64,000 bases of DNA from Petrosia ficiformis (Eukaryota; Porifera; Demospongiae; Haplosclerida; Petrosiidae), in assembly GCA_947044365.1 (NCBI GenBank), contig OX345641.1, positions 4,682,460-4,746,459 on the forward strand, read 5' to 3'. This document shows positions 1-64,000 of this stretch, piece after piece. Below the pieces are notes generated by a model, which made no database searches, was not told the DNA's origin, and was given only the letters and a program-made list of their open reading frames with translations. Every line of letters begins with the position of its first letter. Position 1 is the first letter of the stretch. The translations under genes were made by a program, and so were the position numbers.

Positions 1-52
1 CCACCCCCTAAGTATGTCATCACTATGTAATCAGTAATCACATCCTGCTTGA

Positions 53-955
53 TGGAATTAAATTATAATTTACACTATTTCATGTAACTGTAAATAGGTT
101 ATTTTAACAATATTATTTTTGCAGTGATCATATAATTATTTATTAAATACAACTAAACAAATATACTGTGTTTTGTTTTCTTATAGTTTCCACTGTATTG
201 ATAAAACTGTGTTATAAAATTGTATACTTTCTGACATTAATTGTGACCCCATAAGTCCCATTTTATCAATTATTATTTCGTAGTTTCTACCTAAGTACAG
301 TTTAACTAGTAGAGTGTTGCTAGACATTGACATTTCAGTCTATATAGCTATATGGGATTGTCTATATTCTATATAGCTGTATAGGATTATCTATATTTGT
401 GTAATAGTGATACCCATTGGCTTGTCTTGTCAGAGAGTATATAGTACATGTAGCTAGTACTCTTTATTTAGGGATGGCCCAAGGGAAAAATGGTCAGCAA
501 TATATTTCAGTTCAGTGCAAACGAAGCATCAAATTATCTGCTAATATCTGCTATGTAGCCACCTTTTGATATCTTGTCAGGTTTTTATAACTAGTAACAC
601 CTAAATTCCCCAAAATTGTCATTACATTAGAGAACTATAAAGTGGTAGAAAAATAGTCTCGTGAGCCAGACTCTCTGTTCCTTGAAAACAAAGTTATTAT
701 TAAAGCAAATTATTATTGGGTGTGGCTATAGTGGGTGGGGATACGAGACGAAAAGAGAGTCTGGTGAAATTGCTTACAAGTCATCAGTACCAAAATGTAT
801 ATTCATGATATTCTTAACTCGCGGTCAACGAAGCCTGCAAGGGCAAAAGCTATTATTTCACTCGTGGTCAAGAAACAAAAAGTCTGGCTCGCGAGACTAG
901 TGGAAAAACTGCAGGGCTGTAGCTATACATACGTATTCATTCTTTTTCCATTAAA
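53..955 (+). repeat. dispersed repeat A, copy 1 (interrupted)
   Basis: About 650 bp of this stretch recurs at 8975-11783. The first part (about 53-430) matches 8975-9365 and the second part (about 455-655, then 900-930) matches 11550-11783. Copy 1 is broken by a small inverted-repeat element at 655-899 and copy 2 by a 2.2-kb transposon, so each copy shows the empty site of the other's insertion. No coding sequence is supported inside it. The superfamily is unknown. Confidence 0.8.
655..899. mobile_element. MITE with 17-18 bp terminal inverted repeats
   Basis: The ends are inverted copies: AGTCTCGTGAGCCAGACT on the left and AGTCTGGCTCGCGAGACT on the right, with one difference. The uninterrupted repeat copy at about 11745-11765 lacks this sequence, which supports insertion. 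Flanks (gtagaaaaa and gtggaaaaa) are a possible imperfect 9-bp target duplication. The short open frames inside are chance. The superfamily is not assigned. Confidence 0.75.
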
Positions 956-1858
956 AATATATTTATGTTTGAGGAGCTATCAAGTAATTTTAACACAAAT
1001 ACACAATTTAATATAAATAATATTCAAGGGAACAATTGTAGTAGTGTTCTAAATCTGTTTGATTCGTTGACTATAGTCAGGAAATATTTCTGCCATTTGA
1101 TGATGCTATTTTGTCTGTAACCACACCCTTTATTAACACAATGGTTATAATAATAATAACACTGGATGAATTTAGATAGACACTGAGCTGGACTGGATGG
1201 ACAACCATATTCATATACAGTACAGATTGTAACAGAAGTCTGTTGTTGCATCATTTACTGATGGAGTCATCCAATACTGCATAGAGTATGCCACCAAGTG
1301 TGAACTATGTACTCAGTCACTTAATTTGTACAAGGGTTGCATGAGAATGTTATCCACTTCAGAAGTGACTACTGAACATTATTACTGTGCACATGACATA
1401 TTATTTCCTCCTCCAACTTCCATGTTTATGCAGCTCAGAAGTTTGTTATCTTTATAGTCTTGATAAATCATGTTAGCTCTTGATAACAGGAGACCAGCAG
1501 CAGGCAAATTACACCAACCAATGTGTGGATGCACATCTTATGATTAATCTTCAACTCTCTGATTAGAATAAAGTTCCACTCTAAAGAATTGGCTTGATGC
1601 AGCAAATTACAGAAATGCTATCCTTCATCTCATGATCCACATGCAGAAAGTGTTAATATAAGTTGACCAAATAACACATACTGCTTATTCACACCATGTA
1701 CAAAGGAAATTACACTAGCATGTGTATGGTGCAGTGTCCCATCATCTCAACCGAAACACCCTGAACTAATGATAATCATTTCTGATACTGCTGGTACAAT
1801 TAAGAAAGTCTTTCTTCATCAACTGCTTCAAAGAACTGCTACAGGATAAGGTTTGCAT
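956..1858. other. no gene recognised
   Basis: AT-rich sequence with only short open frames that lack recognisable domains or convincing splice sites. I see no gene, RNA or defined repeat here. Confidence 0.5.
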
Positions 1859-2226
1859 CAGGGCATAAACGAAGGTGATTTTTACACCTTCAAAGGTTTG
1901 TTTCAACTAGAACAAAAAGGTTCACGAAGGTGTAACACTATGAATGTGTTGACTTTTTACCTATACAAGTGTTTATCTAATGGGAGACCTCTTAATTCAG
2001 AAGATGGCAGATGAGATTTAGTACATTCTGGTTTTGAAAGTCCACACTCTCGTCCATGGTCTATTCACTCTCAGCCGTTACCAATCTCCACGTGACAAAT
2101 GTAATAATTAATTAAGAGTTATAAATAATTATTGCAGCAAATAATTAACCACGTGTTAATTGCGAACCTTCGAAGGTAAGGAATTATAACGAACCTTCGA
2201 ATGTTACCACCTTTGTTTATGCCCTG
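1859..2226. mobile_element. hAT-type MITE, 368 bp, with 8-bp target duplication
   Basis: The left end reads CAGGGCATAAACGAAGGTG. The right end is its inverted form with one mismatch, finishing GTTTATGCCCTG. The octamer gtttgcat lies immediately outside both ends (1851-1858 and 2227-2234). CAGGG termini plus an 8-bp duplication are the signature of hAT elements. The interior has more copies of the accttcg/cgaaggt motif in both orientations and no transposase frame, so it is non-autonomous. Confidence 0.88.
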
Positions 2227-2486
2227 GTTTGCATGCTTGCATGTACTGGTGTGGCATGTAGCTTTCAATATTGAGGGTATTAAACTCCATTCTCTCTTCC
2301 ATGCATCTACGAATTAGAAGGAACTTCAAGGTGATATTGTACACTGCTTATGACAAGATTTCACTGGAGTGGACTGTAATATAATCAGGAGTTTATGAGT
2401 GCTCATAAGCTCCTGATCATCAACAGCAGTATCTGAATTTCCATCCACACTATACTGTTAACTATTACTAGCATTCTAATTTTCTT

Positions 2487-2533
2487 TTTATGGCCCGTAG
2501 GGCCATCCCTATGATTGCTTTCCCACGGGTTCG

Positions 2534-2570
<37 letters not shown>

Positions 2571-3200
2571 TGTGTCACTTGCGCGAGTATGCGTTGTATA
2601 CGTAGTTAAGGAAGTTGCGTCATTCCCGGGGGCTCGGTCAATTAATGGGTGTGGCACGTAAAAGAATGCGCGCTCGAGCTCTAGAAACCAGCAGAAAGAA
2701 AGCCAAGTAGCTTACGTAGAAACTGGAACTAATAGCTAGCTATTCTGCCTGAAATATATTCCTAAAGTTCTCCAATGTCCTTTGAAAGGTCAGGAAAGTA
2801 GATAATCAAAATAATAACTATAATAAGCTGTTGTCTTTCATGCTTGATAAAGTCAGCCATGATTACTGAATGCTGGACACCACAAAGCAGTCATAGGTAT
2901 ACTTTTATCTACACCCACATTTGTAAAACAATCATTTCATAGTAAAATTCTCCTTGGTAGCCACCTTTCTCTCTCTAAAACAGTTAATAAACCACTGTTT
3001 TGCTCATGCTGTACAGGAAATATATAGCACTCGGGGTGGGGGCTCGAATCAAGGCCTTGATTATAGTTATTATTTTGATTATCTACTTTCCTGACCTTTC
3101 AAAGGACCTTGGAGAACTTTAGGAATATATTTCAGGCAGAATAGCTAGCTATTAGTTCCAGTTTCTACGTATCCCATAGGGATGTTTTTTCTCAATATAT
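2487..3200 (+). mobile_element. foldback element family F, copy 1, with 112-bp inverted arms
   Basis: Starts with the small palindrome TGGCCCGTAGGGCCA followed by ATCCCTATGATTGCTT, then a (TA)n run (about 2537-2568), and ends with ATAGGGATG near a T-rich tail. Related copies are at 17572-18021, 19402-19781 and (inverted) 24628-24830, with a remnant near 62630-62680. Unique to this copy, 2713-2824 recurs in inverted orientation at 3060-3171, giving 112-bp nearly identical arms around a 235-bp loop. No protein is encoded; it is probably a non-autonomous DNA transposon. Confidence 0.75.
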
Positions 3201-3400
3201 CTTGTTACCCTCGCCGTGAAGTGTACGGTGATGATATTGTGTGTCTGTCTGTTCACAAAAATTTAGGAACATTGGCAGCTCAAACAAGCTTGTGGCAGAC
3301 TTCAAATTATACAAGGATCAAAAATAACAACAGACGTTTGCTAAAACCTTTCGCTTATAAAGTTATGACAATTTATATCAGTCACAATAACACTTTCAAG
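3201..3400 (+). repeat. dispersed repeat B copy
   Basis: This belongs to a family marked by a GTCTGTCTGT-like tract, then a stretch reading aggaacattggcagctc, then aaaataacaacag and aaagttatgacaa. Other copies are near 20205-20290, 25195-25560, 39800-40060 (same strand) and 31840-32265, 59820-60150 (opposite strand). The short open frame across it is not supported as a gene. Confidence 0.7.
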
Positions 3401-4465
3401 GTTGTAATATTACAACTTCTTGTTCAGAGAGGAAGTACCACACCTACTTAATAGATTTCACTGCAATCACTGGGTGTTGGTGTTACCACGCCCCAAATTA
3501 CCAGTTAGACGGTATACCAATGTGGTGGCGACATGTTGGCATTCTATTGTTTAAAACGGCCATGCTTTATTAGATACGGTCTAGCGGTGCTTTGATTCAA
3601 GTGTCCACCCTTTGATGTTTCTTTGAAGTTAGCTTAGGGTACTTAAAAAGGAGATTAGAATGGGATATTGATGTATGTGTGATGTATAGACTTGGTTCCT
3701 AGCTGGTTTTAGTAAGAGAGAAAGAGATGTTGGGAAATAAGTGACAAATACCGTTCGCTTGCAGACTTGAGTGGAGGCTGTGCTTGCAGTAATTGGTAAG
3801 CAAGGTTGATGTGACTGTTAGATTGCTCCAGTGGTTCAAGAAAGTTGCAAATTGCCTGTATTCAGTTGCAACGAAGGTTTTGATTTTAATAAAATGATGA
3901 GCAACACATCGCAATCAGTATATTATATCCCTGGTAGGTGTGGTTGGAATAATAATTATCATTATTAAAATTAATTCATTCAAGGTGGTACTAGGGAGTG
4001 GGCGGATGCGACTCCAATCAGTTTCAAAATAGAATATTATATAATATGACTCTAACCTGGTGTAGTAGCAACCTTCATATCTTCTAATCACCTTTATAGG
4101 GTCCTGGAATTGATAAAACATATATAAAATGTCCATTTTTGCAATCTCAATAAGTACAAAACCGAGAAAGCCACGCCCACCAATCATGGCGTGCACCAAG
4201 TACAATGCATTTACAGAAAACAAATAGAGCCGTTTTCTGGAAATTCATTTTACTTTTATAGTTACAAGAGGCTGAAGAAAGCTGAATTCTGTAGCTTTTC
4301 ACTGAAACCATAAAATCTACCTTTCTAGGCACTATCAAAATCCGCTCTTTCTCAGAGAGCAACTACAGTTACCCGCCATTGTTTATTAATATCATGTGAT
4401 TGTAGCATGACATAGACACACCCTCGTTGTACATCGTGCAACCAGCTGATTTCACGTGGTTGTTC
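3401..4465. other. no gene recognised
   Basis: Minus-strand open frames of 71-102 codons overlap here, but none shows a known domain, conserved motif or coherent splice pattern. CACGTG E-box cores occur near 4454. Otherwise I see nothing definable. Confidence 0.4.
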
Positions 4466-4745
4466 ATGGCTGAAAAAGGAAATTCAATTGTGATATCTGA
4501 CTCTGAGAATGAATTAAGGTTCATGATTTAAAGTTTGTTTCTCTATTATTTTATTTCAGTTTTATAGAGTGAATATGGTCGTGACAGTCTCCCCACTCCA
4601 TGATGGGCTTCAGGACAGTGGCGCAAGCAATGACTCTGATGATGCAGTGTCACCTCCCAAACATCGGTCAGTGAACAAGCCAAGACAAAATAAATCTGGG
4701 AATAAAAGTTATTATTATTGTTGTTGTTATGATGAGTTATTTTAA
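4466..4745 (+). CDS. candidate small two-exon gene with SUMO-interaction-like motif
   Basis: A candidate only. Exon 1 (4466-4518) opens with ATG and encodes a 17-residue acidic start containing IVISDSENE, which resembles a SUMO-interacting motif (hydrophobic core followed by Ser/Asp/Glu). A donor GTTCATG follows. An acceptor TTTTATAG at 4567 joins in phase to exon 2 (4568-4745), giving 76 residues in all, rich in Ser/Asp and then basic, ending at TAA. The 49-bp intron is very short. It could equally be the first two exons of a longer protein whose later exons I cannot see. No family is recognised. A CACGTG core lies just upstream. Confidence 0.3.
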
Positions 4746-5185
4746 CTTGGCAAGAATTTTTTTAGTTTCCGTTAAAAAGCCTAGCTTAATTATCAGAGCC
4801 TATGGACAACGGAGCTTCATTTTATACTGCAATAAGGATTATTTTGTATTTTCATTTATGTAATAATTCAAGTATGTAATTTATATGATTATGTGTATCA
4901 CTTGTATCTTAGTGCAGAAAATATAATCTTCACTATTACTATTGTGCATATTAATGAAGTACCATAATGTCTCATATGCCATGTTACAGTTATTAAAACT
5001 GTTTTTTTTTTTAATTAATTCTTGTAGATTATTACATTTCCATGATTCCAATTGTGATTGGCCTTTTCTGTCTGTATTCTGCTTAAAGACATTTCTTAGT
5101 TCATCATTGAGATGGCGTTTTCCGTTGAATTCTTTCACAATACACAATAAATCTGTTCAAACTATAGTTGATTTCAATAGAAATG

Positions 5186-5232
5186 TCTTTAAGCAGAATA
5201 CAAGATATCAAATCTTGTATTCTGCTTAAAGA
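5186..5232. repeat. 21-bp perfect hairpin with a third inverted copy upstream
   Basis: Bases 5186-5206 and 5212-5232 are perfect reverse complements around a 5-base loop. The same word (GTATTCTGCTTAAAGACATT) also occurs at 5074-5096 and pairs with 5179-5201, so three copies compete for two alternative stems. It looks like the residue of a foldback MITE. No RNA gene can be claimed from sequence alone. Confidence 0.7.
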
Positions 5233-5795
5233 TCCCAAGTTCAGTCCTAAGTAGCTTATTGTCCCAAAGAGCATGAAGGAAACGTTACAGAGTGCAGTGT
5301 ACAAGATCCTGATTCAACAAGAATTTAGTGTTACTATATGAAAAAATCATTTTGCATACGTTGTCATATTGACTTTTTCATTAGCAAATAATTTTTAAAG
5401 AATTTATTTTTTTTCCATTAATCATCAAACAAGCTATAAAACCTGTTCAATATAGTCAGTTATGTATACACACAAGGCACATCTGAATAGAAACTGGTCA
5501 ATTTACTTCATCAGACACCTAAAAAAAAAATTAACATCAAAACTATGAACCTTACCAGCTACGTGTATATACTATAATGTTACTTGACTGAAATACAAAG
5601 GTCAAATACTTGATTTTTAACCATACACAACATGACAACGTTTTATAAACCCACCACATCTCCACTAATCAGCCTCTCAGATCTCCAGACAGGTCATGCA
5701 ACGATCACATGATATTAATCAAATTCATGCCTTTATTGGTCCGTGATCCGTGGTCCGGATTTTCTATCTACCCGAGGCAAAAGTGTATACGCCAA

Positions 5796-5862
5796 TGCGC
5801 ATGCGCAACGTATAGAGTGAGGGAAAATGGCGACTGAGGAAAGTCCATGAAAGCTGGAGATC
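5796..5862 (+). promoter_or_regulatory. candidate promoter with NRF1 site and first exon
   Basis: TGCGCATGCGCA at 5796-5807 is a perfect match to the palindromic NRF1 consensus and sits in an otherwise AT-rich region. An ATG (5827, in gaaaATGGCG context) opens only eight codons before TGA, a second ATG (5847) follows, and a consensus donor GTGAGTAA starts at 5863. Together these suggest a first exon of a plus-strand gene, but I cannot identify downstream exons before the repeats. Confidence 0.4.
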
Positions 5863-6054
5863 GTGAGTAACATGTACATGTATATATTCAATGCTCATAA
5901 CCTGCATATATGCAGTCATCAGTTTAGTAGACTTCATTGCGAAGACCTCTCTGAAGGAATAGTGGTATATCTAATCCTATCCTATTAAGACCCTTTTATT
6001 ATAATTTATCATGTTCCAAATGCATAGATTAATACTACTATACTTTATGTACAT

Positions 6055-6254
6055 TAGTGTTGTTTTAGCATAATAATGACAACTTTTAGTTATAGTTATA
6101 GTTTCTCATAATTTAGTTATAGTTATTTAAATTTTAAAATATTAGGCTTACTAAAAGGGTTTTAGTTTCAGTTAACTAACTAAAGGTGTCCATTACTAGT
6201 GATAATTATTACATTGTAATTTAGTTATAGTTATAGTTAACTAAAGCTGCACTG
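6055..6254. mobile_element. hAT-type MITE, 200 bp, 8-bp target duplication
   Basis: The octamer atgtacat flanks both sides (6047-6054 and 6255-6262). The ends are short inverted repeats, TAGTGTTG on the left and GCTGCACTG on the right. The interior carries repeated GTTATAGTTA and GTTAACTAA words in both orientations. There is no coding capacity. The 8-bp duplication and the (C/T)AGTG ends fit a hAT-type non-autonomous element. Confidence 0.8.
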
Positions 6255-6517
6255 ATGTACATGTACCTTCCTTCCTATATTTTGGTTATGGAGACTCTAT
6301 TTTTTTTTCCGGAAACTCATCCACTGAATCCATCCATTTTTCTAATGATCTTGTGCTGATGTTTGATAATTCAACTTATGATATGCTATGTAGAAATTCT
6401 GAATCCTCTCTTGATACCAGATGGTAGAGTAGAAAAATGTTTGATCACTGATCAATACCAAAATATACTCTACATGTAACAACATTATGAAGAAATATAA
6501 TACAGCAAGTGCCTTAT

Positions 6518-6623
6518 TATAGTGGAACCCCTCTATTGGGAACAGCATTGGGACAAATATAAGTGTCCTTAATACAGGGGTGTCCTCATTTCAGGGTGTC
6601 CTCAACAGATGGGTTCCACTGTA
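6518..6623. mobile_element. 106-bp TA-flanked MITE
   Basis: The left end TATAGTGGAACCC is an inverted copy of the right end GGGTTCCACTGTA with one difference. Both ends begin with TA, the usual target of Tc1/mariner-type insertion. Inside are repeated 'gggtgtcc' words. Too short to encode anything. Confidence 0.7.
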
Positions 6624-7136
6624 TTACTAAATGTACAATGAAGAAAGTTATGCTCATTGTGATAGTTATTGGTAGTGATAGTGTAGAACTATTGTGACCT
6701 CTTTAAGTACAATGTGATACATTACAGTATACAATACTATGTACTGTGTTACTAATGCGTCTAGTGTACTAATGTGTAACTATATAATTACATTGTATTT
6801 GTACTCTCATTTTCATTTTTCCATTGCCTCAGGTGTCTTTCTTTCTTTCTTTCTACATCTCCGATAACATAATAATTTATTTACTTATACTTAAGTATAT
6901 TTTCACTCGTAGAACTTATACTTACATGTACTTGTATTTTACTTAAGTCCTTACAAATGTACTTGGCCCCATGCTGACTCTCTACACACCTAAGTACCAA
7001 TATTCACTATGTCTCTTCCAATTTAGGTCATTCTGGAGGTTGATTGTCTACTGGTTCAGACAGATTGTGTGTAGATGATGAACCATGCAAGTTATCACCC
7101 TTCAAAGGAAATGGCTGAGGATCAATTATCATTTTA

Positions 7137-7222
7137 TTAATTATTGCTATTATTATTATTATTATTAATTATTATTATTATTATTATTAATTATTATAAT
7201 TATAATTATTATTATTATTATA
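7137..7222. repeat. ATT trinucleotide microsatellite
   Basis: Imperfect (ATT)n run with a few interruptions. Confidence 0.9.
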
Positions 7223-7513
7223 TTAGTGATCATTTTTTGTTATGACACCTCAAGTTATTGTACATTTTTGTGGTGGTAAGACCCTGCAATAGGTTCATAA
7301 TTAGCTTGAAACAAATTGACTTGACTTTGGGACTATATAGTCACTATCAGAACTGTGGTAGACATTTGGAGTTCTTAATCAGAGGTAACAATTATAATAT
7401 TATATATATTATATAAATAGTTATTTGTACTACTAAAGTCTTATATAGTTTTTGCATGTATGTGAGGGATGACATAATATCACTGAGAATCAAAACCATA
7501 TTATTTTATTTCT

Positions 7514-7696
7514 TTACATCAGAGATACTATTATGTAATTACCTAGCTTGTGGTTATGAAATATCAATGTCCCATAATCATAGTACACATTTTCTATACC
7601 TTTAATAATTATCCCTTGGGAGCACTGAGCTTGTTTTTCAAAATTTCTTCCTAGTTCCAACACTGGCATCTCTGCTGCATATATTTTGGCCACCAT
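7514..7696 (-). CDS. hypothetical ORF / candidate first exon, unrecognised
   Basis: An ATG-initiated minus-strand frame of 60 codons whose composition (MVAKIYAAEMPVLELG at the start) looks protein-like. A donor-like CTAG|GTAATT sits near 7541, so the real exon may end there. Farther downstream on the minus strand an acceptor-like TGATCCTCAG near 7124 opens short frames, but I could not produce an unambiguous in-phase join. GC-rich sequence including GCGGCCGC lies just upstream (7735-7745). No family is recognised. Confidence 0.25.
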   Translation of the reverse strand: MVAKIYAAEMPVLELGRNFEKQAQCSQGIIIKGIENVYYDYGTLIFHNHKLGNYIIVSLM

Positions 7697-7745
7697 TCAC
7701 TTTATTTACCCCAAACTTCAGGGCCGACACAAACAGCGGCCGCAC

Positions 7746-8974
7746 CACTTTTCCCGCTAATGCACAAATCCAAACGTGGTTTCCTTTGCACTGGAGAGTA
7801 CGCTATGCTATCCCCCGTGCCGGCCTGTGTGGGCCCAGGTTTAGTTACACCACTGATGTTCCCAGACATACTAAAACAAAATTAAATGTAGTTAACCTTC
7901 CCATTCTTACTGGTCAGCAGACTCATATCCAGGCACTTCTATCAGATGAATATAAATGGGTGGTTTCAATTAGCATTTCATCCACTAGTCCTAAACCCAT
8001 TTCAGTAAACATTGTAACCTTTAAATGACAGATCTATTGAGTGATGTCCAAGATTGCCATCAAAGACTTTGATACTGATTGAACCCTAACCACAAAGGAA
8101 CCATAACATGACCCTAAATGAACCACATAATGATATTCAGGAGATTTTGATGGACATAAATAATATTAGTTGCACAAAGAAGGATTGGAAACCTACAACT
8201 ACATAATTAAATGTTTATTGTGGTTATTGATACATGTAATATGATAAATTATATAGGATCATAAAAAAATAGGACTTCAAATAATTGAATTAAGAACTTG
8301 ATTATAATTGGCACTAGTCATATGCAACACATGTCACATATATGGGACGTTTCACCCCTACGTGGTTCGGAGTGTGTTCCTAGCATTACAAAGCCCTCCA
8401 AATGCTTGTAATTGGTGCCAGGCACAAGCCCATGAAAATGGCTTTAAAACGTTGCTGGTTTTTTGGCCGTCCTTAGGCCTAAATAACGACTATGGGGGGA
8501 ATTTTAAAGGGGGTTGGAAGGGGGTGCAGCCCCCTCACTGCCCACGCAAATTGTGGTTTCAGTGACCCCACCCACATGCTCTGGTGAGTACCTGAGGCAT
8601 TTCCCTTGCTGTAAAACCTGAAATCGTGGGTGTAGCTGGTACCAACATGCAGTGGGGTGATTTTGTTTGCCCCAGTTCCAGTCAAAAGAGGGAGAGCACT
8701 GCATTTCATTTAATCCTACAAAGCGCTTGGGAACTTTCAAGTCCCGGTAAGCAAATTGGTAGAAGTAGTACTCCATGTCGGAAAAGGAGCCAAGTTTGGG
8801 GTAGAGAAAGTGAACGGTGGCCAAAATATATGCAATAGAGTCACCAGTGTTGGAAATGGGAAGAAATTTGAAAAACAAGTTCAGTCCTCTAAGGGTTAAT
8901 AATTATAATCAATATTTTCATTGATCAATATACAGTTGAGTGTTTAGTTTAACAGAGGATGTTTTCCTAAAGTT
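7746..8974. other. no gene recognised; probably decayed repeat
   Basis: The 8300-8880 part is locally GC-richer, with gggggtggaag and gcagccccct runs, and carries overlapping open frames on both strands (longest 124 codons, minus strand). The frames show no domain I know and no splice logic. It may be an old transposon fragment. Confidence 0.4.
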
Positions 8975-9540
8975 GGCTAATTATAATTTACACTATTTCA
9001 TGTAACTGTAAATAAGTTATTTTAACAATATTATTTTTGCAGTGATCATATAATTATTTATTAAATACAAGTAAACAAATATACGGTATTTTGTTTTCTT
9101 ATAGTTTTCACTGTATTGATCTATTTGAAAGCAATGGATAACGTAAGTGTAAACTGTGTAATAAAATTGTATACTTTCTGACATTAATTGTGACCCCAAT
9201 AGTCCCATTTTATCAATTATTATTTCTGAAAATTATAGTTTCCAGCTAAGTACAGTTTAACTAGTGGAGTGTTGCTAGACATTTCAGTCTATATAGCTGT
9301 ATAGCTGTATAGGATTATCGGTATGTGTGTTATAGGGATACCCATTGGCTTGTCTTGTCAGAGAGTACCGTATAGCAGGTTATTTTCATAAGTGAAACTT
9401 TTTGTTAATATAGTATACATGCTTTAGAATAAATTTTCGTTGTCTTTTATTTTCGTCTTGTCATAATTGCAATCAATCAACATGGCCACGCCCATCACAT
9501 GAGACCTATAATTTTATCACTAGAGTTAGTAATGGATTAG

Positions 9541-9850
9541 TTTAGCTGGTGCGTGAGAGGGTACCATGTGTACAAAAAGATATGGGAAGCAAAGTTAAAC
9601 GAGATATTGGATCGTGTGAGAGAAACCAACAACACAACTGATAGGTATGCAGTAGCTGTAAAAAAAAGCAGAAATAATAGTTGGTCACATTCCAAGAAAG
9701 ATGTCAAGGATTTGCTCGTTGTTTTTGAAACGTCAAAGCTCCAGGATTTCATGTAAAGTGACAGAAACACGGCAGCCCTCCTCAGACCTTCCCCAAGGAA
9801 GTCTGGAGATCCCATGTTTAAATACATTTTATGGAAGGAAAGAAGACATT
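9541..9850 (+). pseudogene. broken HIRAN-like domain frame inside the transposon
   Basis: Two overlapping plus-strand frames (9553-9756 and 9701-9850) together resemble one domain that starts RGYHVYK and contains REx3NxxDRYAVAV, followed in the other frame by CSLFL and SSDLPQGSLEIPC. The pattern (conserved DxYAVAV and a DLPQGGLEIPC-like end) recalls HIRAN-like modules that recur in invertebrate repeats. This is memory of the pattern, not a search result. One frameshift and an upstream stop break it. It lies opposite in strand to the transposase. Confidence 0.45.
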
Positions 9851-9886
9851 GCTAAAGTTATGACTATAGAACTGAAATTTAGATAC

Positions 9887-9943
<57 letters not shown>

Positions 9944-10019
9944 GTATAATTATAATTATATTCTATAATAATTATTAGTAATTTAAAAATAATTTATGAT
10001 AATGTTATCTAATTATTAT

Positions 10020-11417
10020 TTATGGTACAGATATACCAGCTCCTCTAAATCCATTTTGAATAATATCCGAATTTTCTTTGATATAATTGTGCATCTCAAC
10101 CAACCACTTAGCTCCTAATGGTTTTAGAACACTCATCCTTAAGTCAACTGGTGGTGGTGGATCTCCTCCCTCAGCCAAGTAAATTGCCACTTGGTTGGCA
10201 TGCAAATCATTTGTCATGAACTCGTTAACTGATTTGTTAACGCTGACATCAAGGGGTTGCAGTCAGTCTGTACAGTTTGGGAGAACATGTACATCCTCAA
10301 TGTTGTTTTCCTGTAGTAACTGACTTATACCTGGTGTTAACTGACCCTTGAATACATCGAAGATAACTAATGCTGGCTGAGATTTATCCATACCAAGATT
10401 TTGCCTCACCTTTTCTACTTAAGGAATAATAAATTTCTCAACATATGCTTTAGATGTTGTCTCGTTCGCCCAATGTTTTGGGGTGTAGGTATGATTCAGG
10501 AAAATCATACTTTGGTGGTAGACAGGCTTTGGTTTTGCCCCCATAAATAACTTGAGGTGGCAAAAATTCACCAGACAAAGTACAGTCTAATGCGGTAATT
10601 ATCTGCCTTTTGTCTTCTATCCCAACAATGCTCACTCTTTTTGCTCCTCGTTCTTTCATTGTCCAGTTAGAAGCTGGAACAATTTTAATTCCCTTGTGAT
10701 CCCAGTTAATTATTAACTGTGGAGGGATATTTTCAAAATTAACAGTCATTCTTATCTTCTAAATATTGTGCCTTGAGGTTGTCGAAGTTTTTAGCTGTTA
10801 CCTTCACCTTTGTATTACCTCGGCGTTTAACAAATCTAATTCTGTATAATAGAGATTTGCCCAATCAACTGTTAATAAACCTTCATTCTCTTTTAAGATA
10901 TCTGGGTTGCTCTTTCTAAGAACTCTCATTGCAGTGGATATAGCAATCTCAGTGTTTATTACTCACCCAACCTCATTAATATTCCTCATGATCAACTGTA
11001 CCTCAGCATCAATCTTCTCCCCCAACAAAAGAGGCCTTCCTTGTTTTTTTATGAGGTAAGGAGATCACATCACTTTCTTCAGAACGTCTTTTTTTCCTTT
11101 CTAAATTCCTTTCTGTATACAACTATCCAATCTCGAATTGTAGTAACTTCTACCTCCTTCTCCAACTGCTTAGAAAAGTGTGTACTTGCTGACTTCACAC
11201 CATGCAAGCATACATACTTTGCTACAATAGCCTTTTGCTCGCGAATGAATTTCATATAACTACCTTTCTTCTTATCCTTCTCCTTTTGAATTTCTTTGTC
11301 CACTGAAGATATAATTGATGATGGAACTAGACCACTTAAATTATTCTGTGGGTCCACAAAAGAAAGTGATTTAAAATAGCAATGCAGAGACATTGCCAGC
11401 TGGATCAGTGGTTTCAA
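10020..11417 (-). pseudogene. pogo/Tigger-family transposase remnant
   Basis: Reading the minus strand, 11417-11079 holds an N-terminal helix-turn-helix-like part (EQKAIVAKYVCLHGVKSA...FSKQL). 10749-10450 holds the first DDE aspartate block (INWDHKG). About 10440-10220 holds the second (PALVIFDVFKGQ) and the LQPLDVSVNK block typical of DDE_1 (pogo/Tigger/jerky). At least one in-frame TGA (10265-10263), a stop near 10420 and frame changes between blocks make it non-functional. Confidence 0.85.
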
Positions 11418-11783
11418 TAATAATTAATTAATTATTAACTCAAAGATTAACATTCGTAGACTACAATTTCGTCCAACTAAGTAAACATACGGGAAAAAAT
11501 GAAATTTAGACCCAATCGAAAATAACCCGCTAAACGGTATATATATATAATGACTGAGTACTCATTATTTAGGGATGGCCCAAGAAAAAAATGGTCAGCA
11601 ATACATTTCAGTTGCAAATGATGTATCAAATTATCTGCTAATTTCTGTGGAGAAATCTATGTAGCGACCTTTTCATATTTTTTCAGGTTTTTATGACTAG
11701 CAACACCTAAATTGCCCAAAATTGTCATTACATTAGAGAACTATAAAATAGTAGAAAACTGCACGACTATAGCTATACATACA

Positions 11784-12384
11784 TACCGTATAGCTGGTAT
11801 TTTTAACGTGGAATTTATTTTCGCTTAAATTCGCGGTCAATTAAGAAACGCGAAAATAACATTGTGTGAAACTTTTTATCCAGTGAATATTTAGAACAGT
11901 TGACATTTCATACCGTATATATTTCCACCACGTGTGTGCAGTGTGAAAAACATCGTTGTCTACTGATGTCTATCCTTCAATATCTAAAGCCTAAACCAGC
12001 AGCCATAGAATCAGCAAACAGCCTGGTTCGAGAAGTCCAATACCAAAAGAAAACCATGGCTAGAGGCCACTATCATAAACTTTCCCCAGCTCTACGAGCG
12101 AATATAGGCGTAGCGGTCTTTTGAGTTAGTAGTCTCCCTCTTACATTCCAGTTCTTCATTGATTACTGCCTTCCAAAAGTCCTTATAAACATGGTAGCCA
12201 CGAACACAACAATTTCTCTCAACAATTACAGCACCAGACATTTATAACTGTATCACGTGGTGAAATTTAATTTTCGCGTGCGTCATCACGTCGCGAATAT
12301 TTGCTCCGCGAAATACATAATCTATTAGAACGTTTTCTCTAATCGCGAATTTTTATGTCCACGAAATAAACCAGCTATACGGTA
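11784..12384. mobile_element. non-autonomous pogo-like element, 601 bp
   Basis: The ends TACCGTATAGCTGGT and ACCAGCTATACGGTA are exact inverted repeats with TA at the outside, related to the ends of 9366-11539. The interior keeps a plus-strand frame ending MARGHYHKLSPALRANIG, which resembles the start of a pogo helix-turn-helix, then stops. It sits exactly at the left border of the intron-like tandem array, so its right flank is array sequence and its left flank is repeat A. Confidence 0.82.
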
Positions 12385-12385
12385 T

Positions 12386-15300
12386 ATTAGTTCAATCAAA
12401 CTGTACTTTATTTCATGACTATTCATCTTATTCTTATTAATTACATACTATCTTGTTTACTCCTCACATGCGCTTCTGAATTTCATAGCTGGTGAGTGTA
12501 ATCAATATGTTTTTTATTTCATGACTATTCATCTTATTCTTATTAATTACATACTATCCTGTTTACTACTCTCTCACACTTCAATTGAATATCGTAGTTT
12601 GTGAGTTTAATCAAACTATACTTTATTTCATAACTATTCATTTCATACTTATTAATTACATACTATCTTGTTTACTCCTCACATGAACATCTGAATTTCA
12701 TAGGATGTGAGTTTAATCAAACTATACTTTATTTCATGACTATTCATTTTATTCTTATCAATTACATACTATCTTGTTTACTCCTCACATGCGCTTCTGA
12801 ATTTCATAGCTGGTGAGTGTAATCAATATGTTTTTTATTTCATGACTATTCATCTTATTCTTATTAATTACATACTATTTTGTTTACTCCTCACATGCAC
12901 TTCAATTGAATCTCATAGGATGTGAGTTTAATCAAACTATAATTTATTTCATAACTATTCATTTTATTCTTATTAATTACATACTATCTTGTTTACTCCT
13001 CACATGAACATCTGAATTTCATAGGATGTGAGTTTAATCAAACTATACTTTATTTCATGACTATTCATTTTATTCTTATCAATTACATACTATCTTGTTT
13101 ACTCCTCACATGCACTTCTGAATCTCATAGGATGTGAGTTTAATCAAATTATACATTATTTCATAGCTATTCATTTTATTCTTATCAATTACATACTATT
13201 TTGTTTACTCCTCACATGCACTTCTGAATCTTATAGCTGGTGAGTATAATCAAACTGTATTTTAATCATGACTATTCATCTTATTCTTATTAATTACATA
13301 CTATCCTATTTACTACTTTCTCACACTTCAATTGAATATCGTAGTTTGTGAGTTCAATCAAACTATATTTTATTGCATAACTATTCATTTTATTCTTACT
13401 AATTACATACTATCTTGTTTACTCCTCACATTCACTTCTGAATCTCATAGGATGTGAGTTTAATCAAACTATACTTTATTTCATAACTATTCATTTTATA
13501 CTTATTAATTACATACTATCTTGTTTACTCCTCACATGCACTTCTGAATTTCATAGCTGGTGAGTATAATCAAACTGTATTTTATTTCATGACTATTCAT
13601 CTTTTTTTTATTAATTACATACTATCCTATTTACTACTCTCTCACACTTCAAATGAATATCGTAGTTTGTGAGTTTAATCAAAGTATAATTTATTGCATA
13701 ACTATTCATTTTATTCTTATTAATTGCACTTGTTTACTACTTTCTCACACTTCAATTGAATCATAGGTGGTGAGTATTATCAAACTGTGTCATAACTATA
13801 TATTCACTTTATTCTTATTCATTACATATATCATGTTTACTATACCCTTACACTTCGTTTGAATTGTAGCCGGTGAGTAATATCAAGCTATATTATATCA
13901 TAACTATTCATTAATTTTTATTCTTATTAATTACATATTATCTTGTTTACCACTCTTTCACACTTCAATTGAATCTTCCAGGTGGTGAGTTTAATCAAAC
14001 TATACTTTATTGCATAACTATTCATTTTATTCTTGTTAATTACATACTATCTTGTTTTCCACTCTCTCAGACTTCAATTGAATCTCAGCCGGTGAGTATA
14101 ATCAAACTATACTTTATTCATTTTATCCTTATTGATTACATACTATCTTGTTTACTATTCTCAATTCAATCTCACAGAAAGTGAGTATAATCAAACTGTA
14201 CTTTATCTCATAACTATTCATTTTATTCTTATTGAATATATACTACTATTCTCTCACACTTCAACTGAATCTCACAGCAGGTGAGCTCAATCTATTTCAT
14301 GACTATTCAGCTTATTCTTGTTAATTACATACTATCTTGTTTACTATTTTCAATTCAATCTCACAGAAAGTGAGTATAATCAAACTATACTTTCTTTCAT
14401 AACTATTCATTTTATTGTTATTAAATATATACTACTATTCTCTCACGCTTCAACAGCAGGTGAGTTTGATCAAACTATACTTCATTTCATAACTATTCAT
14501 TTTTTCTTATTAATTACATACTATCTTGTTTACTCCCCGTACGCTTCCCATGCATTTCTGAATCTCATAGGAGGTGAGTATAATCAAACTATACTTTATT
14601 CCATAACTATTCATTTTAATTGTATTAAATATATACTACTATTTTCTCACACTTCAACTGAATCTCACAGCAGGTGAGTTCATTCAAACTATACTTTGTT
14701 TCATAACTATTCATCTTATTTTTATTAATTATATACTATCTTGTTTACTCCTCACATGCACTTCTGAATTTCATAGCTAGTGAGTATAATCAAACTGTAT
14801 TTTATTTCAAGGCCGTTCATCTTTTTCTTATTAATTACATACTCTTCTATTTACTACTCTCTCACACTTCAATTGAATATCGTAGTTTGTGAGCTTAATC
14901 AAACTATACTTTATTGCATAACTATTCATTTTATTCTTATTAATTACTATCTTGTTTACTCCTCACATGCGCTTCCGAATCTCAAAGGATGTGAGTTTAA
15001 TCAAACTATAATTTATTTCATAACTATTCATTTTGTTCTTATTAATCACACTTGTTTACTACTCTCTCGCACTTCAATTGAATCTCATAGGATGTGAGTT
15101 TAATGACACTATAGTTTATTTCATAACTATTCATTTTATTCTATACTATCTTGTTTACTCCTCACATGAACTTCTGAATTTCATAGGAGGTGAGTTTAAT
15201 CAAACTATACTTTATTTCATGACTATTCATCTTATTCTTATTAAATACATACTATCTTGTTTACTATTCTAAATTCAATCTCACAGAAAGTGAGTATAAT

Positions 15301-17571
15301 CAAACATTACTTTATTTCATAACTATTCATTTTAAATATGTACTACTATTCTTTCACACTTCAACTGCATCTCACAGCAGGTGAATTAATTCAAATTGTA
15401 CTTTATTGCATGACTATTCATTTTATTCTTATTAAATATATACTACTATTCTCTCACACTTCAACTAAATCGCACAGCATGTGAGTTTGATCAAACTATA
15501 CTTTGTTTCATAACTATTCATCTTATTTTATTAATTACATACTATCTTGTTTACTCCTCACATGCACTTCTGAATTTCATAGCTGGTGAGTATAATCAAA
15601 CTGTTTTTTATTTCATGACTGTTCATCTTTTTCTTATTAATTACATACTATCCTATTTACTACTCTCTCACACTTCAATTGAATATCGTAGTTTGTGAGT
15701 TTAATCAAACTATACTTTATTGCATAACTATTCATTTTATTCTTATTAATTACATATATCATGCTTACTCCTCACATGCGCTTCCGATTCTCAAAGGATG
15801 TGAGTTTAATCAAACTATAATTTATTTCATAACTATTCATTTTATTCTTATTAATTACACTTGTTTACTACTCTCTCACACTTCAATTGAATCTCATAGG
15901 ATGTGAGTTTAATGAAACTATACTTTATTTCATAACTATTCATTTTATTCTATACTATCCTGTTTACTCCTCACATGAACTTCTGAATTTCATAGGATGT
16001 GAGTTTAATCAAACTATACTTTATTTCATGACTAATCATCTTATTCTTATTAATTACATACTATTCTATTTACTACTCTCTCACACTTCAATTGAATATC
16101 ATAGTTTGTGAGTTTAATCAAATTATACTTTATTGCATAACTATTCATTTTATTCTTATTAATTATATACTATCTTGTTTACTCCTCACATGCACTTTTG
16201 AATCTCAAAGGATGTGAGTTTAATCAAACTATAATTTATTTCATAACTATTCATTTTATTCTTATTAATTACACTTGTTTACTACTCTCTCACACTTCAA
16301 TTGAATCTCATAGGATGTGAGTTTAATGAAACTATACTTTATTTCATAACTATTCATTTTATTCTATACTATCTTGTTTACACCTCACATGAACTTCTGA
16401 ATTTCATAGGAGGTGAGTTTAATCAAACTATACTTTATTTCATAACTATTCATTTTATACTTATTAATTACATACTATCTTGTTTACTCCTCGCATGCAC
16501 TTCTGAATTTCATAGCTGGTCAGTATAATCAAACTGTTTTTATATCATGACTATTCATCTTTTTCTTATTAATTACATACTATCCTATTTACTACTCTCT
16601 CACACTTCAAATGAATATCGTAGTTTGTGAGTTCAATCAAACTATACTTTATTGCATAACTATTCATTTTATTCTTGTTAATTACATACTATCTTGTTTT
16701 CCACTCTCTCAGACTTCAATTGAATCTCAGCCGGTGAGTATAATCAAACTATACGTTATTCATTTTATCCTTATTAATTACATACTATCTTGTTTACTAT
16801 TCTCAATTCAATCTCACAGAAAGTGAGTATAATCAAACTGTTTTTTATATCATGACTATTCATCTTTTTCTTATTAATTACATTCTATCCTATTTACTAC
16901 TCTCTCACACTTCAATTGAATATCGTAGTTTGTGAGTTTAATCAAACTATCTATACTTTATTGCATAACTATTCATTCTATTCTTGTTAATTACATACTG
17001 TCTTGTTTTCCACTCTCTCAGACTTCAATTGAATCTCAGCCGGTGAGTATAATCAAACTATACGTTATTCATTTTATCCTTATTAATTACATACTATCTT
17101 GTTTACTATTCTCAATTCAATCTCACAGAAAGTGAGTATAATCAAACTGTTTTTTATATCATGACTATTCATCTTTTTCTTATTAATTACATACTATCCT
17201 ATTTACTACTCTCTCACACTTCAAATGAATATCGTAGTTTGTGAGTTTAATCAAACTATACTTTATTGCATAACTATTCATTTTATTCTTGTTAATTACA
17301 TACTATCTTGTTTTCCACTCTCTCAGACTTCAATGCCGGTGAGTATAATGAACTATACGTTATTCATTTTATCCTTATTGATTACATACTATCTTGTTTA
17401 CTATTCTCAAATCAATCTCACAGAAAGTGAGTGTAATCAAACTATACTTTATTTCGTAACTATTCATTTATTCTCATTAAATATATTATACTACTATTCT
17501 CTCACGCTTCAACTAAATCTCACAGCAGGTGAGTTTGATCAAACTATACTTTATTTCATAACTATTCATTT
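12386..17571 (+). repeat. tandem array of intron-like 106-bp units, part 1 (about 50 units)
   Basis: Period is near 106 bp (for example donors at 12601, 12707, 12813, 12922, 13028, 13134). Each unit starts GTGAGTNTAATCAAACT, runs through TATTCATTTTATTCTTATTA and a TTAATTACATACTATC block, then a pyrimidine-rich tract (TTTACTCCTCACATGCACTTC, or TACTCTCTCACACTTCAATT), and ends CATAG, CACAG, CTCAG or CGTAG. Exactly three bases then precede the next GTGAGT. The triplet is subfamily-specific: GAT, CTG, TTT, AAA, CAG, CCG, GTG, GAG, CAT, CTA. Four donors deviate (GTGAGC twice, GTGAAT, GTCAGT) and one unit near 17334 has lost its AG. Open frames of 60-119 codons run across two or three units but shift phase with the period, so ordinary coding is unlikely. 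Confidence 0.95.
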
Positions 17572-18021
17572 TTATGGCCCGTAGGGCCATCCCTATGATT
17601 GCTTTCCCACGGGTTCGATGTATTTATATATATATATATATATATATATAATTATGTTTGTGTCACCTACGCGAGTATGCGTTGTATACGTAGTTAAGGA
17701 AGTTACATCATTCCCGGGGGCTCGGTCAATTAATAGGCGTGGCGCGTAAAAGAACGCGCGATCAAGCTCTTGTAGCTTACGTAGAAACTGGAACTAACAG
17801 CTAGCTATTCTGCCTGACATATATTCCTAAAGTTCTACAAGGCCCTTTGAAAGGTCAGGAGAGTAGATAATCAAAATAATAACTATAATAAGCTGTTGTC
17901 TTTCATGCTTGATAGTCAGTCAGCCATGATTACTGAATGCTGGACACCACAAAGCAGTCATAGGGATACTTTTATAAATTTGTAAAGCAATCATAGGGAT
18001 GTTTTTTTCTCTCTATATACA
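17572..18021 (+). mobile_element. foldback element family F, copy 2, inside the array
   Basis: Begins TATGGCCCGTAGGGCCATCC and has the family's (TA)n run, CATTCCCGGGGGCTCGGTCA core and closing AGCAATCATAGGGATG. It interrupts an array unit between 'actattcattttt' and 'cttattaattac', so it inserted after the array formed. Confidence 0.85.
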
Positions 18022-18535
18022 CTTGTTTCTTATTAATTACATACTATCTTGTTTACTCCCCGTATGCTTCCCATGCACTTCTGAATCTCATAGGAGGTAA
18101 GTATAATCAAACTATACTTTATTTCATAACTATTCATAATAATTACATACTATCTTTGTTTACTATTCTCAATTCAATCTCACAGAAAGTGAGTATATTC
18201 AAACTATAATTTATCTCATAACTATTCATTTTATTCTTATTAATTGCACTTGTTTACCACTCTCTCGTACTTCAACTGAATGTCGTAGGTGGTGAGTTTA
18301 ATCAAACTATACTTTATTTCATAACTATTCATTTTAATCTTATTAATTACATACTATCTTGTCTACTCCCCCTCACATGCACTTCTCAATCTCATAGGTA
18401 GTAAGTATAATCATACTATTTAATCGTAACTATTTATTTGTATATATATATACATAATTTTTACTTCTCTCACACTTCAATTGAATCACATAGGAGGTTA
18501 GTATAGTCTATCTGTACAATATTTAGTTATGGTTT
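18022..18535 (+). repeat. intron-like tandem array, part 2 (about 5 units)
   Basis: Continuation of the 12386-17571 array after the inserted element. Junctions are AG-GAG-GTAAGT, AG-AAA-GTGAGT, AG-GTG-GTGAGT, AG-GTA-GTAAGT and finally AG-GAG-GTTAGT. The last units diverge in sequence and donor quality, as at the edge of an array, but keep the three-base spacing. Confidence 0.92.
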
Positions 18536-18583
18536 TTATTATACTTGTATACTTGATTTATATATCATATTTTTGATGACTGT

Positions 18584-18589
18584 AATAAA
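18584..18589 (+). terminator. candidate polyadenylation signal after the array
   Basis: AATAAA, followed 13-25 bases later by the GT-rich TCTGTTGTGTTC, is the usual arrangement of a metazoan cleavage/polyadenylation site. It lies about 80 bp past the last intron-like unit, on the strand on which the array has splice sites. AATAAA is frequent by chance in this AT-rich DNA. Confidence 0.4.
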
Positions 18590-18599
18590 CGTTTACATT

Positions 18600-20452
18600 A
18601 TCTGTTGTGTTCACTACAATTATACCATTATGCTTATTATTGTCTTTTGGAATCCTAAGCTTATAAATAGATTAGAAATGTAGAACCACAGTGTTGAAAA
18701 GAAAGAAAAAAAATTATATTAAACATAATTATTAATGATAATAATTATATAACAAATTTTAGTTTGGTAACTAGTTAAAGAAGAACAAACAGATTATGGT
18801 ATATATCAAAACAATGTCTTAATATAAAAGCAGTAATGCTGTATATATAATTATTATTTTTATATAATTATTATTATTATAGAATTATTATATAGTTTAT
18901 ATAATGAAGGACTTGTAAATTACTCATATAATTATATAATTACAATTGTATTTATATATCTTTTAACAATAATTATGGTTATAATTATTATTAGTTATTC
19001 ACTTAGCTAGGTACAATTGCTGTTTATATAATCCAATCACTATAATTATATCAAGTATAATATATGTCATAAGCTCTGTTTTTGTAGTCTGAAATATAAT
19101 TATGGTAATTTAATTGAATTAGGAAAGGCAAGAAAAAAAAGAGTTACGAAGACGAGAAGAAAAGCAAAGTGGAGAAGGTGAATTGAATAAGTAATATTCA
19201 AGTTGTTCATAAATTTATTTGATGATATAATTATAGCAATAGCCATACAATCACCATTATAAACATATCCTTTAATTACATGTATAACCACTGGGGTACA
19301 TATATATAGCCAGGATTGGCAGGTTAAAAATATGCACTGTTGTGCCATTGAGTAAAAGCAATTAATGCGAATGTGATATAGTAATAAAATGACATTGTTA
19401 ATATGGCCCATAGGGCCATTTCTATGATTGCTTTCCAACTATAATATTATAATAATAATAGTTAAAATGAAGTTGCATCATTCCCGGGGGCTCGATCAAT
19501 TAATGGGCGTGGTGCGTAATGGAACGCTCACTCTAGGTCTGCTGCAGCGGCAGGAAGAAAGAAAGAAACCTGCTATGTAGAAACTGGAACTAATAGCAAT
19601 CTATTCTACCTAAAATATATTCCTAAAGTTCTACAAGATCTTTTAAATGTAAGGAGAGTAGGTAATCAAAATAATAACTACAATAGGCTGTTGTGTTTCA
19701 GGCTTCATAAAGTCAGCCAAGATTGCTGAATGCTGACACCAAGCAATCATAGGGATACTTTTTTCTCTATGTATCTTGTTTTTAGTATGCGATATTGCAA
19801 TATTCTAATCACTATATATCAGTGATTTAATGTTACTTTATATTCCAACTGAAGTAGTTAACACTGCTTTTATTAATATCATATTCATATATATATATAT
19901 ATATATATAATTATATAAAACACAATGAATTGGATTTCATACACACTCTCTGATCCAATATACACACAAAGAGTTTTTACACTCTCCAATCAATTTTTCA
20001 ACATGCATGCAATGCCATATATAAGATAGAAGTTTTACATACCGTAGGACAGTTTTCCTAGTAACATGACCAAGCTATATAGCTGCCTTCATTTTACTCT
20101 ATGTTATATTTGCTTATTATTTTTTTCATCTTGTCTTCCAATCTATACTGATAGTTCAGTTTAAGCTTGTAAGCATAGGTATGTTGTGTATTTTAAAATG
20201 TTTCTAACCATCGCCTATGTAGGTAGAGTGAAAGGTTACTGGTTGTATGTCTCTGTAGTTCCAAATTTCAAAAGCATTTAAAGTTAACATTCCTAACATG
20301 CAGACACAAACAATCACACAAAGTAGCTTTTTTCCCATACAAGGAGGCCTACCATCATCACTAAGTACATATACATACAATATCTATGATGATACTAATA
20401 TTAATTATAATATAAAAGCTCTTGATACAATATAATGGTGTTACTCAAACAG
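18600..20452. other. AT-rich spacer with foldback copy 3; no gene seen
   Basis: Holds a foldback family F copy (19402-19781), several AT-only tracts (about 18830-18920 and 19888-19912) and a partial dispersed repeat B near 20205-20290. The 5' exon(s) of the kinase gene should lie here or upstream, but I cannot identify them. Confidence 0.5.
19402..19781 (+). mobile_element. foldback element family F, copy 3
   Basis: Starts TATGGCCCATAGGGCCATTT, carries the family core (CATTCCCGGGGGCTCGATCA and TAGAAACTGGAACTAATAGC) and ends AAGCAATCATAGGGATACTT. Here the (TA)n run is replaced by a short AT-rich stretch. Confidence 0.8.
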
Positions 20453-21561
20453 GGTTCCTCAAATTGAATCAGGAGATTCAGGACCTTCAACAGTTAGTCA
20501 CTACCAAGACAGAAGACATGAAACAAGTGCTACATACTAGCCTAAGAGCAGTTCAACAGTCTATAAATAACCAACATCAACAACAACAGCGATTTCTACA
20601 GTCCAATGAAAGACTCCAACAGCAACTTTATGAGTCCACTGAAAGGCAACAACAACAACTTCAAGAGCTCCAAGTGGCAGTTGAAGGTGTTCGACGAGAT
20701 AACCGCGAGATGACTTCTAGAAGTAAGGAAATGGAAGGTACCATTCAGCAATTGAATGAAGAGATTCGCCATCTACAAATACAATCTGATAATCCTCAAT
20801 GGGTAATTGAGAGGGAAGAAATACAAATGACACGGGAGGTAGTTGGTAGAGGAGGATGGGGTGAAGTGAAGGTTGGTGTATTCAGGGGTACTAGAGTAGC
20901 TGTAAAGTGTCTTTATGAGCTAATACTCTCTTGGTATAACCTTGAACTCTTCTCCAGAGAGATGGATATTGCCTCTCATGTACGTCATCCAAACCTCCTT
21001 CAATTCATTGGAGCCACTATAGTTGGTAATCCTATGATAGTGGCTGAGCTCATGCCCACCAGTCTTCGTAAAGAAATGGACAAGAATCCATTAACATGTC
21101 CTCAGATTTTAGGCATCGGCCAAGATGTAGCTTCAGCACTTAATTACCTTCATCTTTGGAGGCCAGAACCAATCCTACATCGTGATGTTGGCAGTCCCAA
21201 CGTCCTCTTGGAACCATCGGGTCACAATCAATGGAAAGGGAAGCTCTCCGATTATGGGTCTGCTAATATTCAACACCAAATCTCTTCTACAGTTGGTCCT
21301 GGTAATCCAGCTTATGCAGCTCCAGAGTCTCGTTATCCTAACGATCATTCTCCAGCTATGGATGTATATAGTTTTGGAGTTCTGTTGATGGAAATGGTTG
21401 TCCATCGTCCTCCTCCTCCAACCACAAGAGAAAAAGATGCTCTTATCAGGACCATACGTTGGGCTCCCATGAAAACACTCATTCGGTCCTGTACTCAGGA
21501 GGGTAAAGAACAACGTCCAACAACATCAAATGTACTACAAATACTTCGTCGTCATTTGTAA
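20453..21561 (+). CDS. coiled-coil protein kinase, TKL-like (5' end missing)
   Basis: The frame is open from about 20422 without an ATG until 20518. CTCAAACAG at 20452 looks like an acceptor, so this is probably the last exon of a longer gene. The first 120 residues are Gln/Glu-rich coiled coil. A protein kinase domain follows: glycine loop VGRGGWGEVKVG, lysine in VAVKCL, glutamate in SREMDIASHVRHPNLL, catalytic loop HRDVGSPNVLL with Asp and Asn present, DYG in place of DFG, APE in AYAAPE, and a closing EGKEQRPT. Key residues are kept, so it is likely an active Ser/Thr or dual-specificity kinase of the tyrosine-kinase-like group. The exact subfamily and substrates are unknown. It lies 1.9 kb downstream of the intron-like array on the same strand. 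Confidence 0.85.
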
Positions 21562-23014
21562 ACTGAAAGCTATGACGTATTTTTTACAGGAAGTGTGAAC
21601 ACTAGTACTATAAATAAAAGTGTTAGGTGTAGGATTATATTTTACTAATTACTTAGTACTGTTCTAAGCTGTATGCAATTATAGGTCATACCTTCAGCAA
21701 ATGAGGTAACTAATAATTATTATAATGTTTAAATTTTGTATAATGTTTTGCTGACATTGATTGTAATTACTTTTCGCCTTTTCAGTAGTCCATTTTTGTA
21801 AAAGATAAATGATTATGTAATTGCGTATTGGTACAAGTTATAATTATATCATTAGACATTTAAAATGTGAATAATGCTTACACGCATGTGTACATATAGT
21901 ACTGAACATAAGTTTGAAATTTTACTATTCCTGTGAACAAAATTATTGTATATATTCAGATTTGTGGCAAAACCAAAAGGAAACGTCTTTATAATTCATG
22001 ACAGTTGAGGAAATTCTTACATAATTATATATAATTATATTACTCCGAGTTTTGTAATAATGGATGTATATAGCATCATACAACTGAATATAACTATAAA
22101 AGTGCAATGTATGCAACTGTCATCTGTATTCTGCATAATTATAGTTGCGTACCTGATTTTCAATTGCAAAATGTATAGTACTACTAATAAGTACATGTCC
22201 ATATCTATGTATACATGTACTTACATAGTACTAATTAAAAATGCACTATTCCACTACATTATGTTTATCAATGTATAGTTTAAAATAAGAAGCCCATGAG
22301 AACACATGATAAGTGGAATACATTTATGATAGAATATCAGTCCATCTTAAACTTTCTAGTCCTTCTTGTGAGTCTTTGTAATATTGATTGTGAACTCTTG
22401 TTCATATCATTCATAGTTTCTATACAAAGAGATAAGAGAAGGATAGAAATACATGTAGACTTCTAATGAAGTTATGACATCTATGGAGATTAACTGTACA
22501 AGTCGTCTTGTAGTATTCCCTTAAATAAATAATTATTACATATGTATTAGGAATATCACACTGGAATGCTTTTAACTTTATTATGGTAATTAATTATTTA
22601 TAATGTAGGAAAAGTGCAATTAGATAATGACTAATAAAAATAGGTAATGTGTAATAATTTTGTTCAGCCATACATATCATTGGTATGGCAATTAAGCACT
22701 TCCAGCCAGTGCATTACTTACTATGTTTATCATAGTTATAAACCTTGCTAGATGCATGATATATGGGCTAGGATGTCAAACTGAACTTCTAAACAATGGA
22801 AGCCCTACATGTGACTGTTGCATATCTTAGAATTGGTATTATCTAATATTATATAGATAGAGTATATTAGTACATTAATTAAGTCCAAGTAGGAGCTATT
22901 GTCAAGTAACTCAGCCTGTGAGTTACAAAGTTTAGGGTGACAGAATCAGACGATGACTCCTTCATTAGGCGAGTTACATACTTCCTGTTTTTCATGGGTA
23001 TCAAGGTAGTGTTA
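21562..23014. other. no gene recognised
   Basis: AT-rich 3' flank of the kinase and of UQCC2 (convergent genes). An AATAAA occurs at about 21613. Nothing else is definable. Confidence 0.5.
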
Positions 23015-23727
23015 TCAATTCTTACTATTTGATAAGAGCCATGGATTATTCACAGCCATATCACCAGTGAAACCATATTCTCTTACACGAGGATATAAAT
23101 GATGATAATAATTAGAATTCAATTTCTCCAAACTTTGAACTGCTCTTAGAGCTTGATCAATCTATTATATATAAAAATAATTGTAGTCAGATACAGTGTC
23201 AAAAAAATAATGGGATAGTCTAGCAGCACCACCCCTCCACTTACATGCAAAGTGGGTATTAATGCCACTGTATGAATAATATTCACTCGGTGAGAGGAAT
23301 GCTCAGTTGCACAGAAGCACTGAAACTATCTAACTGTAATAGTTACTATACTACTACACATTTACCAAAATGATTGACTAAATCTGTCACAGGGTGGGTC
23401 AGTAAGGTTGTAATACACTACCACATAGCGTCACTTTGGAGTGTAAAGTTGTGGTAGTGCACAAAATGCAATATATCTGGACAGATGTAATAGTTGCAAG
23501 CTAGTAGTGGGATGGATCCTGAGGCCCTGATTCAGCACCGGAACCTTTGTTCAGTGTATCATCGAGAAATTACTAACATCTTTCTCCACTAGTGATTCAA
23601 ACTTTTTTTGATAAACAGTTCTTAAATATTCTCCAAGATCTCTTCCTTGCCTGCTTGAATCTACCGGCCATTCTCTCGCTACCTTCTTCAACCTTGATAA
23701 CAATTGTTTGGACATATTAGCAGCCAT
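23015..23727 (-). CDS. UQCC2: UQCC2-like complex III assembly factor
   Basis: Two exons on the minus strand: 23727-23578 (50 codons, ATG start, donor GTTAGT) and 23161-23015 (49 codons with TGA), joined in phase 0 to give 98 residues. The first exon has EWPVDSSRQGRDLGEYLR, the hallmark of UQCC2 (MNF1), and the second has LEKLNSNYYHHLYPRVRE, matching the family's LxxLxSNxYxxxYPRxR segment. UQCC2 is a mitochondrial factor that, with UQCC1, stabilises newly made cytochrome b during complex III assembly. Vertebrate forms are near 125 residues, so the C-terminus is shorter here. Its start codon is 53 bp from that of a divergently transcribed cathepsin B gene. An upstream in-frame TTG is not needed as a start. 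Confidence 0.85.
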
Positions 23728-23780
23728 GTTTTGCGGGGGCGTTGCTTCAGAGTTCAAACACGTGATCGAGAAACAGAAAG
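23728..23780. promoter_or_regulatory. 53-bp bidirectional intergenic region with CACGTG E-box
   Basis: The only DNA between the UQCC2 and cathepsin B start codons. It contains the GC-rich GCGGGGGCG and, at 23759-23764, CACGTG followed by A, a TFEB/MITF-type (CLEAR-like) E-box core. Both transcription starts must be inside or overlap coding sequence, or the 5' untranslated regions are extremely short. Confidence 0.6.
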
Positions 23781-25897
23781 ATGAAGTTGTTTGTTCTTTT
23801 CTTTTATATTTCTATTGCTTTTGCGCTTCCAAGGGAATATCCAAACCATCCAGTCCTTAGCCAAAAGATAATAGATTATGTGAACTCCTTGAACACTACC
23901 TGGAAAGCTGCTAAAAGTCCACGATTTGACTATCCTGGAGTTACTAAAGAGTATGTGAAAGGTCTGTGTGGTGTCTTGAAAGGGGGTCCTCAGCTGCCAC
24001 TGGAAGATATCACTCCACTTGACGCTATTCCAGAAACATTTGATTCTCGACAGAAATGGCCAGACTGTCCGTCTATATCAGACATCAGAGACCAGGGGTC
24101 TTGTGGATCTTGTTGGGTATGTCTTTGTACATGTGGAAGCATAAATAGTACAGTGCTCTACTATGTATACATAGTGAAAGGTGTCTGTTGCATCATTATT
24201 TTCCATTGCATCCTTTATTTCTACTTTTTTCTATATAATGCAAACAGTGAGAGAAGCTTTGTTTTTTTTAATACTACATCAGTCAGTAGCTCATTTACAA
24301 CTAAGTAAAGAGTAATGCATTTGAAAAAATGAAAAACATGTAGGGATGTCAATACCAAAAAAAAGAGCACATAACGTGTAGATAGAATATAAGTGAAACG
24401 CAAAGAAGCTATACTTATGTATAATATTGTTATATGAAAGTGGTTAGTTTAATATTGTTGCTATTGTAACAAGCATCAATACATGTGTGTACAACCCTAA
24501 ATGATTTACTTCCTCATGTCTGAAATTCAACAACTTATCATACTTACTTGTTAAAGATTCTTGCATAATATTTGTACTGTTTCTCTGCTATATACAACAG
24601 TTAGTAGCAGTTTTACATCCTTTCTGAAACTTCCTGGCTGGTCTGTAGCTCAAATGTGCGTTCTTTTACGCACCACGATTAATTGAACGAGACCTCGGGA
24701 AGGATGCAACTTTCTTAACTACGTATACAATGCATAGTCGCGCAAGTGACACAAACATATATATATATATATATATATAGATTCAATCCCGTGGAAAGCA
24801 TTTATAGGGATGGCCCTATGGGCCATAAAAATGCTCAAAATTAGTTGTATTACATGTTCTAAAGTAGAAATTGAGTTATTATAAATTCATGAAAAACTTG
24901 CTTGTGTGTATTTTAGATTAATTACTAAAGAAAACATACATGTGTTTTGTTTATATGGTGATAGTAGTATATGAACACCATCTAATTATAACGAGCTGTT
25001 TCTAAACTTGTATTTAATTATCTTATTTGTTCTCATAATTATTAGGCTTTTGGTGCTGTTGAGAGTATGAGTGATCGATATTGTATTAAATATCAGGAGA
25101 ATGTTAACATCTCAGCTGAAGATTTATTATCATGTTGTAGATTATGTGGAATGGGGTAAGTAACAAGTGTATCTTTATTCTGTAGTAGTTTATTAACTCT
25201 CACCTGGATAGGCGGAGCAAAGGGTTACTGTAATCATAGTGTCTGTTTGTCAGTTCCCAAAATTCCAGCAAACCTAAGAACATTAGTACTGTTTTAAAGT
25301 TATAACGATTTTTGTAACTCACGGTTGCTGTTTCACAATTTTCAGAAGATGTCTCATAGCAAAAGAGTTTTCTGAACAACTCATCATGTTTGAAGGCTAT
25401 CGCTGTCAAATCACAGCTTGAATTCAAGTACAGTTGAAGTAGTGGCTGCTACAACATCAAGCTGTCTCTAAGCTTTCTGCCTGCCATGACTCTCAATTTC
25501 TAGCTTTACCTATTCATTTCATGCCCATGATTGAAACCACAAAACTGTTTTATAAAGGCACTGTGCTTCTTATACTAGGAATTATGTACTTCTGCTAGGA
25601 CTGCTAGTGTAAGTAACATGCATGCATATATAATTATAATCTCGGTATAATAATCATTATTACAGTCAAGTATAGTCTGCAATTAATTTCTTGTCAGTAG
25701 TCATTCGTCTTTTCTAATCACACTTGTTCTACACTGAGTGTATTCATTATCACTTGTGAATCCAAACTGATCTATTCATCTATCTACGTGTACTATTTGT
25801 ACTTGAATCCAGCTGTATACATGCACATGTATCTATCTACATGTATCTATCTACCTGTCTATCTATCTATCTATCTATCTATATGTCTATCTACCTG

Positions 25898-25929
<32 letters not shown>

Positions 25930-28900
25930 CATGTATCTATCTACCTGTCTATCTATCTATCTATCTATCTATCTACATGTATCTATCTACCTGTCTATCT
26001 ATCTATCTATCTATCTATATGTATCTAACTTGAAGTTAATCTATTTTGTCCCACCTGTTGTACATAGTAGGGTATACATATAATTTTATTTATTGGGCTC
26101 GTTCAATTAATGTGTTAAGTTTCATGATGTATATGTAGTTACACTTTTTATAAATCCAGTATTTAGAGACACTAGTGCTGTCAGCAATGATTGAGATCCT
26201 TTTTTCCTTACTGTATAAATCATGTTAAAATTTGTTAATCTTTATAGGTGTAGTGGTGGATATCCAGCAGCTGCTTGGTGAGTTGATATTATTAATCTAC
26301 AAAACTGACCTTTCTGTTGAATTATCAATGAAAATATGTGACCTAATAGGAAGACTATCCCGCAAAACAAATGCTGACCATTAATGTCTTGTCATTCTGC
26401 AATTTTGTACAGAAAGTGAAAGATATTTGGTATCTTAGAAGCTTAATAATAGTTCTTCATGGATACCAATTTCATTGACTTCCTGTACACAATGTCGGAA
26501 TAGTGAGTGATTAGATGTGAGCCTTTAATGAAAATTATTTTGTGGGAAAGTGTTCCTTTACAAAAATAAAGTCAAGTGTTTTGATTGATGTAAAAAATGC
26601 ACAATTCATTACAAAACAATTGCTTACTTTAACAGTCACCATTCAACCATTTTGAAAATTATTGGCTTTCTATACAAAATGACTGAATTAATAGCAAGCT
26701 TTGACAATTGATTATATGAAGGATTGATCCTTATAATTACAATATTATGTATATCCTCACACTGACAAGTACAGAAGATATTGAACTGATAAAAGGGTAT
26801 TACGAATGTGATCATTTATGAGAAAAATTACAATTTGTTGCATAATAAACAGTGCACATTGTAACATCCAGTAATTAGCCATTTTCCAGATATTTTGCCT
26901 CTTTGTATGGACAAAACTGGACAATTTGTCTGATAATTACCTGTGTAAGAAAAAAATAATAGCAGTAACCTGACAACAAGGTTAATTATTAGTCAAGAGC
27001 AATCATAGATTAGTAGGTAAATTCTATATCTGATAAGCCATAAATGGGTACACTGCTGGTTTTCTGGACCAAATTCACAAATTGCTTGTCAAATATTGTT
27101 TGGTCCATATGTTTCTGCTAGACACTTTCAAAACTATTTTGAGCACTGTAATAAATGGTTACTTTAATTACTATTGAGCCATTTTGTATATACTGAATAA
27201 CAATCTAATCATTGATTTTTATATATAACTATATAGGAGACATTGGACTGATAAATTATTAGATCAAGGTATTGTAACTGGAGGACAGTATCAAACTAAA
27301 AATGGATGCAGACCTTATTCAATAGCTAAATGTGATCATCATGAAGATGGTCCCTATCCAGCTTGTAGTGATATTGTATCCACTCCTCATTGTGAAAAGG
27401 AATGTCTAGATGGTTATTCCAAATCATATCATGATGATAAACATTTTGGATCACGTTCTTATAGTATTAGTAGTAAAGTTGAGGATATACAGACTGAGAT
27501 AATAACTAATGGACCAGTAGAGGGTACTTATGATGTGTATGCTGATTTTCCTACCTATCGTTCAGGTTTGGGATTAAATCTTTTGTTTATTAAATATTTA
27601 ATTTTTGTAATGCCTTGTTGATGTCACTTTGATAATTGTATGTACATATACATTGTACTATGGTGGATCAAGCACAGGGTGTGCTTTTTAAAGATATACA
27701 ATTAGTTGAGTAGCATGTGATATCACGTGAATCACAGCCTTCTAGGGGGTTTGAGGGGTCTGAGAGATTTATGATATTTAACTGCCCTGAGACTGGTTCC
27801 AGATAAAAAGAAATTTTTCCTGAGGTGAGGGATGAATGATTACAGTATCTCTACTTATGGGTTGAAATAATGGCTGACAATGACTGATTACTGATTATCA
27901 GTGGATTACTATTGTACATGTATATTATAATATATCCTAAAGATACTGTTTATCTTAAGTACCACACTGTTAGACAGTGAGGATTATCTGATAGTCAATA
28001 CCTGATAGTTTGTTTAGGAACTGATTATACACTTTATCTATAGGTGTGTATAAACATGTGTCTGGAGATTTCCTTGGAGGTCATGCTATCAAAATTCTGG
28101 GATGGGGAACTGAGAATGGAACTCCATACTGGTAAGTGTCTATATGCATTTGTTATGGTCTGTGTGTGTCTATTGTAGGGTACATACCAAGGTCATAAAT
28201 GTGTACCGAACATTAGCAGGGAGGAATTTAAATTGGTGGGGGTGTGGGGAATAACAGACGATTGCATGGAGGCAAATTAGCATGGGGTATTTTTTGCCAT
28301 GAAAACATTTAAATCTAGGTTCTCTGAGGTTGCTTCTGGTGCCTATAGCTGATGATATTTTCCAGAGGTGTGTATATTCATCACCAGTGTTCTGCCCACA
28401 CTGGTTGGGAATAACCACCACTCAGCATGATTAACCATCTCTCAGATACATGATAGTTAACCTGCAATTCTGTAGTTGTAGGCACTCCAGGTTAGTGCCC
28501 ATCTTTGAATCCGGGCTGAGGCCATCTGTGGGATGGGACGTGTTTCACTGAAAATGTGCTGTAAAGGTTTGTGATCAGAAAAGATAGTGAACTTCCGTCC
28601 AAACATAATGATGGAACCTCTTCACACCAAATACTACTGCTAGCCCTTTCTTTGTCGAACTGAGAGTAATTGTTTTCTGCTGGGGCCAGTGATCATGAAG
28701 CAAAAGCAATTGGCTTTTTCGAAGCATATGTGATAGCACTGCCCCTACTCCATATGAAGAAGCATCACAGGATAATTGTAACTTTTCAATTGGGTCATAG
28801 GGTGCTAGAACTTTCGGAGATGTTAATGATTTCTCTACATCTTGGAATGCTGTCTTTCTCTTGCTCCTCTTTCCAGTGCCATTTGGTTCCTTTCTGCAGT

Positions 28901-31900
28901 AAACTATAGTAATCGGAAGAAACTTCCTATAGTAGTTAACTATACCCAGAAGTGAGCGTAGTTGTGATTACTTTTGTGGAGCTGGAGCTGGAGCTTGAGT
29001 AATGGTTTTATCCTCAACAGGGTGGAGACCTTCTGCAGAGATGATGTGTTCCAGGTACTGGACCTTAGGAAGCATAAAAGTGCACTTGTCCCGTTTTAAT
29101 CGTAGGCCTTCTTTCTTCAGTTTTGTTAGGACTTTATCCAGAGTCTTCATGTGGTTTTCCTCTGTTTTACCCGAAATGAGAATGTCATCAATATACACAG
29201 CAACATGGAGGATACCTTTCAACAGTCTTCCATTGTCCTGAAAATGGCAGGCGATTATACCTGTAAAGACCCTTGTGTGTGAGGTACTGAGCCTTTTGAT
29301 GGCTCTGAAGATGTGCAAACAAGTTCGTTGTATTCCCAGAGTATGGGATCTCCAGCTTACATAAACAACAAATTACTGTTTTACTTTCGTTTTTCCATCT
29401 TGCCCCACATAACCGAAGTGCCTCCAGACAATGCTTTTTTGCTTTTCTTGTTGGAAACAATTGATGCCATCTTTTAATTGGTCATGTGCTCATGCATGAC
29501 ACGTGGGTGTAAAGTGAGTGTGCATGCGCAAAATATCGCGATATCCATTAGACAGTATTGATATCATCACGTTATCGCGATGATCAATATATTGGTATAT
29601 CGTCCCAGCTTTAGAGTGTTGATAGTTACACAATCCTTGGAATCTTCATCTAACTCGATTTGTTGGTAGGCATGGGCTAAGTCCAATTTTGTGAATGTCT
29701 TTCCTCCAGCTAACTGAGCAAACAAATCTTCCATTTTTGGAAAAGGATAAGGATCGAGTTTGGCAGCTTGATTGATGATTAACTTGTAGTCTCCGCAGAT
29801 CCGCACTGACCCATCACGCTTTATCACTGGGACAATAGGTGCAGCCCAATCAGAACCTTCGATGACTCCTGCTTTTGTTAATCGTTCCAAATCTGTTTTA
29901 ACCCTGTCACATAGGGCATATAAGATACTCCTTGGTTTACAGAAGTGAGGTTGACAACTTGCGTCCAAATGTATTTTATCTTTAATGCTCTTGATTAATC
30001 CGAGTTCATTTTTAAATATCTGCGTATGTTTGGCAAGGAGATTATTAAGTTTGGAGGCATCCTGGCATTCTCAATATGATACAAATTCTGACTCTTCCTA
30101 ATCTTGAGGAGCCAGTCTCTACCAAGTAGACTTGGTCCTGAACCTTCTACCACCAGTAATGGCAGCTGTGTTACTTGGTCTTCATACTTGACTTCCACTT
30201 CTATCATCCCTTGTACCCTTAGTTTCTCTCCACTATAGGTTCTCAAATTTGCAGTGGATGGTTGTAAAGGAGGTGCTTGACTACAGGGCCAGAGTTTATG
30301 GTACATAACTTTGCTGATGATTGAATCTGGTGCTCCAGTGTCAACCTCTATCTCTGTTCTTGCACCATTGATGGCAGTGTTATCGAAATGGGCTGTGTTT
30401 TGGCAGAGCCTAGGTGAAACAGATCATAACTTCCATCAGGAGAACCATCTGATTCAGTGTCTCAGTTTTCAGTCAGTAGGTGTCTTGAGGTAGGTACCCC
30501 AATGGCTTCTGCTACGAGGACTTTGTGTTGTCTGCTGTTTCTTTTTATTACAGCAGGCCCGCACAATGTGTCCTTTTTTTACAGTATGAACACAGTGTTT
30601 TCTTGAACTGACATACTGAAGACAAATGCTTTCCTCCACATCAGTAGCATTCATTTAATTGTGTCCAAGAAAGGGGTCCTCTGGGTGGATTTTCACTTCG
30701 TACTCCATGGATAGGAGTTTGTGACTGGTGCTCTGCGTTCATTTCAGCTGACTTAAAGCTTGAGCGAGTTTCAGTGCCTCTTCAAACAATGGTGCAGGTG
30801 TCTTGGCTAACATTTGACGCTGAAGATGCTCATTGTTACACTCACAGATTAAAAACGGTATCACCGAGAGAATTCCCAAATACACAATGTTCAGAGAAGT
30901 GTCGTAATACTTTTATGAAGTCGGCAAAGGATTCATTATCCTTAAGAGTATGAGAATTGAAAGCAAATTCTGTACTGTAACAGAGGCTACGGGTTGGTGG
31001 TGATCCTTGATCAATTTTACCGTTGAGCAAATATGTATTCTGCTGGTTTTCGGGGTGCAACCAAGTTACGCATTAACTGGTAAGTGGGGGGTCCACATAC
31101 ACTCAGAAGAATAACCCGTTTCTGTTCTTCACTCCCTACATCATTGGCAAGAAAATACTGCTCCAGACGTTCTGTATAGAATGTCCATGACTCTATTCCA
31201 GGCTGGAATTCACCAAGGGTTCCATGAGTGGCCATACGTTCATCAGTTTAACTTTTTCGCCAATATGTAGTGGCTAAGGGGTGTCTTGAAAGACTGTGTT
31301 TCTTGATTAAACTATCTATTGACAACACAATACAACAAGGAACTTAAATAAGGAACAAAATAAGGAGCAGACCTACATCTAATACATCTAGATTACAACA
31401 TAAAGATACATACAAATCCTAACAAAAAACCAGACAAAAGGGCTATTAATAAATTCCTTTAAAACAGGCCTATAATGCAAAGTACACAATTTAACGAGCG
31501 CCGTCGGGACGGGACCCTCGCCTACATGGCAAAGTAATACAAAGCACTACAATTTTTTTCAAAATATAATAAAGTTTGTGTATGAAACAAACAATACTTT
31601 TGTTATATACATGGAATAGATATATAAATTTGAAAAACATTTATGGGCATTAATTAAAACTGTTATAACTTTATATCCTAAAAGACAAAATAAGGATATC
31701 AATGAAATGTATAATTTGTATATAATTATATCTTACATCTAATTCTAAAACAATGAAGAAGTTCTCAAGTCTACCTCTAAAGTCTCCGTGTGAAAACGTA
31801 TTGACTATTGAATCGCCTCTACCACGTGTTTAGTACATGACGCATGCACATACCTGTAGGTGGAGCTAGGTAGCCTAGCTTTCTATCTTGCATCAATGGT

Positions 31901-33782
31901 GGTGTAGTAGCAACCATTAATTCAATTGTTTTTGGTTTGAAGTGTTTCTTGGCTAGCGACAGCCATGAAACAGGATCACTTGTGTTTTGTGTGTCCATAT
32001 TTACTCTCATTATTGCCCTCGTTTCATCTTAAAGTTGTGAAACGGTAACTGTGAGTTATAAAAATTGTCATAACTTTAGAACCAAAAGGTTTTAGAAGAA
32101 TTCCTATGTTATTTTTATTCCTTGTATAATTTGAAGTCTACCAATACCCCGTTTGAATTGTCAATGTTTTTATTTTTCCAGAAAAAGTGCTAACAGACAG
32201 ACACACAGACACACAGACAAAACGATTACCGTACCCTTCCGCCTACGCTACACAGTGAGGGTAATTAACCAAAAACCTATTTACACAGTCAACACTAAGA
32301 TGTTCAGCCTGATTACTACATATAGTATTAAACTCAGTAAATCACAGGGGCACTACCTTCCTGTATCAAACCCTGATCAGTGTTGTTTAGCTAACTCCTT
32401 TTAGTATTCTGACTTTTAATTACAGGTCAAGAATTATGACTAACTACAATTAAAATTGGCCCATAATGGGGACTTTCAGTTACATGTGACTTTAGAAAAT
32501 CTCTACCTTTTAGTAAACCAAAACTAATCAATAGGTATACTATAACTAAAAGTGTTAATTATCTTCATACTAAAACAACACTACTAAATGACTAATGTAC
32601 TGTACTATTCTTGCAATCCTTTAAAAGGTTTCATTGTTTTCACATGTGAATTTTAGCTTTATATTCCATCAGACCAGTGTATACACATTAGTGTTGAAAC
32701 GAATACTGCCTTTTAGTATTCAAATACTCGCTTTCCTTAATATTCTAATATTTGCTTGCTTACTCATCATAAATTGTTTCTTGTAAAATATTACATATTA
32801 GCTCACCATTTTGTTGTAAGTAGTTATGATAGATGTCTATAACAGCAACCTCTGTGTTTTTATTGTTTCTTTTCTGATCTACAAGCCTAGAAAACCTGTA
32901 ACACGAACCAAGAGACGTCTCTGCTGCCACTTAAATTCCATAATAATTGTACGTGTAATAATTGTGTAGAGTATGTTTTGTTTCTGCACATGTGAAAACA
33001 TTAAATCAATAATTGAATATATAAAAATTTATTCGAATACTAAAATAACGAACTAATGCCCGAATATTTGATTCAGCCCTAATACACGTATACATGTACA
33101 TGTACAATAGCGCATGTATATACTTTCATGCTAAGAAGACTTGTTATATGTTTTGATGTTCGTAATCATGTACATATATTCTCTTATAGGCTTGTAGCTA
33201 ATTCATGGAATGAATCTTGGGGAGATAAAGGTAAGAATATTAATTTAGAAGTACATGTACATGTACATGTACTAGTATACAGGGTTTCATGAGAGCACTT
33301 TCCAAATCATGAAATTTCGAGCTAGTTTTCAAGTTGAAGTGTTTTTCAAAATGTAGTATAATTATGGATAAAGTGATATGTGTACGAAGTGATTGGAGTC
33401 ATACCTGTATGTGGATGAGTATGTGGTGATGTGATAGAGTGGATGATGGGGTGTGGTAAATGTGGCTCATTCTCTGAGTTCTGTCAATGCAGCTATATTC
33501 AGTGTATTCATTAATTGCATAGGGTACATATTCTCAGAACATGAGGTGCTTGTTTGGTGTGATCCTATGATTACTGCATGCAAAAGGAAAGAACAAAATA
33601 TAACTATTGTTTTATATCATGTCATGAATATACGTGTACAATATCACTGGTGATTTAGACATTACAGTGTCAAACATCCTCTTTCTTTTATCGTAGGATA
33701 TTTTAAGATTATTCGAGGTCAAAATGAATGTGGGATTGAGTCTGGTATTGTAGCTGGAGAACCTGAAAAATATTCTTCTTAA
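23781..33782 (+). CDS. CTSB: cathepsin B (copy 1), seven exons
   Basis: Exons: 23781-24116, 25046-25155, 26248-26277, 27237-27565, 28044-28131, 33190-33230, 33697-33782 (1020 bp, 339 residues, all joins in phase with GT-AG borders). It has a signal peptide (about 1-16), a short propeptide ([12 protein letters not shown]...VKGLCGVL) and the mature papain-fold protease. Catalytic residues are visible: Cys111 in GSCGSCW, His282 in [11 protein letters not shown] and Asn302 in ANSWNESWG. The occluding loop with two adjacent histidines (KCDHHEDG), which gives cathepsin B its dipeptidyl-carboxypeptidase activity, is present. It is a lysosomal or secreted cysteine protease. Intron 5 (28132-33189) is swollen by a truncated Ty3/gypsy element. 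Introns 1 and 2 carry other repeats. A tandem paralogue starts 130 bp after the stop. Confidence 0.95.
24628..24830 (-). mobile_element. foldback element family F, partial inverted copy 4
   Basis: Read on the minus strand it has TATGGCCCATAGGGCCATCC, the (TA)n run, the GCGACTATGCATTGTATACG block and the GGTCTCGTTCAATTAATCG block, then stops before the rest of the element. It lies in intron 1 of cathepsin B copy 1. Confidence 0.8.
25195..25560 (+). repeat. dispersed repeat B copy in cathepsin B intron 2
   Basis: Shares with the other copies the GTCTGTTTGTCAGTTCCCAA-like start, the 'aacctaagaacatta' and 'aaagttataacga' blocks, and the 'tctaagctttct' and 'tctagcttt' blocks near its end. Confidence 0.6.
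25780..26032 (+). repeat. TATC tetranucleotide microsatellite
   Basis: About 250 bp of (TATC)n interspersed with TACATG, TACCTG and TATATG variants that themselves recur as a larger unit (TACATGTATCTATCTACCTG). It gives artefactual open frames of repeated Ser-Ile-Tyr-Leu. Located in intron 2 of cathepsin B copy 1. Confidence 0.95.
28440..29968 (-). pseudogene. gypsy reverse transcriptase-RNase H remnant, interrupted
   Basis: 29968-29620 carries the RT N-terminal blocks ([43 protein letters not shown]). The chain stops at TINTL, and a 340-bp foreign piece intervenes. RT resumes at 29270 with [11 protein letters not shown] and includes the catalytic YIDDIL. RNase H blocks ([21 protein letters not shown]) follow down to about 28440. 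Frameshifts occur between RT and RNase H. Confidence 0.85.
29275..29615 (-). mobile_element. hAT-like fragment with BED-type zinc finger, nested in gypsy RT
   Basis: Read on the minus strand it starts AAAGCTGGGACGATATACC, a common hAT-type terminus, then has ATG at 29460 followed by a BED-finger-like segment ([20 protein letters not shown], then LFAHLQSHQ). It ends abruptly and the RT frame resumes. Only the first part of a hAT element is present, and a matching right terminus is not seen. Confidence 0.65.
29995..30350 (-). pseudogene. gypsy aspartic protease remnant
   Basis: On the minus strand the catalytic VDTGAP triad is read at about 30343-30325. It is followed by the C-terminal hallmark LLGRDWL near 30120. 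The first part and second part are in different frames, separated near 30306. Confidence 0.75.
30540..31235 (-). pseudogene. gypsy gag and zinc-knuckle remnant
   Basis: ATG at 31235 opens a frame with [19 protein letters not shown], a gag-like start of the gypsy type. It continues in another frame (31060-30842) with [21 protein letters not shown], and a zinc-knuckle-like [19 protein letters not shown] follows near 30600. Frame changes show decay. Confidence 0.8.
31266..31526 (-). repeat. 5' long terminal repeat, 261 bp
   Basis: Read on the minus strand it starts TGTAGGCGAGGG and ends AGCCACTACA, so the ends TGTAG/CTACA are inverted as LTRs require. It is followed directly by TATTGGCGAAAAAG (31265-31252), a candidate primer-binding site, and 31 bp after LTR end by the gag start codon. 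The opposite LTR is lost, so a direct LTR-LTR comparison is impossible here. Confidence 0.65.
31840..32265 (-). repeat. dispersed repeat B copy (inverted)
   Basis: Shares with 59820-60150 the blocks 'aggtggagcta', 'gtcataactttagaacc/aaaggttttagaa', 'gaattgtcaatgtttttat' and an end of AGACAGACACACAGACACAC. It lies in cathepsin B intron 5, next to the gypsy LTR. Confidence 0.75.
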
Positions 33783-33912
33783 ATTGATAATAATTATAAT
33801 AATTATGCATATAACAGTACAGTCATCATGCATAAATTTTACTTATGAGCTGTTTATTAGATTTAATACGGTAATCATGTGAGCGCAGTCTGCCAGAATA
33901 TCCATAGGAATA
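33783..33912 (+). promoter_or_regulatory. 130-bp spacer between tandem cathepsin B genes
   Basis: Must hold both the 3' end of copy 1 and the promoter of copy 2. TCATGTGA at 33875-33882 is an MITF/TFE-type E-box variant, 31 bp before the start codon. No clear AATAAA is present; GCATAAATTT near 33830 is the nearest candidate. Confidence 0.5.
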
Positions 33913-36900
33913 ATGAAGGTAGTAGCGTTCTTGGTTGTGTTTGCTGTTGCTTATGCAAAGCCCCTTGATCCTATGAGCTTAAAGGCACTCAGCCAGGAGA
34001 TCATAGATTACACTAATTCTCTCAATACTACCTGGAAAGCTGCTAAGAGCTTGCGGTTTGAGGGAGTCTCTGAGGATTATGTGAAAGGTCTCTGCGGTGT
34101 TTTGCCTGGTGGACCCACGTTGCCAGTTAAGGAAATCACGCCGTTAGAAGATATTCCAGACGAATTCGATGCTCGTACGCAATGGCCGGATTGTCCATCT
34201 ATATCTGATATTAGAGATCAGGGCTCTTGTGGTTCTTGCTGGGTAAGGAAGAAACTAGTTTTAGTCTGTTTGCACGCACACATAATTATTATTGATTTTG
34301 TTATTTCCACAGGCACTAGGTGCAGTTGAAGCCATGAGTGATCGTCATTGTATTCAGTACAAAGAAAAGGTTAATTTATCTGCTGAGGACTTACTTTCAT
34401 GTTGTCGAACATGTGGAAATGGGTATGCAGTATATATATGTAGGATGTGTTCCTTAGGCTAATTTTAATTGTGCGTACTAATTTTTAATCACTAAAATTA
34501 GTACACACTAAAATATAAAATAATAAAATATAAAATTAACACAAGCTAAATCCTAGGTTTTAAAATTTGCTCTATTTAGTTGACAATTAATAATAGGTGA
34601 CATGAGAACAATAATAGTCTCCATTAAGATAGCTCACAATTTTGTTGCAAGTTTACAACAACAATCTCTGTATGTTTACTATGATTTACAAGCAGTAACA
34701 CTAACCAAGAACTTCTCTGCCATTTAATTTCCATAAAATTAATAGTGCATATGTTCTGTAAAATAATCAATAAAGATTTCAACATGTGACTAATTCCAGT
34801 GTATATGTAACTACTACTCCACATGTGTGCAACTTATAGTCAGTTTATAATTAAAAAAACAGTAGTGATAATCAATTGTAGTGTCATTTTTATGAAATGA
34901 CTTAATGATTGACTGACTGTAGTTAGAAATTGAAGTATAAACACAATATTTTAGCAAAATGCTTACATGTGCTCTGATTAACCAGTCATAGTCTGTATAA
35001 TTTTATCATAATATCAGTTCAAAACTAACCAATATGATTGTACAGTAGGTAACAATCCTTAACACTACCATTACAGTATATGTGCCTGTATATATGTCTA
35101 GTATACCTTATATAAACTATGAGGTCACTACAGTACTTTGTACATCACATAGTATTGTAACAGTGCTGTTGTTAGTGTTTAGGGACTGTCTTGTCCACTA
35201 TTATATAATTATTATGAGTATAGATAATGTATATTTATTTTTCTTTTGTAGATGTGAAGGTGGATATCCCCTTTCTGCCTGGTGAGTTTATATTTATTTG
35301 CCTCAAAGGTAACCTTATTAATAACCTGTTTATTCATAATATCACATGATGTGTTGCATCATCATGTCATGAAGCCATGCAAATTTGTATAGTCTGTTAT
35401 ACTGTGTATACATGTAGCATGAGTGGGAGGATAAATTTCACAATTATGGCTTTAGAAATGACTTAATTGCCTGATTTAATATCAACATAGGATTTCAAAA
35501 TTAGTATTGTGTATTATAGCCCTGATATAATATTTTATCAAATACTAATTGAAATGCTTATAAAATTTGAAGAAATATCTGTTTGGTTAAATAGGGTAAT
35601 AAAACAAAAGCCTTGCCACTCAATGCTAACCTGTTACATGTGCTTTGATTAACTCCTCACTCAATTACAATTTGCATAAAAATCCTGTTTTGTGTCATGA
35701 TTGGTTGATTAATTATTAAAATTAATACTAATGATGCTAGCAGGTATTTTGTGCACAGACACTGTGACCACTTGTGACCTTAATATGTGCGAGAAAGTGA
35801 TCAACGACCACCAGTAATCTCATCCTCTGATCAATGAAATATCAATGATGATTTCTGTTATGAACAGCATTCAAGCATTGTGGTACTGGTGAAGCATACA
35901 TGCATCTTCTCCATTTGTTTTTTTTTTTTTTGGTAATAAAGCTACAAACCAGTCATCTTTAAGCCTATGGCTACTTAGTTAATTGAAAAGTGGTGTTTGT
36001 GCCCATAAAACCCCAGTTGCTGTGAAGCTGCTATGATTCCAATTTTACACTATTACATAGTTTATACTATCATCCTACTATATAACTAGTTCAGCTGCTT
36101 ACAGTTGCTCACTCGTTCAATTCTAGCAGTCTCACTTTGTCGTTCTCTGATTGAGCGGACACCATTTTCCATAACCAACTTTGAATACATGGTTGCAGCA
36201 TAGGTGTTTTATATTGTATGTTATGTTTTATATATCATGTTGTAGCTCTATTCATGAGATAGAAAAATCAGAATTACAGTAGTGTGTATACATTCTGAGA
36301 TATACAAGTGCACGTACGAGTATGTGTCTACAGTGTATATGTGCTCTTTAATGCAAGTATTGACTTTATTTATAACTGATATACGTTGATTGCTTCGCTG
36401 ATTTTGCAAATAAGCACTAAATTCTAATTATGAAGTGAAAGAGGAAAGTGAAAAAAATTCTGGTAGTCACTGGGAATGAAACCCAGGGCCACTGACTTCA
36501 GCCACCAGTGCTCTTACCACTGAGCTGTCACTTTAGCCACAAATTGTCTCGCCACTGAGCTACGACAACCAGACAGCCAACAGCACTTCACAATCCTGTA
36601 TATATGTACTGCACAAGTACCACTGCATATTTGATTTGCAATTATCTCTCATTTTTTTCTAATAGGGAATATTGGAAAGATGAAGGTATTGTCACTGGTG
36701 GTCAGTATGATAGTAACGAAGGTTGTCAACCCTACAAAATACCTAAGTGTAATCATCATGAACCTGGTCCCTATGACAACTGCAGTGCTATAATGCATAC
36801 ACCTAAATGTGAGAAAAAATGTGTGGACGGTTATTCAGTTGAGTTTGATAAGGACAAGCATTTAGGAAAATCAGCTTATTCTGTTCGTAGAGATGTCAAG

Positions 36901-39610
36901 GAAATACAAACAGAGATTATGACAAATGGACCAGTTGAGGGTGCCTTCACTGTTTTTGCTGACTTCCCAACATACAAATCAGGTAATTATAAATGTATAT
37001 TTTATATTGACTCACTGAATATAAAAAGGACCTTTCACCCCACCCCCTCCCTATAAAACTCTGACAATCATTATTTGACTATTTCTAAATATAGCCTTTG
37101 CCATTTGTTTACAGTTATTGCTGTGCTTGACATGGCGTAGCAGAGCTTTTTTCATTTATTAGATCAAAAAATGTTCCCTTTAATTATTGAGTTAAAGCTA
37201 TCCAGCATTTTGCATAATTTCCATGGAGCGAACTCTTTACACCTGGTGGATATTCTAATGTTAAGATAAATTATGTAATAGCAAAAAAAATTTATAACTA
37301 ATTTAGGAAATGTGCATATTCAGTGAGTGAATCTAAGGAATGTTGATGGAAACAAGACATATTGAAAAAAAAATTGCTTTATGAATTATGATTACTATGT
37401 ATCAATCATTGGTGAGCGCTAGTGTCTCTACCTTCCTGTGTACTCGAAATCTGGTGCCTGAAGAAGTAAGTGTAACTGCAATCTAAGTGCACAGAAACTG
37501 AGTTACTGAAGTACTCATTCAGGGTTCTAAATGTTCTAAATGGTATTGAGAATAATATTGTTATTCCATGTACATATATCACACTGACAATGTCTAAGTT
37601 TTCGTTTGTAATGTGGACATAAGTTATTATGTAAAAAGACAAGTTTCTCCACGTTCTCCTGTTCTAAGCGAGCTCACTCTTCAGAAACTATCATGCCAAT
37701 GATACTAAAAAGACTTTCCTGTAGTACAGATGTTGCATGACACACAAATATGTCTGCACTGTGTAGTGTCTACCGAGTAGAGGGTATAAAAGACCGTGAT
37801 TCTTCCACTAAGTAAGTGAAGAATCTTTCAATGAAATTTGTGGCTCAGCTTCGTATCTTGATAATTCTCCTTGAGCTTTCTTTTCTACTGAAACAAATCA
37901 GAAGATTGAACTGCTCCAAAACTCTCAACTTAATAGTGCTAGGTTTCTTTGTTCAATTACTGTATAGTCATTACAGTAATCTGTAGTTTATATTGCAAAG
38001 CCTTAATTAAGTATTGCTGTGTGTATTACATGATCTCCTGTTACATTTGCAGGTGTTTATCAACATAAGTCTGGTAGTCCTCTTGGTGGTCATGCTATCA
38101 GGATTCTTGGATGGGGAAGTGAGGGTGGAGTCCCATACTGGTGAGTAATTGTATGTAGTTTATAACTGCACTGTGGGTAATTCATTAATGATTTTGTTAT
38201 GTAATTAATGTACCAATTCCTTGGTCTTTGTAGAAGTGCTGTACGAAAACATATCAGCATTCACTATTGTATCATAATTAAACCACCATGGAAATTACAG
38301 GACTTGAACTGTGATATGCACTCGTAAGATGCTTTAACTATTAATAAATGCTTAAGAAAGTCACTAATGTGTTGGTATTAGCACTTGACTTGCCTTGCTC
38401 GATAGTGTTGTTATCTGGGTTTCAGTTCAATTAAGTGAAGTAGAAGCCTCAGCTATTAAAATTCATATAGCCACGTAAAATTGTGTCATTGTCCTGGAGA
38501 CCACATAATACTTGCCCTGCTGTCATTTTCCTTAAATATGTTCGAAGTCTTATTCACTATATACTACATTATGCATAATGTAATAGTACTCTTCTTCTAT
38601 GTAGGCTAATTGCTAATTCCTGGAACCCAAGCTGGGGTGACAAAGGTACTGTATATGAATTAATAATTAAATCTAAAGTCTATTCACATTAACATTCACA
38701 ATGACTTCAAAAATAGCATAGGATATGTAGTATAGTGTGTAGTTTATTGTCATAAGGTTAATACATGATTATACTGTAAATCAATAATGAAGCAATGGAT
38801 TGATAGGATAGTTATAAGTGTTGGTAAAATATTGTTATTCATTCAAAACTGAAGTTAAGTTGGCAGTACAGAGGCGTTAATGATATATTTTGTTAATATC
38901 ATTGATAATATTAATTTTCATATTCGGAACTATATATTACTTTGTGGTGAAAATGTGAAGTATTTTGCATTTTGCATTTTGCATTTTGCATTTACAAGTT
39001 ACTGAACAGAGTATTACAATTGAGAGAATGTACTTGCGTACAATCAACTGATTTAGCTACATTATAGCAGTGATGGTACCACAGGAATGTAGTGATGCAT
39101 CAGTAACCGGTATTGGGCCATTATTTTTAATGTTGGTATCAGTTATTTCTGAATGTTTTAACTGATATAGTGATAAGTGTACTAATAATGTCATTTCTTG
39201 TGATAATATAAAATTCTTTTATGCTACTCGTAATTATGGAGAAAATGCTCATTTTCATTGAAAGAATCAGAAACCAGAAGTTAGACAGAGTATCGGATTG
39301 GTATTGGTAATTGGTAGAGTAATTGTCAGTTTTTTGGAATATCAGTAATGTATGTCTAATTGTGTTTCCAATCACAAAATGAATAAACATGATATTATCA
39401 ATGAGCAATTGTATGGTTTCTTGCATCCACTGTACCATCGGCACCTTAATTAAAAACATTTATCTGAGGTCATGGTGAAGGTAAATTATATTTAGTTTGT
39501 AATTAAATTATTATAATTTAAATCTAGGTTACTTCAAGATGATACGAGGAAAGGATGACTGTGGTATTGAAGCTGGTATCACAGCTGGATTGGCTAAAGA
39601 GTACAAGTAG
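33913..39610 (+). CDS. CTSB: cathepsin B (copy 2), seven exons
   Basis: Exons: 33913-34242, 34313-34422, 35252-35281, 36666-36982, 38053-38140, 38605-38645, 39528-39610 (999 bp, 332 residues). Exon sizes 2, 3, 5 and 6 equal those of copy 1 (110, 30, 88, 41 bp) and all six intron phases agree, so this is a tandem gene duplication, not a retrocopy. Signal peptide [15 protein letters not shown], propeptide with the same WKAAKS and YVKGLCGVL blocks, catalytic Cys109, His276 and Asn296, and occluding loop KCNHHEPG with two histidines. Predicted active lysosomal or secreted cysteine protease. The main difference is exon 4, which is 12 bp shorter. Intron 3 holds a tRNA-like SINE. Confidence 0.95.
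36440..36580 (-). repeat. tRNA-derived SINE-like element
   Basis: On the minus strand a D-arm GCTCAGTGGTAAGAGC (A box) and a perfect T-arm CTGGGTTTCATTCCCAG (B box region) are spaced as in a tRNA (36462-36533). The acceptor stem does not close and the anticodon loop is too long. A second A-box-like copy (GTAGCTCAGTGGCGAGAC) sits just upstream. It lies in cathepsin B copy 2 intron 3, so a functional tRNA gene is less likely than a SINE head. Confidence 0.6.
38965..38993. repeat. short 7-bp tandem repeat (TTTTGCA)
   Basis: Four adjacent copies of the heptamer within cathepsin B copy 2 intron 6. Confidence 0.85.
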
Positions 39611-41961
39611 AACGCCCAAGAGTAAACTCCCTGTAATTGCTGACCTAATAACTCCTTTGTACATGTTCAGTTTAGAGTCATTACAATGTATTATACACAG
39701 CATTGTAGTTTTTTTTGTAATTATTTGCCTTCCCTTTCAGCTGTCATTATAATAGAAATTGTGAATTAGTTCATATCGCATGATATTGAGCAATCACCTG
39801 TTTGTGTTATCCTGACGCTCGCCCTGAAGTGTCTGGAAATTGTCGTCGTATTGTGTGTGTGTGTGTCTGTCTGTCTGTCCGCAAAAATTTGGGAAAACTA
39901 GGAACATTGGTAGCTCTAACCAGCTCTGGCCAACTTTAAATTATACAAGCATCAAAAATAACAACAGGCTTTTACTAAAACCTTTCGATTATAAAGTTAT
40001 GACAACTCACAGTTACTGTTTCCAGACTTGAGAAGACTCCTGGGGATAACTGCACACATCTAAACAACTACTACTGTATCATGACTATCGCAAGCAAAGC
40101 ACTGCATCAACAATTGATTAGTCTTGCGCATTGCGTAGCCAGAGTGGGAGGGGCTGGCTACTCTCAGTAGCAAATATCATAATTATTGACACTGGAGGTT
40201 ATAATGCCTTACATAACAGACCTATATACTGTAGGCTGGAGTTATTTTAAATAATAGCAGATCTAGAGGTCAAGGTGCAAAAAGCATTGAAATACGTCCT
40301 TGTTCAAGTTTTTCAGCATTAATAATAATTGCACTGGGTTTAAATTCCACACAATGATTGACAAGTTAAGTCATAGTTCAATGATTGTTATAGAGGAGGG
40401 TCAGAGACTAGTTTAACAATGATGTTCATTTTCCAACATGGTTAGGAGGTGTCCACTCAAAACACAAGCCCATAGTTTTCAATAATTACTCTACAATTAA
40501 TGTTGAAAGATAATGCTATGCTTCCTGAACAGAAATTACAGGAAGACATAACTATAAAAATAAGAATTGCTTATTTGTCAAAATGCTATATATCATAATG
40601 AAGATTTCACCATAATTATTTTTATAATTATTATTATCATTTATGAGTTGTAGCTATTCACATAATAATTTATGTATTTTCTTCCACCAAATAGTTTACA
40701 GAATTAGTATATAATATTGAAAGATGTATGAGATAATCATTTGTATTAATGTGTTACATTGTACTGTGTAGTAATAAACCTGTAGAAACCAGATTACGAA
40801 GTACAACAACTTTCACTAATAATACTAAAATGCCAATAACACTGAATCATAAACATAGCCTTTTCTTTCATTAGAACACTCTGCAAGTATTTCTTATATG
40901 TTTCATGGACCAAGTACATTGAAAGAAGGAAAAGAATGGAGAGAGTCACAGAGAGAGAGAGAGGGAGAGAGAGACGAAAGAGAAAAGAAGACAGATGTTA
41001 TTAGTCGTCTGGAATTTCTTGGTTGTGCTGACTCAGCATGCCATGTGATTATTTAGTCCAAACACTTGGTCATTCAAAATCAGCATGTCATGTGATTATT
41101 TAGCACATGTCATTCAAAATTGTGTGCTGCCATTGCATGCCAACAGCAAAATATTAGACACTGATTGCTTTCCCATGCCAACTGCCAGTCAAAGGATATC
41201 AAATAACAATGGTAGATCCATGCACTGGCCGGGTATAACATAGGCTTCTTTCTGAGTTGGTAAACTAACGAACACATCTTTCTCACTCACAAACCTTTCC
41301 AAACATCTATTCTGTGGCTGACTGTAGTATTGGTGTTTTCGGACACACCTTCTTACCATAGTTATAAGTTTAACATTAGGTGTAGTGAAAAGAATGGGAA
41401 CAACTAGTATATGAAAATGATGATTAAAGTTGTTGGTCCTTCTAAACTAGTTTTCTGGAAATGAGACTACATAATTGCATAGAATATTTAGGCATTAATA
41501 GATCAAGAGCCCACATACACTTTAATTTGTTCTCAAGTTCAGACAATCATATAATTCTAACTGTGTACATGTCTTCCAGTAAATGACATTTGAATTGATG
41601 TAGATTGATGGACATGGCAATATGGAATTAATACTGAGAAGAATATAACATGTCACTGTGTTATGTAATCTGCCTCACATTACTTGTCATTAAAGTATGG
41701 TATTTATTACTGAAATACTGTTGGTATATATTATATTAATTACTTCAAATACAAGATTCAATAATAATTATAATTATAACATTATAATTACAGCAATTTT
41801 GTAAACAAAGAAATGTAATATACAATATAATCATAATTCATATGTATACATAAAAAGTTATAGTCAGTATTGCTATAATTATTATCCACGAACAATCACT
41901 AAAATCTGACATACTTATAAATAAAATCAGCGTCATTATGTTATAAATGCAAAGCCTCTTA
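39611..41961. other. convergent intergenic region; repeats only
   Basis: Lies between the 3' ends of cathepsin B copy 2 and the large minus-strand membrane protein gene. It holds a dispersed repeat B copy (39800-40060), a GA-rich microsatellite (about 40949-40975) and a short direct repeat ('tcagcatg.catgtgattatttag', 41033-41058 and 41081-41105). No gene is recognised. Confidence 0.6.
39800..40060 (+). repeat. dispersed repeat B copy
   Basis: (GT)n and GTCTGTCTGTC tract, then 'aactaggaacattggtagctc', 'caaaaataacaacagg' and 'aaagttatgacaactcac', the same order as at 3201-3400. Confidence 0.75.
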
Positions 41962-44900
41962 TTAGTTCCTTTCTTCTTTAGATAATTCAATGGGTAACCA
42001 AGAATGCTCAGTAGAAATATCTTTTGTTCTTAAATGAACTTTATCACCTCTTATTGATATTGATGAAGATCTTGGAATAATGGGAGATTCAATGATATGA
42101 TATGAGGCTTCGGGGTCAAACTCCTCATTGTCATGATATTCTCTAGAGCCTTGTAGAATATGAATCAGTGGTTCTCTGTCTTCATTAAAGTTGTGCATTT
42201 GCACAATAGGATCCTCATTATTTATTCGTGGATATGATTCTGGATGTACATCATTTACAGAAACTGTGTAGCTTTTATGCTCATTGTACTTTGTTTTCAA
42301 CTTCGAAAAAAATGGCATGGATATTAGGATTACAAGATATAGAACTGGAATAAATACTAGAATATATGTTATCGCATCCCTAGCTTTGGAAGCATCTGAA
42401 AAAAATGCATCAGCTGTTTCACCATATAAGATTGGAATGAATGCTAAGTCTGCCAGTAATATTGTATCACTAATATTAAGCCATTTATTAGCGTATGGTT
42501 GTAGAGCAGTGTGGAAAATGACTATACCAATTGAAATCATTTGTATCGTGTAGTAGATGAAAACAAAATTAGTTGTTGGATTCAGAAGGATGATGAGATA
42601 CACCTGACGACATAAAAAATAAAAGCCAGCCATCCATCGAAATCTTTCCTTATAACATCCTTGAAATTCATCAAGAAATGGTTTAATTTTTGTCAAGTTG
42701 AAACGACGCATCAAAAGAGGAGCAAAAAGTAAAAGAAGTGCAAACGGGAATATTATGAACACTTCTACTGATATTGCTATTAATGACCAGAGAATGTGTA
42801 ACCCTTGAAAGTAAGGAAGACTAGGATCAACTGCAATAAAATAACGATTGACTCCTTTAATATAGAATAAATTAAGAATTTTAATGCTAGTTTCTGTCAG
42901 TGAAGTAAATGAGAGTAAAGATAGAATGGTAATTGCTCTAACAGGTGTATTATGACTGAAGTTTAGTTTCACAGGACAGTACTTTATGAGAAATATTATA
43001 GCTAGTACAATGAAACAAGTAATAATTGGATAAAGGTATTGTATTGGCAGTTGATTCAATGGAGATATGTTGCTTGAAAAACAGATTGGTATTCTTCCTA
43101 GAAACTGAGGTCTCACTTGTGTAAAACTTTCAAAAAGTGAAGTGATTAAAAAAATTTGCGTGTTAGAAATATTAGGAGGAATGAGATATTGGACAATACT
43201 GAAATAGTAGATGAAACAATACATGTAACCCGAGGTTATACGATAGCCAAACTTCAGTATTACAATCACCAATATGATTAATATCACAGGAAATGCAATC
43301 GATAATAGCAAAACAATAGCTACATTACCTGAAGTGCAGGTATGGCTAGGTTCACATTGAAATGCTCCATAAGTAAATGAGTAACCAGGCTTGCATTGTG
43401 TGCATAGAATACCCGCTCTGTTTCCTGCACACTGTTCATCTTGGTTGTTTGATAAAATGCATAACTCAGTCTGACGACCTACAGTACAAGTATCACATTC
43501 ACCACTGGAGCTCTTACAATATGATGTAGAACAAGAGACCAAAGCATTATAACCATTGTCTACTTCACCATACCAGTAACCTTGTTCAATGCATGCAATA
43601 GGTCGTCCATTTCTATCTCCACAGATTATACCACTATCATCCACACACATGCATAGCATCAGTGTTGTATTATAATAGTATCCCAACTCACAAGATTGAA
43701 AATTCAGAATGACAGTAATTGGTGACACGTTGTCTTCATTATTAATGAATATTAAGGAATAATTTGTAGCAGAGATGTCACTTGTTAATTCTTTACCTGT
43801 AAAAAAGAGATTTGTTAATGTTGTTCCATTGCCTATAGTAATAGTTGGTAATCCATTTAATGTGATGTCAGCATTCCTGGTAAAAGCTGTTCCGTTAATA
43901 GTCAAAAGCACATCTGTTGTTAAGGTTGCCACATTACCATAATAATCAAGTATTATAGCGTTGATGGTGATTGACTCACCAAGAGTTACATTTAAGTACC
44001 AAACTCCATCAATTCCTTCAATAGGATCTAGAAAAGTTATATTTGTGGCTTTTGTAGCAACTTGAATAGAGGTGTCTGGAATGTATACGTATTTTATGTC
44101 AGGAACATGCAGTTCCTCATTGCATTGTTCAGTTGGCGTAGAAATATATATAGCACTCCCAGCAGCTGTAGCCATATTATCTGTAAAGTTTAAAGTTGTA
44201 TAATTCTCACTTTGTTCCAATAAAATTATGCAATGTTTATCAGTTGTTTCCTGCGGGCCTTGATAGATACCACCACCATATATTGCTCTATTTGAAAGGA
44301 ATTTGATAGTTGAAAATTCCAACAAAATAATGAGACCTCCTTGAGTTAATGATATACCAGCACCAGAATAAGCATGGTTACCAGTGAAGGCTAAATCTTT
44401 AATTCCTCCAGCTGATTGCTCTAAACAAAGAGCTGAAGCTTGATTATATGTAAAGTTTGTTGTTTTTAAGATAACCAAAAGTCCATGAAAATATGTAGTG
44501 CAGACAGTTTTATCATATAACCTATACATGGGCAGTATGTTATATGAGATGTCACAAGCACTGAAGAATACTGCAATGTTAACGGAAAAATAGTTTGCAT
44601 AGGAATACATTACAACTGAATAGGATGCCATATTTTGTCTGAAAGAGCAATTGTTGAAATGGATCAATGAACTATTGAAACAACTAACTAAAGTATACCC
44701 AAATATTCTATGGTAGATAGCACCACCATATAAAATGGCCATATTACCAAGAAACTCACAGTTATGAAATACTATATAATCACTCAAACATTGTGATACA
44801 CTGTCTGCAGTAGGAAAATGTTGAAATAGTGTAACTGCTCCTCCATTATTGGCATTATTATTAATAAAATGAGTATTCTTGACAGCAACAAAGGTGCCAT

Positions 44901-45576
44901 TGGCAGTTGTATATGTTTCTATGAATAAAGAAGAAGAGTTTGTTTCAGAGCTTGAAATATGTAATCCAGATCCAATAAACACACAGTCCAATATGCTTAC
45001 AGAATAGAAAGGTACATCAATTGACTCTATATTGTTAATCTTTACTGAGGAGCCAGAACTTTCAATGAACTGACATCCTGTAATCTCAACTGATGTACAG
45101 TTATAAAAGTGGAGAAATGTTCCAGAGGTTGTTCCACAATTTGTCCAAAGCATATTCTTCATTACAAACTTACTAACAGAGTTAAAAGTTAAGCTGTTGT
45201 TATTAGTGCAGATAATGTTAGTACCAATTAATCCATCAAACAGAATTTGTGAATAATTTTTGAATGAAAAGCTCTCTTCCAGTTCCAGTGTTACAGTACT
45301 ATTTTCTAAACCAAGGCTGAAGGTAACAGTTGATATATTTTGTTGCAGCAGTATTACGATAGAAAAAGCATCATCCAGGTCATTGCATAGAAAAACATTT
45401 TCTGAGATTCTGCAGCATCCAGTTGAGTTAGTGGTATTAGAATTATCACTACTAAGATTAGGTTTTAAAGTGTACGTTATACTCACAAGTGGGTTTATTG
45501 GACATTGGGAGGTATCACTGGAGATAAATTGCAGTAGCAATATCACTGAAAGGAGCAGAAGAGTTGCAAAATACAT
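41962..45576 (-). CDS. Pmp-like beta-helix ectodomain, multi-pass membrane protein (paralogue 1)
   Basis: A single 1204-residue frame with ATG and N-terminal signal peptide (about 1-20). Residues 80-480 are a Ser/Thr/Asn-rich repetitive region with GGAVTLF, GGAIYH, GAGISL and GGGIYQG turns and spaced N-glycosylation sites, typical of right-handed beta-helix or polymorphic-outer-membrane-protein-like repeats. A beta-rich stretch (about 490-625) is followed by a Cys-rich stalk (about 628-745) containing ACIEQGYWYG and EGF-like C-x-x-C spacing. About nine hydrophobic segments (about 750-1095) include HNTPVRA and LTKIKPFLDEFQGCYKERFRW motifs, and an acidic 110-residue tail follows. Probably a plasma-membrane receptor or channel-like protein. 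The membrane part vaguely recalls fungal TRP-like domains, but that is not established. The function is unknown. ATG follows a TCTCTGTAG acceptor-like site, so a 5' UTR intron is possible. Confidence 0.85.
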   Translation of the reverse strand: MYFATLLLLSVILLLQFISSDTSQCPINPLVSITYTLKPNLSSDNSNTTNSTGCCRISENVFLCNDLDDAFSIVILLQQNISTVTFSLGLENSTVTLELEESFSFKNYSQILFDGLIGTNIICTNNNSLTFNSVSKFVMKNMLWTNCGTTSGTFLHFYNCTSVEITGCQFIESSGSSVKINNIESIDVPFYSVSILDCVFIGSGLHISSSETNSSSLFIETYTTANGTFVAVKNTHFINNNANNGGAVTLFQHFPTADSVSQCLSDYIVFHNCEFLGNMAILYGGAIYHRIFGYTLVSCFNSSLIHFNNCSFRQNMASYSVVMYSYANYFSVNIAVFFSACDISYNILPMYRLYDKTVCTTYFHGLLVILKTTNFTYNQASALCLEQSAGGIKDLAFTGNHAYSGAGISLTQGGLIILLEFSTIKFLSNRAIYGGGIYQGPQETTDKHCIILLEQSENYTTLNFTDNMATAAGSAIYISTPTEQCNEELHVPDIKYVYIPDTSIQVATKATNITFLDPIEGIDGVWYLNVTLGESITINAIILDYYGNVATLTTDVLLTINGTAFTRNADITLNGLPTITIGNGTTLTNLFFTGKELTSDISATNYSLIFINNEDNVSPITVILNFQSCELGYYYNTTLMLCMCVDDSGIICGDRNGRPIACIEQGYWYGEVDNGYNALVSCSTSYCKSSSGECDTCTVGRQTELCILSNNQDEQCAGNRAGILCTQCKPGYSFTYGAFQCEPSHTCTSGNVAIVLLLSIAFPVILIILVIVILKFGYRITSGYMYCFIYYFSIVQYLIPPNISNTQIFLITSLFESFTQVRPQFLGRIPICFSSNISPLNQLPIQYLYPIITCFIVLAIIFLIKYCPVKLNFSHNTPVRAITILSLLSFTSLTETSIKILNLFYIKGVNRYFIAVDPSLPYFQGLHILWSLIAISVEVFIIFPFALLLLFAPLLMRRFNLTKIKPFLDEFQGCYKERFRWMAGFYFLCRQVYLIILLNPTTNFVFIYYTIQMISIGIVIFHTALQPYANKWLNISDTILLADLAFIPILYGETADAFFSDASKARDAITYILVFIPVLYLVILISMPFFSKLKTKYNEHKSYTVSVNDVHPESYPRINNEDPIVQMHNFNEDREPLIHILQGSREYHDNEEFDPEASYHIIESPIIPRSSSISIRGDKVHLRTKDISTEHSWLPIELSKEERN

Positions 45577-45950
45577 CCTACAGAGACAAAGTCACAATTA
45601 TAAAGTAAATACACTAGTTGACATACCTTGAATATGGGGTGTGTAAGATAAACAATCTATAATATGAATCAAATAATAGGCATTTTATTCATAGCTAGGG
45701 CGGTATAATTATAAAAGTGCATATACTCATATGACTGATATAGCTGTCATTTTCCATAGTAATGACAACGGAAAGTGATCTTTTTTCTTGAGTGATTATA
45801 AGATTGGTATATAGAGATTCTTCAAAGATTATAATTGATAATGTATCAAACTAGGTCTAGTTAGAAGAAGCTGAACAATTATAAACATCCCAATACAAAT
45901 TTGACGTGTATAACATTGTGTAACCATGGCAGCACACATCTGGCTTCTGG

Positions 45951-45990
45951 TCAACCATAGATAGTAAAGGAGAGGGATTGGAAACGAGCG
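45951..45990 (-). promoter_or_regulatory. conserved leader/promoter segment, inverted copy at 49406-49446
   Basis: The segment reads, on the minus strand, CGTTTCCAATCCCTCTCCTT then TACTATCTATGG. The same text with very few changes occurs on the plus strand at 49406-49446, just before paralogue 2. Weaker similarity continues on the gene side (AGCCAGATGTG versus AGCCGGATGTG). Most likely a shared 5' leader or core promoter kept after duplication. A transposon terminal repeat is the alternative, but no target duplication is seen. Confidence 0.6.
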
Positions 45991-46049
45991 GTGGGTGTGG
46001 TTACGTTTATACACACATTTATATATACCATTATGGAACAATAGGCGAG

Positions 46050-46061
46050 TTTCGCGCGAAA
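46050..46061. promoter_or_regulatory. palindromic E2F-like site
   Basis: TTTCGCGCGAAA is a perfect palindrome containing two E2F consensus cores (TTTCGCGC) in opposite orientation, in the upstream region of the minus-strand membrane protein gene. Confidence 0.45.
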
Positions 46062-46289
46062 CAAGAGGCAGGCCTCTGCCAGCCAACAAAACACGCACAA
46101 AAACACTCTCTCTGTAGCCATTTAACAGTCCAGAATTACACAACTACTGTATATTTTCAAGAAAACAGTGAAGTAAACACCTGTATACAGGCAAGCAATA
46201 TGTTTTAATAGGAAATTCATGTATTTTAACATTGTACAACAGAGTTAGAGTAGATTTAAATTCAGTCCTCTCGAGCATCCCTCCATAGG

Positions 46290-46577
46290 GTCGACGTTTT
46301 GTACCTCTAACTGAAAACAAAAAAGGTTACATTCATTACAATTAATATTAATACAAACTACAATAAATTATACACTGGATTAAAAAAGTCAGGTCTTCAG
46401 AGGTCAAACAATGAAGGCACTATGCGTTCTTATTCTTTGTTCCAGAGGATCGTGGTTTTGTACCTCTAACTTAAAAAAAAAAGATTACATCATTATTATT
46501 TTGTATTAACACAAACTATAATAAATTATACATGGGATTAACAGGGTTTGGTCTTCGTAGGGCAAACAATGAAGGTC
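46290..46577 (+). repeat. two diverged tandem copies of a ~135-bp segment
   Basis: Both copies share 'ttttgtacctctaact', 'acaaactaYaataaattatac' and 'caaacaatgaagg' in the same order. Origin unknown; upstream of the P-like transposase gene. Confidence 0.75.
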
Positions 46578-46839
46578 TGCAAACACATTTTCTTAATACT
46601 CAAAATATTAGAGTTTCTTTTTCTGTCCCATTCATGTCACCACCAGCAAGTGAATAAGTAGTGGAACAGTAGTAAAGGTACACTTGATAAATGGGACAAA
46701 GCTAATAGTTAGGCTATATAATTATATATATATATGTATAACTGTAGTAAAATTCATGATAGATCGTTCCCACATGCATTCATTGCTGCACACAATTAGA
46801 TACTTATAATTACATGTATTATAATTATATTCAGACAGG

Positions 46840-49071
46840 ATGGGAAGGAAGCTGCGTCTTGATTATCGAAAATCCAAATCAGAAAGACCTAATTCATCAC
46901 ATGATAAGAAACTACCTTTGCTGGTATCATTTCCTCTAAGTAGAGTTTATTCCAAACTGACTGTATCACTCCCACGCACAATATTTTTACATGGTGAAGT
47001 CAATTCACCATCAGTACTGAAACAAAGATTGTTGTCATCTAGTTCACTGTCCAGTGATTGGGTTATAGCACCATCTGACTCAGACCTTACCGTGTGCTTG
47101 ATAAAGTTCGAAAACGGGGATATTCCATCAGACAGAGTATCTGTAATATCAGTAACAGTAACAGAAAAATTGCAATGTAATATTACAGCATACGGTAGAT
47201 TATTACCATACAACACCTACACCTTAACAAGTTTAGCTGACTTCTTAGATCTATTAAAATTCTTGGAAACTTCACATCTCTGTCCTGGAAATTATGACAT
47301 CAAATTCATTGAAGTTGGATATCAAAGAAAAGGAATATTCACTGATCAACAAGGTATGTAAAGCACATATAATCTGATATGCTATTAACATTCCATGATT
47401 TACATGTAGGTAAAGCAATTGCTTTTATAGAAGAACATCCCATTAAAACAGTAAGACATATGAATTGTTTGTTATTACAAACAAATTCAGGCAGATGCAA
47501 AGTTTGTAGTAAATATAGAGAAACACTTCATGCAATTGCATCAAAACCTAAAAAAGACAACATCGAAAATATTTCCTGCTACACTAACTATAGATACATG
47601 TCAGACCATCAGAAAATTATTCAAATAAAAAAACTTAAATGTGACATCAACAGAGCCAACATTCGTATAATGGAACTGGAATGCAAGTTAAGAAACCATT
47701 CACAGACTCATGGAGTATACTTAGACACTACTATGGAAGAGGATCTCACAACAATCATCCGTGATAACCATCAAAAAATATTAGACAGTTATAGTGAAGG
47801 TAGTTTCCCACGGCTTTTCTGGCAAACTCAAATTACTGCCCTCAACCAATCAAAAAAATCATCTATTCGTTGGCATCCATCACTCATTAAGTGGTGCATA
47901 TTTTTAAAACACAAATCATCGAGTGCATATGAATTACTACGAAAATCAGGGTTTGTGCAACTGCCGTCACAACGTACCTTAAGAGACTACACTCATTATT
48001 ATACAACAACTTCTGGATTTTCCACAGAATTAGACCATCAACTCGTGAGGGATTCAGCTATGTCATCATTGAAGGAATATCAACGTCACATTTGCCTAAT
48101 AGGAGATGAAATGTATATAAAAGAAGATTTAGTGTACAGTAAGAGTACGGGTGAGCTAGTTGGATTCCGTGATATAGGAGATATTAATCAACATCTATTA
48201 AAGCTTGAGCATGAAGTTTATGGCTCACAAAATAATGAAGAGAGACTTGCTACAACCATGATGGTATTCATGGTGAGGGGTTTGTTTACTGGGTTCACTT
48301 TTCCCTATGCTACATTTCCAGCAACTAACTTAACAGGAGATCAACTTATACCTTTGTATCTAGAATGCACTTTTCGATTAGAAAGATGTGGATTTCGTGT
48401 AACATGTGTCACTTTAGATGGGCATTCTGTAAACAGAAGGTTTTTTAAGCTACTTGGAGCCAGTTCATCATCAGAATCAAAGTTTAATGTTAATAATCCT
48501 TTGTCCTTCAATCAAAGAAAGGTATTTTTTATATCAGATCCTCCACATCTCATCAAAACAACTCGTAATTGTCTTGCCAACCCTAAAAGGAACATGCAGG
48601 TAATTTTAACAAGTTACATGTATGTGCATATAGAGTTTACAAAATCACAAATAAATGTACATATGTATACAGATCAATGGACAGAGAATTTCATGGGAAT
48701 TTATCACAAAATTGTATGAAATCAGCACACATTCAGATGGCTTAACAACACTCCACAAGTTGAAATACGAACATGTACATTTAACATCCTTTTCCAAAAT
48801 GAGAGTTGATTTAGCTGCTCAGGTATATAATGCACCAAAGCTAAAGAATTAATATTATAAAATTATTATGAACATCATTAAGGTCCTTAGTTCAACCATT
48901 GCAAATGGTCTAAGGTTTTTCTATAAAAGAGGAATAGAAGAAATGGCAAACTTCGTGGAAAACTTTGATAAGTTTTTTGATGCCCTGAATGTGTCCAACT
49001 ACAATGAGAGTTACAAATCCCTGAAACCTTTTAGAGCGCCCTATCGCTCAGCTAATGACTTCCGAATAAAG
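46840..49071 (+). CDS. P-element-like transposase (THAP9/P superfamily), 3' part missing
   Basis: Exons 46840-47353, 47410-48599, 48673-48822 and 48883-49071 join in phase with GT-AG borders and no stop for 681 codons. Recognisable P-type blocks: GDEMYIKEDLVYSKSTGELVGF with first catalytic Asp, TLDGHSVNRRFFKLLG, FFISDPPHLIKTTRNCL, then ISWEFITKLYE...LTSFSKMRVDLAAQ and VLSSTIANGL...FRAPYRSANDF. The next acceptor (49122) leads into a stop within a few codons, so the C-terminal catalytic part is lost or its exons are unrecognisable. No N-terminal THAP zinc finger is visible. An acceptor-like ATTCAGACAG stands just before the ATG, so a first exon may be missing. It lies between two head-to-head paralogues and is either a recently dead transposon or a domesticated gene. 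Confidence 0.8.
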
Positions 49072-49511
49072 GTATTCTTTCATTTAGCTATTTTGTATAG
49101 AAAGTACACATAATTAATACAGCTGGATGGAGAATTTTAAGCTCTCAAGATCAAAGATCTTACAAAGGTCTAAAAGTCTTCGTGCTAAATTGCAGCAATC
49201 AGATTCCTGAGGGAATATTGTTATATTTTATTGATTCTATAAGTTATTCCTTACCTATTATTTTATATTTCTCTTCTATTCTTCTTGAACAATTCCACAC
49301 ATGGTATGTACCAGTATTCTAATTATCAATATACGGTATTAATATTCTAATTTATACTATTTTATAGATATAATACGGCCATAACTCGCATTCATTGCCC
49401 GCGAACGTCGTTTCCAATCCCTTTCCTTTACTATCTATGGGTCAACTAACGGATGTGAGAAAGCCGGATGTGCATTTTTGCTATGACTTTAATTTAGCCT
49501 TAGAGATAAAC
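49072..49511. other. spacer and leader before paralogue 2
   Basis: The first part may be decayed 3' sequence of the P-like element. 49406-49446 is the leader segment shared in inverted orientation with 45951-45990. The open frame of the downstream gene extends to 49395 only through a TTG, so the leader is probably untranslated. Confidence 0.6.
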
Positions 49512-52500
49512 ATGTTCAAAGTGTTTATATTTGTCTACTTGGTGGCGATTCTTACTAAAAGACCTGTAGCTACAGAAGATTGTTCACTGAACAATCTTGA
49601 TGTGTATATTCACTACTATACACATGAGCAGTCGCTCAACATAGCAGAAGAAATAAAGGAAATCCCTGTGTATAAGAACTGTACTGATAAAGAGACTATA
49701 CAAGGTTGTTGCAGGTGTCTTACTGATAAGATACTATGTACTACTGTGGATCGGGCAGTAAATGTGGTGGAGACATTATCAAATGTAACTAGTGTATTCA
49801 TGGGATTGTTGAGCAACAGTTCACTCAACAGTAGCAATATAATTTTGCTTCAGAACAAACAGCATGTAGCAATAGTTGGTGTACAAAATAATTATAGTAT
49901 TGAGTGTGTTCAGCCTACTGGATTTGTGTTCAAAAGTATTGAACAGATCGATATTTTCAATATAACATGGAAATATTGTGGATTTAAATACGAGAAATTT
50001 CTTGGTGCTGTTGTGTTTCATAACTGCTACAATATATCTATTGTATATTCTGTGTTCTCAGAAAATTTCGGTAGTGCTGTGATAATAAACTACAATGTTT
50101 TGGATGATTCTACATCGGAACTTGGCAACCTCACTACAGCACTTTGGAAATCATCACATTTGGTGAGTGTTAGAATCAGAAATTCAAGTTTTACTTACAA
50201 TGGTAAACAGCTGGGTATGGATACATCAGTGATATATGGAGGAGGTATATTATTTCATATATATAGTATACTCTCACCTCTTAACATAGAGGTTAGTGAC
50301 ACTGACTTTTACTATAATAATGCTAATTTTGGAGGTGGTGTTGCTGTAATAACTAACACCTTTGATAACACTTCTCATCAGATTGTATTAATGAATTCCT
50401 TATTTAAACAAAATACTGCATACAAAGATGGTGGTGCATTTTACCAGCTTGGTCTTTTCATTACTACATTCACTAGTTGTAGATTCACCCTAAATTCAGC
50501 ACAACATTTTGGAGGAGCTGCTACTATTGTAGGACAAAACACACTAGCATACTTTTCAGAATATTTTTTAATAACATTTGAGAGAACCTACTTTGTTGAT
50601 AATGCAGCTTATAGATATGCAGCTATTTACTTGTTAATCCCATTTCCAGTAACGAATCAGAGATTAGAGATTAGAAACAGTTTCATTAAAAACAATTATC
50701 TTTATCCTGATGTTTATGATACTGATAACTGTATCATATACATTAGTAGAATAAACAGCTTAATATCAAACAGTGAATTTGTATCAAATCTTGGTTCTTG
50801 TATTTGCGTTGATGTTGCTAATCTGTACATTGATGGTGATGTTATGTATGACAATAATAATGGGTACCGAGGTGCAGCTTTGAATCTGAAAGGCAAATCA
50901 AAGCTATTCGTTAATAACTATACCAATTTAACACTTTCCAAAAACATTGCTGTGTATGGAGGTGCAATCTTCAAAGCGGGAACACAGAATAGTAGTAGTC
51001 AGTGTGTATTTGATTTTGATGACGTTGTAGATTATAAAGTTATGTTCACCAGTAATACAGCTCGATTCAGTGGACAGTCCATATTTTATGTTGACCCTAC
51101 TGTTGCTACAGAGTGCAAAGAGCAAATTCAAAATAACCGCCATGTTGTTCTATTTCCACCTGATATTCAACAAATTGAAACGACAGCTACAAAAATCATG
51201 TTTTTTCATCCCATTGAAGAAATTATAGATAATGGCACTATTGTGTATGTAATGAAGGCTTCTCTTGGAATGTATTTATCATTCAATGCTACTGTAGCAA
51301 GTACACTGTCATCAGATACATCTGCTTTGGTTTATGTATCCTTGACAGAAAATGGAAATGATTTTTTTAATGATACGAAATTGAAATTGAATGGATTTAC
51401 ATTGCTGACACTAAAAACTGGTGAAACATTAACCGATCTCTACTTTACAGGAATAAATATTTATGAGCCAAATATGAATTTTTCATTGGTCTTTTCCTTA
51501 CCTGAGAACTATCAAGTAATAGCAACTTTGAAATTACAACTACTTCCTTGTAAATTTGGATTCACATATAATGATTCTCTCCATCGGTGTGATTGTGTGG
51601 AGTCAAAGCATATTCTTTGTAATAAAAGACAGGATGTAGCATGTATACAACAAGGCTACTGGTTTGGTACACTTGATGATCAGTTTATAGTAAGTCCTTG
51701 TTTTTCTGGATTCTGTAAAAATACTCCTAGTTCCTGTGAATCATGTATTCTTGAGGATGGAATTTCAGGTTTTTGCAAACTTCAGGACAGTGAAGATGAT
51801 GAATGTATTGATAACAGGGCAAGTATTGCATGTGTATACTGCATGGATGACTACAGATACACATATGGTGCTGTCATGTGTGCTAAGAAGTCTGAATGTG
51901 GTGGGAAAGACTATGCAATAATAATCATTGCTTCTGTTTTGTTTCCAATTGTGTTTGTTGTGCTATTGGTAGCGCTACTGAAACTTGACACGAGTTTGAA
52001 TTCAGCATATTTGTATTGTTTTATTTACTACTACAGTGTTATACGGTTTGTTCTACCTCCTTCCTTAATTCACAAGAATATATTGATTGTAGCTTCTCTC
52101 CTAGAAAGTTTTACACAACTAAATCCAATCTTTCTTGGGGAATTTAACATTTGTTTTTCATTAAGTTCCCGATCACTGTATTTGGTAGCTCTAAACTACT
52201 TCTTTCCAATTGCTATTGGAGTTTTTGTGTTAGTTGTTATATTTGCAGCTAAATGTTTACCCAGGCTTTTGAAGTTCAGTGACAATACACCAGTCCGAGC
52301 AATTTGCCTTCTTCTCCTCTTCTCCTTCACTGCAATAGCTGAAACAAGCTTTGAAATTATAAATCCGGTTCGGTTTTCTAATCACAAAGAGAGTTTTGTA
52401 GCATCTGATCCAAAATTGGAGTACTTAAAAAAAGAACACATATGGCTCTGGATTATAGCAATGCTATTTATGATTGTTTTCATTCTTCCATTTACTTTTC

Positions 52501-53336
52501 TATTAACATTTTCTCCTTTACTAATGCGTTGTTGCAACCTTACTAAAATCAAGCCATACTTGGACCAATTCCATGGAGTATATAAGGATGAGTATCGTTG
52601 GATGTCTGGATTTTATTTCATTGGTAGATTGGTGTATTATTCCGTTTTAGTTCACCCTGATATAAATCAGCTAGCTTCAGTTTCTATTCTTCAGTACGTA
52701 GGTGTTATAGTTGCACTCTTTCATTGCATAATTCAGCCTTATAAAAGCAAATTTCTGAATGTAGCGGATGGAATATTACTTGGTGACATTGTCTTCCTCT
52801 CCCTTCTTAATGAAGGAACTAATAGGGATATCGATGCAGATGATGTAAACTTAACAAAACTGCGATTGGCTTTCACATACATTCTTTTAGTGATACCTAT
52901 TGGATACATACTTATTTTAGTGGCAACTTTGTGCCTAAATAAAAGCAAGCTTTTGAGAAACTTATTATCACGATTCAAAGTGAAAATAAACAACAGTTGG
53001 ACATGCATAAAAGAAAGATTTAAAAAACCTCAAGAAGCTACTTCTAGCATCAGAATTAGTACTGCTATCCCAACCGTTGATATTTTGCAAGAAAGAGAAC
53101 CATTAATACGTGAATTGGGTCAGGTAGAGTCTGTGACAGTTCAGAAGGAAATGTCTGAGAAACCAGTGGTGATTGCACCTCGATCTAAACAGACGACATT
53201 CTCTGAGCTCCTGGGGTCAGGTAATATGACCCCAGGCAATCGCCGTGGTTCGTTTCTTGTTCATCACACACGATATGATGACAAAGAAGAAGGAAATAAT
53301 CTCGAAATACATGAAGTCATAGCAGATGTTAATTAA
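49512..53336 (+). CDS. Pmp-like beta-helix ectodomain, multi-pass membrane protein (paralogue 2)
   Basis: Single frame of 1274 residues from the ATG at 49512, chosen because it gives a signal peptide (MFKVFIFVYLVAIL) while the longer frame starts with non-secretory sequence. Same architecture as the minus-strand gene at 41962: Cys-containing N-terminus (GCCRC), beta-helix repeats with GGGILFH, GGGVAV, GGAFYQ, GGAATI and GGAIFKAG, Cys-rich stalk (about 680-795) with ACIQQGYWFG, about nine membrane segments (about 800-1140) with DNTPVRA and LTKIKPYLDQFHGVYKDEYRW, and a 130-residue polar tail. Conservation is highest in stalk and membrane part, lowest in the ectodomain, as for a diversifying surface receptor. 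Function unknown. Almost no introns, unlike neighbouring genes. Confidence 0.88.
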   Translation: MFKVFIFVYLVAILTKRPVATEDCSLNNLDVYIHYYTHEQSLNIAEEIKEIPVYKNCTDKETIQGCCRCLTDKILCTTVDRAVNVVETLSNVTSVFMGLLSNSSLNSSNIILLQNKQHVAIVGVQNNYSIECVQPTGFVFKSIEQIDIFNITWKYCGFKYEKFLGAVVFHNCYNISIVYSVFSENFGSAVIINYNVLDDSTSELGNLTTALWKSSHLVSVRIRNSSFTYNGKQLGMDTSVIYGGGILFHIYSILSPLNIEVSDTDFYYNNANFGGGVAVITNTFDNTSHQIVLMNSLFKQNTAYKDGGAFYQLGLFITTFTSCRFTLNSAQHFGGAATIVGQNTLAYFSEYFLITFERTYFVDNAAYRYAAIYLLIPFPVTNQRLEIRNSFIKNNYLYPDVYDTDNCIIYISRINSLISNSEFVSNLGSCICVDVANLYIDGDVMYDNNNGYRGAALNLKGKSKLFVNNYTNLTLSKNIAVYGGAIFKAGTQNSSSQCVFDFDDVVDYKVMFTSNTARFSGQSIFYVDPTVATECKEQIQNNRHVVLFPPDIQQIETTATKIMFFHPIEEIIDNGTIVYVMKASLGMYLSFNATVASTLSSDTSALVYVSLTENGNDFFNDTKLKLNGFTLLTLKTGETLTDLYFTGINIYEPNMNFSLVFSLPENYQVIATLKLQLLPCKFGFTYNDSLHRCDCVESKHILCNKRQDVACIQQGYWFGTLDDQFIVSPCFSGFCKNTPSSCESCILEDGISGFCKLQDSEDDECIDNRASIACVYCMDDYRYTYGAVMCAKKSECGGKDYAIIIIASVLFPIVFVVLLVALLKLDTSLNSAYLYCFIYYYSVIRFVLPPSLIHKNILIVASLLESFTQLNPIFLGEFNICFSLSSRSLYLVALNYFFPIAIGVFVLVVIFAAKCLPRLLKFSDNTPVRAICLLLLFSFTAIAETSFEIINPVRFSNHKESFVASDPKLEYLKKEHIWLWIIAMLFMIVFILPFTFLLTFSPLLMRCCNLTKIKPYLDQFHGVYKDEYRWMSGFYFIGRLVYYSVLVHPDINQLASVSILQYVGVIVALFHCIIQPYKSKFLNVADGILLGDIVFLSLLNEGTNRDIDADDVNLTKLRLAFTYILLVIPIGYILILVATLCLNKSKLLRNLLSRFKVKINNSWTCIKERFKKPQEATSSIRISTAIPTVDILQEREPLIRELGQVESVTVQKEMSEKPVVIAPRSKQTTFSELLGSGNMTPGNRRGSFLVHHTRYDDKEEGNNLEIHEVIADVN

Positions 53337-53497
53337 TTGTAGTGTAATTGTGGTGCATCTCAAATTGGGTCATTAAATGTATTGTATTAAATATAAAAAA
53401 AAGTAAACGTAATTGTATTTATAATGGTTGTAACTGATTTATTTTTCTGTGACTAATTATTGTTTTTATTTTAGTGTTTTATCCTTTGTTAATGGTA

Positions 53498-55200
53498 CTA
53501 CTTTAATTTTCTCATACCAGCTTGAAAGGAATACCCATCACCTTCAGTTGCAAGCTGTAGATATAGAAAATGATGGAAGATAAACAGAAGAAAAATGTTT
53601 ACAAGTCATTCATCATGTAATGTCCAACTAAAGTTGTAGCCTTAATTCCATAGTGAATTTCCCTTGCTGCACTGATTTGTAGACATTACAATTAGAAACT
53701 TTGTGGTATACTGTTAAGCGTATTCTCCCTTCCCCACCTCCTGATACTATTTTTAGTAGTTTCCACCCACCTTGTTAATTGCTTTATGCTTTTCTTTACT
53801 AACAATTTCTTCCATAATCTCTCCATCCCCTTTCACCAGTCTAATATTTGATGTATTAAGGAATGTAATAGATCATACATAAAAAAAATTCAGACAAATA
53901 AATTTTTTATTATACTCATTATTACATTAATACTTTTAATACAATTTCCATATGTATGCATCACACTGGCTAATCCAAATTTATAATCATTATTGTAATT
54001 ATTAATTACATTGGACAAAACTATTTGTTTCAGACATTAAATTTATATGCCGTTTTGAAAATTTAAAGTTCATTAATAACCTTTTTCTTCCCGTCACTGG
54101 GTCAACTACTCTTCTCAGAATGCTTTGCTGTTTTTCATACTGTTCCTTAGTCATTGGTGCAAGACTTCTATAATAATAAAGCAATCATTGTTAGTCAAAT
54201 TGAAATCACAAAAATGTTTTATTTGCAGGGACTATGATAATTATTACGATTATAAATTCTATGATAATTATTACGATTATAAATTCTATGAGCAAAGAGG
54301 ATCAGTAGTTTAACATCACTAAATTATGTGATTAGAATTATATATTATAGTGTGACTGTTACATTTATTTCAGAAAAGCAGAATGAGAAGTCAATATTTC
54401 ATTATCTTATGATTATAAATATTATATTACCTGTCTATAATTTATTATAATTATATAATATTACCTGATAGTCTTTGGTTCATCAATTACCACAGGAGAT
54501 ATTGAGCTAGTAGAAGTTGGAGGTGGACCAAGAGAATGTCCTGGAGGGACAGGTCCAAATAGTGGTACAGAAGAGGTAACGTTATTGCTCTCAGGAATGG
54601 TAGTAGATCTACTTTCAAATGACTTCTTTTTCTTGCCAGATGATTTTCTATCATGTTTTTGTTTCTGTTTGTGCTCCTTCATTTGTTTAATGCTCTTCTT
54701 TTTATTGTCTTCAACATTTATCTTGTCCTTTCTTCTCTTGTGACTCATTTTATGTTTCTTCTTCACTTCACGATGAGTCTTCAATGATTTTGTGTCTCGC
54801 TTGTGTGTATCTTTAAGCCGTTTTCTTTTCTTTAGTCTTCTTTCATCAGATGAAGATTCAGTTGATGACGAGGTTAATGTAGAGCCTGTACTACCAGAAT
54901 CACTATCTGATGATGTGGAGTAACGATGACGTTTATATTTCCTGCAAATAATTGATGCAAAAAACATGTTTGTAACGTATTGAGCAGTTGTCCTTTTAAC
55001 ACTGTGGCTAATCCACAGGTACTATAAAAGAGGCTCATGAGCACACTCTTTAAAAATGTCGATTCTGGTACAACTTGATTAGCCATAGTGTACCATTCAG
55101 TAAACCTATATACTTGTAGGCCATATAGAAATAGTGTGTTATTACACTAATCAATCAATCACACATATCAATCATTCACTCACTTGTGTTGTTTGCTCAT
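53498..55200 (-). CDS. ARL6IP4: ARL6IP4-like SR-type protein, five exons
   Basis: Exons on the minus strand: 55200-55184, 54941-54465, 54167-54081, 53840-53771, 53554-53498 (708 bp, 235 residues, all in phase). It starts [14 protein letters not shown], continues with a Ser-rich then Lys/Arg-rich low-complexity region (SR-like, nuclear targeting) and a Pro/Gly/Ser linker. It ends in the conserved ARL6IP4 C-terminal block [52 protein letters not shown] and [16 protein letters not shown]6IP4 (SRp25) is a nuclear speckle/nucleolar protein linked to splice-site choice. Reading exon 3 straight through gives a false shorter C-terminus; the exon 3 donor AG|GTTATT restores the family sequence. It is convergent with the membrane protein gene, with 161 bp between stop codons. 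Confidence 0.88.
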
Positions 55201-55904
55201 CTTGGAGGTGTGGCTCAAAACCACTCCCACAAGATTACTATAAGCTAAGGTTAGCCCCCTTTTTTTCTTTCTCTTACTTTTCTCATAATTTTCCATTCAT
55301 TTTACTTGAGTAGAAGTTTATGTGTATAAATTATTATTACCTTTCATTTTTGAAAGACACAAATTATGTTATTTCCCTGTTTTGAAATAGTCTTTGATTT
55401 TATGATTGCCTAGCACGTAATATAAAAACATTATTATGGCTATGGGACAAGGTTTTCTCTTGAAGTCCCTTTAACATGATCCTTGAACTTAACAGGGTTA
55501 ATGATGTGGTAAAGGTTAGTATCCCATGCAGCCATCCCATTTATGTTAGGTGCAATAATGGGTTTGTTTTTGATCAACAAGCTCATTTCAACCAGTTCAT
55601 CTAGATAGTTGGGTATATCAGTTATCAGCCAATTCATTGTAAATGGGAGAAACATCTGGAACCATTATTATAAGACTGTAGACATTACCTGTTTTAATGG
55701 CTTCACAGTGTAATAGTTTCATCTTTGAATTATATTGTATTTATTAGAACATGACCCATTTATTGCCATAGTGAAGTATAGCGGATCATAGTTTGGCATT
55801 GAAACATGATAAGCCTCTATGCACATTGTTAGTTTCACCATTGGGAGAACATCTAATATAAGAATCAATCTACTATATAGGAGTATTGTATCATTTGGAC
55901 TGAA
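55201..55904. other. divergent spacer between ARL6IP4 and POLR3G
   Basis: Shared upstream region of two divergent genes, containing the isolated minus-strand frame 55440-55655 and otherwise AT-rich sequence. No clear promoter motifs. Confidence 0.5.
55440..55655 (-). pseudogene. possible fragment of a PLOD/COLGALT-type glycosyltransferase
   Basis: A 71-codon frame reads ITDIPNYLDELVEMSLLIK then NKPIIAPNINGMAAW and ends near SRENLVP. The order (D-x-L-L-T-D, then a leucine-rich helix, then KxIIAP, then R-x-x-x-VP) resembles the donor-binding segment of collagen lysyl-hydroxylase/galactosyltransferase domains. An acceptor-like GGTTCCAG precedes the ATG. No flanking exons of such a gene are found, so it may be a stray duplicated exon. 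Confidence 0.3.
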
Positions 55905-56585
55905 ATGAGTGGGCGTTCAGGTGCAGGCAGGGGACGAGGTACCACTAGAGGTTTAGGTAACCTGGAAGCTTTGGGAATCAAGCCTGGGGAAGGTATTCCT
56001 CCTCCTATCCTTCAACCTCCACCTCTTTTTCCTCAAATGGAGAGGAAACCTCTAGAATTAAGAAATAGTGAAACTAGTCAGTACTTGTTATGTGTAAAGC
56101 AGGACTTGAAACAGTTCTTTAAACAATCACCGTTCTACTTGAAACCTGATTCACTTCATGGGAAAGATATTGTAAGATATTCTGACAAGTACAAGTCTTC
56201 AAAAGCAACTGATTTGAATGAACTATTAAAATGTATACCAAACATGAAAAATGTGATGCCAAAAGAATTACAATTTACAAAGAAACCAAAAAAGCACAAA
56301 CTAACTCCATTGACCAAACAAGGTAGAAAGAAGCTGAAGTTGTCTGGTAATGAAGAAACAAATAATGATACACAAACAAAATCGAAGTTGTCAGACCAGT
56401 TAAACCGGTTAGTGGAACATGATGAACCAGCGGAGAGTGAAGAAGAAGAAGGAATAAGAACAGAAGATGAATATGATGAAGAAATTGAAGAAGAAGAAGG
56501 AGATTATCAACTAACTTATTTTGATCCTGGAGATGATTTTGGTGGAGATGAAGATGATAATTTAGATGATGGACCCTCCTATTAG
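55905..56585 (+). CDS. POLR3G: RNA polymerase III subunit RPC7
   Basis: Single exon, 226 residues. It begins with the Gly/Arg-rich SGRSGAGRGRGTTRG typical of POLR3G/POLR3GL, followed by a Pro-rich PPPILQPPPLFP segment, the conserved core (LLCVKQDLKQFFKQSPFYLK and the ERYSDKYK-like IVRYSDKYK), a basic linker, and a strongly acidic Asp/Glu C-terminus ending DDGPSY. RPC7 is part of the RPC3-RPC6-RPC7 heterotrimer that helps Pol III open promoters of tRNA and 5S genes, in the nucleus. The length is close to the family's roughly 220 residues. The vertebrate G and GL forms arose by later duplication, so either symbol fits. Confidence 0.9.
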   Translation: MSGRSGAGRGRGTTRGLGNLEALGIKPGEGIPPPILQPPPLFPQMERKPLELRNSETSQYLLCVKQDLKQFFKQSPFYLKPDSLHGKDIVRYSDKYKSSKATDLNELLKCIPNMKNVMPKELQFTKKPKKHKLTPLTKQGRKKLKLSGNEETNNDTQTKSKLSDQLNRLVEHDEPAESEEEEGIRTEDEYDEEIEEEEGDYQLTYFDPGDDFGGDEDDNLDDGPSY

Positions 56586-57363
56586 GACCGGATGACTTTA
56601 ATTTTTGATCCCTTCATGTACTCAACATGTCGTTTTTTGGCTAAGATAATTCTTGTGATTATGTGAATTAGATTCTTTCTATGTTGGTTGTTTCCAATGG
56701 AAGTGGAATTTCCTATTTTACACCGGCCTATAAAATTTGAGATACCCGAAATATGTAGCCTATGGTATAGTACAGGACATACTGAAATTCAACCTTATCC
56801 TATACTACTAGGTACATGTATTTCAGTGTCATGTATATTTCCTTATAAAGCTGATACATACAAGAAATTCCAGTTTTTGTTTGCAGTGTTCTACACATTT
56901 TCATGGCTTTAAGAACTGCATGTGCTTTATTGTCATGTCCTTCATTCAATATTGTAAATGTAATATCTCTTCTGCTGATGAAGTGGGTAATGCCATGTGT
57001 ATTACTAGAAATGTTTTTGTGGTGTTAGGTATGAACAACATGATGACAGTAGTATGTTAAATCGTATATGGTTTGTGTATATGCCAGATATATCACCTGC
57101 TGCATGTGTAGGAAGGATATAACCAAGACTCATAGTACCAAGGGGTATTCACTTAAACCTATGGCACCAGGAGATGGTATATCTGGCATATGCATGTACA
57201 CCAACTAGCCATGGTTTATATTATACATGTATACTATAATTTAGAATTTTTATAAGGTGTGTATGCGCTCCTAACCACATCAAATGGTTGTCATAGTAGC
57301 ATAGTATATACTATATAATCATAACAACCAACTACTGTTATACAGATGTTGAAGTTATAGAAC
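56586..57363. other. intergenic region with foldback
   Basis: Contains an inverted repeat (about 57073-57100 against 57172-57203; GTATATGCCAGATATATCAC pairs with its near-complement) that would fold into a stem with a 70-base loop. No gene is seen. Confidence 0.55.
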
Positions 57364-59204
57364 ATGGCAGAAGGAGATGATGACGATGAAATGGAGCTGT
57401 CTCAAACAGAGCTAGAATCAACTTCTGTTCATCATTCCAGACATATACATCAAATTTCAATGGAGCAATATAAACAAGAATCTTATACCTATACACAGGA
57501 AGCTGTGAAGAAATTGAAAAATTCTACTGATTATAAATTTTACACTCAAAGATGTCACAGGTACATAATAAGCATTTCAGTATTGATATAAATAAATATA
57601 TAGCCAAGAGCCGGAGTGGAATAATATGCCGTTGGGAGGAGAGAAAAAATTCAATTTTGTTAGAGGGTATGCCTTTTTAATGCATTTTCTGAGCCATTAA
57701 TTGTAATTGTGGTGAATCTGAGCGAGCTCCACTCTAGCCAGGTCTATGATCGCTCTCTGATCTTGCTTGCTTGCCTAAATGAGACTTCAATGGATGTTTA
57801 CTGTATTCTCCTATTTATTCAATGCAGTTCTTGCTTGTTTGTGCTTGCCCCTCTGATAATTGTCATCTGTCTACTATATCATACGAGATATAAATATACA
57901 ACTTTATCAGAGCATTGGAATTGGAGCTATGGAATGATTTAATTCAGTTTCAAATTAAAAATGCTTCAATTCTTAATTTCTGATTCAATTCCTCAGATTT
58001 CATTCCAATTACTGCAGCTGGTGTTGGGAATTCCTCTATAATTATACAATTCTATGCAATTTTACACCATTCCACTACAATTCCATGTTATTTTATATAC
58101 ACCATTCCACTATAATTCCTGTTATTTTACTACAATTCCTATTAGCTATGCTAAATTACACGATTCCACATTAAAACAAGAAATTAACTGTCAATAAAAA
58201 TAGAATTCAACATTCATAAATACCTAATAAGTAATAACATTAAATGATTAAAGGGTCATGGAGTAATTTTACAATTCCAAGGCAACATGTAATTCAATTC
58301 TCATTCATTTCAATAGCATCAGTTGCCAAGTCATGATTCCACCCCAATTCATGCTAAACGTGGAACATTCTAGAATCGTTCTAATTCAAGTTCTGAACTT
58401 TATATATGTGACATAATTACAAGTATACAATTTTCTATGGCAAATGGTGACCTTTAAATTGACAGAAGAGAAATGCATTTAAATATCACCAGTCCGTACA
58501 TGTACATAATATTATATAGTTTCTATGGAAAGCTACATTACTTGTCATCATGTAGTTGTAATGCTAGTTGGTATTCTGGTGAATGGACTACATCTTGTAC
58601 TGAATGTGGCGGTTATGCAATGCTCAGAACATGTCCACTGTGCGATGGAGAGTGTGAAAAGCAGTGGAAAAGAAATGTAGATATGGTACATGTATGTAAA
58701 ATTATATGTATGGACAGAAGCTTATGAGTAGTAAAGCAGCACATAATTAATTATACATGCTTATAAGTGTTCAGATTAGCTACCAGGATATGCATGTTAG
58801 AGGAAGAGAAGTGCATGCATGAGAGAAGAACCCAAGACTTACTGTAAGCTCCTAAGATGGGTAGGATTGTAGCAAAGTTTGGTAACTTAGGAAGTATGGA
58901 CGCTCATTCATGGCTTTTGCTCTTAGACTAGCTACTATGTAAAGTTTTGACTCCTACATAATTTCTGACTTTTTGAGTAGCTACACCTTTTTATTACAAT
59001 ATTAATTATTATAAATTATAATATCAAAAACAAGTGGTTTTGTGTTTTACTTCTTTGTAGAGTCATAGTAATCACAGTGCTTATTGGGATGGAGAGTGTG
59101 GATTAAGTGAAGGTGAGAGATGGATTCATGAATATCGGAAATTTGTTGATGCTTCTGATCAATCTGCTCTCGCTGATATCATACAAGAAATGAACATCAA
59201 ATAA
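57364..59204 (+). CDS. protein pinocchio-like Cys-rich protein
   Basis: Exons 57364-57560, 58556-58685 and 59061-59204, joined in phase (471 bp, 156 residues). The acidic N-terminus (MAEGDDDDEMELSQTE) is followed by a polar helix and then a compact Cys cluster: SCNASWYSGEWTTSCTECGG, then RTCPLCDGECEKQW. This suggests a zinc-ribbon-like fold with several C-x-x-C pairs, continuing to DMSHSNHSAYWDGEC. The order CxxxW, CxxCGG, CPxCDGxC and MSH...W recalls Drosophila protein pinocchio and its animal relatives, whose molecular role is poorly known. The ATG at 57364 is the first in frame. The stop codon is only 100 bp before the PYCR start. Confidence 0.7.
57826..57880 (+). repeat. short dispersed repeat, second copy at 59606-59660
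   Basis: Both copies read 'ttcttgcttgtt....cttgcccctct' then 'ttgtcatctgtcta.tata' with a few differences. One is in the pinocchio-like gene intron 1, the other in PYCR intron 1. Confidence 0.65.
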
Positions 59205-59303
59205 ATTTGTAATTTTGTATTATACTTTTATAGTATACTAATTTTTTATCGCAACTCAAAATTTGATGAAGATTAAATTAAGGGTCATCCCCCTCACGTG
59301 GTT

Positions 59304-61885
59304 ATGAGTACAAGCAAAAGAAAATCGTCCAATAATTCCTCTCCTACTTCAAAGAAAAGGAAGATGACTTCTACTACTGGATCTTCTGGAGTGATAAGCA
59401 ATATGAATATTGGATTTATTGGGGCTGGAAATATGGCGAGAGCTCTGGTAGAAGGAATGCTGACTTCAGGTATTGAAATTTCAACAAACAGTAATGAATG
59501 CGTGCATAACCCTTGGCACAAGTATGACTGACTGCAATATGATTGTGAAGCAAGTATTCCCAATTATTATTGACAAAGGCGGACAATACTATAATTATTA
59601 TAATTATGCAATTCTTGCTTGTTCATGCTTGCCCCTCTTATGGTTGTCATCTGTCTAGTATAATTGGAGAATAGGTTGACTGGAGTGGGGTTCACCCAGC
59701 AAATATTAATATGTATGTGTGTGTGTGTGTTTATTGTGTTACAACTTACACTAATTCTAGCAAGAGTACACAAGTATTGGCACACTACTAGAACTTACTA
59801 GCAGTAAAGCAAAAAGAACATATAGATAGGTTTGTGGCTTCAACGACGTGCACGAAAAGAAGTAGGTGGAGCTAGAAAGTGACTGTCATGATAGAAAGCT
59901 TAGCACAATATTGTAGCAGCCACTACCGCAATTTCAAGCAATGTTCCAACATTGAAAGCCTTCAAGCAAGACTAGTTGTGTTTGTTTGTTATGAAACACT
60001 AATCATGAGCAGCAAAAATTGTCATAATTTTTAAACTGAAAGGTTTTAGAAAAAGCCTATCTTTGGTTTTGATTCTTGGATGATATATGTCTGTTGGTAC
60101 CACATTTGAAGTGTCAATGTTCATACTTTTGCTGGATATTTGGTAATAGAGTAGACACACAGAATAATTATGTGATCATTTGGGGTAAATGTTAAATCAG
60201 TTCAATATTTCCACCAAGCCATTCCTTTGTTTGTTTCAGTTATATATCCTCAAGGCATGTGGTATAATATATTTGTGAATTTATTTTAAGATTTCATTAA
60301 CCAGTACAGTATATTAAGGTACTCCAAGAGATAAATATCCAGTCTTGTTGACTGTAGACACAGCCTAATCTGTTTGATCCCATACATCTCATATATTTAT
60401 TTGCAGGTGAAGTCAATAAAAAAAACATATATGCATCATGTACAAGTCTTTCATCACTGAATTATAAGAAGATGGAGGTAAGTGTTATTGTAGTCTCTTG
60501 TGACCAGAAGTTTGAATGTCTGGAAACCTTTACTGATCAAATTTATGAAACAAATCAAATTAATTTTGAACACCACTGAACTGCTTGCTTTCTGTCTTTC
60601 TGCAACTATTGAAGAACCATTTAGACTTTCTTGCATAGATGGTGGAAGCATTGATTCACAAGTAAGGGGCTGCTGTAAAATTTTTAAAGCTTTTCAATTA
60701 TTTATAGAGAGTGTAATCTGATAGCGTCCAATTCATAAAATGTTCAGATTGTGTGCTATGCTATTCGACCTTCTTGAGCTGCTCAGCTTGATCTGAATTA
60801 CTGAAACTTTCTTCTGTTAGTAAATTAATCAATGTGTGAATATATTTAATCTTAAAGGTTCTGAAACTCGCTACCCCCTCTGGTTCTGCTGCCTATGTCT
60901 TTTTGTAAGGTCATCAAATCTAATTGCCAAGGATTAGAAAATTAATATGAATATGTGCACATAAATAATACATTATTCATTTGTTGCAAATGTCTTGATT
61001 CCCTTCCCATTGAACATTTGGTTGTATGAGAGTAAAATTACTAAAGAGCTTTCGGTAAAATTTCTGTATATTGCAAATCGGGTTTTCAGTTGATGTGAAT
61101 ATTAGGTTAAACTGTACCTATAGCTACTATAGGGACAGTTTAACCTAATATTTGTGAATGTTGGGTTAAACTGTACCTATAGCTACTATAGGGACAGTTT
61201 AACCCAATGTTTGTGTATATTGAGTTAAACTGTACCTATAGCTACTATAGGGACAGTTTAACCTAATATTTGTGAATGTTCGGTTAAACTGTACCTATAG
61301 CTACTATAGGGACAGTTTAACCCAATATTTGTGAATATTAGGTTAAACTGTACCTATAGCTACTATATAGGTACAGTTTAACCTAATATTTGTGAATGTT
61401 GGGTTAAACTGTACCTATAGCTACTATAGGGACAGTTTAACCCAATGTTTGTGTATATTGAGTTAAACTGTACCTATAGCTACTATAGGGACAGTTTAAC
61501 CTAATATTTGTGAATGTTGGGTTAAACTGTACCTATAGCTACTATAGGGACAGTTTAACCCAATATTTATGAATATTAGGTTAAACTGTACCTATAGCTA
61601 CTATAGGGACAGTTTAACCCAATATTTGTGAATATTGAGTTAAACTGTACCTATAGCTACTATAGGTACAGTTTAACCCAATGTTTGTGTATATTGAGTT
61701 AAACTGTACCTATAGCTACTATATGGACAGTTTAACCCAATATTTGTGAATGTTGGGTTAAACTGTACCTATAGCTACTATAGGTACAGTTTAACCTAAT
61801 ATTCACAGCACAGTATCCTATTACTACAACATTTACAGTGCTTTGAAATACCCTTAAAAAAACGGAATTGATCTGAGAGTAACAA

Positions 61886-61920
<35 letters not shown>

Positions 61921-64000
61921 TTTGGTAGACAAATATTTTTCGTGATGAAATCCTGATGAGTTGTGCAAAACTCAATAGTTGTAGTACGTATTAGTTAAAA
62001 AAGCATAATTATAGAGGATTATGTTTTGTTCTTCATTTTCAGGCTTTGGGAGTGAATGTAACAATAAATAATAAACATGTAATAACAAATTCAGACACTA
62101 TTATATTAGCTGTGAAACCCTATCAAATCTTGGATATCCTGGATGAATTACAAGAAACATACAAAGAATTGACTGCCACTAATCCATTGACAGGAGTCAG
62201 TAAACCTCCCAAAAATCTCAGGCCCCTTATTATCTCTGTCGCTAATGGTGTTTTAATCAAGGAGATTGAACAGAAGGTATGCTCTACTTAATTATAACAG
62301 ACTACAGAACAAGATACATGTACATGGAGGAACTGTATCCCTATGATTGCTTTGTAATGACTAATAATCATTGCTGATGGCTCTCATGTCTGAAACCAAG
62401 CAAAATAATTATTATAGTTACTTATTTCTCCATTCTTTTTACTTTTTAACAGTCCTTGTATAAGTTTTATAATGTAATTTAGCTACCACAGCTGAATTCC
62501 TCCTGCTGGTCTGCTATATGTCGAACAAGCACTCGTTTCCATGCCATGCTCATTATTAATTGACTAAGCCCCCTTTAAAAATTACACTGTATACAAATAA
62601 TATATGATAGATTCAACCATATATATTATAGATTCATCCCTATGAAGAATCATAGGGATAGCCCTGCAGGCTATAAAAATGTGTAGTTCGGCATCAACAA
62701 CAATCTTTGTATCTGTACCATTTTTATATTCCATTCTTTTTGGTGTATTTTAATCCATTGCTTTGTTATTGAGTTACAATATAATGATGCATTAACGATA
62801 TTACATATAAAGTCATTATTTTGAGTTATTATGAATATGAATTTACTTATTTTTATTAATGATGTTTGAAAGGTGAATGGATGGGTACCTTTGTTATTTT
62901 GTTATATTATAGACTCAGATATCATGGAATATTGGTGGTTCTTCTATGGTTGGTCATTTACCAGTTATAAGATGTATTCCCTCAGTAGCCAGTGCTGGTA
63001 AGTAAGTAGGTATGTGATTGCACATGTTATATATGGGACTATGGATGAGAAATTCAGTTACTTGGAAAACTAGAATGTTCTGAGAACATGAAACATTGCC
63101 ATATTATGAAGGGTGTGACTGAGACCATGTGAGTATAAATAATTATGAAAGGGTGTGGCTAAGATCATGTGGGCATCTGAGTATAAATAATTATGAGAAG
63201 GGTATGACTGAGAGCATGTGGGCATTTGAGTATAAATGAGAAGGGTGCAACTGAGAGCATGTGGTCATCTGAGTATAAATAAATATGAGGAGGGTATGAC
63301 AGAGCATGTGGGCATCTGAGTATAAATAATTATGAGAAGGGTATGACTGAGAGCATGTGGGCATCTGAGTATAAATAAACATGAGGAGGGTATGACTGAG
63401 ATCATGTGGGCATCTGAGTATAAATAAATATGAGAAGGGTATGACTGAGAGCATGTGGGCATCTGGGTATAAATAATTATGAGAAGGGTATGACTGAGAT
63501 CATGTGGGCATCTGAGTATAAATAAAACTGAAGCACAGGAATGTGGATACTGTGAACTGCATTTATATCTGTGATGTATGCATAAGTATATGAGCTTTAT
63601 GATGTCTTTAAAATGTGTTCAAAGTATTGCATCTTTTTCTGTTGTCCACTGGGTTCAAATTTTGTATCAAAGTCAATATCTCTTAACTGAGGATCTTCTA
63701 TTATAATCTGTGGTAATGTACAAATAATGGCTTCCAAGTGTACACCCTATTGACCCCTTAACTGCTCCCACTGCCCAATGTTTAAATCCTATATGAAGTT
63801 ATCCCCTACCTTGTCCTAAGAGGTGTTCATAATCACGGTTACAATATCTTTATTCTCGGTATTTTAGTTTGTGCTGGAGTTACTGTCTATACTTGTGGTA
63901 AATATTGTAATGAGACTGACGTAAAACCATTTCAAGAGATATTCTCTTTATGTGGACACTGTGAAGAGGTACCCGAGAAGAGTATAAGTGCATTAGCATC
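59304..64000 (+). CDS. PYCR: pyrroline-5-carboxylate reductase (3' end beyond window)
   Basis: Exons 59304-59469, 60407-60477, 62043-62276, 62913-62997 and 63868 to beyond 64000, all in phase. The start at 59304 is the first ATG. A basic Ser-rich leader of about 33 residues (KRKSSNNSS...SKKRK) precedes the NAD(P)-binding Rossmann motif IGFIGAGNMARALVEGML. Then come AVKPYQILDIL, ISVANGVLIKEIE (the VAGV-like region), MVGHLPVIRCIPS (the RxMPN-like block with Ile-Pro-Ser here) and AGVTVYTCG. PYCR reduces pyrroline-5-carboxylate to proline using NAD(P)H. The C-terminal dimerisation part lies outside the window. The basic leader looks more nuclear-like than a clear mitochondrial presequence, so location is uncertain. 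Introns carry two tandem arrays. Confidence 0.9.
59820..60150 (-). repeat. dispersed repeat B copy in PYCR intron 1
   Basis: Matches 31840-32265 in block order ('aggtggagctag', 'gtcataattttta', 'aaaggttttagaa', 'gaagtgtcaatgttcatac', 'agacacacag'). Confidence 0.7.
61102..61803. repeat. twelve tandem palindromic hairpin units (59-bp period)
   Basis: Each unit holds GTTAAACTGTACCTATAG, loop CTA, and CTATAGGGACAGTTTAAC, an 18-bp stem with one mismatch. In units 10 and 12 the right arm is CTATAGGTACAG and the stem is perfect; unit 5 has a slightly longer loop. Linkers (AATATTTGTGAATGTT and variants) differ in a set order, so units 1-4 and 5-8 form a repeated four-unit block. Array in PYCR intron 2. 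No coding potential. Confidence 0.95.
61891..61919 (+). repeat. GT dinucleotide microsatellite
   Basis: Uninterrupted (TG)n, about 28 bp, in PYCR intron 2. Confidence 0.95.
62625..62682 (-). mobile_element. foldback element family F remnant
   Basis: Contains ATTCATCCCTATGA, then AATCATAGGGATAGCCCTGCAGGCTATAAAAA, the terminal part of the family with its GCCC...GGC palindrome altered. Only the termini survive, as after internal deletion. In PYCR intron 3. Confidence 0.55.
63105..63525 (+). repeat. tandem repeat, about 8 copies of a 45-50 bp unit
   Basis: The unit is GAGTATAAATAATTATGAGA then AGGGTATGACTGAGAGCATG then TGGGCATCT, with small variations and one shortened copy near 63229. It gives false minus-strand frames with repeated Met-Pro-Thr-Cys-Ser. 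In PYCR intron 4. Confidence 0.92.

Follow-up and report, generated by a model that had tools for sequence, protein, structure and literature searches.

The locus studied here raises the question of whether three bases between two introns can be an exon, and whether tens of such exons can follow one another in a single gene. In the window (the whole 64,000-nucleotide stretch of Petrosia ficiformis DNA that was analysed), an AG, exactly three bases and a donor recur in 54 units on the plus strand between 12487 and 18496, and one further unit leaves a 12-nt exon, in good agreement with the approximately 55 tandem intron-like units described in a first-pass annotation. The raw search for AG, three bases and donor returned 57 matches, of which those at 14810, 17697 and 17914 were judged to be chance and were left out. 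We think it probable, at roughly 85%, that these units make up the 5' coding region of a gene, split into one-codon exons. In the model that we propose, a 9-nt start exon (ATGGATAAC) would be joined to 54 three-nucleotide phase 0 exons and one 12-nt exon, then to a 55-nt exon, and then to an exon encoding a coiled coil and a protein kinase. The features of the model are as follows.

9134..9142, plus strand: proposed first coding exon, ATG GAT AAC before gtaagt (M D N), ending in phase 0; from a scan for ATG..GTRAG.
9143..12488, plus strand: intron 1 of the model (3346 nt in length), containing other repeats.
About 11911-12386, inside the first intron: MITE-like element, recognised by eye, with short inverted ends.
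12489..18496, plus strand: array of 54 putative single-codon exons, the first triplet being CTG (12489-12491) and the last GAG (18494-18496).
17327..17338, plus strand: unit without the usual acceptor, in which the nearest AG would give an exon of 12 nt that stays in frame, ACTTCAATGCCG (T S M P).
About 17573..18020, plus strand: transposon-like insert in one array intron, found with blastn, coordinates approximate.
19123..19177, plus strand: predicted 55-nt exon 3' of the array (ERQEKKELRRREEKQSGE and one further base), phase 0 to phase 1.
20453..21561, plus strand: predicted exon with a coiled coil and a protein kinase (PF00069 / PF07714), ending in the stop TAA at 21559-21561.

The triplets are flanked by consensus acceptors and donors, as spliceosomal micro-exons (at most 30 nt) are. 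The donor is GTGAGT in 47 of the 54 units, GTGAGC and GTAAGT in two each, and GTGAAT, GTCAGT and GTTAGT in one each. The acceptor is TAG in 34 units, CAG in 17 and AAG in three (YAG in 51/54). The commoner triplets are GAT (12), TTT (9), AAA (7), CTG (6), CAG (5), GAG (5) and CCG (4), the rarer ones being GTG (3) and CTA, CAT and GTA (1 each). The earlier claim that the gap is always three bases holds for these 54 units but not for the unit at 17327-17338, whose gap of 12 is still in frame. Array introns are 85-111 nt long, except for one of 565 nt that contains the insert, and blastn finds stretches related to the insert at 2482-2908, 3056-3171, 19459-19527, 19574-19762 and 24658-24833. A scan of window positions 8000-22000 against Rfam at gathering thresholds gave no match.

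Joined in the order of the model, from the start exon at 9134-9142 through the array and the 55-nt exon to the kinase exon, the window sequence is a single open frame of 448 codons, 58 of which are supplied by the array units. The exact acceptor of the kinase exon is uncertain, and the choice of 20453 preserves the frame. A related kinase locus (L009) provides a comparison: window 9049-9164 matches L009 4406-4524, where ATGGATGTT is followed by gtaagt (72% over 123 columns, E 1e-9; the best match of that comparison, obtained with the low-complexity filter off in an AT-rich region), and window 19097-19143 aligns with L009 8354-8404 over the start of the corresponding exon (76% over 51, E 0.001). 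The start exon of the window gene is thus supported by one homology match in AT-rich DNA. It places a probable start codon 3.3 kb upstream of the array, a feature absent from the first-pass annotation, and a scan of the intervening intron (9143..12488) for 3-nt units followed by GTRAG gave none. The L009 copy itself looks broken, with a stop inside its coiled-coil open reading frame.

Four gene contexts were examined, namely the window kinase, the L009 kinase, a Death-domain gene and a ROC-COR gene (C3), and in all four the triplet frame continues in phase 0 into the next normal exon. In three of them the array is preceded on its 5' side by an ATG exon that also ends in phase 0, no certain start exon being found for the Death-domain gene. 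The predicted chain of the C3 gene runs from ATGGATGAG to AAATATATC, 27 codons, a 22-nt exon and the ROC-COR open reading frame, and is open over all 631 codons when joined; its predicted tail contains the stretch MDEKYIEEMEWMKWEE. This gene carries Roc and COR domains in tandem (PF08477, E 4.1e-11; PF16095, E 2.8e-15), as ROCO (ROC-COR) proteins do, whereas the window gene encodes a kinase behind its array. A start exon of the form GAAGAATGGA[TG]GAG before GTAAGT occurs exactly at seven places, 5' of the arrays of all six genes of a cluster at C3:11.06-11.17 Mb and of an array at C1:10.87 Mb; with two mismatches allowed it occurs at 12 further places, to which no array was assigned, and its reversed control at six. 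All junctions from the start exon to the 22-, 28- or 55-nt exon are in phase 0, so that every subset of units stays in frame. Because each unit is one codon in phase 0, a unit that is duplicated, lost, skipped or included would change the protein by one amino acid and never shift the frame.

Stop codons are missing from the triplets. None is found in the 54 window units, as the first-pass annotation had stated, and none among 207 triplets from nine loci, where 16.5 would be expected; zero was reached in 0 of 10,000 shuffles, and the same units read across in frames +1 and +2 contain 8 and 23 stops. These statistics are inflated, since tandem copies are not independent, and two of the nine loci (L034 and L036) are near-identical paralogs. 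Among 100 CTAG sites listed, stops occur at 0/76 clustered and 3/24 isolated sites. The triplets therefore have the properties of protein-coding exons, being stop-free and continuous in frame with their neighbours. The earlier proposal of a string of single-codon micro-exons is thus supported by matched phase, by the ATG exons, by the absence of stops from 207 triplets and by a diverged array described below.

The array in the window is itself a genuine tandem repeat, in which units are also organised at a higher order, and its minus strand likewise has periodic spacings (19 sites with one base between AG and donor, 16 with five and 14 with eight), so that regular spacing inside the window is by itself weak evidence. 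It is therefore conceivable that the array arose from an intron as a non-coding repeat of satellite or introner-like type, whose spacing and signals were inherited through tandem duplication. We consider this very improbable. Splice positions diverge less than intron interiors, the comparison proposed with the first-pass annotation: among 51 window introns under 130 nt, diversity is 0.00-0.11 at the donor and 0.00 at the AG, against a mean of 0.17 over 98 interior columns, while the triplets reach 0.56-0.72, in keeping with the earlier description of fixed signals around three variable bases. The triplets are thus among the most variable columns and the splice signals the least. Two other arrays on the contig hold the exact 3-nt spacing despite diverged bodies. 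In one of them, at C6:4.6552-4.6666 Mb, hardly any similarity between introns is left (0.359 per base for 32 introns, with shuffled introns at 0.317), and yet donor, AG and 3-nt length are preserved; a 9-nt exon at C6:4665144 in this array is CAATTACAA (Q L Q), a candidate reading as CAACTTCAA having been rejected. This pattern of conservation, together with the diverged arrays elsewhere, raises the pattern above what repeat inheritance would give. In 280 kb of the contig, three-base spacing gives 95 clustered plus-strand sites, the window array included, and the other spacings from 0 to 15 give 0-9, with 0-16 on the minus strand over all spacings from 0 to 15. Genome-wide, CTAG-NNN-GTGAGT occurs 1267 times against 191 for the reversed control, and the same motif with four bases 284 times against 241; the three-base excess in both searches leads us to reject chance spacing. 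We note that the genome-wide extent of the pattern was absent from the first-pass annotation. The gene association was computed genome-wide for ROC-COR genes, and for one subfamily of 239 sites the 100 listed are all located on the coding strand 5' of a ROC-COR gene, at a distance of 0.45-4.9 kb, and so adjoin one gene family, which also speaks against a satellite, as do the missing stops and the phase-matched start and following exons. No ROC-COR gene lies near an array at C1:13.10 Mb, and the 3 kb at the 3' end of this array contain no recognisable gene.

In recursive splice sites the donor abuts the acceptor and no exon remains, and the acceptor-donor pairs in a long 5' intron resemble them. 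Such sites might ratchet the intron out, or form a slow-splicing or decoy region, with the triplets never entering mRNA. In 10 of the 54 window units the triplet is GAG or CAG and puts AG directly before the donor, so that a zero-length reading (AG abutting GT, no exon) is possible for those ten, but in the other 44 no AG abuts the donor, and recursive sites would require neither a three-base gap nor a ban on stops in bases that are, in some arrays, hypervariable; we regard this reading as very improbable. The hypervariability is seen in one young array with near-identical introns, of the subfamily whose listed sites lie beside ROC-COR genes. Here diversity is 0.018 in introns but reaches 0.74 at the first and 0.75 at the second codon position, the third base (donor position -1) being invariant. 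Two adjacent bases are thus near-saturated where other repeat bases differ by 1.8% on average, and the paralogs L034 and L036 differ at 4/21 micro-exon bases but at 2/614 intron bases, as might be expected if codon positions 1 and 2 were rewritten not by selection alone but by a mutation process aimed at them, in the manner of a eukaryotic diversity-generating system. Diversifying selection with a constraint on the last base would yield the same pattern, however, and the invariant third base argues equally for a splicing constraint; we consider such a process improbable. A version of the preferred reading is that the exons are real and chosen combinatorially, by skipping or mutual exclusion, to give many isoforms. 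The phase 0 junctions would keep any such subset in frame, whereas the 9-nt exon CAATTACAA has the same reading as a run of three separate units, CAA, CTT and CAA (Q L Q), found at two places in its own array, a single example that suggests serial use; we view combinatorial choice as possible but rather doubtful.

Arrays grow by tandem duplication of an intron with its codon, visible as groups of units that recur. If the array is indeed a string of one-codon exons, the spliceosome would presumably recognise the introns, of roughly 70-170 nt, as its units (intron definition) and so include the triplets. Kinase, Death-domain and ROC-COR (ROCO-type) proteins would then carry a variable tail at the N-terminus, probably under diversifying selection in young arrays and purifying selection in the old one, and perhaps serving in immune or self/non-self recognition. 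More speculatively still, and on balance unlikely, codon-sized exons across the genome may combine alternative splicing, recombination between matching introns and rapid rewriting of codon positions 1 and 2, giving a large family of receptor-like proteins with ROC-COR, kinase or Death domains almost unlimited N-terminal diversity, possibly as a basis of self/non-self. A protein search with the kinase exon (5037 matches, 120 of them listed) revealed no tail of the predicted type in the 24 sequences examined, and all 44 matches to the spliced ROC-COR N-terminus lacked one, many beginning at an inner Met; at least one match (P0121) reads the C3 intron. Because its entries appear to be open reading frames from unspliced DNA, the protein database neither supports nor refutes splicing. 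Mapping is difficult for exons of such small size (PMC8042270), and the N-termini of gene models of these families are therefore likely to be wrong in such genomes. Should RNA confirm the model, these arrays would represent a new way to build and diversify genes, with protein front ends assembled one amino acid per exon, the extreme of exon modularity in which exon equals codon. They would allow tests of how short the exons in a series may be for a spliceosome working by intron definition, of introns between codons as recombination substrates by which proteins evolve residue by residue, and of how recognition proteins diversify in what is presumably an early-branching animal.

In the literature searched, with preprints on bioRxiv and most subscription papers falling outside it, we found no account of 3-nt exons arranged in arrays. 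The variable exons of Dscam, which are long and mutually exclusive, form large arrays of alternative coding units, as the 3-nt units here may also do. They are mentioned in an account of the LRR-ROCO genes of brown algae, whose shuffled exons of 72 bp in phase 2 each encode a 23-residue leucine-rich repeat, are under diversifying selection and belong to proposed immune receptors (PMC11378527). Our best-studied arrays share with these genes the ROC-COR GTPase class and an N-terminal region made from tandem, phase-matched repeated exons, but the repeated exon here is one codon in phase 0 and, at 3 nt, does not encode a leucine-rich repeat. Expansions of genes bearing Death domains are described in the sponge Amphimedon (PMC8195603). 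Introner-like elements are described as invasive introns that multiply (PMC4457414), and many near-identical short introns are likewise present in one young array here, although the units of intron plus codon are arrayed in tandem inside gene families and differ in the codon that separates the introns. In the micro-exon genes of Schistosoma, micro-exons are described as making up as much as 75% of the coding sequence, mostly in genes with signal peptides (PMC4015677). Runs of symmetrical tiny exons, frame-neutral skipping and protein variation would be common to both systems, whereas here the units supply 58 of the 448 codons of the window gene, are of 3 nt, stand by the dozen in tandem before signalling domains and have hypervariable codons in some arrays. 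Lastly, the single 3-nt micro-exons of mouse Ncam and Drosophila troponin T (PMC8042270) establish that one-codon exons can be spliced; where those exons are reported as single, the arrays described here would place tens in a row in each gene.

The window corresponds to 4,682,460-4,746,459 of contig C6. We have found that the array in it (12487-18496, plus strand) contains 54 units in which an acceptor AG, three bases and a GT donor follow one another. The first-pass annotation had proposed about 55 units with an invariable three-base gap, which is borne out for these 54 but not for one further unit, where the usual acceptor is missing and the exon is 12 nt long and in frame; the GTGAGT donor, put at about 50 of 55, is present in 47 of 54. 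The triplets are indeed free of stops (11 kinds), and they are also the variable part of the unit, with a pairwise diversity of 0.56-0.72 that puts them near the top of all columns (interior columns average 0.17 and reach at most 0.59), the donor (0.00-0.11) and the AG (0) lying near the bottom. One intron of the array carries a transposon-like insert. The window array alone cannot separate spacing from repeat inheritance, because the minus strand of the repeat has other fixed spacings too and because in the ten units with a GAG or CAG triplet an AG also lies immediately 5' of the donor. Elsewhere in the window we note the following (the ORFs by eye):

23766-24308, 27229-27621, 33883-34329, 36559-37056 (+): ORF pieces resembling papain-family (cathepsin B-like) protease genes
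28575-30423 (-): protease/reverse transcriptase ORF pieces, retrotransposon-like
41962-45591 (-) and 49374-53336 (+): two very long ORFs, each in a single exon and similar to one another (1209 and 1320 aa between stops), with a long N-terminal half and a multi-span membrane-like C-terminal half
61094-61803: short satellite whose 59-bp unit, with an internal inverted repeat, is present in 12 copies

Further arrays lie on the same contig (C6):

4,866,719-4,869,990: L009 array, 15 strict units
4,655,223-4,666,601: L039+L030 array, 48 strict units

The unit bodies of L009 are strongly diverged, their matches to the window array being limited to pieces of at most about 95 bases. In L039+L030 intron similarity is nearly gone (0.359 per base versus 0.317 shuffled, for sampled pairs of 32 introns; window introns give 0.620 versus 0.365), and despite this divergence donor, AG and three-base gap are retained. 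Over 280 kb of C6, the plus strand holds 95 clustered sites at spacing 3 and 0-9 at any other spacing between 0 and 15 (the count at 0 being partly made of triplets that end in AG), and the minus strand gives 0-16 at all spacings. Throughout the single genome searched (191 Mb, 29 contigs), CTAG-NNN-GTGAGT has 1267 matches versus 191 for the reversed pattern, and CTAG-NNNN-GTGAGT has 284 versus 241; 76 of the 100 listed among the 1267 are clustered.

Stop codons were counted in 207 strict units from nine loci, each with a GT[AG]AG donor and a neighbour within 500 bases, limits that we set ourselves; two intra-array gaps exceed 500 bases and are bridged by other neighbours. Left out are three window units with other donors, an ATG unit without a close neighbour (4,660,148) and an AAG site (C6 4,666,784) that we take to close an ordinary exon. 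TAA, TAG and TGA are absent from all 207 triplets, versus 16.5 predicted when bases are shuffled within position and locus (zero in 0 of 10,000 runs), the true significance being lower because tandem copies are not independent. Reading successive units out of register yields 8 stops at one base and 23 at two, in frames that are approximate since the strict pattern misses some units. The units use 32 of the 61 sense codons. Among the 100 listed CTAG-NNN-GTGAGT sites, stops occur in 0 of 76 clustered and 3 of 24 isolated ones (Fisher p = 0.013), and the pattern of one tight subfamily, GTGAATCTACTAG-NNN-GTGAGTATAA (239 matches genome-wide, control 0), has none in the 100 listed, where 3.6 are expected.

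The suggestion that one-codon units never shift the frame is supported by predicted in-frame joins to genes in the four contexts read, namely the window, L009, L030 and a ROC-COR GTPase gene on contig C3:

Window 9134-9142: proposed start exon ATGGATAAC, then gtaagt donor
L009: ATGGATGTT start exon, gtaagt donor, array, similar charged exon in phase 0, kinase ORF
L030: array, 28-nt exon (phase 0 at its start), Death domain exon
C3 gene: ATGGATGAG start exon, gtaagt donor, 9-nt exon, 27 codons, 22-nt exon, ROC-COR ORF

The predicted window chain, which rests on the proposed start exon and a tentative kinase acceptor, passes through the array and an exon at 19123-19177 into the kinase ORF, and its 448 codons are open to the kinase stop. 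Of the matches between the stretches upstream in the window and in L009, the one round 9134-9142 is the best (E = 1e-9, without low-complexity filtering). At L009 8889-9308 a stop lies inside the coiled-coil ORF of the kinase paralog behind the array, and this copy appears to be broken, unless the assembly is at fault. The Death domain (PF00531, E = 1.1e-5) scores above cut-off; downstream of its exon, at L030 ~6300-8900 (-), are integrase/RNase H-like ORF pieces that by eye resemble retrotransposon remains. The C3 chain is open over all 631 codons joined. The start exon GAAGAATGGA[TG]GAG with a GTAAGT donor has seven exact places genome-wide, which by coordinates lie 5' of the C1:10.87 Mb array and of the arrays in all six ROC-COR genes clustered at C3:11.06-11.17 Mb; two mismatches add twelve places (control 6).

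Matches to the ROC-COR ORF comprise 83 stretches, hand-merged to 69 gene places by joining or dropping pieces of one gene and excluding a 244-bit row on C13. All 100 listed of the 239 subfamily sites lie 0.45-4.9 kb 5' of a ROC-COR gene on the same strand, covering 16 genes. Thirty-five sites (about 29 arrays) were hand-picked from genome-wide match lists, excluding rows resembling dispersed repeats or single sites, and 33 have a same-strand ROC-COR gene within 8 kb downstream; for a 15-kb span, chance would give this at about 0.3% of sites. At one miss, C2:6.146 Mb, the next such gene is slightly more than 15 kb off; the other is

C1:13099620-13104535 (+; C1:13.10 Mb): one-codon units, with CCA, CGA, CTG, TCA, ATA and GAA seen

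and has no ROC-COR gene nearby and no recognisable gene in the 3 kb at its 3' end. The genome scan covered ROC-COR genes, and the link to kinase and Death-domain genes is based on individual loci read.

The arrays evolve in two different ways. Of the 27 units in the C3 gene, 19 are near-identical ~134-nt repeats whose introns differ pairwise by a mean of 0.018 per base, and whose codon positions 1, 2 and 3 differ by 0.74, 0.75 and 0.00, the invariant third being the donor's -1 base. Four of the six C3-cluster paralogs, among them one nearly identical pair, were compared over seven units: variation is seen in 11 of 21 micro-exon columns versus 28 of 614 intron columns (p = 2.5e-9). In the old L039/L030 array intron similarity is lost, and signals, frame and a biased codon set (CAA, CGA, TGT, TTT) persist. 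There one 9-nt exon encodes Q-L-Q, as do the consecutive separate units CAA, CTT and CAA, a single case that fits serial reading of units.

We show, at the level of sequence, that presumed one-codon units carry splice signals and stand in frame with the coding region of signalling genes, at its 5' end, in arrays that grow by tandem duplication. Splicing would proceed by intron definition, with introns of roughly 70-170 nt, and would yield a tail of some 30-60 residues in which single residues could be gained, lost or skipped without a change of frame. The tail residues may be under diversifying selection, or targeted mutation, and the tails might serve in recognition. We also note that the kinase paralogs P0014 and P0018-P0020 have, by eye, a hydrophobic, membrane-span-like stretch directly before the coiled coil, which points to possible membrane kinases among them.

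The literature searched gave no description of tandem 3-nt exon arrays. Parts of the pattern are known elsewhere, in schistosome micro-exon genes (PMC4015677) and single 3-nt exons (PMC8042270). The closest functional analogue is the brown-algal LRR-ROCO genes, which have a protein class in common with the ROC-COR genes here and in which phase-matched LRR exons are shuffled and under diversifying selection (PMC11378527); those exons are 72 bp long, whereas the presumed exons described here are 3 nt.
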